Virus record (IMG/VR): IMGVR_UViG_3300033388_004179 | Span: 1-46,066 of that record | Source of the DNA: a virus | Reading direction: 5' to 3' (one strand) | DNA: 46,066 nucleotides | Shown here: positions 1 through 46,066 of the stretch, in pieces | How the letters are laid out: each line of letters begins with the position of its first letter | Numbering within the stretch: position 1 is the first letter of the stretch | Made by a program: the position numbers and the translations under genes | The notes under the pieces: generated by a model | The model's database searches: none | What the model saw: only the letters and a program-made list of their open reading frames with translations | What the model was told of the DNA's origin: nothing

Positions 1-114
1 CCAATACATACGTTTCATTCTTCCAGTTCACAATATCAGAAGGAAAATATCCCGAATATCTCGTCCACGCCATATTCTTATCTAAAATATAAATGTTATC
101 GTTATACTCTGCGG
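1..114. repeat. Terminal direct repeat, left copy (circular junction)
   Basis: These 114 bases are repeated exactly at 45953-46066. The repeat lies inside a continuous reading frame on the minus strand. It is best explained as the overlap left when a circular or circularly permuted genome is assembled as a line, giving a unique length of 45,952 bp. A true packaging repeat is less likely because those usually lie outside genes. Confidence 0.9.
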
Positions 115-2506
115 AAGTCGTGGAAATTCCAAGCCAATATCTTTTATCTACAATCCCCGAACAAGGTCTTATCGGCTCACTTTCGGGATACCATAAAAAC
201 GTGGTAGAAAACATCGTCGGACTTCTAATCCCATTCGTCGTTGCCATTGTTGATTTAACCTGAATATAAGTATGAGAAGAAGGATGAACCCCTGCGTCTA
301 ATAAATCCCCTGAAGATAACCAGTCCCACGAAGCACTACTCTGATTAGCGGTTGAACTCGCTGTCCTCACCGCATAAGATATTCCCGTATCTGACGGCGT
401 TTCATCATCAAAAATACCGTATTTCCAACCAGTAACTTTATCTGCCTGAAACCAATCACTTTCCCACGAACCTGTTGACTTTACAGCCCCGACTTCTATT
501 GAATGTAAAGTCGGCGTGTAAGAACTGTAAATCGTCGTGAAACTTGATAAAACCTCTACATATTGACAGGGGGAGAGTTGGCTCGGAATCGCCTGTCCGT
601 CGCTTATCGGGTAATAGGTTGTCCAATCAGTTAATTTAGAACGGATTAAATGAGTTATCGTCGTTCCCCAATAATCATAACTTGTAACATCAAAAGTTGC
701 CGTGCTCAAATAAACTTGTCCTTCCCAATCGTATTCTTCTGTTTTGAATGTGCCTGATGTTTCATACTCAAATGCCGCCTCATCTTTTTCATAAACTAAT
801 ATTGCATTGATAGGTGTTATTGTTGCCCTTAAACCGCTAATACCCCACGGAGAAGAATACTGCGCCATTATTATTATTCTAAAGGCATTTGTTTCAACAG
901 GTGTGAAAATTACATCTCTACTCTTGCTTACAAATTTGGTGAGGGATGTATCATTTGCATATATCCTATCAGTATAACCTAAAGAAGGATAAGTAACTAA
1001 TTGATATTTATTTGTTGACAAATTCATATAGTAAATATATGCCTGATAATGACCAGAACAATACAAATTATATGCTTTAGCGTCCGCTGAAGGTGTTTGC
1101 CAATTAAATTTATATCCAATATCCTTAAAAGAAATTTTAGTATATATGCCATCCGTTAATGATATATCTATAATTGCCCCTGAACCATAATACCTTTGCC
1201 ACGGAAAATTTATTATATTAGTTACCCATTCGTCAGTAGTTGCATTTTTGTTATCGTCTTCATAAATATGGGAAGGATTAGTATAGATAATATGCTCTGT
1301 CCCTATATTATCAGGATGTGCATCTACTTTCGCCATAAACATATCTACTATATAATCTGATGATTCGCTACTTATAGATGTAGTTATGTCATCCAATTTT
1401 ACACCAACAGAATAAGAAGTATTAGAATATGTCCCACTTGAAAACGCCGTCGGATATGTCGCCGAACTGCTCCACACCTTACTTACATCTTCTAATACCA
1501 AATAATCCGAAACCGTTAGTCCCGTTGATTTTCCCGCCGTAAAATCTGATTGAACTGTTTGTATCCAGTAATTGTAATACCCGTCAAGATTATCCCAATT
1601 ATCTAAATCAGGTTCTATCGGTTCTGAAAGTTCCTTAAAGAAACTCCCGTCAAATCCTACAACCGCCCGCTTTTCATTTGATAAGAATACAAGGATATTC
1701 TTATATTCTTTTATTGTTCCCTGTTCCGCACAACCGTATTCTCTCGTCAATCTTCTTAACACCCAATTATCAGGAGAGTTTCCCGCCAACCGCCAAACGG
1801 AACGGGTTTTGAAGATATACAAATCCCCTTTCCAAACATACAGTCCTGTAATAACTTCCCCGTCGGAAGCACCCACCAAGAATATCTGTAAATCCGACCA
1901 CGCATCACTATCAGTCGGAGCATACGCCAAATCAGAGTAAGAAACCCCTGAAGGATAATCGTAGGTATTCGCCACGAAAACCCTGTCATATAAAATCCCC
2001 GAACTCCCTTCCGCTTTTGAGGTTATGAACTTTCCTTTTGGAATAAACGTATATTCGTCATAAGTCCTACCGTTAGAAGAAAAGATATAATCAATACCAT
2101 TCGCAAACCACCTGTCATTGGAGATAACCGCAGAATTTAGATTATTTACCTGCCACCGTAAATCGGAACGCAGTAACGTCCAACTGCCATCCGCTCCCGT
2201 AACCGAAACCCACAATTCATCTTCCGCTTGCTTAAATAAAAACTTCGCACCCGAAGCCCTCGCTAACGGAAATAACTTTGTCCCCACCGTTGTAGAAGTG
2301 GAATATCCTATGTATTTATACCCTTTTCTTTTCTTAACTCCGCCTGTATCATCAAACAAAACATTCTGGCAATCGGGAGTGCTCCCTTCTGGTAGAAGAA
2401 TGGGAGATATCTTTGTATTTAATCCACCTGTGAATTTATTAAGTAAGTGCTGTTCTGCCGACGCTGTTGACACAAAGACGAGAACTGCAAATGCTATACG
2501 AAGCAT
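1..2506 (-). CDS. Tail nozzle / propeller-like structural protein, N-terminal 835 residues (continues at 45952)
   Basis: The frame is open from ATG 2506 to base 1 and continues in phase at 45952 down to a stop at 45570, giving a 962-aa protein. It starts with a hydrophobic stretch ending in Ala-Ser-Ala-Glu, a typical Sec signal peptide. The stretch beginning FTGGLNTKISPILLPEG, followed by a CQNVLFDDTGGVKKRKGY-like block, is typical of the large beta-propeller proteins found at the tail nozzle or stopper of short-tailed phages. The remainder is beta-rich (aromatic, Ser/Thr, Asp/Gly). The ATG shares its A with the stop of the upstream adaptor gene (TAATG), so translation is probably coupled. 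The role is inferred from family resemblance and position. A signal peptide on such a protein is odd. Confidence 0.75.
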   Translation of the reverse strand, partial: MLRIAFAVLVFVSTASAEQHLLNKFTGGLNTKISPILLPEGSTPDCQNVLFDDTGGVKKRKGYKYIGYSTSTTVGTKLFPLARASGAKFLFKQAEDELWVSVTGADGSWTLLRSDLRWQVNNLNSAVISNDRWFANGIDYIFSSNGRTYDEYTFIPKGKFITSKAEGSSGILYDRVFVANTYDYPSGVSYSDLAYAPTDSDAWSDLQIFLVGASDGEVITGLYVWKGDLYIFKTRSVWRLAGNSPDNWVLRRLTREYGCAEQGTIKEYKNILVFLSNEKRAVVGFDGSFFKELSEPIEPDLDNWDNLDGYYNYWIQTVQSDFTAGKSTGLTVSDYLVLEDVSKVWSSSATYPTAFSSGTYSNTSYSVGVKLDDITTSISSESSDYIVDMFMAKVDAHPDNIGTEHIIYTNPSHIYEDDNKNATTDEWVTNIINFPWQRYYGSGAIIDISLTDGIYTKISFKDIGYKFNWQTPSADAKAYNLYCSGHYQAYIYYMNLSTNKYQLVTYPSLGYTDRIYANDTSLTKFVSKSRDVIFTPVETNAFRIIIMAQYSSPWGISGLRATITPINAILVYEKDEAAFEYETSGTFKTEEYDWEGQVYLSTATFDVTSYDYWGTTITHLIRSKLTDWTTYYPISDGQAIPSQLSPCQYVEVLSSFTTIYSSYTPTLHSIEVGAVKSTGSWESDWFQADKVTGWKYGIFDDETPSDTGISYAVRTASSTANQSSASWDWLSSGDLLDAGVHPSSHTYIQVKSTMATTNGIRSPTMFSTTFLWYPESEPIRPCSGIVDKRYWLGISTTSAEYNDNIYILDKNMAWTRYSGYFPSDIVNWKNETYVL

Positions 2507-3285
2507 TAATCCCCTCTGTCGTAACTGAAATTTTCAGAAAAGTTCGACTTCCAGCTGAGGGATTTTATTGCTTCTCTCAAAAGTGCGTCGTATTGTGCAA
2601 AATAGAATTTCGATAATGCCGGACGCTCATCAAACGCCGCAAAAATACTCGCTACCCTCAGACAAATCAAAAAATGATAAGGTTCAAGTTGTGCTATCCC
2701 TCTAAATGGAGTGCCGGTTACAGTATCTGTGTCAGATGACATATCATCAGGAATCTCATCATAATAGATTGTAATAGTGAATGTAGAATTAGTCGGTGGT
2801 TTAAATCCTATATTAAGGTAAGTTCCTGTAGACTGATAAGTATAGTAATGAGTAGGCGTACCATGATTACCATAAGAATACGTAGAGAAATTTGATTCCC
2901 AACCCCCATTATCCCTATCAAGTTCATCTACGCTCGTCTCCTCTAAAATTACACAATCTTCTTTTTCCGAAACATCAGCACCGTCGCCTGTAGTATGTAT
3001 AGTAACTCTTTCTATATTTGCTACATCACTCTGTAGAGCATATATCGGACTTCCGTGTTTAGTGGATATTTTAAATTCATAAGAATTTTTTTGACACCAA
3101 GTGATTGCCGCAAATTCCTTTATTGCTGTATCAATATATCCGTTGAAAGTTGTAGAAGACCAGTGCTGTTTTGAACTTGAAGAACCGGCATCCAGACACA
3201 TATCCCTTATCTTGCTTCGCATTTCAGAACGGGTTAGAGATAATGCCTCTGTGCAGAAAAGTAAAAGGATAAAAAATATTTTCAT
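2506..3285 (-). CDS. Head-tail adaptor-like protein with signal peptide
   Basis: 259 aa from ATG 3285, which has an AGGGGGG ribosome site; a longer in-frame start at 3363 lacks one and would bury the signal peptide. Residues 1-16 (MKIFFILLLFCTEALS) form a Sec signal. The mature part opens with LTRSEMRSKIRDM and an Asp/Ser-rich segment with W..TTFNGYIDTAIKEFA. It ends with a helical block (PYHFLICLRVASIFAAFDER) and a basic helix. This plan matches the adaptor proteins that sit under the portal of short-tailed phages. Genes on both sides are virion genes. Function is inferred by resemblance. An adaptor should assemble on the cytoplasmic portal, so the signal peptide is unexpected. Confidence 0.65.
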   Translation of the reverse strand: MKIFFILLLFCTEALSLTRSEMRSKIRDMCLDAGSSSSKQHWSSTTFNGYIDTAIKEFAAITWCQKNSYEFKISTKHGSPIYALQSDVANIERVTIHTTGDGADVSEKEDCVILEETSVDELDRDNGGWESNFSTYSYGNHGTPTHYYTYQSTGTYLNIGFKPPTNSTFTITIYYDEIPDDMSSDTDTVTGTPFRGIAQLEPYHFLICLRVASIFAAFDERPALSKFYFAQYDALLREAIKSLSWKSNFSENFSYDRGD

Positions 3286-3298
3286 ATTTTTATCCCCC

Positions 3299-4075
3299 CT
3301 ACTTTTGATATGTTGTATAGAAAAAATCGCCGGCGCTAATCCACGAACTTCCAATAATTTCAAATCTTAAAGCAGTATCTGCAGAACCCACGACGAGAGA
3401 AACATCCATTGTCTCATCAACTATCGTTGTTCCGATTATTTGCCGGTATTTAAGAGTGCTGTCATCAGCAGTCCCATCTCTAATATAAAGTTTAGTAATT
3501 CCTGTGGCGAAAGTTACATTCACCTCACAATCGGTTACGAAATACTGTTTCCCTGAACTCGGCGCATCTAACTTCTCAATTATTGCCAATACATTATCAA
3601 GTCCTAACGTTACCGTATGCGTAGAACTATGGCAATTTGTCGCCGTAGTATTTGCTGTTATTTCAGTTGCTAATTCACCTTCATAACATTTAGAATTTAT
3701 CACTGCTGTAATCCCGCCTTCCGCCCCAAGAGTAGTGGTAGGAACTGCGTTAAGGGTAGCAACAAATGCCTCTACAGTCCCTGCATAACTAACCCAAGTC
3801 GTTCCCGGATAAAGCCCGTCAGTAGAAGTTATAGACATTGATGAAACAAATCTTTTGAAGGTTACCGCCGTTGTTGTGTCTCCCCCCACTACATACATTG
3901 AAAAGGCATTTGTGGTTCTCGTTGATTGTGCGGAACTGTAAGAACTCCCTTCTGTAACTACTGCTGCTCCGTTTGAGGTTATATCCTGAACATCTCCGTC
4001 TCTATCTGTATGTATTACATATCCTGCATACAAATTACCACATAAAAACAAAAACAACACTATTTTTCTAAACAT
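3299..4075 (-). CDS. Exported structural protein, unknown
   Basis: 258 aa. It begins with a clear Sec signal (MFRKIVLFLFLCGNLYAG, likely cleavage after Ala17). The mature chain is rich in Thr, Ser, Val and Ala with alternating hydrophobic residues, as in beta-structured virion proteins. Three cysteines occur in the middle section. It lies between the capsid genes and the adaptor in the late block, with the gene for the next protein starting 14 bp beyond its stop. I do not recognise the family. A decoration, head-fibre or connector role is possible. Confidence 0.6.
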   Translation of the reverse strand: MFRKIVLFLFLCGNLYAGYVIHTDRDGDVQDITSNGAAVVTEGSSYSSAQSTRTTNAFSMYVVGGDTTTAVTFKRFVSSMSITSTDGLYPGTTWVSYAGTVEAFVATLNAVPTTTLGAEGGITAVINSKCYEGELATEITANTTATNCHSSTHTVTLGLDNVLAIIEKLDAPSSGKQYFVTDCEVNVTFATGITKLYIRDGTADDSTLKYRQIIGTTIVDETMDVSLVVGSADTALRFEIIGSSWISAGDFFYTTYQK

Positions 4076-4089
4076 TTTTCCTCCTCAAA

Positions 4090-4281
4090 TTAAACGTCTT
4101 GGGGGTCCAGGCAAGAACTTACACATAACCACCCATTTTTGGTTTTTACAATATCTTTGCTTTTATGACGATGATAATATACACCACAGCGACTACATTT
4201 TACAGCACCCCCCTTGCTGAAAAGCCTCTTATAGGTTCTCCTGCTGGCAGTACTATGTTGACGCGTCGTTCTTTTTGCCAT
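4090..4281 (-). CDS. Small zinc-ribbon protein
   Basis: 63 aa. The N-terminal 28 residues are very basic (many Arg/Lys). They are followed by C29-x2-C32 and C53-x3-C57 separated by a His/Lys-rich loop, which suggests a metal-binding ribbon. It sits inside the late structural block between two signal-peptide proteins but has no signal itself. Possible roles are a nucleic-acid-binding or regulatory protein, or a small virion component. Confidence 0.6.
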   Translation of the reverse strand: MAKRTTRQHSTASRRTYKRLFSKGGAVKCSRCGVYYHRHKSKDIVKTKNGWLCVSSCLDPQDV

Positions 4282-4299
4282 TTAACTCCTTTTTCTTTC

Positions 4300-4779
4300 T
4301 TACATCCCGGTATCTATTCCGGTAACAAGCCATTCGTCTCCATCGCTGGTAATGGTTATAAAATCATACCACGCATCTATTTGAGCATTGGTAGTTTCCC
4401 CATCTATTGTTTCCGCACCAAGTGGAGTAATAGTAATGGCGTAAACAGGAACCGGTCCTGAATCTAACTTAACGGTATAAGTCAATCCTGTATTACCAAC
4501 AGCCGTAGGCAGTCCAATCGCAAAAGCTGCAGTACCTGTGGAAATAACAAGCCCGGACTGTGTTACTGTTAGAGTTGAATTGTAAGAGATATACATAACA
4601 TCTAACAATAACGAGCCGTTGACATCAACATTCCCTGACGTTGTATAATCCTTACCTGTCTGTATCACATTTCCAGAACTGTCTATTCTGAAGTTATCAA
4701 CGGAAAACTGGTCTCCTATCGCCGCGGTGAAAAGAATTACCAATCCTATACAACCGATTATCGTAAGTAATTTCCTCAT
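4300..4779 (-). CDS. Exported fibre- or decoration-like protein
   Basis: 159 aa. The N-terminus is positively charged followed by about 18 hydrophobic residues (MRKLLTIIGCIGLVILFTAA), a signal peptide or anchor. The mature part has the look of a phage fibre head-binding segment: VDNFRIDSSGNVIQTGKD, then a VDVNGSLLLD motif and a small beta-rich domain. Its start overlaps the preceding gene by 4 bases (ATGA), so the two are translationally coupled. A head-fibre or decoration role is inferred. Confidence 0.6.
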   Translation of the reverse strand: MRKLLTIIGCIGLVILFTAAIGDQFSVDNFRIDSSGNVIQTGKDYTTSGNVDVNGSLLLDVMYISYNSTLTVTQSGLVISTGTAAFAIGLPTAVGNTGLTYTVKLDSGPVPVYAITITPLGAETIDGETTNAQIDAWYDFITITSDGDEWLVTGIDTGM

Positions 4780-5069
4780 TTTCTCCTCCCTGATTTTTTC
4801 TTCGGTTTGCTTTTTGCTTTCTTCTTAGCCGGCTTCTTTGCAGATTTTCTTTTCTTAATTTTTCCCATAAGCACTAAAGAAGTAATTTCGTTACCCATGA
4901 TTCCTTCCCTATTAGCGCCTACTGTAATCTCGGGATCAACTTTTTTGTAACCTGCGGATGCTGCCTTTGAGAGATTATCTTCTCTTACGAGTCTTAACTC
5001 TTCATATTTCTTCTCGGCCGCAACTTTCTCTTTGGAATTTTCAAACTGTGAAATCCTAATAAAATTCAT
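4776..5069 (-). CDS. Small protein with Lys-rich tail, late block
   Basis: 97 aa. The first 70 residues are mixed helical with charged segments. The last 25 are almost entirely Lys, Arg, Ala, Pro and Ser, a histone-like tail that could bind DNA or the acidic capsid interior. The ribosome site is a strong AGGAGG. It follows the major capsid gene after a hairpin-containing gap. No family recognised. Confidence 0.6.
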   Translation of the reverse strand: MNFIRISQFENSKEKVAAEKKYEELRLVREDNLSKAASAGYKKVDPEITVGANREGIMGNEITSLVLMGKIKKRKSAKKPAKKKAKSKPKKKSGRRK

Positions 5070-5087
5070 AAACTCCTCCTATAAAGT

Positions 5088-5119
5088 GGGAGAAGATTGA
5101 GTATTCCCAATCTCCTCCC
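5088..5119 (-). promoter_or_regulatory. 12-bp hairpin between capsid gene and next gene
   Basis: Arms 5088-5099 and 5108-5119 pair over 12 bp (one G-U in the minus-strand RNA) around an 8-base loop. It lies after the major capsid stop codon and just before the next ribosome site. No U-run follows, so it is more likely an mRNA-stabilising or attenuating hairpin than a full terminator. Confidence 0.6.
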
Positions 5120-5141
5120 AAAATTCTTCAAATTCCCTTTT

Positions 5142-6053
5142 TTAGATTCCAGCTGAACCGTAGAAGCCCAATGGACTCACCCAGCCCTCGGTCTTTCTAA
5201 ACCGAACTCTGAAGATAGCGTCGTCTGTGTTGTCAGGCGCGGGATACGTTTTCGTGCTGATAGCTTCTCTCATGACGAGCATGATCTGGTGCTTTTGCTT
5301 GTCTGTCATTATAGCCCATGCATCGGAATCTGTTGCGTGTTCCAGAAGAATCGGAGTTAAGCCCAACGTCTTGATGGCGTTGGTATCTCTCTGCGTTGTC
5401 CCTGCTTTGTCCTGGTTCTGCAGCAACTGAATAATCATTGCCCAGTTATCCGGGTGGCAAGCAAGATATCTCGCCTTCATCCCTGTTGAAATACCCTGGT
5501 CATTCTTGGTTGTTCTCAATGCCGGAATGGCTGCTTCTATTGCAGAAACCGAAAGGTCAACGTTAGCTGTGGGTCTGTTGGAATAAGTTGTGCTTGAACT
5601 TGAACCGTAAAGAGGGTGGTCCGTTGCTGCAAGAACCTTTCCATCAGGACCGGTATAGGCCGCCGTCTGCATTCTGTCGAGCAACATAGCCGCAATACCC
5701 GTTTCTATCGTAGCATTTGCGGAATCTCCCAGCATGGCCGGAATCTGCCTCAAGTTGCCGCTCTTGTCATCGTCAAATGCTTCTTTCTCGATTCTTACAC
5801 CGAGAGAGAATGTGTCTGACGTGAAAGTCTTTGCCACTTTCTGCACAGGGGTTGCGAAAATAGCGTTTACACCTTTTGTCTTTTTAGGAACAAGTCCTAC
5901 CCCTGTAAAACCCGCGAATTTATTGTAACTGTCTTTGCTTGGAATGATTCTTACAAGATCCTTAAACTGCGGGCTTTCTGCCATAAAATTGTCGAAAAAT
6001 ACCTTATCATAATCCTTACTGATAAGATACGCTACACCTGCTGTATTAATCAT
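5142..6053 (-). CDS. Major capsid protein (HK97-fold, Mu gpT-like)
   Basis: 303 aa. It has the layout of HK97-fold coat proteins related to Mu gpT: an N-terminal helix (DKVFFDNFMAESPQF), the block FSLGVRIEKEAFDDDKSG, the central DGKVLAATDHPLYG motif, a spine-like helix region and a C-terminal FRKTEGWVSPLGFYGSAG strand. It lies downstream of the scaffold and decoration genes, the usual order of a head operon. No signal peptide is present. It forms the icosahedral shell. The family assignment rests on motif recognition. Confidence 0.85.
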   Translation of the reverse strand: MINTAGVAYLISKDYDKVFFDNFMAESPQFKDLVRIIPSKDSYNKFAGFTGVGLVPKKTKGVNAIFATPVQKVAKTFTSDTFSLGVRIEKEAFDDDKSGNLRQIPAMLGDSANATIETGIAAMLLDRMQTAAYTGPDGKVLAATDHPLYGSSSSTTYSNRPTANVDLSVSAIEAAIPALRTTKNDQGISTGMKARYLACHPDNWAMIIQLLQNQDKAGTTQRDTNAIKTLGLTPILLEHATDSDAWAIMTDKQKHQIMLVMREAISTKTYPAPDNTDDAIFRVRFRKTEGWVSPLGFYGSAGI

Positions 6054-6086
6054 AATAACCTCCCATATATATCTACCCTATGTCTC

Positions 6087-6569
6087 TTACGACATTTCCT
6101 TATCACAGAATTGCATAACTGCATCGATGAATTTAAAAAGAACCATACCATTAGTTGAATTTTTCAAAGTTGCCGATGCTGAATCAGGTATGCAGTCAGG
6201 GTGAACTGAATACGGTTTTATGCAATCGTTATCAGTATCTCCTAAATCAACCGCAACAGTATTAGAACTCTCATACAATGCATAGAGTTTGCCAATATGT
6301 GTTACTGCAAGTGTTACATCCGAACCTGCACTTGTAGTAGTACCTACAAACCCAGTATTTGGTGTTGCCAAAATAACTGGAAGCCAGGTATTAGTCGTTC
6401 CTGAAGCATCTGCATCTGCAATTCCCAATACTTCCACACTATCCGAAGCACATTCCGTAAGCAAGCCGGCATTACTGTAAACCGGCTGTCCTTTTTTAAA
6501 GCTCTGTGATGCTGCTTCAGGATACCATCTTGTAATCTTATCTCCCTCTGCCCATTCAAACTTGGTCAT
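6087..6569 (-). CDS. Head decoration-like protein
   Basis: 160 aa, directly upstream of the major capsid gene with a ribosome site AGGAGG. The N-terminal half (KGQPVYSNAGLLTECASD, then VEVLGIADADASG) resembles small capsid-decorating proteins of the DUF2190 kind, which carry a KGDAVyl...G.VlGIA pattern. The remainder is beta-rich. It probably binds and stabilises the outer shell. The function is inferred from this pattern and from the usual scaffold-decoration-capsid order. Confidence 0.65.
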   Translation of the reverse strand: MTKFEWAEGDKITRWYPEAASQSFKKGQPVYSNAGLLTECASDSVEVLGIADADASGTTNTWLPVILATPNTGFVGTTTSAGSDVTLAVTHIGKLYALYESSNTVAVDLGDTDNDCIKPYSVHPDCIPDSASATLKNSTNGMVLFKFIDAVMQFCDKEMS

Positions 6570-6600
6570 ATCAACCTCCTAAAATTATTTTACATAAACA

Positions 6601-6623
6601 AAAAGGCAGTATGGTAGCCTCTT
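6601..6623 (-). terminator. Weak hairpin with U-rich flank
   Basis: On the minus strand, 6617-6623 pairs with 6601-6607 (7 bp, one G-U) around a 9-base loop and runs into a T-rich stretch. It lies between the 198-aa gene and the decoration gene. It could partly terminate or process the head-operon transcript. Confidence 0.35.
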
Positions 6624-6657
6624 GTTTTTCTACTTAGTTATTTTTGAGAACTTTTTG

Positions 6658-7254
6658 TTAAACGGTTTTTTCTTTTACTTCTTCAGGTTTTGGGTTTTTC
6701 TTTGCTTCTTTCTCTGCTATCTCTTTCGCAATAGCTTCTTCTTTCACCCTTATTTCTTTTTCTTTCATTAATATTTCTTCTTCTCTTTTCGCCAGGTCTG
6801 CTTCTTTTTGTAACACTTCTAATTCCTTCTCGTCACTTTTCTTCTTCGTTACACCTTCACCAATAACACCAAGACGTCCATCCAAATCTTTTACATTTTC
6901 CAACATCTTCTGCTTCACGCCTTGAGTCATTCCTTTCACGGTATCGTCTATTACCTGTTTTCTTCCTTCTGCATCTTTTTTATGACAAACCATTAACACT
7001 GTGTCACCGACCACAAACACATCTTCAGGGAGACCGAGTTCTAACGACTGCCTGCCTATCCTTTTTCCTTGAAAGCTTTTAACTTCCGAGGAAGGCACGA
7101 AGATATAACCCTGATCCAATCTCTTCCTGATTTGCTTGTTTGTTATTCCCACAAAACGCCAGTGTGCTTCCGGGTATTTCCTTATTAATTCATCCGGTAC
7201 TTTATGGGGGTCAGTTTGAAGTACTCCCGTTTTCCCTGTTACTTTAATTTCCAT
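6658..7254 (-). CDS. Head-operon protein with C-terminal coiled coil
   Basis: 198 aa. The N-terminal 100 residues form a globular part (PDELIRKYPEAHWRFVGIT, LDQGYIFVPSSEVKS, DVFVVGDTVLMVCHK). The C-terminal 70 residues are long charged heptads of Lys/Glu, a clear coiled coil. It lies between scaffold and decoration genes. Similar head-operon proteins with helical tails act in capsid assembly, but I do not recognise this family. Confidence 0.65.
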   Translation of the reverse strand: MEIKVTGKTGVLQTDPHKVPDELIRKYPEAHWRFVGITNKQIRKRLDQGYIFVPSSEVKSFQGKRIGRQSLELGLPEDVFVVGDTVLMVCHKKDAEGRKQVIDDTVKGMTQGVKQKMLENVKDLDGRLGVIGEGVTKKKSDEKELEVLQKEADLAKREEEILMKEKEIRVKEEAIAKEIAEKEAKKNPKPEEVKEKTV

Positions 7255-7262
7255 ATATCCTC

Positions 7263-8129
7263 CTACAGAACATTTTCCCAGCCGGTTTCTTTTCCACGCG
7301 CGGCTGCGAGATTTTCGTTATGAAACTTTTCAACTTCTTCGGGATTTCCTCCAACTCTTTTCAAGTAAGTCTGTTCTTGCTCTGATAGATTAATTTTTAC
7401 CTTGGGTTGCGGAACTTCTTTTCCCGTAGGCGTAGTCTCTGGGGCAGGAGACGGAGCAGCAGTTACAGCAGATTTTCCCTCTGCTATAGCTTCTTCTCTT
7501 ATAGCCGTTATGTTCTCGGCTATGACCTCATTCCAAGCGCTTTTAATCACTTGGGAATCGGCTTTTTCTTCTATCGTCTTTCCTACTAACTTTGCCTCAA
7601 CTGCGGGGCGGTACTTCTTAAATACTTCGCTACTCTGCTCCATTCGGTTAAGAGTAGATTCGTATTGCTGCCCCAAAATTACGCGATTGACTGGCGCTAA
7701 TTGCTGTTTAATCAAAACAGCCTGCATGTCGGCTTCCGCTTTAATCTGCGCAAACGGCTTGCCAAACTTAGCCTCCATCTTGGTGATTAATTCATCTGTG
7801 GGATTTTCCAAAGATTGCTGCTGCTGTACCATAGCTGCCTTCTCCGCAATCAATGCATCCCTCTCTTCGCGTAATGCCTTCGCTTCTAATTCCGCTGCCT
7901 TCTCTGCCTGGACGGCACTCTTTACGCCTTTTGCCTGTTCTTCGATGGTTTTATACTTATCGCCTAAAAACCAATCGGGTGGTTTCTCGGCCGGTGGCGT
8001 GGCGGGAGTGGTAGGCCCAGGTTTCGTTTCTGGTTCAGGTGGGGTAGCCGGTGGAGTTCCCGGAGCCGCTACCGCGGGCTCAATGGGTTTTCCGTCGGGG
8101 CCAACCTTAACTTCTTCTCCTGGTAACAT
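7263..8129 (-). CDS. Probable scaffolding protein
   Basis: 288 aa. It starts with about 50 residues rich in Pro, Thr and Glu, then PDWFLGDKYKTIEEQAKG. A long Ala/Glu/Lys helical region follows (residues 65-135), and a Lys/Leu C-terminus (LSEQEQTYLKRVGGNPEEV). This acidic, helical, low-complexity make-up just upstream of the capsid gene is typical of internal scaffolds. Start ATG 8129 has a perfect AGGAGG. The gene has its own promoter and structured leader (8141-8289). The family is inferred from composition and position. Confidence 0.75.
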   Translation of the reverse strand: MLPGEEVKVGPDGKPIEPAVAAPGTPPATPPEPETKPGPTTPATPPAEKPPDWFLGDKYKTIEEQAKGVKSAVQAEKAAELEAKALREERDALIAEKAAMVQQQQSLENPTDELITKMEAKFGKPFAQIKAEADMQAVLIKQQLAPVNRVILGQQYESTLNRMEQSSEVFKKYRPAVEAKLVGKTIEEKADSQVIKSAWNEVIAENITAIREEAIAEGKSAVTAAPSPAPETTPTGKEVPQPKVKINLSEQEQTYLKRVGGNPEEVEKFHNENLAAARGKETGWENVL

Positions 8130-8140
8130 TCATCCTCCTC

Positions 8141-8226
8141 GCGGTGGGTTGCCTTCCGGCAAGTAGCACCGCTTCTTTCAGATATTCAACATTGGGGATA
8201 CGCACTTATATCGTGGCAATGCTGAA
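8141..8226 (-). promoter_or_regulatory. Structured 5' leader of the head operon
   Basis: On the minus strand, 8217-8226 pairs with 8185-8194 (10 bp, one G-U). Nearer the gene, 8167-8172 pairs with 8141-8146 (GCGGTG/CACCGC) around an inner perfect hairpin at 8149-8162 with a GGAA tetraloop. The second structure ends next to the ribosome site at 8134-8140, so it could expose or hide it. Confidence 0.55.
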
Positions 8227-8260
8227 TAAATCTATATCACAAACTATTCAACTGTTAATC

Positions 8261-8289
8261 ATTTTATACTAAACTCTTCAAAATGTCAA
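8261..8289 (-). promoter_or_regulatory. Sigma70-type promoter for scaffold/capsid genes
   Basis: A TTGACA box (8284-8289) and TAAAAT box (8261-8266) on the minus strand are separated by 17 bp. The site lies between the 88-aa gene and the scaffold gene and would give a leader of about 120 bases. Confidence 0.7.
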
Positions 8290-8301
8290 GTTTTATTCTT
8301 T

Positions 8302-8568
8302 TTATTCCTCTTTCTCTTCCCCATGCAATTCCTCTTCCTTCTCCGCATCATCTATGATTTCGCCGGGACCATCAATGGCGAGATTCAACCCCTGAATAAT
8401 TCCTTTCTGATGGTCATTCTCGCGATGTTCGCCTTCCAACCCTGTAAAAATGTCTAATCCTCTTCTTGTCGATTCCAGGTCTTCATTTAATTTAGCAAGA
8501 ATCATTTGATAACCCGGAGATGCAATAGTTGACTCTATACTTTCCCTAATTTCAGCAGCCTTACTCAT
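8302..8568 (-). CDS. Small acidic protein after portal
   Basis: 88 aa, very acidic at its C-terminus (EEELHGEEKEE). It overlaps the portal stop by 4 bases (ATGA), so it is translated with portal. The middle part (YQMILAKLNEDLESTRRGL) is helical and resembles a small portal-associated protein, but I recognise no family. The head-operon promoter follows it. Confidence 0.6.
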   Translation of the reverse strand: MSKAAEIRESIESTIASPGYQMILAKLNEDLESTRRGLDIFTGLEGEHRENDHQKGIIQGLNLAIDGPGEIIDDAEKEEELHGEEKEE

Positions 8569-10520
8569 TTTTCTCCTCCTTCTGGTTCCGCATTTGCCTC
8601 GATATAAGATTCTCTATACTTTACCAGCTTTTTCTCTATTTCTTCTTTAGGTACTCCCGCTTTTTCAAGTTCTTTTTTATAATCCTCGGCGCCGGCCATC
8701 CCCTCCTTGATAACAAGTTCCCGCTCCCTCTCTTTCAGTTCCTGTATCTTTTGCATAATCTGCTGCTGCGCTTGCTGGATTTCCTGTATCTCTTTCGGGT
8801 CCCTGATGATTTTCTCTACCATCTTATGGTCAACTTCTTCCACAAGGTTCTTCTTAACTTCCGCAGTATTGATTTCAAGGCTTTCATCCTTCGATAGATT
8901 ATCGAATAGAATTGCTGCCTTTTCTATAGCAGTATTTTTAATTGCCCTTATTGCTTCTGCAAGAACCGTTACAGTCATATCATCAATGTCCTCTAAATCA
9001 TCTCTCGTCAATTTATCTTCTTTTCCATCCTCTCCAATAAACGGGATACCGTCAGACGGCATAAACTCATAAAGAGTCAATAGAGTCATCCGGACTGCTT
9101 CCGTTAAACCTTCCTGTATATTCTTTAAAAGGAAATTGACATTGACATTGAACTCTCTTAACAGTGCCATTGTTCCTCTTACCGTCGGGCGTTGAACCTG
9201 TTCCCTTCCCATGGAATAATCAGTTATCATTCCCAGCTTCTCTAACAGTGTTACAATAAAACCTTCAAGTTTGTGTAAATCAAGATTGGCATGTCCTAAT
9301 TCCAATACCTTCATCACCCCCTCAAGGTTATTGACTTTTATTGTAGCACCAGGCCTTATAACCGTTTTCGTTGGCTTAAATCCTTTGCTCGGGACGTACA
9401 TTATAGTAATGGCATTACACAAAATTGCATTGTCTATTGTTACGTTATGTGTAGCATCTAATTCATCATTCATCATAGATAATCTCTGCGGTAGGCCCTG
9501 CCCTCTTATATGCCCGGCAATACGATAACAGGGAATTGATACAAGCGGTTTCCTCTTATCTGAAAGTTTGCTCTCCTCACCATGCAGATAAATATTGTTC
9601 TTTATATCAAGAACAAATTGACATTCTCTTTCTTCCACAATATCTCTACCCTGTTCATCTTGTTTCCCCGTCTTAAAAGGGTATGCTCCCCAAACTTTCC
9701 ATATTGAAACATTATTAAAATCTAAATGCATCTGGGCGTCCATATCCCCGATATGTTCGTTGATAACTGTTTCTGTTTCGTCATTCTTACTTTTCTTTAT
9801 ATCCGCTGGTAACTTATCCAAATTTACCCAGTTTTTCTTTTTCTTAATCTGATAAGTGTTAAGATGCAGCCAGCGAGCGACCCATTGAGCGTCCTGAATT
9901 GAAGTTGCTCCCTTTTCCCAAACTAAATCCCTGACTGAAATATCATCCCACTTAGGCATCCAAAATTTAACGGGTTTCTTTTTTGATATTAAACGATTCG
10001 TAGATTTATCGATATCAAAACCAAGAAACTTCGAAACTCCACCTACCAATTTCCTTATCCCCTCATACCGCCAAACTGTCTTTTCCGTTTCTATAGGATA
10101 GATTTCAAGAAACCGCGTACCCTCTACTATCAGTCCCTGGAATAAATCACAAATGACATTATATAAATTCATCACTTTAGCAAGCTTGTAATTAAAAGTC
10201 TTTGTTACTTTTCTTCCACCTTCCTTTGAAGAATTCGATAGCCCGTCTATGGCTACGAGTTTATCAGAACTATGAACCCCTGCCACAAACCTACTTTCTA
10301 ACGCTGTGTCCGCAAATGCAGCCCAAGGGACGTGAACATCCGAACTCCCCTTCCAGGGAAAGTTCTTATTTTTCTTCGAGCTATACGTTCCCAGATGCCT
10401 TTCCCACATCTCGGGAATAATCTGGGTAGTTAATGTCGCATTGCTTTTTACCCGTTCATCAATGAGCGTTTTGTAAAAACTAACAATCTGTAATTCCTCT
10501 TCCGGTGATAATTTTAACAT
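8565..10520 (-). CDS. Portal protein
   Basis: 651 aa from ATG 10520, which has a strong AGGAGG; an upstream in-frame start at 10616 overlaps the preceding gene and lacks this site. Features typical of large podovirus portals are the N-terminal MWERHLGTYSSKKNKNFPWKG block, the mid-protein RIAGHIRGQGLPQRLS motif, a long helix with DYSMGREQVQRPTVRGT, and an acidic helical C-terminal barrel-like tail. It forms the dodecameric DNA gate at one capsid vertex. It follows terminase and the GroES-like gene and precedes scaffold, the normal packaging-head order. Confidence 0.85.
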   Translation of the reverse strand: MLKLSPEEELQIVSFYKTLIDERVKSNATLTTQIIPEMWERHLGTYSSKKNKNFPWKGSSDVHVPWAAFADTALESRFVAGVHSSDKLVAIDGLSNSSKEGGRKVTKTFNYKLAKVMNLYNVICDLFQGLIVEGTRFLEIYPIETEKTVWRYEGIRKLVGGVSKFLGFDIDKSTNRLISKKKPVKFWMPKWDDISVRDLVWEKGATSIQDAQWVARWLHLNTYQIKKKKNWVNLDKLPADIKKSKNDETETVINEHIGDMDAQMHLDFNNVSIWKVWGAYPFKTGKQDEQGRDIVEERECQFVLDIKNNIYLHGEESKLSDKRKPLVSIPCYRIAGHIRGQGLPQRLSMMNDELDATHNVTIDNAILCNAITIMYVPSKGFKPTKTVIRPGATIKVNNLEGVMKVLELGHANLDLHKLEGFIVTLLEKLGMITDYSMGREQVQRPTVRGTMALLREFNVNVNFLLKNIQEGLTEAVRMTLLTLYEFMPSDGIPFIGEDGKEDKLTRDDLEDIDDMTVTVLAEAIRAIKNTAIEKAAILFDNLSKDESLEINTAEVKKNLVEEVDHKMVEKIIRDPKEIQEIQQAQQQIMQKIQELKERERELVIKEGMAGAEDYKKELEKAGVPKEEIEKKLVKYRESYIEANAEPEGGEK

Positions 10521-10533
10521 TTTATTTTTCCTC

Positions 10534-10890
10534 CTAATCCTTAACCTTATCTTCTGCCTTTCGAAGGCAGGCATACACGTCTTCAGCTTTAACAATTTTG
10601 TGTGGATGCCCGTCAATTTCTAATTCTATACCCGCATATCTGTGTACGAAAATTACATCACCAATTTCAAGTTTGAATTCTTTCAAACCAAAATCTTCTG
10701 CAGTTACATCTTCCGCCAAACACAAAAGTTTCCCCTTGTCAATTCTACCTTGAAGAACCTCTTGTCGCATTTCAGGCAAAACAATTCCGCTTTTTGTTTT
10801 TTCTTTTACTTTTTCCATTCGAACCAAAATGTTTTTTTTAAAAAGCGTTAAAGAATCCCCCTTCTCATCAATAAATGAACACATTAACAT
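10534..10890 (-). CDS. GroES-like co-chaperonin
   Basis: 118 aa with AGGAGG ribosome site. Residues 17-110 follow the Cpn10 plan: NILVRMEKVKEKTKSGIVLP (start strand and mobile-loop region), GKLLCLAEDV, LEIGDVIFVHRYAGIELE, then DGHPHKIVKAEDVYAC. GroES caps GroEL and lets it fold client proteins. T4 gp31 is the known phage analogue needed for its capsid protein. No GroEL is encoded, so it would work with the host chaperonin. Its place between terminase and portal suggests a role in folding the capsid or portal. About 16 extra N-terminal residues precede the core. Confidence 0.85.
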   Translation of the reverse strand: MLMCSFIDEKGDSLTLFKKNILVRMEKVKEKTKSGIVLPEMRQEVLQGRIDKGKLLCLAEDVTAEDFGLKEFKLEIGDVIFVHRYAGIELEIDGHPHKIVKAEDVYACLRKAEDKVKD

Positions 10891-10921
10891 TTCTTCCTCC
10901 TTTTTTTATGCAATTCCCTCA

Positions 10922-12286
10922 TCATCCATATCCTATGCGGCCGACGGCTTGTTCCATATCTTCTGGCGGCCGCTCATCCGACTCTTCTTGATAGTCATCC
11001 GGATCAAGTTGTGAATGACAGAATATACCCATCGCACATGCCTCGGCGCGGTCAGGGCTCCTTCCCAGAGCAGCTTTCATATCTTTTTTAGATGTCATTT
11101 TAACTCCGGTGTCCGACGCTATCTCGTAAGTCATTGCTGATAACTGGCTCTTTAATAGTTCATCATCAATAATCGATATTTTATTATCAACAAATTTATC
11201 TAAAACAATGTCCCACATTTCCATTTTTATTTTGCCGATTTTATATTTGATAGGATCTGTAGCCTGTTCGGCTCCGTTGAACGCAATTGTAGGATATTCC
11301 AGTTCCATTAACCGGTCTGCTATTCCCGGAAAAATTACAGAATCTATAATAATGATATTTGCTTTATGCTGCTTGAAAAGCCTGATTATATTTCCAACAG
11401 TCTGCATAGTGTTAACCTTTCCATAATACATAAAATCAATTATTTTTAAGCCCCGGAAAACATAAATTACTGTTTCATCATCACCCATACGCGCAGGATC
11501 ACAGGATATAATAACCGGCTCTTTAGTAAGAGGCTTTACCAGTACTCTATTTACCGCTGTATTTATAGTCTTATAGGGGATAAGAGTGTTGGTTGCCTCA
11601 AGATCATCCCAGCTGCCCTTTATGTATGCCCTCAATAACCGGGGTTTATTTTGGTAAAGTTCTTTTAATGATTCGATATAAGCCGGCGCCCCTGGAGATG
11701 GATTCGATGCCGGAAGCGCCTGTATGAAATTATAATCCTTATGCGGCCGGAGAATGAATTTATCCTTTACCCAGCCCTGTCGGGGATTACAGGATAACAT
11801 ACCCCTGAATTGCGGAAGAGTGCCATCCGGGAGAACATACCTTAACGTCCCCGCTATAGCCCTCCAATCATCCGGACTCATCTCCTCCGCCTGGTCAAGA
11901 GCGAAAAAACCAAGTTCCATACTGTTGAACTTTTCTACCATCTCTCTATCATCAAGACCGCCATAAAAAAATTCAGAACCATTTGGAAATAAAATACGAT
12001 GCTCCTGTTTCTTGTGTTCATAAGCAGCTGCAGGAATTTCTCTGAACCATGTTCTTAAAGTGGATGTCTTAAAATCAGTTCCTCTTTTACGCCCCATAAA
12101 CCCATAATTGCCAGGGTATTCCATACATAATCTATATACTTCCCAGCAAATAGCTTTACTTTTTCCACCATATTTTGCACCGCCGATTAAAGTATATTTG
12201 TGTGTATCATTATGAAATGCCTTTTGTTCTCTCGTCGGGGTATCGTTTCCGTAAAATACTACCTCTGTATCGTTAAACTGTTCCAT
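10922..12286 (-). CDS. terL: Terminase large subunit
   Basis: 454 aa. The ATPase half has Walker A GGAKYGGKS (35-43) and Walker B LGFFALDQAEEM (125-136). The nuclease half has the RNase H-like acids: SCDPARMGDDE (D263), IIIIDSVIFPG (D315) and RSPDRAEACAMG (D412). All catalytic features are present at about the usual length. The enzyme cuts concatemeric DNA and pumps it into the head through portal. Its start overlaps the DUF5681-like gene by 14 bases. Confidence 0.95.
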   Translation of the reverse strand: MEQFNDTEVVFYGNDTPTREQKAFHNDTHKYTLIGGAKYGGKSKAICWEVYRLCMEYPGNYGFMGRKRGTDFKTSTLRTWFREIPAAAYEHKKQEHRILFPNGSEFFYGGLDDREMVEKFNSMELGFFALDQAEEMSPDDWRAIAGTLRYVLPDGTLPQFRGMLSCNPRQGWVKDKFILRPHKDYNFIQALPASNPSPGAPAYIESLKELYQNKPRLLRAYIKGSWDDLEATNTLIPYKTINTAVNRVLVKPLTKEPVIISCDPARMGDDETVIYVFRGLKIIDFMYYGKVNTMQTVGNIIRLFKQHKANIIIIDSVIFPGIADRLMELEYPTIAFNGAEQATDPIKYKIGKIKMEMWDIVLDKFVDNKISIIDDELLKSQLSAMTYEIASDTGVKMTSKKDMKAALGRSPDRAEACAMGIFCHSQLDPDDYQEESDERPPEDMEQAVGRIGYG

Positions 12287-12674
12287 TTTCCTTTATCTCT
12301 TCCACTTCTATAGGCTTTTGTTCAGCACTAACAAGCTCTACATCTGTAGGTTTATTGTTCTTATCTAACTTGCCTTTGAAATTAACAGTTAACCTTTCAG
12401 TCCTCTTCGTAATAAATGCCTCTGCCGGTATAATCTTCTTGAATAATGCAATTGCGTATTTCTCGTCGGTATATGCCTTATTTACAAAAACTGTGAGAAA
12501 ATCAAGATTATTATTCTCCTTCTTCGCCTCCGCCAGCGCCTTCCTCAATTGCTCAATTTCCGGCTTCTTCGGCCTGCCTAAAGGATTCCCTGATTGCCCC
12601 TTTTGCCATCCATGAGTAGGCTTGGGGCCGGGCTTGGTGCGGGGGACGGGGAAACTGTTATTTTCCACTCTCAT
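12273..12674 (-). CDS. DUF5681-like protein, candidate terminase small subunit
   Basis: 133 aa. It contains WQKGQSGNPLGRPKKP, the signature of the DUF5681 family often found beside terminase genes. A helical segment with Leu and Glu/Lys follows, then a basic region and an acidic end. It directly precedes and overlaps the large terminase. A DNA-recognition role as small subunit fits the position, but the family has no settled function. Confidence 0.65.
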   Translation of the reverse strand: MRVENNSFPVPRTKPGPKPTHGWQKGQSGNPLGRPKKPEIEQLRKALAEAKKENNNLDFLTVFVNKAYTDEKYAIALFKKIIPAEAFITKRTERLTVNFKGKLDKNNKPTDVELVSAEQKPIEVEEIKENGTV

Positions 12675-12915
12675 ATTCCTTTATGATTGCGGCACTTAAT
12701 TTTTCCCATTCCGTAGGGTTGAATCTCATATACGGATGAAATTCTACTTTCCCTGCTCTTTCCTTCCTCTTCGTCGGTAGAGATACTATAACCCCTTCCC
12801 CTTGTGATAAAATCTTGATATCCCAGATTTTCATGATGTCAGTTTCGCAGGTACAAAAAGCCAGAAGTCGACCTTTGTTCTCTACGCGCGTAATCTCAAC
12901 TTTGATTATTTCCAC
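12658..12915 (-). CDS. SpoVG-family protein
   Basis: 85 aa. The sequence follows SpoVG: an opening strand IIKVEITRVENKGRLLAFC, the central WDIKILSQGEGVIVSLPTKR (compare the usual v.dIrVi.g..GlFVamPsk), and a C-terminal helix AAIIKEYESGK. SpoVG proteins bind nucleic acids and regulate gene expression in many bacteria. Lying in the leader part of the late operon, it may be a phage regulator. It overlaps the next gene by 17 bases. Confidence 0.75.
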   Translation of the reverse strand: MEIIKVEITRVENKGRLLAFCTCETDIMKIWDIKILSQGEGVIVSLPTKRKERAGKVEFHPYMRFNPTEWEKLSAAIIKEYESGK

Positions 12916-12924
12916 TTTACCTCC

Positions 12925-13227
12925 TTATACCCCTAAGTACTTTTTATGAATATCTTTCAATGCACTTAAATTTTTGCATTTGATTTCTTGACTTATTCTT
13001 TGTATTTCCTCTTTACTATATTTTGGCTTCTTCGGGCCTTTGCGTTGATAGTAGCCGAAATCATTTATCAATCGGCGGAGAATATCGTACTTTATAGACC
13101 TCAAATCTACTTTATACTGTGTGCTAAGTCCTAAGAAATGTAAAATACTCCACTTAACATTGACAATTATATCTTTCCACCAACATTCATCAGTATATTT
13201 GCCATTCCATACTTCAATGTGTCTCAT
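12925..13227 (-). CDS. Uncharacterised small protein, late leader
   Basis: 100 aa with AGGAG ribosome site. It contains aromatic-rich N-terminal segments (WNGKYTDECWWKDIIV) and a basic helical C-terminus with YSKEEIQRISQEIK. It lies 9 bp upstream of the SpoVG-like gene in a chain of closely spaced small genes. No family recognised. Confidence 0.6.
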   Translation of the reverse strand: MRHIEVWNGKYTDECWWKDIIVNVKWSILHFLGLSTQYKVDLRSIKYDILRRLINDFGYYQRKGPKKPKYSKEEIQRISQEIKCKNLSALKDIHKKYLGV

Positions 13228-13236
13228 TCCTTCTCC

Positions 13237-13395
13237 TCACTTCGATTTCTTTTTACGCGGTAATCCCTTCGGACTCGGCTGCGATGAAATAAATTCCCGA
13301 GCTACTTTCTTCGAGGGTAATCCCTTCCTCGGGGGGATGGAACCTTCAACTATTCCCTTCATAAGCCCCCATTGACTTTTCGATTTTGCGGGCAT
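13237..13395 (-). CDS. DUF3008-like small basic protein
   Basis: 52 aa. It begins MPAKSKSQWGLMKGIVEGS and ends with repeated KGLP-Arg/Ser-Lys-Lys motifs. The MPAKSK-Q--LM opening is the hallmark of the small DUF3008 proteins. Its ATG overlaps the previous stop (TAATG), so it is coupled to the upstream 45-aa gene. Function unknown; its charge suggests nucleic acid binding. Confidence 0.6.
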   Translation of the reverse strand: MPAKSKSQWGLMKGIVEGSIPPRKGLPSKKVAREFISSQPSPKGLPRKKKSK

Positions 13396-13532
13396 TATTT
13401 CTTCTCCCTCTTCTTCTTTATTTCAGGATGGCGGCAAGTACTCGTTTTATTTCTGCCTTTGCCTCCCTGTTTCCAACCACGACCACTGCCATCCATCAAA
13501 CCAAATCCAGCGCCTCTTCCACCTCTTCTCAT
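13395..13532 (-). CDS. Tiny Gly/Arg-rich protein
   Basis: 45 aa, starting MRRGGRGAGFGLMDGSGRG and containing one Cys-Arg-His motif near the end. It has a strong AGGAGGT site and overlaps the upstream stop by 4 bases (ATGA) and the downstream start by 1, so it sits in an unbroken coupled chain. The Gly-rich pattern is loosely like DUF5320 proteins. No function can be given. Confidence 0.55.
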   Translation of the reverse strand: MRRGGRGAGFGLMDGSGRGWKQGGKGRNKTSTCRHPEIKKKREKK

Positions 13533-13768
13533 TTTTTACCTCCTGGTTTAGAAATAATATCCGTTATCTCAAACTCTGCAGATGATGTCGTCTTCTGGCC
13601 GGATCTGTCGCTCTTCGTAGTCCGGGAAACTTTGCCGGTTAACGTAACTACATCCCCAACCTTTACATCATTGACATTTTTCGCCTGATTGTTGTCAATC
13701 ATAACACTCGGGCGATAGATATCCTGTGTTCTCGGATACGTCTCCTTCTTTGCCTTTACCTTTGCCAT
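13529..13768 (-). CDS. Small beta-rich protein, late leader
   Basis: 79 aa. It contains VNDVKVGDVVTLTGKVSRTT and FEITDIISKPGGKK, alternating strands like an OB-fold or SH3-like barrel. The basic N-terminus begins MAKVKAKKETYPR. The ribosome site is good (AGGAGG). It is the second gene of the leftward operon. A nucleic-acid-binding role is only a guess. Confidence 0.6.
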   Translation of the reverse strand: MAKVKAKKETYPRTQDIYRPSVMIDNNQAKNVNDVKVGDVVTLTGKVSRTTKSDRSGQKTTSSAEFEITDIISKPGGKK

Positions 13769-13772
13769 AACA

Positions 13773-13979
13773 TTACCTCCTATTTTTCAAATATTCTGCA
13801 ACTTGTTTATTTAATTTGTCCATTCTCAAAAAGTTGCCGGCAGGGCCGACTATGTATTTGCGTCCGCCAATTTCCTTTATGGTCCCGGGGGCATATATCC
13901 ACGCCCCGTTTCTTGTTATCACTTTTTCAGCTCCTTTTTTCGGCTTCTCAGCCTTCGGCTTCTTTTTATTCCAAAACAT
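13773..13979 (-). CDS. First gene of the late operon, small basic protein
   Basis: 68 aa from ATG 13979. It contains WNKKKPKAEKPKKG then GAWIYAPGTIKEIGGRKYIV. A GTG start at 14030 would add 17 residues but lies upstream of the promoter boxes. With ATG 13979 the -10 box ends only 9 bp away, so the mRNA would have almost no leader and no ribosome site. Family unknown. Confidence 0.55.
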   Translation of the reverse strand: MFWNKKKPKAEKPKKGAEKVITRNGAWIYAPGTIKEIGGRKYIVGPAGNFLRMDKLNKQVAEYLKNRR

Positions 13980-13988
13980 CTTGAAACT

Positions 13989-14017
13989 ATTATACAACGA
14001 ATAACAATGAATGTCAA
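13989..14017 (-). promoter_or_regulatory. Perfect sigma70 promoter of the leftward late block
   Basis: TTGACA (14012-14017) and TATAAT (13989-13994) on the minus strand are separated by exactly 17 bp, a full match to the consensus. It faces the late operon and is likely its main promoter. Confidence 0.85.
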
Positions 14018-14030
14018 GTTTTATTTTCAC

Positions 14031-14625
14031 TTTTTTTGAAAAATTTGGACTCCCCGTTGTTATTCCTTGATATCCCCATTGTTATCCCAAAGAACAAATA
14101 ATCCCAGATATTCAGGTAATATAGTATATAGAAGTTGGAAAAGAGGGCTAAAAAAATGTTGGTAGTAGGAGGTATGTAATTGTAGAAAATGGGGGGTTTC
14201 CGATTTGGACTTTTTTCTCCCCACCCTCGACGCTATACCTGCCTATTCCCTGCCCGCTACCCCCTCTCATTACGGTCTATATGGATTGTTGTTATTATAC
14301 TGTTATGATAATAACTATTATGTTAACTTTTTGACGTTCCTCGACGAGAGAAATATTGACGAAGTGTACATTTATGGCTAATTTTGCCAATCCTGGCGGT
14401 TTATATGGATTATTTCAGAGATAAAATACTTACAGGGATATAGTTAAACCCACCTTAAATCATTTCAATCAGCCCCTTTTAGTCCTTTTATATGCCTATT
14501 TCATACGGTTAAGATGTTATGTATAGTAAATCTATATGATATAACTATGAGCAATGTATAAGATGATGAACATTCCCCTTGATTGAGTATTATGTCCTGT
14601 ATATGGTATCATTAAGGGCTGTTAA
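14031..14625. other. Divergent intergenic region, possible origin and regulatory area
   Basis: About 600 AT-rich bases between the leftward and rightward blocks hold no convincing gene. Visible items are an 8-bp inverted repeat GTTATTAT/ATAATAAC (14291-14298 and 14308-14315, 9-base gap), TATATGG repeated near 14278, 14402 and 14600, and possible rightward promoters: TTGACG 14356 with TAATTT 14379, and TTGATT 14579 with TATGGT 14602, both with 17-bp spacing. A replication origin or operator area is plausible from position. Confidence 0.4.
14291..14315. repeat. AT-rich inverted repeat
   Basis: GTTATTAT and ATAATAAC are perfect 8-base complementary arms around 9 bases, in the divergent control region. 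It could be an operator or part of an origin. Confidence 0.4.
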
Positions 14626-14937
14626 ATGGTATGTGTGGAGTGTATCTCAATGGGATTACGGACTATCGGCGAAATCTTGGGATTATTTGACTTCGTGGAA
14701 TTGTTAGGTGTGAGTGAAAAACTGGACTATAATAAAGTGAGGCGGAAGACAGAAGAAGCGAAGGGGGTTAAAATGACAGTAAGAAGGAAACAGGAAAAGG
14801 TTTTGAAAAGGTTGCAAGATTATCCGATGACGCACATTTCAGGATTTAGCATTGACTATTGGTTAGTGATTGCAGATTTAGTCCTTGCCGGAAGGATTAT
14901 CAGGGATGACAAGGGCTATCTTAAAGTAAGAGTATGA
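14626..14937 (+). CDS. Small protein with HTH-like segment, first early gene
   Basis: 103 aa if ATG 14626 is used. A second start, ATG 14773, has a better ribosome site (GGGGG) and gives a compact 54-aa protein beginning MTVRRKQEKVLKRLQDYPM. That part looks like a small winged-helix protein: RRKQEKVLKRLQ, then SIDYWLVIADLVLAGRI and DDKGYLKVRV. It is the first gene of the rightward block and could be a regulator. The start is uncertain. Confidence 0.5.
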   Translation: MVCVECISMGLRTIGEILGLFDFVELLGVSEKLDYNKVRRKTEEAKGVKMTVRRKQEKVLKRLQDYPMTHISGFSIDYWLVIADLVLAGRIIRDDKGYLKVRV

Positions 14938-14971
14938 AAGGCACGAAGGAAAGAAGCGAAAGGAGGCGGAA

Positions 14972-15421
14972 ATGAGCGCATTTATTGTAAATGATGGGAC
15001 AATTAATGACATTTTGTCCTATTTGAAACTTGGTAAAGACTTGGATTGGTTACGGCGTAGTATTGAAAACAGGTTCGGCTACAGATTAGACAATGACGAG
15101 GATTACGAGCAGTTCGGCGGAAAATTGTATTTAATGAACGTGGCGGCAGTTGATGACCGCTGCAATGAAGCAAATGACAGCGTAAAGATTTTACAGGAGT
15201 TTAAGTATAAGATTAAAGGGGTTACAACAATGTTAGGCAACCGTGGGCTTAATGTATCAACTATGCAAGTATACAAATCAGCTCAATGCTTATCTTATCA
15301 ATGCGCCGAAGGTGATGTACCAGAATCCAACCTTTACAAATGTTTAGACTTTATCATTAAGACATTGGCAGAAAGTATTGTGCGGAGTTTGCCTGCTTAT
15401 GACAAAGCAAACTGGGACTGA
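14972..15421 (+). CDS. Conserved phage hypothetical protein
   Basis: 149 aa with a strong AGGAGG. It opens MSAFIVNDGTINDILSYL. It ends with VYKSAQCLSYQCAEGDVPE and SIVRSLPAYDKANWD, a pattern recalled from a family widespread in phages (MSAFVVS start, YQC.EGD, LP.Y..A.W end). It has no assigned function. A hairpin-rich gap follows. Confidence 0.7.
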   Translation: MSAFIVNDGTINDILSYLKLGKDLDWLRRSIENRFGYRLDNDEDYEQFGGKLYLMNVAAVDDRCNEANDSVKILQEFKYKIKGVTTMLGNRGLNVSTMQVYKSAQCLSYQCAEGDVPESNLYKCLDFIIKTLAESIVRSLPAYDKANWD

Positions 15422-15422
15422 A

Positions 15423-15470
15423 CAGCACCCCGCCGGAGCGCCTTTTCGGAGGCGTTCCCGTGGAATGCTG
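15423..15470 (+). promoter_or_regulatory. Stable intergenic RNA structure
   Basis: An inner stem 15436-15443/15450-15457 (8 bp, one G-U) lies within an outer CAGCA/TGCTG pair (15423-15427/15466-15470). It ends a few bases before the ribosome site of the next gene, so it may be a processing or translational control element. Confidence 0.45.
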
Positions 15471-15493
15471 GTAAAGAAGAGAGAGGAGGGATT

Positions 15494-16054
15494 ATGAGTT
15501 ATGAGAAAGTCCGAAGAATTGAAGTTGATGACGAAAAAGTTTTTTTGACAAGCACCTCAAATAATGTTTATCCATATCATTATGAAAGGTACGAGTGCCC
15601 GTCATTATCAAAAATCCTTCAAGAACAAGGAGAAAAGGCGTTGACTGTTGAATTGTTAAAATGTTATGAAGAAGGCAATTTTCAGCCTGGGGTTGAGAAT
15701 AAATACTCAAGGGCAGCCAAAAGGTTGCGGAGAATGGAGGAATACAAAGCATTTGATTGGAGGTTAGGAAAATCACCTACTGAAAATTCAGAAAGGCGGG
15801 AAAATAACGAAAAGGAGTTCCAAGCGTTATTATACCGTGCTTTTTTAATGAAGGAAGACAAAAGTCAACAATGCCTTGTTTCAAAGGACTATTCAGGAGA
15901 AGAGGTTTTTATAAAGAGGGTCAATAAATGGAATATAACTTTCACCCGCACAAGAGAAAAAGCAAAGAAATTCGGCAATGCTGATGACGCACGCAGAATT
16001 ATAAATGCCCTTGTCTCAAAAGAGCATTTTAATATTATCCATTCGGCAAGGTGA
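15494..16054 (+). CDS. Uncharacterised early protein, possibly two-domain
   Basis: 186 aa, ribosome site GAGGAGGG. The N-terminal half has a run VYPYHYERYECPSLSKILQ. The C-terminal half is a compact basic alpha/beta segment, VFIKRVNKWNITFTRTREKA, followed by GNADDARRIINALV. No family recognised. A hairpin terminator follows. Confidence 0.6.
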   Translation: MSYEKVRRIEVDDEKVFLTSTSNNVYPYHYERYECPSLSKILQEQGEKALTVELLKCYEEGNFQPGVENKYSRAAKRLRRMEEYKAFDWRLGKSPTENSERRENNEKEFQALLYRAFLMKEDKSQQCLVSKDYSGEEVFIKRVNKWNITFTRTREKAKKFGNADDARRIINALVSKEHFNIIHSAR

Positions 16055-16072
16055 GAAAGTTTATAAAAATAA

Positions 16073-16117
16073 GAGGGCGGCGGGTCAAACCTTTCGCTTC
16101 CCGTCGTCCTCATTTTA
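16073..16117 (+). terminator. Hairpin terminator
   Basis: Arms 16073-16084 and 16100-16111 pair over 12 bp with two G-U pairs. They are followed by ATTTTA. It lies just after the 186-aa gene. Confidence 0.55.
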
Positions 16118-16199
16118 CTATGGAGGAAGCAGGGGGCGAAAGTTTTGGAAAAGGAGAGGATTTTAAATGATATTAAAAACTCAAAAATACGATTACCCC

Positions 16200-16228
16200 T
16201 TGACGTTTGAGAGTTGTAGAAGTATAAT
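16200..16228 (+). promoter_or_regulatory. Sigma70 promoter with GATTACCCC upstream element
   Basis: TTGACG (16200-16205), 17-bp spacer, TATAAT (16223-16228). The preceding GATTACCCC is shared exactly with the promoter at 20864. The next ATG (16237) is only 8 bp beyond the -10 box. Confidence 0.75.
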
Positions 16229-16236
16229 ATATAAGC

Positions 16237-16488
16237 ATGGCAGAAGCAAAGAAGTTTATAAATTCCCTCTGCGGGGGAATAAGCGTAAAAGCGGAGGGCT
16301 GCACCGTGAATATAATTGAGGGACTACACAATTCTCAAAATCATAAAATAACAAAAGTTGAGATTTATCCGAACAAAAATATACAAGGTCAGAGAAATTG
16401 GAGTTTACAGGGAACTCGTGGAAATTGCGAAGTAGTTCAGTCAAAAGTGGTATTCGTGGAAACCAGGGGGAGACCACGAAAGAATTAA
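16237..16488 (+). CDS. Small protein, probably from a leaderless mRNA
   Basis: 83 aa. No ribosome site precedes ATG 16237, but a strong promoter ends 8 bp before it, so the transcript would begin at or next to the start codon. The sequence contains two early cysteines and a basic tail GRPRKN. An overlapping 50-aa frame (16167-16319) has a better ribosome site and competes for the same DNA. No family recognised. Confidence 0.5.
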   Translation: MAEAKKFINSLCGGISVKAEGCTVNIIEGLHNSQNHKITKVEIYPNKNIQGQRNWSLQGTRGNCEVVQSKVVFVETRGRPRKN

Positions 16489-16507
16489 ACTGGTTTCTGA
16501 GCCGGTT

Positions 16508-16561
16508 GGGGGCGTAATAATGGCAGGCGTATGCCTTTTAGCCAATGGTCTGCCCGTCCCC
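16508..16561 (+). promoter_or_regulatory. Three-stem intergenic RNA structure
   Basis: Stem GGGGGCG/CGTCCCC (16508-16514/16555-16561), stem GGCAG/CTGCC (16522-16526/16550-16554) and a small inner hairpin stack together. A strong AGGAGG for the next gene follows within 10 bases. Confidence 0.45.
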
Positions 16562-16580
16562 GCTATAAGGAGGTAGTGAG

Positions 16581-16766
16581 ATGACAAGATTTTTTGAAAT
16601 GGGAAATGGGAACTTGATTGAGTGCGCAGGGAGAGGGAAAACAGAAAAAGAGATTGAGGAATTACAACAAGAAGAATGGGTTAAAAAACAAGGTGGAATT
16701 ACTTGGATTAGTAAATATACTTCCCCTCGTGCTATTTACTTCGCCCAGAAACAAAAGAAAAGATGA
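16581..16766 (+). CDS. Uncharacterised small protein
   Basis: 61 aa with an AGGAGG site. It begins MTRFFEMGNGNLIECAGRGK and continues with an acidic helix and a basic end. Its stop overlaps the next ATG (ATGA). No family recognised. Confidence 0.55.
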   Translation: MTRFFEMGNGNLIECAGRGKTEKEIEELQQEEWVKKQGGITWISKYTSPRAIYFAQKQKKR

Positions 16767-16873
16767 TTTATTTTTGGCTTTTCATAGGAATAATACTAAT
16801 CAGTTTAGTGTTCCGAATTTTTATAGAACTCCAGAAAATAGAAAAGCAAAAAGAAGAGGAGGTAGTGAGATGA
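16763..16873 (+). CDS. 36-aa membrane peptide
   Basis: The peptide has one hydrophobic segment (YFWLFIGIILISLVFRIFI) followed by a charged tail. It overlaps both neighbours by 4 bases, so coupled translation supports it. Function unknown. Confidence 0.5.
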   Translation: MIYFWLFIGIILISLVFRIFIELQKIEKQKEEEVVR

Positions 16874-17148
16874 TTGATGTTTGTAAAATGCACGACGAAC
16901 TAAAAAAAGCTAAAGCCGAGCGGGACGCACTCAAAGCCGAGGTTGAGGATTTGAGGAATGCAAATTTAAGTGTTCGTGTTTGTGGTAATCATACATCTGA
17001 AATTATAGAAGAGGGGAAATGTGTTATCTGTGAAATTGAAGAATTGACTACCCGAAACGCTGGACTGGTGGCGGAATTGCGGCGACTACAATCAGCCGTT
17101 GGCGAAGTTGATTTTGATATTATAGAAAAATTATTGGCAGGTGAATAA
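16870..17148 (+). CDS. Coiled-coil protein with cysteine pairs
   Basis: 92 aa from ATG 16870 (AGGAGGTAGTGAG site); longer in-frame starts overlap the previous genes. The first 35 residues form a heptad helix (KKAKAERDALKAEVEDL). A middle part has CGNHTSEI and GKCVICEIEEL with Cys-x2-Cys, then a second helix. It resembles the small zinc-dependent coiled-coil proteins common in phages. Confidence 0.6.
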   Translation: MIDVCKMHDELKKAKAERDALKAEVEDLRNANLSVRVCGNHTSEIIEEGKCVICEIEELTTRNAGLVAELRRLQSAVGEVDFDIIEKLLAGE

Positions 17149-17200
17149 ATGAAACAGCGTCGGGGCGTAACACGAAAGCGTGAAAAGTGAAAATCACCCC

Positions 17201-17229
17201 TTGACAAGTTATGGAGTTTGGGCTATAAT
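17201..17229 (+). promoter_or_regulatory. Perfect sigma70 promoter
   Basis: TTGACA (17201-17206), 17-bp spacer, TATAAT (17224-17229), with ACCCC just upstream as at two other early promoters. Transcription would start near 17236 and first make the structured RNA that follows. Confidence 0.85.
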
Positions 17230-17235
17230 AAGGTA

Positions 17236-17360
17236 GGTTAAAATGTTATGAGAAAAAGCATTGACGAAATCAAAATCGAATCCTTGAAAGCCCGTGGTCT
17301 GTTCTATAAACAGTTTACTCGGTTCGTCTCGTCAATGCTCCGAGCCACGGGCTATTTTTA
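17236..17360 (+). ncRNA. Candidate structured RNA or attenuator with interleaved stems
   Basis: Two complementary pairs interleave. Arm A 17257-17267 pairs with 17329-17339 (11 bp, perfect). Arm B 17289-17297 pairs with 17345-17353 (9 bp, perfect) and is followed by a U-run. A small hairpin (17299-17303/17309-17313) lies between. The order A-B-A'-B' gives either a pseudoknot or two mutually exclusive folds, one of which is a terminator. The RNA has its own perfect promoter and ends 13 bases before the nuclease gene. It may be a free small RNA, a riboswitch-like attenuator, or an RNA partner of the protein. Confidence 0.6.
17289..17359 (+). terminator. Intrinsic terminator arm pair before nuclease gene
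   Basis: AGCCCGTGG (17289-17297) pairs with CCACGGGCT (17345-17353), then ATTTTTA. The enclosed region contains one arm of the competing stem, so termination may be conditional. Confidence 0.55.
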
Positions 17361-17372
17361 TAGGAGTGGATT

Positions 17373-17951
17373 ATGAACATTTCAGAAAGAGAACTTGAGA
17401 ATTACTTGATGGAGAATGGCTGTAGTTTTTGGTATAAAGATTTTTTGCGACTTAAGTGGAAATTCCGTAGGCAGTTTAACATATCTCCTTATGGTATAAT
17501 TGATATTATTGCAGTGGCTACTATGGACACTATTACGGTGGGAGGGGAAAAAGGAAAGGAAAGACGTATAGATATATGGGAACTAAAAAATGAACATTTC
17601 GATATGTCCCAAGTTACACAACTATATAGATATGTTGCTGGTATACAGAATGATATAATTGGAAAAGACGAAAAAACACATACTATAATTACACCACATT
17701 TATTGTATTATCAAGAAATACCTGTTGGAACATTAAAAGATTCTTTTTATGAATCTATGACCTTACTTCAGTTCTTATTTAAGAGCAGGTGCAGGCAAAA
17801 TATAACAATAGAACCTCTACACTTACATAGTTATTATATCCCATTATCCACAGGAATTAAATTTGATGAAGAAATACCGTGGCGTTATGCAATGGAAGAG
17901 GAAAGTATATCACAATCTCAAATAGATTTACTATTTCAAGATAATGGTTAA
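17373..17951 (+). CDS. PD-(D/E)XK nuclease, NucS/DUF91-like
   Basis: 192 aa, ATG 17373 with AGGAG. Catalytic pattern: D44 in GIIDIIAV, E70-x-K72 in IDIWELKNEHFD, and Q83-x3-Y87 in QLYRY. That is a complete PD-(D/E)XK core like NucS or RecB-type nucleases. It would cleave DNA, probably at branched, mismatched or end structures. It is preceded by a promoter, an interleaved-stem RNA and a terminator. Its stop overlaps the replication-organizer start by 8 bases, so it is part of the replication operon. The substrate is unknown. Confidence 0.75.
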   Translation: MNISERELENYLMENGCSFWYKDFLRLKWKFRRQFNISPYGIIDIIAVATMDTITVGGEKGKERRIDIWELKNEHFDMSQVTQLYRYVAGIQNDIIGKDEKTHTIITPHLLYYQEIPVGTLKDSFYESMTLLQFLFKSRCRQNITIEPLHLHSYYIPLSTGIKFDEEIPWRYAMEEESISQSQIDLLFQDNG

Positions 17952-18663
17952 AATTAAAGATGGATGGGTTAAATTATGGAGAAAATCGTTGGGTAGCCGA
18001 ATTTGGATGAATAAAGAACTATGGTATCTATGGTGCTATTGTTTGCTAAAGGCGTCCCATAAGGAAACTTGGGTAAGTATAAAAACAGGCAAAGGGGAAA
18101 CAGAGGTAAAACTAAACCCCGGACAGTTTATATTTGGCAGACATAAAGCATCCAAATTGTTAAAGATGAAACCGTCAAGTGTTCGCAATAGAATGGAAAA
18201 ATTAAAAAACCTTAAAAAAGTGGACATACAAGCGGACAGCCATTATTCTGTTATTACAATACTAAATTGGGAAATCTATCAAGGAAAAGGACAGGCAAAA
18301 GGACAAGCACAGGACAACCAAAGGACAGGCACAGGACAAGCAGAGGACACATACAATAATGATAAGAAAGGAAAGAATGATAAGAAGGAACAAATAGGGG
18401 ACAAAGATTTTAATAACTTTTGGGAACTCTACCCTAAACGCAAGGGGATGAAAGTAGGTAAAAAGCAATGCCAAGAGTTTTGGAAGAAGATTAAGGAAGA
18501 AGATATATCTCTCATACTAATAGGGACAAAGAACTATGCCGAATCACCACAGGCACAAGAAGGATACGCTAAAGACCCGATTCGGTTTTTGAGACACGAA
18601 CTTTGGCAAGATTTACAGGAATCAGTTGCCGAGAAAAAGGAGTTACCGCAATGGATGAAATAG
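17944..18663 (+). CDS. Replication organizer / initiator (DnaD-like)
   Basis: 239 aa. The N-terminal 100 residues form a winged-helix domain of the phage replisome organizer type: GWVKLWRKSLGSRIWMNKEL, and PGQFIFGRHKASKLL. A Gln/Gly/Asp-rich linker follows. The C-terminal block NNFWELYPKRKGMKVGKKQC and DPIRFLRHELW is the usual helicase-loader-like end. It should bind the origin and load the helicase encoded immediately downstream, which overlaps it by 13 bases. Confidence 0.75.
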   Translation: MVKIKDGWVKLWRKSLGSRIWMNKELWYLWCYCLLKASHKETWVSIKTGKGETEVKLNPGQFIFGRHKASKLLKMKPSSVRNRMEKLKNLKKVDIQADSHYSVITILNWEIYQGKGQAKGQAQDNQRTGTGQAEDTYNNDKKGKNDKKEQIGDKDFNNFWELYPKRKGMKVGKKQCQEFWKKIKEEDISLILIGTKNYAESPQAQEGYAKDPIRFLRHELWQDLQESVAEKKELPQWMK

Positions 18664-19493
18664 AACGCAAAAAGTGGGAACGGATTTATAAGATTATTCC
18701 TGATGTTGACAAAGTTATGGAATATACCGGCAAAGACGAGGTCGTATCTTCCTATGATGCGAAAAAACATTACGAGAAAAAAGCCCCGCCTGCTTTTATC
18801 ATAAATACGGGTTTTTCCTCTTTAGATAGAATGACGCAGGGATTTAGAAATGGTGAATTGATTTCGGTTACTGGAATTACAAAGCAAGGAAAGACGGTTT
18901 TGTGTCAATCAATCACGCAAAATTTATCAAACCAGAATATACATGCGTTATGGTTTAGTTATGAAGTTCCGCCTTTACAGTTTATCAACAAATTTCAGGT
19001 AACCCCGTTATTTTATTTACCTCTTAAAAACGTAGAAAGTAATTTGAAATGGGTTGAGAAGAGAATACAAGAGGGAATTGTCAAGTATGATACAAAAGTT
19101 ATTTTCATAGACCACTTACATTATTTAGTTCCCTTGTCGGCGAATGTGAGGATGGATTTAATGATAGGTGCGACAATGAGGGAACTCAAAAAAATGGCGC
19201 TGAAATATAATATCATTATTTTTATAATTGTGCATACAAAAAAATTGGCTTATGATAAAAAACCCGACCTTGATTCAATAAGGGACAGTTCTTTAATTGC
19301 ACAGGAAAGTGATTTTGTAATGGCGATTTGGCGCAGAATTGAGCAGATGAAAGGGAGCGATGAATTGATTTTTACAAATGAGGCAAAACTATTTCTGTTG
19401 GCTAATAGGTGGAATGGATATCTGGGTGTGCTGGATTTGAGGCATAGTTGTAATATGTTTACTGAAATAGAAAAGGAGAAATACGATGAATGA
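18651..19493 (+). CDS. DnaB-like replicative helicase (RecA-fold ATPase)
   Basis: 280 aa from ATG 18651 (AAGGAG site). The linker region leads to the motor domain: Walker A GITKQGKT (75-82), FSYEVPPLQF with the Glu typical of motif H1a, and Walker B VIFIDHLHYL (D154). A conserved IIFIIVHTKK strand and a RDSSLIAQESDFVM motif match DnaB/KaiC-like helicases. It lacks the usual N-terminal domain, so it is shorter than bacterial DnaB (about 450 aa). It would unwind DNA at the fork. No DNA polymerase is present, so host polymerase must follow it. Confidence 0.85.
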   Translation: MDEIERKKWERIYKIIPDVDKVMEYTGKDEVVSSYDAKKHYEKKAPPAFIINTGFSSLDRMTQGFRNGELISVTGITKQGKTVLCQSITQNLSNQNIHALWFSYEVPPLQFINKFQVTPLFYLPLKNVESNLKWVEKRIQEGIVKYDTKVIFIDHLHYLVPLSANVRMDLMIGATMRELKKMALKYNIIIFIIVHTKKLAYDKKPDLDSIRDSSLIAQESDFVMAIWRRIEQMKGSDELIFTNEAKLFLLANRWNGYLGVLDLRHSCNMFTEIEKEKYDE

Positions 19494-19599
19494 TTATTTT
19501 GATTACGAGCGGGAAAAACAGAAGATAAAGGAAAAAAATTTACCCCCTGAAAAATATGAAGAAGAAATCCGTAAATTGGTAGAGAGGTTAAAACTATGA
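19486..19599 (+). CDS. 37-aa charged helical peptide
   Basis: It starts inside the helicase end (8-base overlap, AAGGAG site) and ends overlapping the VRR-NUC start. Sequence is mostly Lys/Glu with a KYEEEIRKLVERLKL helix. Supported only by coupling and its ribosome site. Confidence 0.5.
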   Translation: MNDYFDYEREKQKIKEKNLPPEKYEEEIRKLVERLKL

Positions 19600-19931
19600 A
19601 AACTTTAGAGAGGCAATTACAGCGACAATGTGAGGAACTTTTGAATATAAAGAACATTCCGTATTTGCATTTGACGACGGCAATACATAGACAGGTTGGC
19701 AAACAATGGAGAACTTTTGCGGTAGAGAAAAATAAAGGATTCCCGGATTTGACAATTTTCTTCCCGAAGAAAAAAGGCGGGGCGGTATTTTGCGAGTTAA
19801 AATCGGCAAAGGGAAAACTCAAGCCGGAGCAGATTGCATTTAGAGAGCAAGTGGAAGGGTTAGGATTTAAATATTTCGTAGTAAGGTCGTTAGAAGAATT
19901 TGAAACTATTATTGATAAGGGGGAATTATGA
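19596..19931 (+). CDS. VRR-NUC domain nuclease
   Basis: 111 aa, almost a single domain. The PD-(D/E)XK core is GFPDLTIFFP (D51) and FCELKSAKGKLKPEQIAF (E67, K69, Q79), the VRR-NUC signature. VRR-NUC proteins of phages are stand-alone structure-specific nucleases that can cut Holliday junctions or flaps. It lies between the helicase and Mini-A genes, overlapping both, consistent with recombination or replication-intermediate processing. Confidence 0.85.
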   Translation: MKTLERQLQRQCEELLNIKNIPYLHLTTAIHRQVGKQWRTFAVEKNKGFPDLTIFFPKKKGGAVFCELKSAKGKLKPEQIAFREQVEGLGFKYFVVRSLEEFETIIDKGEL

Positions 19932-20812
19932 TTGATGTTTATAACAGGAAGTGGATTACCAAAAATGCGGTTGAAGTTCTTGGAGAATATTCAAGCGGAA
20001 TAACATTGAGGCAGTTACATTACCGACTGGTTGCTTTGGGAATGACAAACGACGTAAATCATTATAAGAGGGTTATTGGTGCAATGACTGTTTCTCGTTG
20101 GGATAGAACGGTGTCAATGGATTCTTTTATTGATAGGGAAAGGGCGATGTATGGAAAAACCGAATGCGAGGAAAAATTGCTTGAAGATGAAATAGCGACG
20201 GGTAAAACGCAAATAGAAGCGTGGATAAATTCTTATGGGTTAAACAGGTGGTCTAACCAAGAAAATTATATAGAAGTATGGATAGAGAAAAAAGCATTGC
20301 AGGGCGTATTTGAAAGACCTTGCTTATTCGCTGATGTGGGTCTTGCCCCGTGCAAAGGTTATCCGTCTATAACTTTTTTAAGCGAAGCGAGCCATAGATT
20401 TATAAATGCACGGGATAATGATAAAAATTTAATAATCCTTTATTTTGGGGATTACGACCCAAGCGGTGAAGATATACCGCACTCCATAAAAAGGAATTTC
20501 AATAAATTCGGCGTTGATATTGATATTAAACGTATTGCATTAAATCCAGACCAGATAAAAAAAATGAGATTGCCCGGAGTTCCTCCGAAAAGTGGGGATA
20601 GCAGAACTAAAAATTGGGCTGGCGACGCTGTTGTGGAATGCGACGCTGTTGAACCTAAAACACTTTCTAAAATGTGTAAAGAGGCAATAGAGAAATATTT
20701 TGACGAAACCCTTTATGATGAATTAAAAGAAAAAGAAGAAGAAGAAAAAGAATTATATAAAATAGCATTGAAAAAGTTTATTAAAAATTTCGGCAGTAAA
20801 GGGGAATTATGA
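19928..20812 (+). CDS. Topo VIA/Spo11-like protein (Mini-A type)
   Basis: 294 aa. The N-terminal winged helix carries ITLRQLHYRLVALGM with Tyr32 at the place of the catalytic Tyr of the 5Y-CAP domain. The TOPRIM part has YIEVWIEKKAL (E120) and LYFGDYDPSGED (D175, D177). RIALNPDQIKKMRLPG follows, and a charged helical end. This combination is that of the Topo VI A subunit-like Mini-A proteins described from mobile elements. No B-subunit ATPase is present here. A DNA cleavage or topological role in replication is inferred. Confidence 0.7.
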   Translation: MIDVYNRKWITKNAVEVLGEYSSGITLRQLHYRLVALGMTNDVNHYKRVIGAMTVSRWDRTVSMDSFIDRERAMYGKTECEEKLLEDEIATGKTQIEAWINSYGLNRWSNQENYIEVWIEKKALQGVFERPCLFADVGLAPCKGYPSITFLSEASHRFINARDNDKNLIILYFGDYDPSGEDIPHSIKRNFNKFGVDIDIKRIALNPDQIKKMRLPGVPPKSGDSRTKNWAGDAVVECDAVEPKTLSKMCKEAIEKYFDETLYDELKEKEEEEKELYKIALKKFIKNFGSKGEL

Positions 20813-20863
20813 ACAGGGCGAAACCCCGAATTATGCCGGAGAGTAGAGGGATGAGATTACCCC

Positions 20864-20892
20864 TTGACATATGAAAAAAAGTAAACTATACT
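20864..20892 (+). promoter_or_regulatory. Sigma70 promoter of the first homing endonuclease
   Basis: TTGACA (20864-20869), 17-bp spacer, TATACT (20887-20892). It is preceded by the same GATTACCCC as the 16200 promoter. Confidence 0.75.
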
Positions 20893-20902
20893 TATGATAG
20901 AT

Positions 20903-21538
20903 ATGAAAAAGCCAGCAGAAAATACACAAAGAACCAAGTCGGGGCGAGGTTTGTCTTTGCTGGCTTCCTCGCCTCGTAAATCAAAGAAGGTCAAAAGGGT
21001 TTGTAAACAATGTGGAAAAGAATTTTTTGTATATTTAAGTGGAATAAAGGAAAGGGCATATAAAGGATATGAAGGGGCGGGAAATTTTTGTAATCGGGGA
21101 TGTGTCAATAAATATTTTAAGCATTTTAGATTAAAAAGTAATAATCCTATTTGGAAGGGTGGAGAGGCAAGAAGAATATGTGAAAACTGCAATAATATTT
21201 TTTATGTTCCAAAAGTAAGAATAAAAATAGGATATGCAAAGTTTTGTAGTAATAAATGTAGATATAAATATTTAAGAGGAAAAAATCATCAAAGTTGGAA
21301 AGGAGGAGAAAGGCTTTGGAAAAAACGGGATGCATCTTCATCTAAATATAAGAATTGGCGAGCAAAAATATTCAAGCGAGATAACTGGACTTGTCAATTA
21401 TGTAAAGATAGAAGCAGAAAAGGACACAATGTTATTCTTGAAGGCCATCACCTAAAAAGTTGGAAAAATTACCCGAAGTTGAGATATACATTGTATAATG
21501 GAATAACATTATGCCACGAATGTCATTTAAGTAATTAA
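20903..21538 (+). CDS. HNH homing endonuclease with zinc ribbons
   Basis: 211 aa from ATG 20903. The start at 20894 lies 1 bp from the -10 box and cannot be on the transcript. Two ribbons occur: CKQCGKEFFV...FCNRGC and CENCNNIFYV...FCSNKC, with an intervening NPIWKGG. The HNH domain follows: CQLCKDRSRKG, LEGHHLKSWKNYP and GITLCHECH. It would cut DNA at a target site and spread by repair. The mRNA would be nearly leaderless. It sits between the Mini-A and RecB-like nuclease genes with its own promoter. Confidence 0.85.
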   Translation: MKKPAENTQRTKSGRGLSLLASSPRKSKKVKRVCKQCGKEFFVYLSGIKERAYKGYEGAGNFCNRGCVNKYFKHFRLKSNNPIWKGGEARRICENCNNIFYVPKVRIKIGYAKFCSNKCRYKYLRGKNHQSWKGGERLWKKRDASSSKYKNWRAKIFKRDNWTCQLCKDRSRKGHNVILEGHHLKSWKNYPKLRYTLYNGITLCHECHLSN

Positions 21539-21554
21539 ACATGGGGAGGAAAAA

Positions 21555-22418
21555 ATGGAAAAAGAAAGGAAAGAGGTAAAAGTCCGTTTATGTTCTTGGT
21601 TTGACGAACACTGGTATCGGGTTTGTCTTTCAAATGATAAAATAGAATATTATCCGTCAACAACGACAAAATTAAGCATACTTGATAAACCCGGATTGAC
21701 CCGTTGGTATGGTGATATTGGCACTCGTGAGGCAAGAAAAAGAACTTTAGACGCTGGCGATAGAGGCAGTCGGTTACATAATGCTTTTGAGAAAATGACA
21801 AGTGGGGCGGCAATAGTTTATCAACCTTTACAACATCCGAATTATGACGGTTCAGAACTTGCCGAAATAAAAAAGAAATATGGTGAAATTGTGATTTTGG
21901 AAAAGCAAGATGAAATGCTCCAAGTATGGAAGGTGCAAAAATTATTTCAAATTCTGAATCCTATTTTTCTTGGTAGGGAGGTTATTGTATATTCTGAAAA
22001 ATATAAAGAGGCGGGGACAATAGATATTCCTTTACAATTAAAAGGCGGGAAATACGAAGGGATAGACAGAAACATTATAGAATTAGAAGAAGGTATTTAC
22101 ATTTCAGATTATAAAACTGGAAATCTTTACGATGAAGCAAAAATGCAAATTGCCTCGTATGTCCAGATGTTTATTGAGAGATACCCAAAAAGGAAAAAGG
22201 AAGTTAAGGGCGGACTTATAATTCATACAGGTGCAAAAAATAGAACTGGTATCCCCGGACTTTCACTTATCCCTATTCCTATGACTGAAATCAAAAAAGA
22301 TTTTGCAGATTATAGACACGTTGCGGCAATGTGGGGACGGAAAAATAAAAACGCTATGCCAAAACTTTTAGATTTCCCTTCAATGATAACGATGAAAGAA
22401 ATACAGGAGGTAAAGTAA
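21555..22418 (+). CDS. RecB/Cas4-like PD-(D/E)XK exonuclease
   Basis: 287 aa. The motif series of the RecB/Cas4 nucleases is complete: RGSRLHNAFE (H75), AGTIDIPL (D157), YISDYKTGN (D185-x-K187) and MQIASYVQMF (Q198-x3-Y202). It likely degrades or trims DNA ends during phage recombination. No FeS cluster cysteines are visible, unlike Cas4. It is followed with no gap by the small candidate ssDNA-binding protein, a common nuclease-SSB pairing. Confidence 0.8.
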   Translation: MEKERKEVKVRLCSWFDEHWYRVCLSNDKIEYYPSTTTKLSILDKPGLTRWYGDIGTREARKRTLDAGDRGSRLHNAFEKMTSGAAIVYQPLQHPNYDGSELAEIKKKYGEIVILEKQDEMLQVWKVQKLFQILNPIFLGREVIVYSEKYKEAGTIDIPLQLKGGKYEGIDRNIIELEEGIYISDYKTGNLYDEAKMQIASYVQMFIERYPKRKKEVKGGLIIHTGAKNRTGIPGLSLIPIPMTEIKKDFADYRHVAAMWGRKNKNAMPKLLDFPSMITMKEIQEVK

Positions 22419-22703
22419 ATGGCAAACCCACCAGTTAAAAAGTGGAGCAAAGGAAAGATGACAGTTTCAATGTGGAAAGGAGAGTATCAGGGAAAACCGA
22501 CTACCAGTTTTTCTATCCAGAAAACCTACAAGCAAGGCGAAGAATGGAAACACAGTAATTTTTACAGCGAACCTGATTTAAGGGATTTGAACATTATCAT
22601 TTCACACATCTGCGGAAAAACAGTAAAGGAAAAAAAGATTGAGCCGAAACCGGAACCTGCTCCAGAGCAAATGCCAGCAGGCGAGGAAGATGTTGACTTC
22701 TAA
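22419..22703 (+). CDS. Candidate single-stranded DNA-binding protein
   Basis: 94 aa. The body is beta-rich with aromatic and basic residues (KMTVSMWKGEYQGKPTTSFS, QKTYKQGEEWKHSNFY). A Pro/Glu-rich linker and an acidic tail ending EEDVDF follow. Acidic tails ending in Phe recruit partners in SSB proteins. The body resembles a common phage family of unknown function. Position after the recombination nuclease supports the idea, but it is inference. Confidence 0.55.
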   Translation: MANPPVKKWSKGKMTVSMWKGEYQGKPTTSFSIQKTYKQGEEWKHSNFYSEPDLRDLNIIISHICGKTVKEKKIEPKPEPAPEQMPAGEEDVDF

Positions 22704-22716
22704 ATGAGGACTCAAT

Positions 22717-22768
22717 GGTGGGGTGGTGAGCAAGTTGTATAAGACCGAAGATTGCTTACTACCCCGCC
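22717..22768 (+). promoter_or_regulatory. 17-bp stem-loop before ribosome site
   Basis: Arms 22717-22733 and 22752-22768 pair over 17 positions with three G-U pairs around an 18-base loop. The AGGAGGGGGGG ribosome site of the next gene follows about 8 bases later. GCCGGAGAGTAG, which overlaps the 3' end of the stem, also occurs near 20834. Confidence 0.5.
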
Positions 22769-22789
22769 GGAGAGTAGGAGGGGGGGAAA

Positions 22790-23200
22790 GTGGCAAGTTT
22801 TAAGGATTTCCGAGAGAAGATAGATAAAGGTTTTGACCTCTGGTGTTTTGAGGTATATCCTGAAATGTCAACGGCTTATGCAGAGGCGGTGAAAATAATT
22901 GAAGATAATCCTGTTTTGATAGAGACACAGTTGGAAATTTTATCAACACACTTGCCGAGGATAAAGGATATTTGCGCCGTCGCCGATTGCTTTTTAGATG
23001 TAGAAGCATACCGGAAATATACTTCTGAAGGAGAGAACGCTTTGCACCGGAAATTGAGAAATGATTATGAAGTCGCTGAAATCAGGGCAATTAGGGATAA
23101 AGTTGTCGGGCTTGTCAAAAGTATTGAAGTGCGGATTTGTGTATTACAAAGCAGATTAAAAAGCAGTCGTGAAGAACATCATTATGGTTATCAAAAATAA
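22790..23200 (+). CDS. Uncharacterised helical protein
   Basis: 136 aa starting at GTG 22790 with a strong GGAGGGGGG site. It is mainly helical (FREKIDKGFDLWCFEVYPEM, LSTHLPRIKDICAVADCF) and ends HHYGYQK. Such all-helical proteins occur near phage recombination genes, but no family is recognised. The homing-endonuclease gene downstream ends with the same GYQK tail. Confidence 0.6.
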   Translation: MASFKDFREKIDKGFDLWCFEVYPEMSTAYAEAVKIIEDNPVLIETQLEILSTHLPRIKDICAVADCFLDVEAYRKYTSEGENALHRKLRNDYEVAEIRAIRDKVVGLVKSIEVRICVLQSRLKSSREEHHYGYQK

Positions 23201-23204
23201 GCAC

Positions 23205-23233
23205 TTGACAAAATGAACATTTCGTGTTATACT
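23205..23233 (+). promoter_or_regulatory. Sigma70 promoter of the second homing endonuclease
   Basis: TTGACA (23205-23210), 17-bp spacer, TATACT (23228-23233), five bases after the stop of the 136-aa gene. Confidence 0.75.
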
Positions 23234-23248
23234 TATAGTGAGGAAAAA

Positions 23249-24076
23249 ATGCAGGCTGAAATAATAAAATCAATGGGGGCGGGTTTTGAGGATACTTCTT
23301 TACCCAAAGAAGTTACTCACACATTAGCCTGTGTTTCCCGTCCCCGTAAATCAGGAAAAATCAAACTAATTTGTCAGCAGTGTGGAAAGGAATTCCCAGT
23401 TTATCCCTCGGATATTAAAAATAATAGAAGATTTTGTTCACAAAGGTGTGGAGCAATAGGACGTATTCCGTGGAATAAGGGATTACATACAAAAGGAACT
23501 CCACATACAGAAGAAACAAAAAGAAAATTAAGTGAGATACATAAAAGAATTGGTGCACCCTGGAATATAGGTAGGAAATATTCTAAAGAAAGATGTGAAA
23601 GGATAAGTAAGGCAAATATGGGTAAACCTTCTTGGTGGAAAGGAAAAAAGCATACTAAAGAAACGAAATTAAAAATGAGTTTAGCGTGTAGAACAAAAAG
23701 AGATAATTCAGTATATGCAGGTAAAAATCATTGGAATTGGCAAGGTGGGAAATCATTTGAACATTATGAAATAGAATTTAATAAAAAATTAAAAGAAAAA
23801 ATAAGAAAGCGAGATAATTATATTTGCCAAGAATGTTTTAAACATCAAGACAAATTATTTACTAAAAATAAAAATGGAAATAGCGTTAAGGAAAAACTTT
23901 CTATTCATCATATTGATTATGACAAAAAAAATAATAATCCCGATAATTTGATTTCATTATGTAGGAATTGCCATTGTAAAACAAATAAACGACATAGGAT
24001 ATATTGGATAAATAGATATAAACAATCGCGCCTAAAATCGGCAAATCAAGAGAAAAATCAGGGGTATCAGAAATGA
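23249..24076 (+). CDS. HNH homing endonuclease with NUMOD3 motifs
   Basis: 275 aa from ATG 23249, which has GAGG in front; an upstream start at 23213 lies inside the promoter. Order of parts: zinc ribbon CQQCGKEFPV...FCSQRC; NUMOD3 DNA-binding repeats (HTEETKRKLSEIHK, YSKERCERISKANMG, HTKETKLKMS); an NHWNWQGG motif; and HNH (CQECFKHQD, LSIHHIDYDKKNNNPDN, LCRNCH). Its end overlaps the next gene by 4 bases, so it keeps translational coupling. Its last residues, GYQK, copy those of the gene upstream. Confidence 0.85.
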   Translation: MQAEIIKSMGAGFEDTSLPKEVTHTLACVSRPRKSGKIKLICQQCGKEFPVYPSDIKNNRRFCSQRCGAIGRIPWNKGLHTKGTPHTEETKRKLSEIHKRIGAPWNIGRKYSKERCERISKANMGKPSWWKGKKHTKETKLKMSLACRTKRDNSVYAGKNHWNWQGGKSFEHYEIEFNKKLKEKIRKRDNYICQECFKHQDKLFTKNKNGNSVKEKLSIHHIDYDKKNNNPDNLISLCRNCHCKTNKRHRIYWINRYKQSRLKSANQEKNQGYQK

Positions 24077-24357
24077 AATTCAAAACATTTAGCCCTGAAG
24101 TAAAAGAAGCAGTTTATAACGCAACGAGCGGGTATTGCTGGCGAAAAGATTGCACGGCGAAAATACATTCATTCCACCATTGCTTAAAAAATAATGCTTA
24201 CAACCGAGAGCGTTTTCCTTTATTTCTAAATTCAATCTTTAACTGTGCGGGTTTGTGTTTCGGCGACCATACTAACCATACGGCGGAATTTGATGTTACG
24301 GAAAGGCAGGCAGAGGCATTTGAGGAATATTTGAGGGGGCTAAAAAATGGAGAATAG
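24073..24357 (+). CDS. Small HNH-like protein
   Basis: 94 aa. GYCWRKDCTAKIHSFHHC and NCAGLCFGDHTNH give the Cys/His layout of an HNH or treble-clef fold, common in phage proteins of this size. It has no target-recognition ribbons, so it is unlikely to be a homing enzyme. Nuclease activity is uncertain. Confidence 0.6.
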   Translation: MKFKTFSPEVKEAVYNATSGYCWRKDCTAKIHSFHHCLKNNAYNRERFPLFLNSIFNCAGLCFGDHTNHTAEFDVTERQAEAFEEYLRGLKNGE

Positions 24358-24556
24358 TTTAAGCGCACAAGTAAAAACCGGAAAGTTATTTAAGGACGGA
24401 CGAGAGGCAGAGGTTGAAAGGGAAGTGGATTATCAAATGGAAAAATTACAGTTAAACACAAAGGATATTGTAACATCAATAATATCAGAGGCGGAACTTT
24501 CAAAGATTAAGATAGATTCTGTGCTGGTGAGGGAAAAAATAAGGAGATTTTTATGA
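24347..24556 (+). CDS. Uncharacterised small helical protein
   Basis: 69 aa overlapping both neighbours (11 and 4 bases). Mostly charged helix with VDYQMEKLQLNTKDIVTSII. No family recognised. Confidence 0.55.
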   Translation: MENSLSAQVKTGKLFKDGREAEVEREVDYQMEKLQLNTKDIVTSIISEAELSKIKIDSVLVREKIRRFL

Positions 24557-24753
24557 AAAACTGGGCTTTGCGAGGGTTATGTCCAAATTGTAATGGCAAG
24601 ATTTATGAAAATAATTTTAAGATGATAGATACAATGTCCCGTTGGAACTGGTTACGGCGATTATTGGAAGTCCCGCAGTTGATATTAAAGACGACGAAAA
24701 TATGGACTTGCCGCCGTTGTGGGAGAGAAACGCAGGGATTAGTTTTTAAGTAG
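24553..24753 (+). CDS. Small zinc-ribbon protein
   Basis: 66 aa. Cysteine pairs LCPNCNG and TCRRCGRET flank a basic, Trp-containing linker, a rubredoxin-like ribbon. Ribosome site AAGGAG. Possibly nucleic-acid binding. Confidence 0.6.
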   Translation: MKNWALRGLCPNCNGKIYENNFKMIDTMSRWNWLRRLLEVPQLILKTTKIWTCRRCGRETQGLVFK

Positions 24754-24761
24754 GAGGAATT

Positions 24762-25121
24762 ATGACACAGTTACAGGCGGTAAATGAAACGATTAAAATG
24801 TGGTTGTGGTTGGCGAGGAATCCGAGAAAAGAGAAAGACGCTTATTTTGAAAAAATAGAAGAGGACGGAGATAATATAAAAGCAAGGTGCTTTCTTTGCG
24901 AATATATAAATTGTAAAGGTGTATGGGGCGAAGAATTTATAAATACTTATAGATGTCCATTAGATAAAAAATTCTTAAATTGTTTCAAAGATAATAGCCC
25001 ATTTGAAATATGGGATAAAACTCAAGATGATAAAGAACGCACAAAACAGGCAATGCGAATAGTAAACGCTTGCCGGCGGTGGAAAGCGAAGCGGGGAAAA
25101 CCTGCTAAAAGGGGGAGATGA
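24762..25121 (+). CDS. Uncharacterised Cys-containing protein
   Basis: 119 aa, strong AGGAGG. Cysteines in RCFLCEYINCKG, YRCPLDKK and NCFKD could bind metal. The C-terminus is basic (KRGKPAKRGR). No family recognised. Confidence 0.6.
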   Translation: MTQLQAVNETIKMWLWLARNPRKEKDAYFEKIEEDGDNIKARCFLCEYINCKGVWGEEFINTYRCPLDKKFLNCFKDNSPFEIWDKTQDDKERTKQAMRIVNACRRWKAKRGKPAKRGR

Positions 25122-25321
25122 TGAGAAAGCACAATTACGTTGTTGGTTATGAAGGTGTAAATCAGTGTGTTTATGGAAAGGATGATTGCAGGGAGCAATG
25201 TTGGGTTAATCCTTTAACATTAAAACAAGCACAAAAAATGGCGAAAGAATTAGAAACGATTGACGGCAAGAAAATATATAAAGGTAAAGTATTCAAACTT
25301 GTGGAAGTTAAGCAAACATAA
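25118..25321 (+). CDS. Uncharacterised small protein
   Basis: 67 aa, 4-base overlap with the previous gene. It contains VNQCVYGKDDCREQCW and a helix LKQAQKMAKELETI. No family recognised. Confidence 0.55.
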   Translation: MMRKHNYVVGYEGVNQCVYGKDDCREQCWVNPLTLKQAQKMAKELETIDGKKIYKGKVFKLVEVKQT

Positions 25322-25347
25322 TCCAGCGGAAGGATGAGGAGGGGGAA

Positions 25348-25554
25348 ATGGAAAGACCGGAGAGGAAATGTGAAGAACCGTTACCCGAAAATGAATTGAT
25401 AGGTGCTGAAAACCGAGGATATAACAACGCCTGCGACGACTGGGAGAAGTTTTTGCCAGATACTACGGAAATAGCGGATATAATATGGGAGAATTGCAAT
25501 GGAACAATGGAAATGGCAAAAGCAATCACAAAAAGATTAAAGGAGAAAAAATGA
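25348..25554 (+). CDS. Uncharacterised small acidic protein
   Basis: 68 aa, ribosome site GAGGAGGGGG. Contains NNACDDWEKFLPDTTEIADI. It overlaps the Lar-like gene by 4 bases. The pattern of N-ACDDW resembles small proteins encoded near replication genes in other phages; function unknown. Confidence 0.55.
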   Translation: MERPERKCEEPLPENELIGAENRGYNNACDDWEKFLPDTTEIADIIWENCNGTMEMAKAITKRLKEKK

Positions 25555-26429
25555 GCAATGAACTAAAGGCGTGTCCGTGGTGTGGTGAGGTTAAGGATAT
25601 TTATTTTGATAATATTACAAGCGAATTAGAAGGTAGAGAAATTACATTATTTAGGGTATATTGCCCACGTTGTTTGAATAGAACAGAAATTTTAGACGCT
25701 AAAGACGAAGCAGACGCAATCAAATTATGGAACACCCGAACCGCCGATAAAAGGGGGACAGTTCCTTTAAGTAACCTTGCCACAGAACATTATGTAGGCG
25801 AGATGAATGGTTTAAGAAAGCAAATCGCCGAACTTAACGAGCGAGCCAAAAACCTTTCGTGGAAGTTGGAATGTGCTGATAAGGAGATAGAGGAATTGCG
25901 GGCGGATATTAAGGAGTTGCGGGAAATAACGACAAAGGATAATAGTGCTTATAAAACTGCATTATATTGGGGTGGAAAAGATAACTTGATTTCTAAATTA
26001 AAATCCGCCCTCGCCGAGAAGGACAAGAAGAATGAGAAACTTTTAAAAATATGCGAGGCAAAGGATAAGGAATTGGATAAATGGGTTGAGGGACACGGCA
26101 AACTTGAGGTGGAGAATGAGAAACTGCGGAAAGAGGTTTCAAATTTGAAATTTTGCAATATTACTTTTGAAAAACATTATGAAGAATTGGATAAACTCAA
26201 AACTGCCCTCGCCGAGAAGAATAAGCAAATAAAAGGTTATTTGAAAATCTGTCAGGATAAGGATAAAAACCTCGCCCGCTTGAAGGATGTGGATGTGGTT
26301 ATTAAAGATTTTGTTGCCAGAGTTGAATTAAGAGCAGAAGAAAAAATGCTTAAAACTGGCAAATTAGAAGGGGCTCATTATGCAGCGATGAAAGAAATAG
26401 CCAAGTCATTGAAGGGAGTGAGAAAATAG
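25551..26429 (+). CDS. Lar-like zinc ribbon fused to long coiled coil
   Basis: 292 aa from ATG 25551 (AAGGAG). The first 65 residues match the Lar restriction-alleviation type ribbon: LKACPWCGEVKD (C8, C11), YCPRCLNRTE (C38, C41), and DEADAIKLWNTRT. The remaining 220 residues are heptad repeats (LAEKDKKNEKL and LAEKNKQIKGYLK modules). Lar proteins modulate type I restriction. The large coiled-coil extension is unusual and may make it a scaffold. Anti-restriction is only an inference. Confidence 0.65.
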   Translation: MSNELKACPWCGEVKDIYFDNITSELEGREITLFRVYCPRCLNRTEILDAKDEADAIKLWNTRTADKRGTVPLSNLATEHYVGEMNGLRKQIAELNERAKNLSWKLECADKEIEELRADIKELREITTKDNSAYKTALYWGGKDNLISKLKSALAEKDKKNEKLLKICEAKDKELDKWVEGHGKLEVENEKLRKEVSNLKFCNITFEKHYEELDKLKTALAEKNKQIKGYLKICQDKDKNLARLKDVDVVIKDFVARVELRAEEKMLKTGKLEGAHYAAMKEIAKSLKGVRK

Positions 26430-26437
26430 GAGGGGAT

Positions 26438-26656
26438 GTGAAAAAGTTAATTTTTTTGTTGTTAGTATTTATTTTTGGATGTAGTGACAATTTAGAGTTA
26501 GATGGACAATTTTTTGTAAGTAGAGATGGAGTATTATATTGCATAAAACATAATGTGGGTGGCAACTATTACTTTGAAAAAGTGGATAAAAAATCTTATT
26601 ATGAATTAAGAAAAATTATGGAAAGTGCTAACTCAAGAACAGGGTCAAGTTATTGA
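26438..26656 (+). CDS. Early lipoprotein
   Basis: 72 aa from GTG 26438 with a GGAGGGG site. The signal MKKLIFLLLVFIFGC ends in a lipobox-like Phe-Gly-Cys, so Cys15 would be lipidated. The mature part is short with LDGQFFVSRDGVLYCIKH. Small phage lipoproteins made early often block superinfection at the envelope. This role is inferred. Confidence 0.65.
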   Translation: MKKLIFLLLVFIFGCSDNLELDGQFFVSRDGVLYCIKHNVGGNYYFEKVDKKSYYELRKIMESANSRTGSSY

Positions 26657-26689
26657 AGGATAAGGGAGTGAAAAAGGGGGTGCTGAAAA

Positions 26690-26860
26690 ATGACGAATGA
26701 ACAAAAAAGAGACCTTAGAAATTTAGCGAGAGAGGGGCTATCATTTGCAGAAATAAGAGAACTTGTGGATTGCTCCGACGCTACAATAAGAAGTTATATA
26801 AAGACTTTTGGGAAAAAGAAAAAGCAAAAGGAATCAGATAGGGCTGATAAAAGGGGTTGA
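26690..26860 (+). CDS. Small helix-turn-helix protein
   Basis: 56 aa. GLSFAEIRELVDCSDATIR is a homeodomain-like helix-turn-helix with a basic Lys-rich tail. It may be a transcriptional regulator. Supported by composition, a fair ribosome site (GGGGG) and tight packing. Confidence 0.6.
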   Translation: MTNEQKRDLRNLAREGLSFAEIRELVDCSDATIRSYIKTFGKKKKQKESDRADKRG

Positions 26861-26866
26861 GGGGAT

Positions 26867-27043
26867 ATGGTAGAAAGTGTTATAGGATTATTTTTCTATG
26901 GATGTGCGGGATTATTGGTTGTTGCAACAATAGAAATCCTTTTATTGGTAGCGTTAATCATAATAAAACCGTTGTGGGGCTTCAAAATATTAGGGTGGAT
27001 AATAAAAGGTTTAACCCCAAAAAGGGCAGGAGGTAGAGGATGA
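26867..27043 (+). CDS. 58-aa membrane protein
   Basis: One long hydrophobic span (YGCAGLLVVATIEILLLVAL) is followed by a basic amphipathic end. The site is GGGG. It overlaps the next gene by 4 bases. Confidence 0.5.
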   Translation: MVESVIGLFFYGCAGLLVVATIEILLLVALIIIKPLWGFKILGWIIKGLTPKRAGGRG

Positions 27044-27165
27044 CAGAATGCTATTCCGATTGCAAGCATTGTAAAAAAGGGAAATGCACGAAAAAGGATA
27101 GGGTGGTCGGGAAAGACCTCACTGCGCCTTTGCCGGAGTGTTGGAGTTATGAGAAGGAGGAATAA
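27040..27165 (+). CDS. 41-aa cysteine-rich peptide
   Basis: Cysteines occur as CYSDCKHCKKGKC near the start and one near the end, a possible metal site. The peptide is bounded by a 4-base overlap upstream and a one-base gap downstream. Confidence 0.5.
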   Translation: MTECYSDCKHCKKGKCTKKDRVVGKDLTAPLPECWSYEKEE

Positions 27166-27166
27166 A

Positions 27167-27331
27167 ATGCGATTATACGAGATTATTTTCTCATTTATTT
27201 TTGTATTACTCCTCATCGGCTTGCTTATCTTTATTTTGAGCAGGAGGGACGGCGGGGATGGCGAGTTGGAAAGGTGGGCGCAAATGAAAGAGAGGCAAGA
27301 AGATAATGATGTGCCGCTGGGGATTGGATGA
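27167..27331 (+). CDS. 54-aa membrane protein
   Basis: ATG 27167 has an AAGGAGG site; an earlier ATG at 27149 is less likely. It has one span (IIFSFIFVLLLIGLLIFIL) then a charged tail. Overlaps the radical-SAM gene by 4 bases. Confidence 0.5.
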   Translation: MRLYEIIFSFIFVLLLIGLLIFILSRRDGGDGELERWAQMKERQEDNDVPLGIG

Positions 27332-28011
27332 ATAAGCAGGGGAAGAACGGAATAGGTTGGACAGATTATACTTGGAATCCATCCACAGGTTGCTTAAATA
27401 ACTGTCGGTATTGTTACGCCGCAAAAATAGGAAAGCGATTTCAGGGGCATTTCAAGCCAATGTTTCACCCCGAAAGATTGGAAGAGCCATATAAACTGAA
27501 AAAGCCGAGCAAGATATTTGTCTGCTCAATGTCAGATTTATTTGGCGAGTGGATACCTCCCGATGTGATTGAAAAAGTTATACAAGTTGCGAGAGAAAAT
27601 CCACGACATACTTTTCAGTTTTTGACGAAGAACCCGAATAGATACGCTGATTTTGATTTTCCTAAAAATTGCTGGCTTGGAGCAACCGCCACAAAAGAAA
27701 CAGATAATTCTAATGTGGCTTTTGATTACTTTCTACCCGAATGTAAATGTTTTTATGTATCATACGAACCGTTATTGGGATATATAGATACAATACCGAT
27801 ATGGTTAAATTGGATTATCATAGGAGCAATGACCGGCAAGGGCAGCAAAAAATATCAGCCAAAACTTGAATGGATAGAAAATATTGTCCGGCAAGCAAAA
27901 AATTATAAAATCCCTATCTTTATGAAAAGAAGTTTGCAGGGGATATGGAAAGGGGAATTGATAAGACAGTTTCCGGCAGGGGCGAAAAATAGAAAGGAGC
28001 GGACGGGGTGA
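27328..28011 (+). CDS. Radical-SAM-like protein, phage Gp37/Gp68 (DUF5131) family
   Basis: 227 aa. It starts with IGWTDYTWNPSTGCLNNC, giving C22-x3-C26-x2-C29 for a 4Fe-4S cluster, followed by FKPMFHPERLEEP, FVCSMSDLFGEW and FQFLTKNPNRY. This is the Gp37/Gp68 family common in phages, often named DUF5131. Its reaction is not established. Here it lies upstream of and overlaps a DNA methyltransferase, which hints at a nucleic-acid modification role. Confidence 0.85.
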   Translation: MNKQGKNGIGWTDYTWNPSTGCLNNCRYCYAAKIGKRFQGHFKPMFHPERLEEPYKLKKPSKIFVCSMSDLFGEWIPPDVIEKVIQVARENPRHTFQFLTKNPNRYADFDFPKNCWLGATATKETDNSNVAFDYFLPECKCFYVSYEPLLGYIDTIPIWLNWIIIGAMTGKGSKKYQPKLEWIENIVRQAKNYKIPIFMKRSLQGIWKGELIRQFPAGAKNRKERTG

Positions 28012-28640
28012 AAGTTTTAATCGCTTGCGAATTTTCCGGTATTGTCCGGACAGAGTTTGCAAAACTCGGACACGACGCTTGGAGTTGTGATTTATTGCCT
28101 ACGGAATTGCCAGGGCAGCATATACAAGGGGATGTTCTTGATATATTAAATGACGGGTGGGATTTAATGATTGCTCATCCGCCTTGCACTTATTTAAGTT
28201 ATGTTGCTAATCGTGTATGGAATAAAAGAGGAAGGAAAAAGAAAAGAGAAAAAGCCCTTGAATTTTTTATGGCATTATACAATGCTCCTATAGATAAGAT
28301 TTGCGTAGAAAATCCTGTTGGTTATGTAAATACGGTCTTTAGAAAACCCGACCAAATTATTCGCCCTTATTATTTTGGTGATAGCGACTTAAAAAGAACT
28401 TGTCTATGGCTGAAGGGGTTGCCGAAGTTATTACACATAAAAGAGAGTGATTTATTTTATGAAAAAACATATACAAAAAAACCAGAACCTTTATATTTGT
28501 GCCAAGGGGAAAAAAGTAAAGGCAAAAAAATATATTTTACGGAAGGAATGAAAGGGTTTAAAAATAGAGCAAAAGCCCGCAGCCGGTCTTTTCAAGGAAT
28601 AGCAAAAGCAATGGCAACTCAATGGGGCGGAAAATGCTAA
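28008..28640 (+). CDS. Phage DNA cytosine-C5 methyltransferase-like protein
   Basis: 210 aa. Motif I-like VLIACEFSGIVRTEF, motif II-like AWSCDLLP, motif IV AHPPCTYLS (Pro59-Cys60) and motif VI VENPVG (ENP 101-103) are present. It lacks a clear large target-recognition domain, as in short phage members of this family. It may methylate DNA to evade host restriction, or be related to modified-base enzymes. It overlaps the radical-SAM gene by 4 bases. Confidence 0.75.
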   Translation: MKVLIACEFSGIVRTEFAKLGHDAWSCDLLPTELPGQHIQGDVLDILNDGWDLMIAHPPCTYLSYVANRVWNKRGRKKKREKALEFFMALYNAPIDKICVENPVGYVNTVFRKPDQIIRPYYFGDSDLKRTCLWLKGLPKLLHIKESDLFYEKTYTKKPEPLYLCQGEKSKGKKIYFTEGMKGFKNRAKARSRSFQGIAKAMATQWGGKC

Positions 28641-28738
28641 TCCTCTACATAATAATCAGTTTCGTGGCGATATATCTGGGGATTGTATGGGAGAGAGAAG
28701 CCGAAAGACGAAAGAGGAGGAAAAAATGGAGAAGATGA
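28634..28738 (+). CDS. 34-aa membrane peptide
   Basis: One hydrophobic span (LILYIIISFVAIYLGIVW) and a very basic tail. It overlaps the methyltransferase end by 7 bases and the following gene by 13. Supported by coupling only. Confidence 0.45.
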   Translation: MLILYIIISFVAIYLGIVWEREAERRKRRKKWRR

Positions 28739-29058
28739 ATGTTGAAAGGATTGTGGTTGACGGCAAAGAGTATGTCCCAGTAGAGTCCGTTCAAGAGTTT
28801 ACTGGTGATGTAAAGATTGTTATTTTACAACGGGGGTGGGTTATGGTTGGGAGATTTGAAAGGACTGGGAATGATTGCAAACTTCACAACGCAAGTGTAA
28901 TTCGCAAATGGGGAACGACAAAAGGATTAGGAGAACTTGCTGAAAGGGGTAAATTATCAAACACCGTTCTGGATAAATGTTATGGTGTTGTTGAATTTGA
29001 TTATCTAACTACTGTGGCGACAATTTCTTGTCGGGAGGAAGTATGGAAAGAAGTATAA
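28726..29058 (+). CDS. Conserved phage hypothetical protein
   Basis: 110 aa from ATG 28726 (GAGGAGG site). The block IVILQRGWVMVGRFERTGND, then NASVIRKWGTTKGLGELAE and GVVEFDYLTTVATI, belongs to a compact family common in phages. No function is known. Confidence 0.65.
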   Translation: MEKMNVERIVVDGKEYVPVESVQEFTGDVKIVILQRGWVMVGRFERTGNDCKLHNASVIRKWGTTKGLGELAERGKLSNTVLDKCYGVVEFDYLTTVATISCREEVWKEV

Positions 29059-29300
29059 ATTACGACGAAAATCAAAATTCATATTCCGGCTACGGCTCCG
29101 GCTACGGCTACGGCGACGGCGACGGCTACGGCTACGGCTACGGCTCCGGCGACGGCTCCGGCGACGGCTACGGCTCCGGCTACGGCGACGGCGACGGCTA
29201 CGGCTACGGCTACGGCTCCGGCGACGGCTCCGGCGACGGCTACGGCTCCGGCTACGGCTACGGCTACGGCTACGGCTACGGCTACGGCTACGGCTATTAA
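29043..29300 (+). CDS. Low-complexity Gly-Tyr-Ser-Asp repeat protein
   Basis: 85 aa from ATG 29043 with GGGAGG. After MERSINYDENQNSYS, every second residue is Gly and the others are Tyr, Ser or Asp. The DNA is a chain of GGCTAC, GGCTCC and GGCGAC hexamers containing a higher-order block repeated about twice, and its GC content is far above its neighbours. Such chains can self-associate or form sticky assemblies. It overlaps the previous gene by 16 bases. The copy number could vary by slippage. Confidence 0.7.
   Translation: MERSINYDENQNSYSGYGSGYGYGDGDGYGYGYGSGDGSGDGYGSGYGDGDGYGYGYGSGDGSGDGYGSGYGYGYGYGYGYGYGY
29094..29297 (+). repeat. Hexamer tandem repeat within Gly-Tyr gene
   Basis: Repeats of GGC plus TAC, TCC or GAC fill about 200 bp with no interruption. 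It ends in a run of GGCTAC units. Confidence 0.85.
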
Positions 29301-29316
29301 AAGATAGGCAAAAAAA

Positions 29317-29385
29317 ATGATACCGGCGTTACTTATGGTTTTTTCGCTGTTATTTATTTGGATAATAACGGGGACGGGGAAATGA
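29317..29385 (+). CDS. 22-aa membrane peptide
   Basis: MIPALLMVFSLLFIWIITG forms one span. The ribosome site is weak. It is one of several very short hydrophobic frames in this block, and the least certain. Confidence 0.3.
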   Translation: MIPALLMVFSLLFIWIITGTGK

Positions 29386-29395
29386 GGAGGAAGAA

Positions 29396-29881
29396 ATGAA
29401 AGAAATTAAGTTTAAGGGTAAAAGGTTTTTGTTTGAAGAAAGGGACAAAACATTTAATTTTGGAGGTACCGTTGGTGATTTACACGAATCAGAATTTATG
29501 GTGGCAAATGATTACCGCTGTTATGCTATCTTAAAAGAGGACGGCAAAATAATGCGTCTTCATCAACAAATAGGAATAAAATCTGATATTGAATTTGGCA
29601 GAGAAATATCCGCAGAAGAAATGGGAAAATATAAAATTAAAACAAAAGATGTGAATTTTGAAGTATTAGAAGGGCAAAAGATTATTTTATTCAAGGAGGA
29701 TGATGCCACTAACGCTTTTTGGGGTGATAGTGTTGATAGATTTATAATAAAAACAAATAACGGAAAAGTATATGTAATGGAAACAGGCGGCGGTGGAAAT
29801 ACAATGGGATTTCCGGGTTCACAATGTCACGGTGTTTGGTTGCAAGAAATACTGAATCCCGAAATTTTGGAAAAGAAATGA
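29396..29881 (+). CDS. Uncharacterised early protein
   Basis: 161 aa, strong AGGAGG. Mixed alpha/beta with YRCYAILKEDGKIMRLHQQ and KVYVMETGGGGNTMGFPGSQ. No family recognised. It overlaps the next gene by 4 bases. Confidence 0.6.
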   Translation: MKEIKFKGKRFLFEERDKTFNFGGTVGDLHESEFMVANDYRCYAILKEDGKIMRLHQQIGIKSDIEFGREISAEEMGKYKIKTKDVNFEVLEGQKIILFKEDDATNAFWGDSVDRFIIKTNNGKVYVMETGGGGNTMGFPGSQCHGVWLQEILNPEILEKK

Positions 29882-30168
29882 AACAAGAATATAAAGTATA
29901 TTTAGTTTTACAGGAACTCGGCGGCAGGGCAAGGTCAGAGGAGATTAAAAGGGCGTGCTTAAATTCTTTCAACGGCGTGAGTTGTCCGGACAGGTATTTG
30001 AGATTTATGATGGTTAAGGATAGGGAAATAATAGAGAACATCGGCAAGGTAAAACCCGACGACAAGACCGATACATACGTTGTTAGAAAACCTTACACAC
30101 CGGCAGGGAAGAAACCGGATAATCACGGCGATTTGTTGTTTGATGTAAACAGGTATTCTTATGATTAA
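29878..30168 (+). CDS. Winged-helix-like small protein
   Basis: 96 aa from ATG 29878, coupled by ATGA. EYKVYLVLQELGGRARSEEI, then SCPDRYLRFMMVKDREII, resembles a winged helix. Its stop overlaps the truncated methyltransferase by 8 bases. Possibly DNA-binding. Confidence 0.55.
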   Translation: MKQEYKVYLVLQELGGRARSEEIKRACLNSFNGVSCPDRYLRFMMVKDREIIENIGKVKPDDKTDTYVVRKPYTPAGKKPDNHGDLLFDVNRYSYD

Positions 30169-30379
30169 ACCTTATTTTGAAACGGAACTCGGGAAGTTGT
30201 ATAATTGCGATTGTTTAGAATTTATGAAAACTATCCCTGACGGCTCGGTGGACTTGGTGCTTACTGACCCGCCTTATGGGATAGATATAACTGAAATTTG
30301 GGGAGCGGAAAAATTTGGTTATAAACAATATGAACAGGATAGATGGGTGAGCGACGAGGGTTTTTATGGTTCGATATAA
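30161..30379 (+). pseudogene. Truncated DNA N6-adenine/N4-cytosine methyltransferase
   Basis: 72 aa. The start GKLYNCDCLEFMKTIPDGSV plus DLVLTDPPYGI (motif IV) is the usual opening of a beta-class amino-methyltransferase of more than 200 aa. It stops soon after, before any SAM-binding FxGxG motif, and the convergent 1570-aa gene begins about 115 bp later. It is probably a deletion remnant and inactive alone. Confidence 0.7.
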
Positions 30380-30390
30380 GGAGGAGGGAA

Positions 30391-30498
30391 ATGAATAAAG
30401 ATTTTCCATGGAAGGGAAATAAAAGTTACGGGTGCTGGTTCTTCGACTGGATTCACGATTGTATTGTATTATTTTTCTTCCACTTGAAGAGAGATTAA
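30391..30498 (+). CDS. 35-aa aromatic peptide at the convergent end
   Basis: An AGGAGGG site precedes MNKDFPWKGNKSYGCWFFDW. It ends by overlapping the convergent giant gene by 4 bases. Supported only by the ribosome site. Confidence 0.4.
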   Translation: MNKDFPWKGNKSYGCWFFDWIHDCIVLFFFHLKRD

Positions 30499-33400
30499 CG
30501 CAAAAATTTCTGATATTTTATTTTCAAATTTTTTTGTGCATATCTCATATAAGTCATTTTTTCTTTATCTGTCATTCTCTCTATTAGAGCTTGCTGATCC
30601 TCTTCAGGAAGGCGCTGGAACATAACTATATCTCCCCGGCCAAGGACCCCTTGTCTTTGTAATTTATACATTTTTTCAAACCATCCAAATGAAACCACCC
30701 CATCTCTTATCATCTGTTGCATTTCGGAACTTGTTAAGAGTTCATTCTTTTCCATCCGTCGTCTTATTTTTTTCTTTATTTGACCTTTTTCCCACTGCTC
30801 TCTTGATTTTACAGATCCTCCGAATCTTTTAACCCAAATATCTCCGATTTCTTTTTGTATTTTTGTTTTTGTAATATAACTGGGGGCAGGATTCATTCCT
30901 AAAAATGGCATGATTGTAGGAGTTCCCATTTCTTTTTGTCTTAGATATCCTTGAATAGAAAAAGGTCTATTTGCCGAAGCAAGATATTCTAAAAATTGTT
31001 TTCCCTGCACAAATTTAGGAGCATTGATATCTCTTATTTCAGTTCCGAAATAATCTCTATTCATCAGCAATTGGGAGAATTGGGATAATAGCGGTGAGAA
31101 CTTATGGCTGGCGTATAATGCCGGACCTGTTACTAATCCATGTTTTCTTAATGCCTCTCTCATAGCAAAGTACTCTTTAGTCCCTGCAGGTAATGTCAAT
31201 CTTTCATCTGAACCATCCGGATTCTTATTCCCTGTCCTTGGTGCATAATAATCAAGTAATTCTTCAGGTCTTTTTTTTGTCAAAGCCCAGGTTACTAAAC
31301 CCCCGAACATTCCGACAATCATAACATACACCATTAAATAGATAGTTCTATCGGTAAATTTGACTTCTTTTTGGCGCAACGGTAATTTACCCGGTTCTCC
31401 CGGCAATGCTTTTCCATAAGTCATATTGTAAATAGAATTAGAGAAATCATAAACCCCGCCGGCAAACTGATCGAAGTTCCCCCAGTTCCAGCCCAGAGAG
31501 AGAGACATTGCCATTGTTAACTCTTTTATTGTTTTATCCCAGAATAAGTTATCATAAACTACCTGCCCGAATCTTGCATCTATATTCCGGGCGATAGTGC
31601 CTAATTCTTTATCTTGTTCTATATCTGTCATATTAGGATGTGCCGCTATAAAATCAGAAGCATTTTTAAGATATGTTGAAATCTTTAATTGAGGTACCCA
31701 CCATTCCATGACTGGAGTTGAAAGTATTTCTGTAATAGCAGGAATAATTTCTAATGTTGCGCCAAGATACTCACCTTTCATAAGCGCCCGTCTTATAGTT
31801 CTTATACCATTAACTCTCCAATATTTACTCATTCTTGGTCTCATCCCACCACGAGTTAACAATTCTACTGCCTTCTCCTGGCCGGAAGTTTTTGCTCCTT
31901 TGTACCATGCCTTTCTTGTGGCAAATCCTTCCACCAAAGGTAAAATAGGAAAAATACCAGGTATATTTCTTCCGACTATACTCCATAATCCTTTGGCATA
32001 ATCTCCGCGAGCTATCTGTTCTATACCTACAGTTATGTTACTTGATATTGCTGATAATCCTGTTTCTATTGTATGAAATCCACTCAAGGTAAGCATGATA
32101 GAAACCATCATATTTTTTGCTCTCATTATACCCCTGAATGCAGAGCCGCCAAGATTATCACTATGCCACCAGGAAGGGGAGAGCCATCGTCTTAATACAT
32201 TAGCAGTAGGAGTTGGAAAGATATAATCACCCCCCACCACAACACCTTTTTCCGTAGGGAAAAATGCTCTTAACATAGGTTCCCCTTCTTTAGTTGTACC
32301 TACTTTTGACCACCCTTCAGGAGCGGCGCCTACTCCTTTTTGGAATTGTGCTAACCCATAACTTTTCAATTGTGACAGAATTTCCTTTGTCATTTTATTA
32401 TGAGCAGAGGCATCAGCTCTCATCAAAACGAGGTCAACAGGATTCATACTTTTTAATTCTAATCCCGCTTTTATACCATCTGCTATGAGCCGATGATATC
32501 TTTTTTTAGCAAAGGCAGGAGTTCTTGAAAATTTCTTAACATAACTTTTTGCTTTTTTAGCATTCTTCCAGATATGAGGAAAATAATTTTCTATATAATT
32601 TAATTTATCTTCGTATGCTACATCTTCATCATATGCTCTATCTAATATTCGTTTTAGATTTTTTGCTATTTTATTTAATTCAGGAGTTTCCTGTAACTCC
32701 CCTCTTTCCATTTTATCTAAGAATTTTATATTGTCCTCTGTACTTTGTCTATCAAAAAATATCTGTGTAGCGTCCATTACTCTCTGCAATCTATCTAATA
32801 AAAGAGCCCTATCTGCTTGCTGTCTCCTTAAAATAGATTTTACTGTTGACACCTTTTCTACTGGGGCATTGAAAATCTTATCACCGAAGGCAATAATTGT
32901 TTCTTCAGAAATAGGTATTCCTATTGCAGCATATAATTTTTCTGTACTCTCATACATTTCTTCATCACCTATAAGTTCTCCTTCTTTATCTCTAACTGGC
33001 TCAACCGGCAGTTTTAATTTCGCCCATTTTTTAAGATCTTTTACTTTTGCTGATGGGATTTGTAATTCCTGTCCTATCTCCAGATCAGTAGGAGCTTTGT
33101 CATGTTCCTGTTGATACTGGTTTATAAATGCTTCCATTTTACTGACGTTAATAGAAACCTGTTTAGGTTTTCGTATCACTGCTCCTGGTCTTAAATTTTT
33201 AATATCTGCATTCATCTGGTTATTGATTGCTTTCCAAACATAGGTTGAAAACTTGACACCTTTTTTAGGATCGTATGATTTGATAGCATTCAGTATCGCC
33301 AGGTTGCCGGCGGATTGTAATTCGCTGAAATTTAATCCCAATCCTTTGTGTGCTACTGCTAAATCTTTCACCATACCCGTATATGCTTTTACTGTCTCTT

Positions 33401-35207
33401 CTTTAGATAATTTTTTCTTTACCGGGGGTTTAACCTTCTCCGTTACCGGGGGCTTAGCTTTCTTAACGACGGGAGCTCCGATTAATTCTCCCTTTAATTT
33501 ATTCATCTGTCCTTTGTAAACTGTTACTTCTTTCCCGTCTACCAGGTGGACTATATCCTTGCCTGTCATCTCATCTTTCATAAAATAAGCTTTATATTTT
33601 TCATCTTTTGGTAATGTAACTTCAACCCCTGCTATATTTTTTACTTTTATATTCTCTCCCATTTGAAAATCTTGTACCTTTTCTGCACGTTCTTTTAATG
33701 CAGGTTCCGTCTCCACATATTTAACTTCTTCTTTTCTTTCTTTTATTCTTTTTACAATTGCTTCCCTTAGTTCATCTTCGTCCATTCCCATTTCTTGTGC
33801 CTTTACATCCGGACGGGAAAGGAATTCAAAATCTTTAAAAACCTTCATATACATTCCCGGGCCTAATGCTTCTCTCCAGTCTGTTTTTGTAGTAGTAGCC
33901 GGTCTCATCCGTTCCTGTCCGTCAATAATTCTATCTATTGTTGCTTTTTCGATGACTTTCTTTTTCGCAATAACTTTGGGAGGAAGAACAGGTTTTACCT
34001 CTGCTTCTTCTACTTCCCGCTCTGTTGGTATGGTTGTTTTCTGAATAGTATCTAACGCGCTTATTTGTTCTTTGGCATATTCAACAGCATCCTTGTTCAT
34101 GCCTTTGAAAGCAAGAGTTATCGCTGTTTTAACTGAATTTATAACACCATCAATTTCTGCCAACTGGGATGCTTTTAATGTTGGTTCTAAAGCTGGTGCT
34201 GTAGCAATTTCTATATTTTGTCTTACTCTCATTACATCATCTATCTGATCAGAAATAGTTTTAACAGCGGACGGAGTAGTTGGGGTTAAAGTCCCAGCCC
34301 TCATTTGACCAGAAGCTCTTCGGAGTTCATTAAGTGGAGATTTATAATTAAGATCAAGAGTCATAGGTTCTTTGAATTGTTTCAATATTACTTTTCTTAT
34401 ATATTCTTTTTTAGCTTTAGCGGAATAACCTTTTATTTTTTTCATCTGCTTGGCTATTTTAATGGCTGCTTGTTTTGCCTGCCATTTATTTAATTTCGAA
34501 AAATGTTTACCTATCCAAATTGCTGCTTTACTTTTAGTCCAAGCCGCCGTAGACCATCCCGTTTTAGCAGCTGCTCTGGCTACGAGTGGTCCAGCTTCAG
34601 ATAATGCCGCATAAGTCATCCAGAATTCAGGTGTAGTTACCGGCGCTCCAAACTTTCCTATTATTTCTTTACCTACCACTTCAGGAGCGGCTTTCAGAAA
34701 ATTATAATAAAAACTTTTTTTCTTTGCTTCCGAGCCTATTACCAGTCCATAAGCTTCTCCTAATCCACTTCCTACTAATGTCCCAACCTGTTCCCATCCT
34801 TCAACTGTCATCTTAGCTGGTTTATGGGTAAGTTTCCAAACAAGCGCAGGTGCTTTTGCGATAGCTTTTTCAATTTTTGGAAATCTTAAAGGTATTAATT
34901 TTTCTTCTGTCAAAGGTGAAATTGTTATCCCGGGTTCTGCCATTCGAGATGGATCTGCAGGCAATCCCCATCTGCCGGCCGTCTTCGGAATTTCAGGAGC
35001 CACCCATTCTTTTGCAGTTTGTCTCCAATCTTCTTCCGGGGATATTCCTCTTATCTTTGTTAATGCTTCTTCTACCGGGGGTAATCCCTCTTTTGGCACT
35101 GTTGGCAATTTTTGCTGTCGTATATTAAGTAACGCTTGTTCTACTGGCAATCTCGCGGGTTTTTCCCGCAAATTTGCTAATGCTTGCTCAATCGGTATTT
35201 TCGGCAT
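30495..35207 (-). CDS. Giant 1570-aa virion-like protein with embedded sigma70 domain
   Basis: It opens with three repeats of a VEQALLNIR-like motif (residues 5-53). Residues 100-300 are helical and basic. Residues 605-730 match sigma70 regions 2 and 3: LNFSELQSAGNLAILNAIKS, YDPKKGVKFSTYVWKAIN and a PTDLEIGQELQIPSAKVKDL helix-turn-helix. The C-terminal half has hydrophobic spans (1031-1048, 1289-1308) and DARFGQVVYDNLFWDKT, recalled from large phage internal (polyvalent-like) proteins. It would be packaged and ejected with DNA, where the sigma part could redirect host RNA polymerase. No region 4 is evident. It ends the late block and has no clear ribosome site, so it is probably coupled to the upstream gene. 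Confidence 0.8.
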   Translation of the reverse strand: MPKIPIEQALANLREKPARLPVEQALLNIRQQKLPTVPKEGLPPVEEALTKIRGISPEEDWRQTAKEWVAPEIPKTAGRWGLPADPSRMAEPGITISPLTEEKLIPLRFPKIEKAIAKAPALVWKLTHKPAKMTVEGWEQVGTLVGSGLGEAYGLVIGSEAKKKSFYYNFLKAAPEVVGKEIIGKFGAPVTTPEFWMTYAALSEAGPLVARAAAKTGWSTAAWTKSKAAIWIGKHFSKLNKWQAKQAAIKIAKQMKKIKGYSAKAKKEYIRKVILKQFKEPMTLDLNYKSPLNELRRASGQMRAGTLTPTTPSAVKTISDQIDDVMRVRQNIEIATAPALEPTLKASQLAEIDGVINSVKTAITLAFKGMNKDAVEYAKEQISALDTIQKTTIPTEREVEEAEVKPVLPPKVIAKKKVIEKATIDRIIDGQERMRPATTTKTDWREALGPGMYMKVFKDFEFLSRPDVKAQEMGMDEDELREAIVKRIKERKEEVKYVETEPALKERAEKVQDFQMGENIKVKNIAGVEVTLPKDEKYKAYFMKDEMTGKDIVHLVDGKEVTVYKGQMNKLKGELIGAPVVKKAKPPVTEKVKPPVKKKLSKEETVKAYTGMVKDLAVAHKGLGLNFSELQSAGNLAILNAIKSYDPKKGVKFSTYVWKAINNQMNADIKNLRPGAVIRKPKQVSINVSKMEAFINQYQQEHDKAPTDLEIGQELQIPSAKVKDLKKWAKLKLPVEPVRDKEGELIGDEEMYESTEKLYAAIGIPISEETIIAFGDKIFNAPVEKVSTVKSILRRQQADRALLLDRLQRVMDATQIFFDRQSTEDNIKFLDKMERGELQETPELNKIAKNLKRILDRAYDEDVAYEDKLNYIENYFPHIWKNAKKAKSYVKKFSRTPAFAKKRYHRLIADGIKAGLELKSMNPVDLVLMRADASAHNKMTKEILSQLKSYGLAQFQKGVGAAPEGWSKVGTTKEGEPMLRAFFPTEKGVVVGGDYIFPTPTANVLRRWLSPSWWHSDNLGGSAFRGIMRAKNMMVSIMLTLSGFHTIETGLSAISSNITVGIEQIARGDYAKGLWSIVGRNIPGIFPILPLVEGFATRKAWYKGAKTSGQEKAVELLTRGGMRPRMSKYWRVNGIRTIRRALMKGEYLGATLEIIPAITEILSTPVMEWWVPQLKISTYLKNASDFIAAHPNMTDIEQDKELGTIARNIDARFGQVVYDNLFWDKTIKELTMAMSLSLGWNWGNFDQFAGGVYDFSNSIYNMTYGKALPGEPGKLPLRQKEVKFTDRTIYLMVYVMIVGMFGGLVTWALTKKRPEELLDYYAPRTGNKNPDGSDERLTLPAGTKEYFAMREALRKHGLVTGPALYASHKFSPLLSQFSQLLMNRDYFGTEIRDINAPKFVQGKQFLEYLASANRPFSIQGYLRQKEMGTPTIMPFLGMNPAPSYITKTKIQKEIGDIWVKRFGGSVKSREQWEKGQIKKKIRRRMEKNELLTSSEMQQMIRDGVVSFGWFEKMYKLQRQGVLGRGDIVMFQRLPEEDQQALIERMTDKEKMTYMRYAQKNLKIKYQKFLR
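33018..33395 (-). other. Sigma70 region 2-3 domain (residues about 605-730)
   Basis: Within the giant protein, GLNFSELQSAGNLAILNAIK aligns with region 2.1-2.2 of sigma70 (DLiQEGniGLmrAvekFD). KKGVKFSTYVWKAINNQM matches the region 2.3-2.4 block (rGfkFSTYAtwwIrqai). The segment beginning TDLEIGQELQIPSAKV matches region 3. A basic stretch GAVIRKPKQ replaces RTIRIPVH. Confidence 0.75.
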
Positions 35208-35209
35208 AA

Positions 35210-35980
35210 TTATTTAACTGTAAATTTTGCTTTTAATTCAGTATCGGAATAACCCAGTCCTATTAAGGCATCATATTCCTTTTTACTTATTTCTGTTTTT
35301 CTTCCCAATGGTTGCGTCTCAACTTTCCCAGTTTTTCGTGTTCTTTTTATAGTCTCATAATTCTTATGCCAAGCAGATATATATACATCGAATTTTTTTG
35401 ATTCTTCTCTATATTCCGGTGTACCTGGAGTGAATCTTGCAGGAGAAGGTATTACACCCATAAATTGTTTTTCTGTCATTTTACCAGCTTCTTTCCAACG
35501 TACATTATCTAACCTCTGATGTTGCATTCCTAATTGTAGGTTTCGAATTGCCGCTCTTGGTTTTTGCAGTAATAAACCAGATACACCAGGTGGAACTCTA
35601 TCAGAAGTTAAATAGAAATCTCCGGTTTCTTTATCATATCTTATTCCGGGAATAAATCCTTCCCCTTCTTTTGGTGCTCTCTCTTTCCACTGCACTCCCG
35701 CGACCGGCATCCCCAGCATGGCAGCAAATAATTCTTTTTGATCCATTTTCCTTTCTACTCCCTTTTCCACAATGTAGGGTTCCTCTGTATCATACCGCAT
35801 CTTAAATGCTTCCTGACTCATCTTCAATACTTGTTCTGTTTGACGCTCTTTTTTACTTGCTCCGGCCGTAACTCCTGCCGCTCCGGCAGCAGACATTTGT
35901 TTCAGTAAATCTAACATAGCGCCGCCGGTTTCACCACCCATAGCCTCCTGTCCCCATCCTTTTATATCAGGCATATCCAT
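35210..35980 (-). CDS. Internal-virion-like protein
   Basis: 256 aa, AGGAGG site. It has an Ala/Gly-rich helical start (MSAAGAAGVTAGASKKERQT), a central section with PGIRYDKETGDFYLTSDRVP, and a basic C-terminus. It lies 2 bp from the giant gene and probably forms the ejected internal complex with it. No family recognised. Confidence 0.55.
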   Translation of the reverse strand: MDMPDIKGWGQEAMGGETGGAMLDLLKQMSAAGAAGVTAGASKKERQTEQVLKMSQEAFKMRYDTEEPYIVEKGVERKMDQKELFAAMLGMPVAGVQWKERAPKEGEGFIPGIRYDKETGDFYLTSDRVPPGVSGLLLQKPRAAIRNLQLGMQHQRLDNVRWKEAGKMTEKQFMGVIPSPARFTPGTPEYREESKKFDVYISAWHKNYETIKRTRKTGKVETQPLGRKTEISKKEYDALIGLGYSDTELKAKFTVK

Positions 35981-35992
35981 ATTTTCCTCCTA

Positions 35993-36631
35993 TTATTCCC
36001 AAATATCTGAACTTCTTCCGATACCTCCGCCTTTATCTTGCATGGCAAGGAATTGTTTCATAAGATTCATCATCCCTTGCTCCTGCATCCCATATCCCAT
36101 TTTCTGTCCAAATAATCCTGCTGTTCCCGGACCTCCCATTAACATTCCTGCTCCGAAACCTACCCCCGGTAGAGCCGTTGACAATAAACCACCAGCTACT
36201 GCAGAAATGCCTGCTGTTCTCCACCCGGCTCTTCTCTGTCTCCTTGCCTGGCTTTTCATCAAATCTTTTTTCATTGCGAATTCCCATTCCATTCTTTCTT
36301 TCATGGCAGTTAATTGTTTTTCCAATCGTTCAGTTGCTCCCCTTTCACCTATTCTTAATCTCTTCATCATCTCTGCTTCAGTACCTTTGCGTTCTCCTGT
36401 CCTGAATTTTTCTTCTCCTGCTTTCGCTGCCAACTTCGCTCCCACCATACCTAATTCCGTTTCTTTTTTTTCAGTTACCTTTTCTGCCATTTTAGCAACA
36501 CCTGCGGGAGTTCTTACACCGGTCAAACCTTGGCCCCGCAGAAACTCAAGAAATTCCGTTTCCCCTCGCTTTGTCGCTTTCTTTTCTATCTGTTCAAATA
36601 ATCCCCTGTAAGGGCCTAATGCATCTTTCAT
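35993..36631 (-). CDS. Helical internal-virion-like protein with Gly-rich membrane segment
   Basis: 212 aa. About 130 residues of charged helix (EKVTEKKETELGMVGAKLAA, LEKQLTAMKERMEWEFAMKK) precede a Gly/Ala/Leu segment (GISAVAGGLLSTALPGVGFG). That segment could insert in a membrane. Together with the two neighbouring genes this matches the ejection-protein group of podoviruses, though the family is not recognised. Confidence 0.55.
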   Translation of the reverse strand: MKDALGPYRGLFEQIEKKATKRGETEFLEFLRGQGLTGVRTPAGVAKMAEKVTEKKETELGMVGAKLAAKAGEEKFRTGERKGTEAEMMKRLRIGERGATERLEKQLTAMKERMEWEFAMKKDLMKSQARRQRRAGWRTAGISAVAGGLLSTALPGVGFGAGMLMGGPGTAGLFGQKMGYGMQEQGMMNLMKQFLAMQDKGGGIGRSSDIWE

Positions 36632-36648
36632 TTTTCCCCCTCTATTTT

Positions 36649-37227
36649 TTATTTTCTCTTAAAAATCCCCAAAAATCTTTTTTTCTTTTTTATTGTTGCC
36701 TTCTCCGCCGCCTCTCTTACTTTTTCATTGAATTCTTTTTCATATTCCGCTTTATATTTCATAAGCGATTCAAACGCCTCTTTATTGTGCATAAGTATAA
36801 ACATCGGCATAATCTTTAATGAGTATTCCTTAACGTCATTCCCCAAATCTAAAATCGTGGAACGTGCATCTGTTAATTGATTCATAAGTCGTCCTGCCAA
36901 AATTTTAGCGTCTGCTATCACCGCTCCCATTATAGTTGTCAAAAGAGTTATAAAAGCCCCGATGATATACATAAGGGTTTTCATATCAACACCCTGATTG
37001 ACCTGACCGCCTGTAATGGTTTTTGACAAATCCACACCCTTTGCTTTGATTTCGGCTTTTGCGTCCACCTTTGCCTTTGCTTCTACCTTCGTTTCAGCAA
37101 GCACTCCGGCAATCTGTGTTTTCTTTATGGACTTATCATCCCCACCTACTTTCTTACCAACAAGTCCTAAACACCCCGACGACAAAAAGAAAACACCTAT
37201 CACGCCAAGCAAAATATACTTTTTCAC
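36649..37227 (-). CDS. Lipoprotein with second membrane span
   Basis: 192 aa from GTG 37227 (AGGAGGG). MKKYILLGVIGVFFLSSGC is a lipoprotein signal with Cys19. An Ala/Lys repeat region (ETKVEAKAKVDAKAEIKAKG) links to a span LMYIIGAFITLLTTIMGAVI. A long helix and a basic end follow. A lipid anchor plus an inner span could bridge two membranes, as spanins do, or form an envelope channel. It lies just downstream of the endolysin genes. Confidence 0.6.
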   Translation of the reverse strand: MKKYILLGVIGVFFLSSGCLGLVGKKVGGDDKSIKKTQIAGVLAETKVEAKAKVDAKAEIKAKGVDLSKTITGGQVNQGVDMKTLMYIIGAFITLLTTIMGAVIADAKILAGRLMNQLTDARSTILDLGNDVKEYSLKIMPMFILMHNKEAFESLMKYKAEYEKEFNEKVREAAEKATIKKKKRFLGIFKRK

Positions 37228-37235
37228 TATCCCTC

Positions 37236-37439
37236 CTATTTTTTCCCGAAGATTTTATCTATAATCTTTTTCAGTTTCCTCTGGATAGTGTCAACTATTC
37301 TATCCGTCATTTCTTCGGGCGATATTTTCTCAATGATTATGGCGATAATAATAGGTTTCAAATCGTCAAGTTTGTCAATCGCTTCAATCAAAGCCCGATA
37401 CAAAAAGTTACCAATCCAGCAAAAAAATTTCTTAAACAT
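37236..37439 (-). CDS. Small amphipathic protein, holin candidate
   Basis: 67 aa with AGGGAGG. It has an aromatic N-terminus (KKFFCWIGNFLY), a hydrophobic run IIIAIIIEK and a basic C-terminal helix. One weak membrane span and its position in the lysis region make a holin-like role possible. Confidence 0.45.
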   Translation of the reverse strand: MFKKFFCWIGNFLYRALIEAIDKLDDLKPIIIAIIIEKISPEEMTDRIVDTIQRKLKKIIDKIFGKK

Positions 37440-37449
37440 AGAACCCTCC

Positions 37450-38055
37450 CTATTTCTTTTTTCCGAAACTATACTCGTAAGTTATCTTTGCCTGTCTGAA
37501 TAAGTTTCCATTCACGTCCTTATAAATCGCCTTAAAATACACGCCCTTCGCAATGTATTTTTTGTAACTTGCGTCAACGGAGTAATAATCCACGCCATTG
37601 TAATAATACTCAATACTCAATTTGTCCCATTTATATTTTACATAGCCAAGATACACAGTTTCATTTATAGTTATATCATTCCTTAAACTGCCACCATAGA
37701 CAAACTGCCCATATTTAAGAAACTTATTTTCCGTAGCCCACCGTGCCTCTGTGAAATTTATCTGATATGCCTCTTTTTGGAACCACTGCCACCGGAATCC
37801 CTCGTAAAGATACTGCGCGTCACTCATTTTGAAATATTCGTCGTTTTCCCGTTCTATCCCCCACATCCAAGAGGTATTATACCCGTTGCCGCCGAATTTG
37901 AGTTCAAAATCCAGTTTTTCACCGTAATATGAGTCCCGGATAGAAAGGGACGTCCAGAGGTCTGCTGACTGCGCCAGATTAACGTATATCAAGAGAAAAG
38001 GCAAAATCAATGGTATTATACCCCAAAAGCCCTTAAATCGCCTTAAAATCAGCAT
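37450..38055 (-). CDS. Exported beta-rich protein, outer-membrane-barrel-like
   Basis: 201 aa from ATG 38055 (AGGAGG); the frame extends upstream to 38124 without a signal. The signal WGIIPLILPFLLIYVNLAQS precedes ADLWTSLSIRDSYYGEKLDF. Alternating Tyr/Lys/Gly strands follow, ending YEYSFGKKK. This pattern resembles a small outer-membrane beta-barrel. Such phage proteins can alter receptors or aid release. It overlaps the endolysin by 7 bases. The barrel assignment is inference. Confidence 0.55.
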   Translation of the reverse strand: MLILRRFKGFWGIIPLILPFLLIYVNLAQSADLWTSLSIRDSYYGEKLDFELKFGGNGYNTSWMWGIERENDEYFKMSDAQYLYEGFRWQWFQKEAYQINFTEARWATENKFLKYGQFVYGGSLRNDITINETVYLGYVKYKWDKLSIEYYYNGVDYYSVDASYKKYIAKGVYFKAIYKDVNGNLFRQAKITYEYSFGKKK

Positions 38056-38483
38056 ATTTCGCCTCCTGCCCAGACCTTTATAATGGTGTTGTCCGGACGC
38101 CCTATCTTTTTTCCATAAATCCAAATTCTCGGCTCCGGCAACTCAGGACTTTGGTCTATATGCAGAAAAGTGTTTGCTATCCCGATTCGGATTCTCTCAC
38201 TATTATCAAATGCAAACTTTATTATCTTTGCACGGGTTAAACTATGCAAGCAACGAATGTCCGCCGCATCCCCGAATAAATGGGAGGATGTCGGCTTGCC
38301 CCCGTGCTTCTTATTATTTTTCTTACACCGGAAGCCGGAAGTAATTACAATAGGAAAGCCCATTTTTGCCCTCATCTCATCTAAAAATTCAATAAAACTC
38401 GGTCGCATTATTTCTAAACCGCAACCGCATTTGCAGACAAATTCCTCACGTTTGAAAAAGGTAATTTTATTCCAATCTTTCAC
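38049..38483 (-). CDS. M15-family peptidase endolysin
   Basis: 144 aa from GTG 38483. The zinc site is complete: SGFRC, then SSHLFGDAADIR (H68, D75) and FLHIDQS (H108), the Peptidase M15 (D,D-/L,D-carboxypeptidase) set. It lacks a signal peptide, so it needs a holin to reach peptidoglycan. It cleaves peptide stems in the wall. Its start overlaps the homing endonuclease end by 4 bases (GTGA). Confidence 0.9.
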   Translation of the reverse strand: MKDWNKITFFKREEFVCKCGCGLEIMRPSFIEFLDEMRAKMGFPIVITSGFRCKKNNKKHGGKPTSSHLFGDAADIRCLHSLTRAKIIKFAFDNSERIRIGIANTFLHIDQSPELPEPRIWIYGKKIGRPDNTIIKVWAGGEIC

Positions 38484-39214
38484 GATAACGCCTCCAGTAT
38501 AATATCAATACATTTTTCTGCTGATTTCTTAATTTCTGTTCCTGAAAAACGGAATACTTTATATCCTGCAAGCGAAAGTAAAGTATTTTGATTCATATCT
38601 CTGTTTTTCTTCCCCACTTTTTCAGCCCATTTACTATTATGAAAAAAATTACCATCACAATAAATTATGATTTTATTAGGTAAAAGAAAATCAACAATCG
38701 TATGTGCTTTAGGAATAGGGACTTGTTTATTATAAGAAATATGTCGTTGATTCAATTCTTTTTCTATTGCTATTTCTATATCAGTGTCTTTCGTTTTTCT
38801 ATGTTTCATTCTCCATATTGCAGAACAACTTTTACCACAAAAATCACCTTGTCCCTTTTTTACAAAAAAAGGTTTTCTATAAAATAGTTTTCCGCAAATT
38901 TTGCATATTCTTTTTGCCTTTCCACCTTTCCACCGGTAATGTTTTTCTCCTTTTTTATTTTTATTAGCACACTTTGTTGAACAAGTTTGTCCTCTTCCTT
39001 TTATTTTTAATAAACAACGTTTCATTAAAAATTCTTTACCACAAATTCTGCAAACACGTTTTATTTCACCCCCTTTCCAAACAGGGCTATTTTTCCCTCT
39101 ATGGAATAAACCTACACATTTTATAGAACAAAATTTCCCTCCCCCTCGTTTTATTGACGAAGGATGTGAATAAAATACCTTCCCACATTGTTTGCAAATA
39201 CATTTTATTTTCAC
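38480..39214 (-). CDS. Vsr-like (DUF559/EDxHD) homing endonuclease with three zinc ribbons
   Basis: 244 aa from GTG 39214. Three ribbons (CKQCGKVFYS...FCSIKC, CRICGKEFLM...TCSTKC, CKICGKLFYR...FCGKSC) are each followed by a KGG or basic motif. The Vsr-like core follows: IEIAIEKELNQR, AHTIVDFLLP, IIYCDGNFFHNS, RDMNQNTLLSLAGYKVFRF. It resembles EDxHD homing endonucleases of the I-Bth0305I kind. It has its own -10 box and lies inside the lysis cassette. Confidence 0.8.
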   Translation of the reverse strand: MKIKCICKQCGKVFYSHPSSIKRGGGKFCSIKCVGLFHRGKNSPVWKGGEIKRVCRICGKEFLMKRCLLKIKGRGQTCSTKCANKNKKGEKHYRWKGGKAKRICKICGKLFYRKPFFVKKGQGDFCGKSCSAIWRMKHRKTKDTDIEIAIEKELNQRHISYNKQVPIPKAHTIVDFLLPNKIIIYCDGNFFHNSKWAEKVGKKNRDMNQNTLLSLAGYKVFRFSGTEIKKSAEKCIDIILEALS

Positions 39215-39228
39215 TTTATCCTCGTTGT

Positions 39229-39237
39229 ATTATAGCA
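39229..39237 (-). promoter_or_regulatory. Extended -10 promoter for the Vsr-like homing endonuclease
   Basis: TGCTATAAT (39229-39237 on the minus strand) is a full extended -10 element. No good -35 is present. It lies 14 bp upstream of the GTG start and overlaps no coding need of the neighbour except the tiny 25-aa frame. Confidence 0.5.
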
Positions 39238-39241
39238 TATT

Positions 39242-39319
39242 TTATTCTAATGCAGAAATAATAAACCACACAAGCACCACACCTGCAAAAATCAAAATTG
39301 CCCAGAGTTCAGGCCTCAT
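39242..39319 (-). CDS. 25-aa membrane peptide, lysis cassette
   Basis: MRPELWAILIFAGVVLVWFI has one span. It overlaps the previous gene by 4 bases (ATGA). It is a possible small holin or spanin partner. Confidence 0.45.
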   Translation of the reverse strand: MRPELWAILIFAGVVLVWFIISALE

Positions 39320-39507
39320 TCTTGCGTTTCCCGCCAACTTTCTAACGCTGAAATTTGTTTTCCCTGCTCCACCTGCTCCGCTCTTATTCCTTTTAATTCT
39401 TCCCAAATCTTTTTAATATCACAATTCAAATGCTTCAGGTCGTTAAACTTCATAGCCGCCGCCCACACCCAAGCGATGATATTAAATCCTACCAAAAGAT
39501 AAATCAT
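39316..39507 (-). CDS. Membrane-anchored coiled-coil protein, lysis cassette
   Basis: 63 aa. An N-terminal span (YLLVGFNIIAWVWAAAM) is followed by a coiled coil (KKIWEELKGIRAEQVEQGKQ). This layout fits inner-membrane spanin or XhlA-like lysis accessory proteins. It overlaps neighbours by 4 bases each. Confidence 0.55.
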   Translation of the reverse strand: MIYLLVGFNIIAWVWAAAMKFNDLKHLNCDIKKIWEELKGIRAEQVEQGKQISALESWRETQE

Positions 39508-39698
39508 TCGTCGCCCCCTTTTTCCTGTATTTTTTTTACTCCATTCGTTTGAAGTTTCACCACATATCTAACCACATCCTCAATCTCTGCCCGTATATTT
39601 TTAGTAAAATCCGCCAGATGTTTTTCTATTCTCAACAAAGCAAACTTTGCTTTTTTCTCTATATCCAATTTTTCCAATTCTGTTAAAGGTTTATTCAC
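39504..39698 (-). CDS. Small helical protein, lysis cassette
   Basis: 64 aa, mostly charged helix (LEKLDIEKKAKFALLRIEKH). It overlaps the neighbouring genes by 4 and 8 bases. No family recognised. Confidence 0.5.
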   Translation of the reverse strand: MNKPLTELEKLDIEKKAKFALLRIEKHLADFTKNIRAEIEDVVRYVVKLQTNGVKKIQEKGGDE

Positions 39699-40032
39699 TG
39701 GATACCTCCAATATTATTCTCTCAACCCTATTCTCCCTGTGTATCGGATAAATTACAGTTGCGTAATTTCTTCCTGCCGCCTTATGCCTTACATATCCTT
39801 CTTCGCTTAATTCAATGCCCGCTAACCTGTCAACTAATGGATTTAATTTTATAACATTATAATCCGTCGTATCCGCCGTCAACGCAATTCTTAACCTCTC
39901 TTTTTTCGTAGGGGCATTTATCGTTTTTACTTTTTTCCACGCAATTTCTGCCGGAGAAAGTTCCTTGACCGTATCCGTAGATGCTAAAAGGGGTAACGGT
40001 AGAAATAAAAAAATAAATAAATACTTAATCAT
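39691..40032 (-). CDS. Exported small protein
   Basis: 113 aa from ATG 40032. The signal MIKYLFIFLFLPLPLLA precedes STDTVKELSPAEIAWKKVKT. The mature part ends YATVIYPIHRENRVERIILE. No family recognised. It overlaps the LamG-like gene by 8 bases. Confidence 0.55.
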   Translation of the reverse strand: MIKYLFIFLFLPLPLLASTDTVKELSPAEIAWKKVKTINAPTKKERLRIALTADTTDYNVIKLNPLVDRLAGIELSEEGYVRHKAAGRNYATVIYPIHRENRVERIILEVSSE

Positions 40033-40744
40033 AATATCTTGCCTTTTTATAATACTCTGCTTTAATTTCGTCCGCTGTCCATACTCGGTTATAAACTGAA
40101 ACATCATCTAAAATGCCGGTTTCCCAACTATTACTCCCTGTCCGAGTTCTCGCCCCCATACATTTATGACTGGTGGCATTATCCGCTATTCCCTGTCCTC
40201 CGTCTGTTCCGACTAAAGCGCCATTGGTATAAAACCTTGTATTAGTGCCGTCAACAGTTATAACGACAAATGTCCATTGACTTGCAGGTAAACCACCCGT
40301 TCCATATCGCCAAGCCCCATCGTAAAATGTAAGTTCATCAGGATGGTCGCCATCCGCCTGATAAGAAAACCAAAACGCAAGATTTTCTGCCGCAAAAAAA
40401 GTGCAAAAGGAATTTTCCGCTCCCGCTCCATCAAATTTTATCCACGCTGTCATAGTCATCGGGTCTGACAGATTTATATTAGTCGCTGTTCCAACGCCAA
40501 CAGCGTCTAAATCTTCATTGTCAAAAAGCACGGCATTGCCAAATTTACCTGTTACAAAAGTTGCGCTGTAAAGCGTTCCGGTGCTGTAATATGGCGAACT
40601 ATCCTTTGTGGTAGAGCCGGAGCTCTCGTCAAACTTCCAATGTCCCTTTAATCCCGGAGTATTCCTCCCTATAGGGCATCTCTGATTTACGGGTTGTTCG
40701 GCAAAAGCAAAACTCACAAAAAATAAAAATAAAAATATTCTCAT
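40025..40744 (-). CDS. Exported LamG/concanavalin-like protein
   Basis: 239 aa. The signal MRIFLFLFFVSFAFA is followed by a jelly-roll lectin domain: GLKGHWKFDESSG, NAVLFDNED, PMTMTAWIKFDGAG, WTFVVITVDGTNTRFYTNG and GILDDVSVYNRVWTADEIK. This LamG-like pattern is common in glycan-binding domains of receptor-binding proteins. It is probably an adhesin at the fibre tip or a secreted binder. It overlaps the large fibre gene by 4 bases. Confidence 0.75.
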   Translation of the reverse strand: MRIFLFLFFVSFAFAEQPVNQRCPIGRNTPGLKGHWKFDESSGSTTKDSSPYYSTGTLYSATFVTGKFGNAVLFDNEDLDAVGVGTATNINLSDPMTMTAWIKFDGAGAENSFCTFFAAENLAFWFSYQADGDHPDELTFYDGAWRYGTGGLPASQWTFVVITVDGTNTRFYTNGALVGTDGGQGIADNATSHKCMGARTRTGSNSWETGILDDVSVYNRVWTADEIKAEYYKKARYYD

Positions 40745-42972
40745 TGTGCTATAAACTCCAGCATTAACATAATCGGGTCTCCTCCGGCTGTTGTAGCAGC
40801 AATACTTGGACAGTCAAGTCGTATCGTGCTATAACTCGGTATTGCTGTTATATCAAAATCGCCGGTAGTTATTTTTTTGTATCTTCCGCTTGAAATAAAC
40901 AAAGTTGAGGACGAAACTATTGTCTGCCAAGAACCCGAACCGTCTGTCGTTGAGGAAAGCATTAAATCATAACCGTCAATTCCAACTGACGCTGTGCCGT
41001 CTTTACCATAATTCACGGTAACTGTCGTCAATGTTACGGCGAATGAAGGCATTTGAATATATCCCATTCCGTCGGTTACATAGGCGTTGCAAGGGAACTC
41101 TCCTGATTTAGAATAATAAACTACCCCTGCTCCATTACCCCCTGTATCTTCTTCCCAGTTCCAGTCACTTTCGCCATCATCAAATTTCAAAATGTAATTA
41201 TCTGTTCCCGCATTAGTATTATCTATAGGATAACCGGCTAAAGTTGAGGAAGATGCTAATGTATTCGTTGACGCCGCAAACTCTGTCGCTGTAACTAATG
41301 GGTCAGTCGCCCCTTTCACTGCATAATCACAATATCCTTTTGTTGAAACATCATCTACATTTGTCGGCGAAGTTGAGACATCAACAAGTAAATAATCATC
41401 ACAATCTAAATTATTCTTTAGATGTCCATCTTCTAAATATGCGTCATAAATTATATCACCTTCAGCGTGATAACCACTTTCCATATATGCCCCTGAAGCA
41501 AGCCAGAACTTCCCACATAATTCAATATCTTTTTTAACATACAAAGACCCCGCCCCACTTACATTGGCAGCACAAACATCTCCAATAGTAACGAGCCCTA
41601 TAATATTTGTATGACTTGAAATTGTTACCGAAGATGTAAAAATCTGTGTCCCCGTCCAAGTCGGTGAACTTTTTTTCAAATTGTCATTATAGGTTGTCGT
41701 TATAACAGCCACCTCTGCGTCGGTTGCGTAATTATCGTGAATATATGTTAATGAACTATTAGTTGCCGCAAAATTAGTCGTCAAATTCGCCGCCGTTATA
41801 TCGTATGCTCCAAGATTTACGTTTTTCGTCGCTCCTGTGTATGGAATATAATTGTTGACATCTATTGTAGGTGCGGGCAATGCAAGCAAACTGTCTTTTG
41901 TGCCGCCGAAATAAATCGCAATCTGTGGGTCTGACCCACTCCCTGACGGCTCGGCGTTTCCTACCATTAAAATACTGCCCCCTGCCGTTAAATTTATCAC
42001 TCCTGTCTGTAACATAATATCATACGCCTGTTCGGTATCGCTTAATACTTTTGTTTTTCCGGTTTCGCCAAGATATGTCAAACTCCCACCGGACTCTTTA
42101 AGATAAATCTTTCCATACAATCGGCAATCTTTTGTCCCTGCTGTTTGAACGGCGTGAACGTGAACATCCCAAGTCCCCGCAGGAATAGCGTCCCCTGTTG
42201 GATAACCCGAAAGTGTAGTCCACGTTCCAAGAATAACATCTGCCGTTATCGTCTTTGAAATCGTCCCTTCTGATACCGCAGAATGAGAAGAATACATTAC
42301 ATAATCACCGTTTATAGTTTGTGTGCTGTAATAATAATTCTGCACTCCCACTAATTCAGGCGGTTGCCAAGATAATGCTCCCGAAGATGAATACTGTAAA
42401 TGATAACCCACAACCCCGTCGGTAGAAATAGGAAGAGTATAAACTATATTTCCCGTTTGCTCCCCGCCTTTTATTTTTGTTACATAACTTCCAGCATTTA
42501 TTTTTATACCGTTAAATGTATTATCACCAGTCCAAGAAGTCGTTGCGTTTGTTTGTGCGTAATTGTCGTGTATGCCAGTCAAAGAACTATTTACAATTGT
42601 GAAGTTTGTATCGGTTTCCGCAATCTCTGCGTCAAGTGCCGCCGCATTTGCCGCCGTGGAAACTCCAATATCATCTTTCACGCCGTAAGAAGAGCCGTGT
42701 TCGCCGTCAAGTTTATCGCTGTTATAAGCCCACCCTGCCGTGCCGGAAGTGACGGAATAAACCGAAGTCCCTGCGTTTACTGCATAGGAAATAGTAGAAC
42801 CAGTTAAAAGGAAATATCCTAAATTAACCGGATTTTCATTTGCCGTTGGTGTTGTAACTTTAACTGTTCCACCCTGAAAATCCCAAGTCCCCACAGGCGT
42901 TGGCGAAATCGTCTCTACATCACCCGCCCATAAAAACCCCACAAAGAATAAACCTATTATTATTTTTTTCAT
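40741..42972 (-). CDS. Large fibre-like protein with signal peptide
   Basis: 743 aa from ATG 42972 (GGGGGTG); a start at 43053 would bury the signal MKKIIIGLFFVGFLWAG. The early module (VKVTTPTANENPVNLGYFLL, then YAVNAGTSVYSV) is shared with the 307-aa neighbour. Further on are VDVSTSPTNVDDVSTKGYCDY, a fibre motif, and repetitive Ala/Ser/Thr beta segments with ATNSSLTYIHDNYA repeats. Likely a trimeric receptor-binding fibre. Confidence 0.7.
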   Translation of the reverse strand: MKKIIIGLFFVGFLWAGDVETISPTPVGTWDFQGGTVKVTTPTANENPVNLGYFLLTGSTISYAVNAGTSVYSVTSGTAGWAYNSDKLDGEHGSSYGVKDDIGVSTAANAAALDAEIAETDTNFTIVNSSLTGIHDNYAQTNATTSWTGDNTFNGIKINAGSYVTKIKGGEQTGNIVYTLPISTDGVVGYHLQYSSSGALSWQPPELVGVQNYYYSTQTINGDYVMYSSHSAVSEGTISKTITADVILGTWTTLSGYPTGDAIPAGTWDVHVHAVQTAGTKDCRLYGKIYLKESGGSLTYLGETGKTKVLSDTEQAYDIMLQTGVINLTAGGSILMVGNAEPSGSGSDPQIAIYFGGTKDSLLALPAPTIDVNNYIPYTGATKNVNLGAYDITAANLTTNFAATNSSLTYIHDNYATDAEVAVITTTYNDNLKKSSPTWTGTQIFTSSVTISSHTNIIGLVTIGDVCAANVSGAGSLYVKKDIELCGKFWLASGAYMESGYHAEGDIIYDAYLEDGHLKNNLDCDDYLLVDVSTSPTNVDDVSTKGYCDYAVKGATDPLVTATEFAASTNTLASSSTLAGYPIDNTNAGTDNYILKFDDGESDWNWEEDTGGNGAGVVYYSKSGEFPCNAYVTDGMGYIQMPSFAVTLTTVTVNYGKDGTASVGIDGYDLMLSSTTDGSGSWQTIVSSSTLFISSGRYKKITTGDFDITAIPSYSTIRLDCPSIAATTAGGDPIMLMLEFIAQ

Positions 42973-42982
42973 TACACCCCCA

Positions 42983-43906
42983 TTATTGCCCCAATTTGAT
43001 AGTATAATCATCATCGCTATCAGCCCAGAGTTCCCCTTCCCCCGCCCCTGCATTTGCCTGCGTTGTTCCTGTTTTCATACCTGTTATTGCTACTGAAGTG
43101 CTAAAATTAACACCATATATTGTATCGTATGTAACTAAAGTTTTCTCCTCTGGTGTCTGAATAGTCATTGAACCATAAGTAAATATTTTTGGAGTATAAA
43201 TATATCCCCCTGAAGTCAATTCTATAATATCACACGCCAATAAATTATCTCCGCCCCCAGAAAGGGTTAATTTCCCCCCTGTTATTGTAGTATTTCCGGT
43301 TACTTCTAAACTCCCGTTCATCTTTACATTTGTTGAAATATCAATTCTACTATTTGCACCTGAATAATCTATGTTTGCGTCATAGTCGCCCTCCAACCCT
43401 AATACATCCCAAGTCAACCCATTATTACTCAATCCTAAATAACTTGAACTACCAAAAGTCGGATAAACTCTCAAGAAAGTTCGTATGAGGGCACTATTCT
43501 CTTCTAAATGAAAAACGGGGTCAGTAGCAGAAACATCTTGAAAATAAAATCGTGCGGAAGTTTTATACTTGAAATCTAAATTACTACCTTTCCCTTCAAT
43601 ACTTGAAGATATAAATAATGTTCCATTCATTGTATCACCCATTGTGGAAACAAAAGCGTCGTAAGGAAAACCGCCGACAGTCCCTGCATTATCCGCATAA
43701 GTTACACTTGACCCTGCTTGTGTTAAGTAACCTTTATTCACCGCTTCCGAATTTACCGTTGGAGTATCTACATAAATTATGCCTTGCCTATAATCGCCAG
43801 TCCCTGAATACGGGATAGTTGACTTCCGCAATATATCTGCGGAGCAAACACTTGCCAAAAATAATAAGGCAAATACTTTACGGTTTATGGTATAAAACAT
43901 TTCCAT
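42983..43906 (-). CDS. Fibre-like protein with signal peptide
   Basis: 307 aa. Signal VFALLFLASVCSAD, then VDTPTVNSEAVNKGYLTQAG and YADNAGTVGGFPYD, the same module as the larger neighbour. A beta-helix-like body with NGSLEVTGNTTITGGKLTLS follows, a pattern typical of fibre shafts. It overlaps the upstream fibre gene by 29 bases. Probably a short fibre or adaptor for the large one. Confidence 0.65.
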   Translation of the reverse strand: MEMFYTINRKVFALLFLASVCSADILRKSTIPYSGTGDYRQGIIYVDTPTVNSEAVNKGYLTQAGSSVTYADNAGTVGGFPYDAFVSTMGDTMNGTLFISSSIEGKGSNLDFKYKTSARFYFQDVSATDPVFHLEENSALIRTFLRVYPTFGSSSYLGLSNNGLTWDVLGLEGDYDANIDYSGANSRIDISTNVKMNGSLEVTGNTTITGGKLTLSGGGDNLLACDIIELTSGGYIYTPKIFTYGSMTIQTPEEKTLVTYDTIYGVNFSTSVAITGMKTGTTQANAGAGEGELWADSDDDYTIKLGQ

Positions 43907-44873
43907 TGAAAATCAGCACCCCTGCAAAAAGCGGTGAACTCCCGCTTTTATAAACTTCATCATCATAATAAGTTAAAATATAATCAAGATAAGTCCCTAT
44001 TGCTCCAATCGTTACATTTTCCGCATAGGTCGCTGTTCCTGATTTCAGAGAATATGGGACTGTCCCTGCGTCGCAAGTAAAATCACCTTCAACATTTACT
44101 CTGCCTTCAAAATAACCTGCGTAACCGTCTGAATCAGGATTATATCCATATACTCCGTTACCAGTTCCGTCGGATTCCCCTGAAACGCCTGTCCCGCCTG
44201 CCGCACTAACTCCCTGAACTCCTATCCCAATAGATGTGCTTTCTCCTTTAACCCCTGTCCCCGCACTTTCAGCATATCCCTGAACCCCTGTTCCCGAATT
44301 TGTATCCGTATAACCTGAAACACCAATTCCATCCGTAGAACCACCGAAAATCGCCCCTACATTAAGAGTATAAGTATCAATGACTATCAGTTTATAATTA
44401 TTGTCCGACGCTACTAACCCCGCAAAATCCGTCGTTACATCAAACAACCCCGAAGGAGTTATCGCCAATCGCCCGCCTGTGCTTACTCTGACATTACAAC
44501 CATTCCAATAAGTATCCATTACGCAAGTCCTATAAACCGCCGCTTCCCCGTTTATCCCCCGTGATAATTTTTCCAAACTATTTTCGAACAGTTGCCCTTG
44601 AACGTCGTCGTCTATAAGAGTATGGCGTTGCTCTGTCCGGACATCCCGAGCCCAGAGGGTTTTATCCATTGTTTCGGTCGCTATCGTGCCGGTGCTGAAC
44701 CCGAGTTCTACGGTTTTTGTTTTCACATTTTTAATTCTTCTATCAAGTTCATCAAAATTACGATTGAGAATTGCCGGCAGTCGTTCCAATTCAATATCAC
44801 GAGGAATACGAAACGGCACGTCGGCTTTAATTATAGAAACAAAAAGTAAAATTAAAATTATTTTCCTTAACAT
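43878..44873 (-). CDS. Fibre-like protein with Gly-repeat shaft and signal peptide
   Basis: 331 aa. Signal MLRKIILILLFVSIIKAD. FRIPRDIELERLPAILNRNF resembles a virion-attachment helix at the N-terminus. The middle has repeated Gly-Thr-Gly-Val-x-Gly units (TGVQGYAESAGTGVKGES, GVQGVSAAGGTGVSGES), a collagen-like or triple-helix-like shaft. It directly follows the nozzle and homing genes, so it may attach fibres to the tail. Confidence 0.65.
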   Translation of the reverse strand: MLRKIILILLFVSIIKADVPFRIPRDIELERLPAILNRNFDELDRRIKNVKTKTVELGFSTGTIATETMDKTLWARDVRTEQRHTLIDDDVQGQLFENSLEKLSRGINGEAAVYRTCVMDTYWNGCNVRVSTGGRLAITPSGLFDVTTDFAGLVASDNNYKLIVIDTYTLNVGAIFGGSTDGIGVSGYTDTNSGTGVQGYAESAGTGVKGESTSIGIGVQGVSAAGGTGVSGESDGTGNGVYGYNPDSDGYAGYFEGRVNVEGDFTCDAGTVPYSLKSGTATYAENVTIGAIGTYLDYILTYYDDEVYKSGSSPLFAGVLIFNGNVLYHKP

Positions 44874-45559
44874 TTTTTCATTCCTAATTTTCTTATTGCG
44901 AATAATGGTGTTTCCCTATAAACTAATTCGTGGCAACTTTGACACATTGTTATTCCATTATCTATATCAAACCTCAATTCTGGAAAATCCTTCCAACTTC
45001 TAATATGGTGTGCGTTTAATTTCCCACCGGTTTTGCCACATATTACACATCTATAACCATCTCTTTTATATATCATTTTTCGCCAAAGTTTTACTTCATT
45101 GTTTGAACCTCGTCTATCCCAAAAATCTATCCCCCCTTTCCAACGTGGACTTTTTTCACCAATTAGATGTTTCCCAAAAAATGAACATTTTTCACCTCTT
45201 ATATTTTCGCTTCTCCATTTACCATAACATTGCTTATCGCAAAATTTTCCTCTCCCCTTTTTAATTCTCGCCATTCGTGTATAAAAAACCTTACCGCAAA
45301 ATTTGCATATTCTTTTTGTTTTACTTATACCACCTTTCCAATTAGGATTATTTTCCCCATTCACAACTCTACACATTTTTGGATAAGATTTTCCTTTTCT
45401 TGCTTCCCTCATTTTTATCCTTGTTTCTTCAGAAATCCCTTTTTTCCCCTTATTCCAAGGAAGTTGCCCTTTGTGTCCTTCCCTCATTTTTCTCTTTGCT
45501 TCTACAGAGTGATGTTTTCCTTTCATCCAAGGAGTATTTCCCTTTTGAAATCCTTGCAT
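44867..45559 (-). CDS. HNH homing endonuclease with NUMOD3 motifs and zinc ribbon
   Basis: 230 aa, AGGAG site 10 bases after the nozzle stop. NUMOD3 units (HSVEAKRKMREGHKGQ, SEETRIKMREARKGK), NNPNWKGG, then a ribbon CKFCGKVFYT...FCDKQC and SPRWKGG. HNH: CVICGKTGGKLNAHHIRSWK and GITMCQSCHE. Its end overlaps the fibre start by 7 bases and contains that gene's ribosome site. Inserted between the nozzle and fibre genes. Confidence 0.85.
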   Translation of the reverse strand: MQGFQKGNTPWMKGKHHSVEAKRKMREGHKGQLPWNKGKKGISEETRIKMREARKGKSYPKMCRVVNGENNPNWKGGISKTKRICKFCGKVFYTRMARIKKGRGKFCDKQCYGKWRSENIRGEKCSFFGKHLIGEKSPRWKGGIDFWDRRGSNNEVKLWRKMIYKRDGYRCVICGKTGGKLNAHHIRSWKDFPELRFDIDNGITMCQSCHELVYRETPLFAIRKLGMKKC

Positions 45560-45569
45560 TATTTTTCTC

Positions 45570-46066
45570 CTATCTCAACGGTTTAATTTTATAAAAAATA
45601 GTCAAATTATTAAACTGGAAAGCGGCTTCCGAACTGTCATCGTAAATTCTAAATTGCCAGATTTTCCCCATTTCACCTGTATCAACTCCTTTCCTATCAT
45701 TGATTTCACGACTTCCCGACAAAGACACCGTATATTCGGTAAATGCGTCTGGGTATAAGGCAAATCCTGCCGCTATATCGCCCCCAGTAGCCCCAAATGA
45801 CGCATAAAGTAACTTTAAGGTAGTTTCTCTATCCAGAGAAAGAAAAAGGGGCTTACTCGTCCAATATGAGGATATTGTAGAACTTGAAGCCGCACTACAC
45901 CACTTATCAGCATTCCCGTAGTTTACCTGCCAAATCGCCGTAGATGAGCCGTCCAATACATACGTTTCATTCTTCCAGTTCACAATATCAGAAGGAAAAT
46001 ATCCCGAATATCTCGTCCACGCCATATTCTTATCTAAAATATAAATGTTATCGTTATACTCTGCGG
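45570..46066 (-). CDS. Tail nozzle / propeller-like protein, C-terminal part (continues from base 1)
   Basis: The frame is in phase with the one read from 2506 to 1. The last 127 residues lie in 45570-45952; bases 45953-46066 repeat 1-114. The segment contains SRDINDRKG-like loops and ends LTIFYKIKPLR. It is beta-rich with no catalytic motif. A separate ATG at 46025 is internal and should not be used as a start. Confidence 0.8.
   Translation of the reverse strand, partial: AEYNDNIYILDKNMAWTRYSGYFPSDIVNWKNETYVLDGSSTAIWQVNYGNADKWCSAASSSTISSYWTSKPLFLSLDRETTLKLLYASFGATGGDIAAGFALYPDAFTEYTVSLSGSREINDRKGVDTGEMGKIWQFRIYDDSSEAAFQFNNLTIFYKIKPLR
45953..46066. repeat. Terminal direct repeat, right copy (circular junction)
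   Basis: Identical over 114 bases to the start of the window. See the left copy for its meaning. Confidence 0.9.

Follow-up and report, generated by a model that had tools for sequence, protein, structure and literature searches.

The last late gene of an uncultured phage encodes a protein of 1570 residues in which some 155 residues, at about positions 597–754, are almost certainly homologous to regions 2 and 3 of sigma70, the profile matches being strong enough to exclude chance. The phage is represented by one genome, and the fusion is known from that single genome. The window discussed here is the whole stretch of DNA that was analysed, 46,066 nucleotides of the IMG/VR record IMGVR_UViG_3300033388_004179, and the coordinates of its features are collected in Table 1. 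As an explanation we tentatively propose, at somewhat less than even likelihood, that this is an ejected late protein whose sigma module docks on the RNA polymerase of the host.

Table 1. Features of the window that bear on the 1570-residue protein and its sigma module
Feature	Position in window	Strand	Basis
1570-residue protein (P0001); its gene closes the late operon, and it is presumed to be an internal virion protein that is ejected	30495..35207	-	Open frame, position
K/P-rich linker preceding the sigma module, about residues 579–595	33423..33473	-	Read from sequence; low confidence in AlphaFold model
Sigma70-family module, residues 597–754: regions 2.1–2.4, 3.0–3.1 and start of 3.2 linker	32946..33419	-	PHROG_351, RpoD_Cterm, PDB RpoD, AlphaFold/Foldseek
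Sigma region 2, residues 606–665	33213..33392	-	PF04542, E 2.3e-7, 30.9 bits against a cut-off of 24
Sigma region 3, residues 692–730	33018..33134	-	PF04539, E 4e-4, under the curated cut-off; full-length RpoD alignments also support it
Lone strongly hydrophobic segment, residues 1291–1309; candidate membrane span	31281..31337	-	Kyte–Doolittle scan, mean 2.05
Major capsid protein	5142..6053	-	phrog_371, 1.2e-17; 22–28% identity to podovirus capsid proteins
Portal protein	8565..10616	-	phrog_1216, 2.7e-13; 30% to MW202601
Terminase large subunit	10922..12286	-	phrog_2, 5e-30
Sigma70 promoter upstream of capsid-region genes	8261..8289	-	TTGACA-17-TAAAAT, 11/12
Perfect sigma70 promoter at the head of the late (minus) operon	13989..14017	-	TTGACA-17-TATAAT, 12/12
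Perfect sigma70 promoter of the early (plus) operon	17201..17229	+	TTGACA-17-TATAAT, 12/12
Terminal direct repeat, exact, 114 bp	1..114 = 45953-46066	.	Closes contig to a 45,952-bp circle

The sigma module

A significant sigma match is returned by four libraries, namely PHROG, NCBIfam, PDB and Pfam. PHROG_351 ('sigma factor') matches residues 598–754 (4.4e-16), the NCBIfam model RpoD_Cterm residues 602–742 (1.9e-14) and solved RpoD structures in the PDB the equivalent of residues 597–749 (8e-14); the Pfam model PF04542 scores above its cut-off, and the whole-domain RpoD alignments (RpoD_Cterm and PDB) span region 3 as well. An earlier note on this DNA had placed a sigma region 2–3 domain at residues 605–730, which do correspond to window positions 33018–33395 and lie within the 1570-residue frame; the profile search bears out this homology and carries it further, to the limits given in Table 1. 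Compared with RpoD and other group 1 sigma70 proteins, the module aligns over its whole length, with KFSTY and the first part of the 3.2 linker inside the alignment, but it is embedded in a large late phage protein in which neither region 1.1 nor region 4 was found. Region 4 is the part of sigma70 that contacts the –35 element and the beta flap. Its model PF04545 gave no match at E <= 10 in either the protein or the genome, the same search being positive in 14 of 14 control genomes, and no second sigma region 2 occurs elsewhere in the record.

A structure of the module was predicted with AlphaFold from an alignment with ten RpoD-type sequences. Its confidence is high for most of sigma2 and sigma3 (pLDDT 76–95 as block means) and drops in the linker that joins the two. 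The solved structures listed as matches by Foldseek are all sigma factors or RNA polymerase–sigma models, at a probability of 1.00. The predicted fold agrees with that of sigma, a result that is not independent of the sequence match because the alignment was itself RpoD-based.

A misassembly that joined a host sigma gene to a phage gene is exceedingly improbable. It is true that one record covers the region and that a contig 99.9% identical to that record, IMGVR_UViG_3300033144_005004, has no match to the region of the 1570-residue gene. Against an artefact, however, stand the single uninterrupted frame of 1570 codons, the distance of the module from any known sigma factor (about 28–30% identity), its lack of region 4 coding sequence, and its GC and GC3, which equal those of the flanks and the rest of the gene, so that nothing points to a recent insertion or a chimera.

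Conservation was compared with 82 RpoD-like sequences, which have 79 near-invariant positions; an E. coli row was typed in as the numbering guide. The module retains 26 of the 79, including L404, G408, N409, the whole of KFSTY (K426-F427-S428-T429-Y430), I435, R451 and P453, so that N409, F427, Y430 and R451 are kept among the sigma70 contact residues tested. Replaced are Q406 and E407, which we take to be core contacts in E. coli sigma70; W433, W434, Q437, T440 and R441, which presumably serve there in the reading and melting of the –10 element; and H455 and E458, presumably extended –10 positions. By this comparison, most of the promoter- and core-contact residues of sigma70 are changed and the fold core is retained. 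Alternative sigma factors likewise lack the W433/W434 pair and differ at many contact positions, and for this reason the replacements are to be read as altered contacts, not as loss of function.

A different reading of the same residues is that the module has been exapted: a helical bundle derived from sigma would no longer bind RNA polymerase and would be a DNA-binding or structural part of the ejected protein inside the capsid or the channel. This agrees with the retention of only a third or so of the RpoD-invariant positions (26/79) and with the loss of most known functional contacts, but the strong conservation of KFSTY, G408-N409, R451 and P453, together with homology that runs into the 3.2 linker, suggests something beyond a bare bundle, and we think exaptation rather unlikely. 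Some binding of the module to the host RNA polymerase is marginally more likely than not.

The 1570-residue protein and its genome

The exact terminal repeat indicates that the genome is complete in this window and closes to a circle of 45,952 bp. Genes for terminase, portal, capsid and tail lie on the minus strand, which continues beyond the junction with more late genes, an endolysin gene and, last of all, the gene for the 1570-residue protein; replication genes are on the plus strand. Between terminase and portal lies a gene for a 118-residue GroES-like protein (window 10534–10890, minus), which resembles GroES-type proteins of related podoviruses, and an annotated GroES or Cpn10 gene is found near terminase, portal or capsid in most of the relatives fetched. 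The 46-kb genome also has four HNH endonuclease genes (window 20894–21538, 23213–24076, 38480–39214 and 44867–45559), two of them within the late operon, and tandem GGCTAC/GGCGAC repeats at window 29059–29395 (plus), read as a low-complexity stretch.

The gene for the 1570-residue protein begins with an ATG 2 nt past the upstream stop and has no clear Shine–Dalgarno sequence. A short repeat, P-[IV]-E-[QE]-A-L-x-x-[IL]-R, occurs three times in the N-terminus of the protein (window 35046–35207, minus). Outside the sigma module, the remaining residues, approximately 1400 in number, were unmatched in searches with Pfam, PHROGs, tblastn, phmmer and hhalign, and no homology to a known ejection protein was found there by the same methods. 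LPD38, which we had suspected in the C-terminal part, had no Pfam match and none in a genome search that was run without a positive control; nor were other catalogued polyvalent-protein domains, metallopeptidases included, detected in the protein by Pfam or by a genome search of the same uncontrolled kind. AlphaFold, run without an alignment on residues 780–1570, gave a pLDDT of 36 and no usable model of the C-terminal half.

The label of ejection protein is therefore taken from position and size, given that these 1400 residues have no homologue. The relatives of the capsid protein belong to several podovirus-like phages (22–28% identity), the late operons of which end in large proteins: a 1068-residue 'DNA transfer protein' in DSL-LC04, and proteins of 1078 and 1533 residues in vir526. 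The gene for the 1570-residue protein is the last on the minus strand and terminates the late structural operon, a place that matches that of the large DNA-transfer proteins of these podoviruses. With DSL-LC04 and vir526 the phage shares a related capsid protein, a similar gene order and this end of the late operon; in contrast to the 1570-residue protein, their last late proteins (1068 and 1533 residues) have no sigma domain, and similarity between its sequence and those of their large proteins was not detectable. On the basis of position and size, and not of homology, the 1570-residue protein is probably an ejected virion protein. The earlier note had pictured a virion-like, ejected protein with membrane spans; the position in the late operon fits the first part of that description, whereas the hydropathy scan finds one strong span instead of several.

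Alternatively, the product might stay outside the virion and act as a large late intracellular regulator, either of late transcription or of the host RNA polymerase. Such a role would be compatible with a virion location deduced from position and size and with the orphan nature of the rest of the protein. It is distinctly unlikely, however: the gene closes a structural operon at the site where related phages have large DNA-transfer proteins, and the one predicted membrane span also speaks against such a role.

Promoters and transcription of the phage

A promoter scan gave two matches at 12/12 and five at 11/12, all with 17-bp spacers; the chance mean over 20 shuffles was 1.55 at 11/12, with none at 12/12. 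An extended –35 box, ACCCCTTGAC, is common to three early promoters (window 16200, 17201 and 20864, plus). With such canonical promoters, the host sigma70 holoenzyme can start both the early and the late programme, and there is no obvious need for the phage to supply a sigma that reads promoters. No over-represented –10-like 8-mer that might mark an alternative phage promoter occurs upstream of genes, where the over-represented 8-mers are only purine-rich words resembling ribosome sites. Downstream of the perfect early promoter (the two together at window 17201–17375, plus) is a 144-nt leader with no match in Rfam; it folds better than shuffles (z –2.6), and its interleaved complementary segments, CATTGACGA/TCGTCAATG and GCCCGTGG/CCACGGGC, possibly form alternative structures or a pseudoknot.

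The topoisomerase-like gene (window 19928–20812, plus) is 50–53% identical to genes of Alistipes, Bacteroides and Elizabethkingia phages. The promoters and ribosome sites of the phage nevertheless do not look Bacteroidota-like. A Bacteroidota host, to which the topoisomerase had pointed, was set aside: –7/–33 promoters are not enriched, canonical sigma70 promoters are, and GGAGG ribosome sites are common. As to an RNA polymerase of its own, the earlier note had held that the phage has none, and this agrees with the complete genome: neither Pfam nor PHROGs showed one among the proteins scanned, Pfam gave no single-subunit polymerase domain of the N4-like type for the large proteins, and a genome search with PF00940 gave no match, its positive controls also being silent.

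It was further suggested in that note that the module would let the phage seize host RNA polymerase. The module would then arrive with the DNA as a functional promoter-specificity factor, with which the host core would transcribe phage promoters, perhaps through a –10-only element in the manner of T4 gp55. The fold of regions 2 and 3 is retained, as this would require, and the replaced residues are compatible with activity, since alternative sigma factors also do without W433/W434. There is, too, the precedent of gp55 itself, a phage sigma that works with region 2 and without region 4, its sigmaR2 domain binding the clamp helices (PMC7892883). On the other hand, gp55 is small, unfused and synthesised in the infected cell, whereas the module sits in a giant late product, and gp55 is fully active only with gp33 and the gp45 clamp; no gp33-like coactivator was identified here. 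The visible promoters, of early genes and late operon alike, are canonical host sigma70 promoters, no alternative –10-like word stands out, and Q437, T440, R441, W433 and W434, the residues for –10 reading in sigma70, are all changed. We consider a specificity factor unlikely; of the earlier claim the homology stands and the seizing of polymerase for phage promoters is weakened by the perfect host-type promoters, the missing region 4 and the loss of most promoter-contact residues. A docking, tether or decoy role is preferred because the host-type promoters are the main evidence against seizure.

As a pure decoy, the injected module would fill the sigma site on the host core and lower host transcription, with no positive role for the phage. 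A fold core that is kept while the promoter-contact residues and region 4 are lost is the pattern expected of a competitor. However, the phage relies on host sigma70 promoters, so that a strong decoy would harm the phage itself, and two core-contact residues are changed; this, too, seems unlikely.

The docking proposal and comparable systems

The docking that we tentatively propose would proceed as follows. The 1570-residue product would belong to the large internal proteins that a podovirus-like phage ejects, and would have acquired a sigma2–sigma3 module of the sigma70 type from an RpoD-like sigma factor. Made late and packaged, it would enter the cell with or ahead of the DNA, and the module, which would not be a complete promoter-reading sigma factor, would dock at the beta-prime clamp of any core RNA polymerase that is free in the host. 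There it might keep polymerase near the incoming genome, displace host sigma from part of the pool, or both; the phage genes would meanwhile be transcribed by the host holoenzyme, starting at ordinary sigma70 promoters. What we infer is that the protein is packaged and ejected, that its module binds core and that transcription is affected. Observed, and in favour of docking, are the sigma homology in four libraries, the absence of region 4, the position at the end of the late operon and the canonical promoters, to which may be added the AlphaFold fold, the kept fold-core positions, the GC3 and the precedents below. Against it are the 1400 residues or so without a homologue, the lack of a relative with the fusion, the replacement of core contacts Q406 and E407, and the RpoD-based alignment behind the AlphaFold model. 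The fuller claim, that a sigma module in an injected virion protein captures host RNA polymerase during DNA entry as a polymerase-free counterpart of the N4 and crAss-like strategies, is possible but somewhat doubtful.

Some jumbo phages inject whole polymerases, and T4 Alt is an injected enzyme that modifies the host polymerase. If the proposal is true, it would add a third way to these two, acting by docking and not by catalysis, and the domains catalogued in polyvalent ejection proteins would come to include one from a transcription factor. Polymerase is carried in the virion by N4 (PMC5512222) and by crAss-like phages (PMC10172136). Like the N4-type virion RNA polymerase and the polyvalent proteins, the 1570-residue protein is a very large late product, presumed to be injected, that joins unlike domains, one of them for transcription; it differs in bearing a sigma module instead of a polymerase and in that no catalogued domain was detected in it. 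With the cargo RNA polymerase of crAss-like phages the likeness is in the presumed strategy, the delivery of transcription machinery from the virion, but there the polymerase is multisubunit, and here a sigma-like module stands alone with no polymerase found (PMC10172136). The survey of polyvalent proteins by Iyer et al. 2017 (PMC5512222) describes N4-type polymerases, ADP-ribosyltransferases and others in injected proteins and makes no mention of sigma, and no report of a virion-borne sigma factor was found in the open-access subset of the literature, which is weak evidence of novelty. Among the readings weighed, an injected polyvalent protein with a sigma module that would dock on host RNA polymerase, in a variation on the N4-type strategy, is the most likely.

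The earlier note had named the same fusion in related phages as a check; the search, in INPHARED and IMG/VR, found no second fusion. Exact-peptide scans of IMG/VR and GTDB genomes, which require exact words, returned no homologue of the 1570-residue protein, and with tblastn against INPHARED the sigma part alone matched, to ordinary sigma factors, with no fusion among the hits opened. In relatives chosen by capsid, portal or topoisomerase (for the topoisomerase, 50 IMG/VR records), searches without a positive control gave neither a sigma region 2 that scored above the cut-off nor anything matching the 1570-residue protein. The capsid alignment was too diverged to be used as a scanning profile. 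The best 80 sigma loci of IMG/VR are RpoD-like or other free sigma factors, with no fusion in an ejection-type protein, and two motif-based scans likewise found no fusion; a codon pattern for K-F-[ST]-T-Y-x-W gave one match, a free sigma2-only protein. This standalone phage protein of 117 residues (L264, 7340–7693, minus, in IMGVR_UViG_3300029267_005630) differs from the module, to which it is 33% identical, in being small, free and not fused, but has KF[ST]TY[VI]W..I.N in common with it, the tryptophan at the same unusual place, and is possibly a minimal phage sigma.
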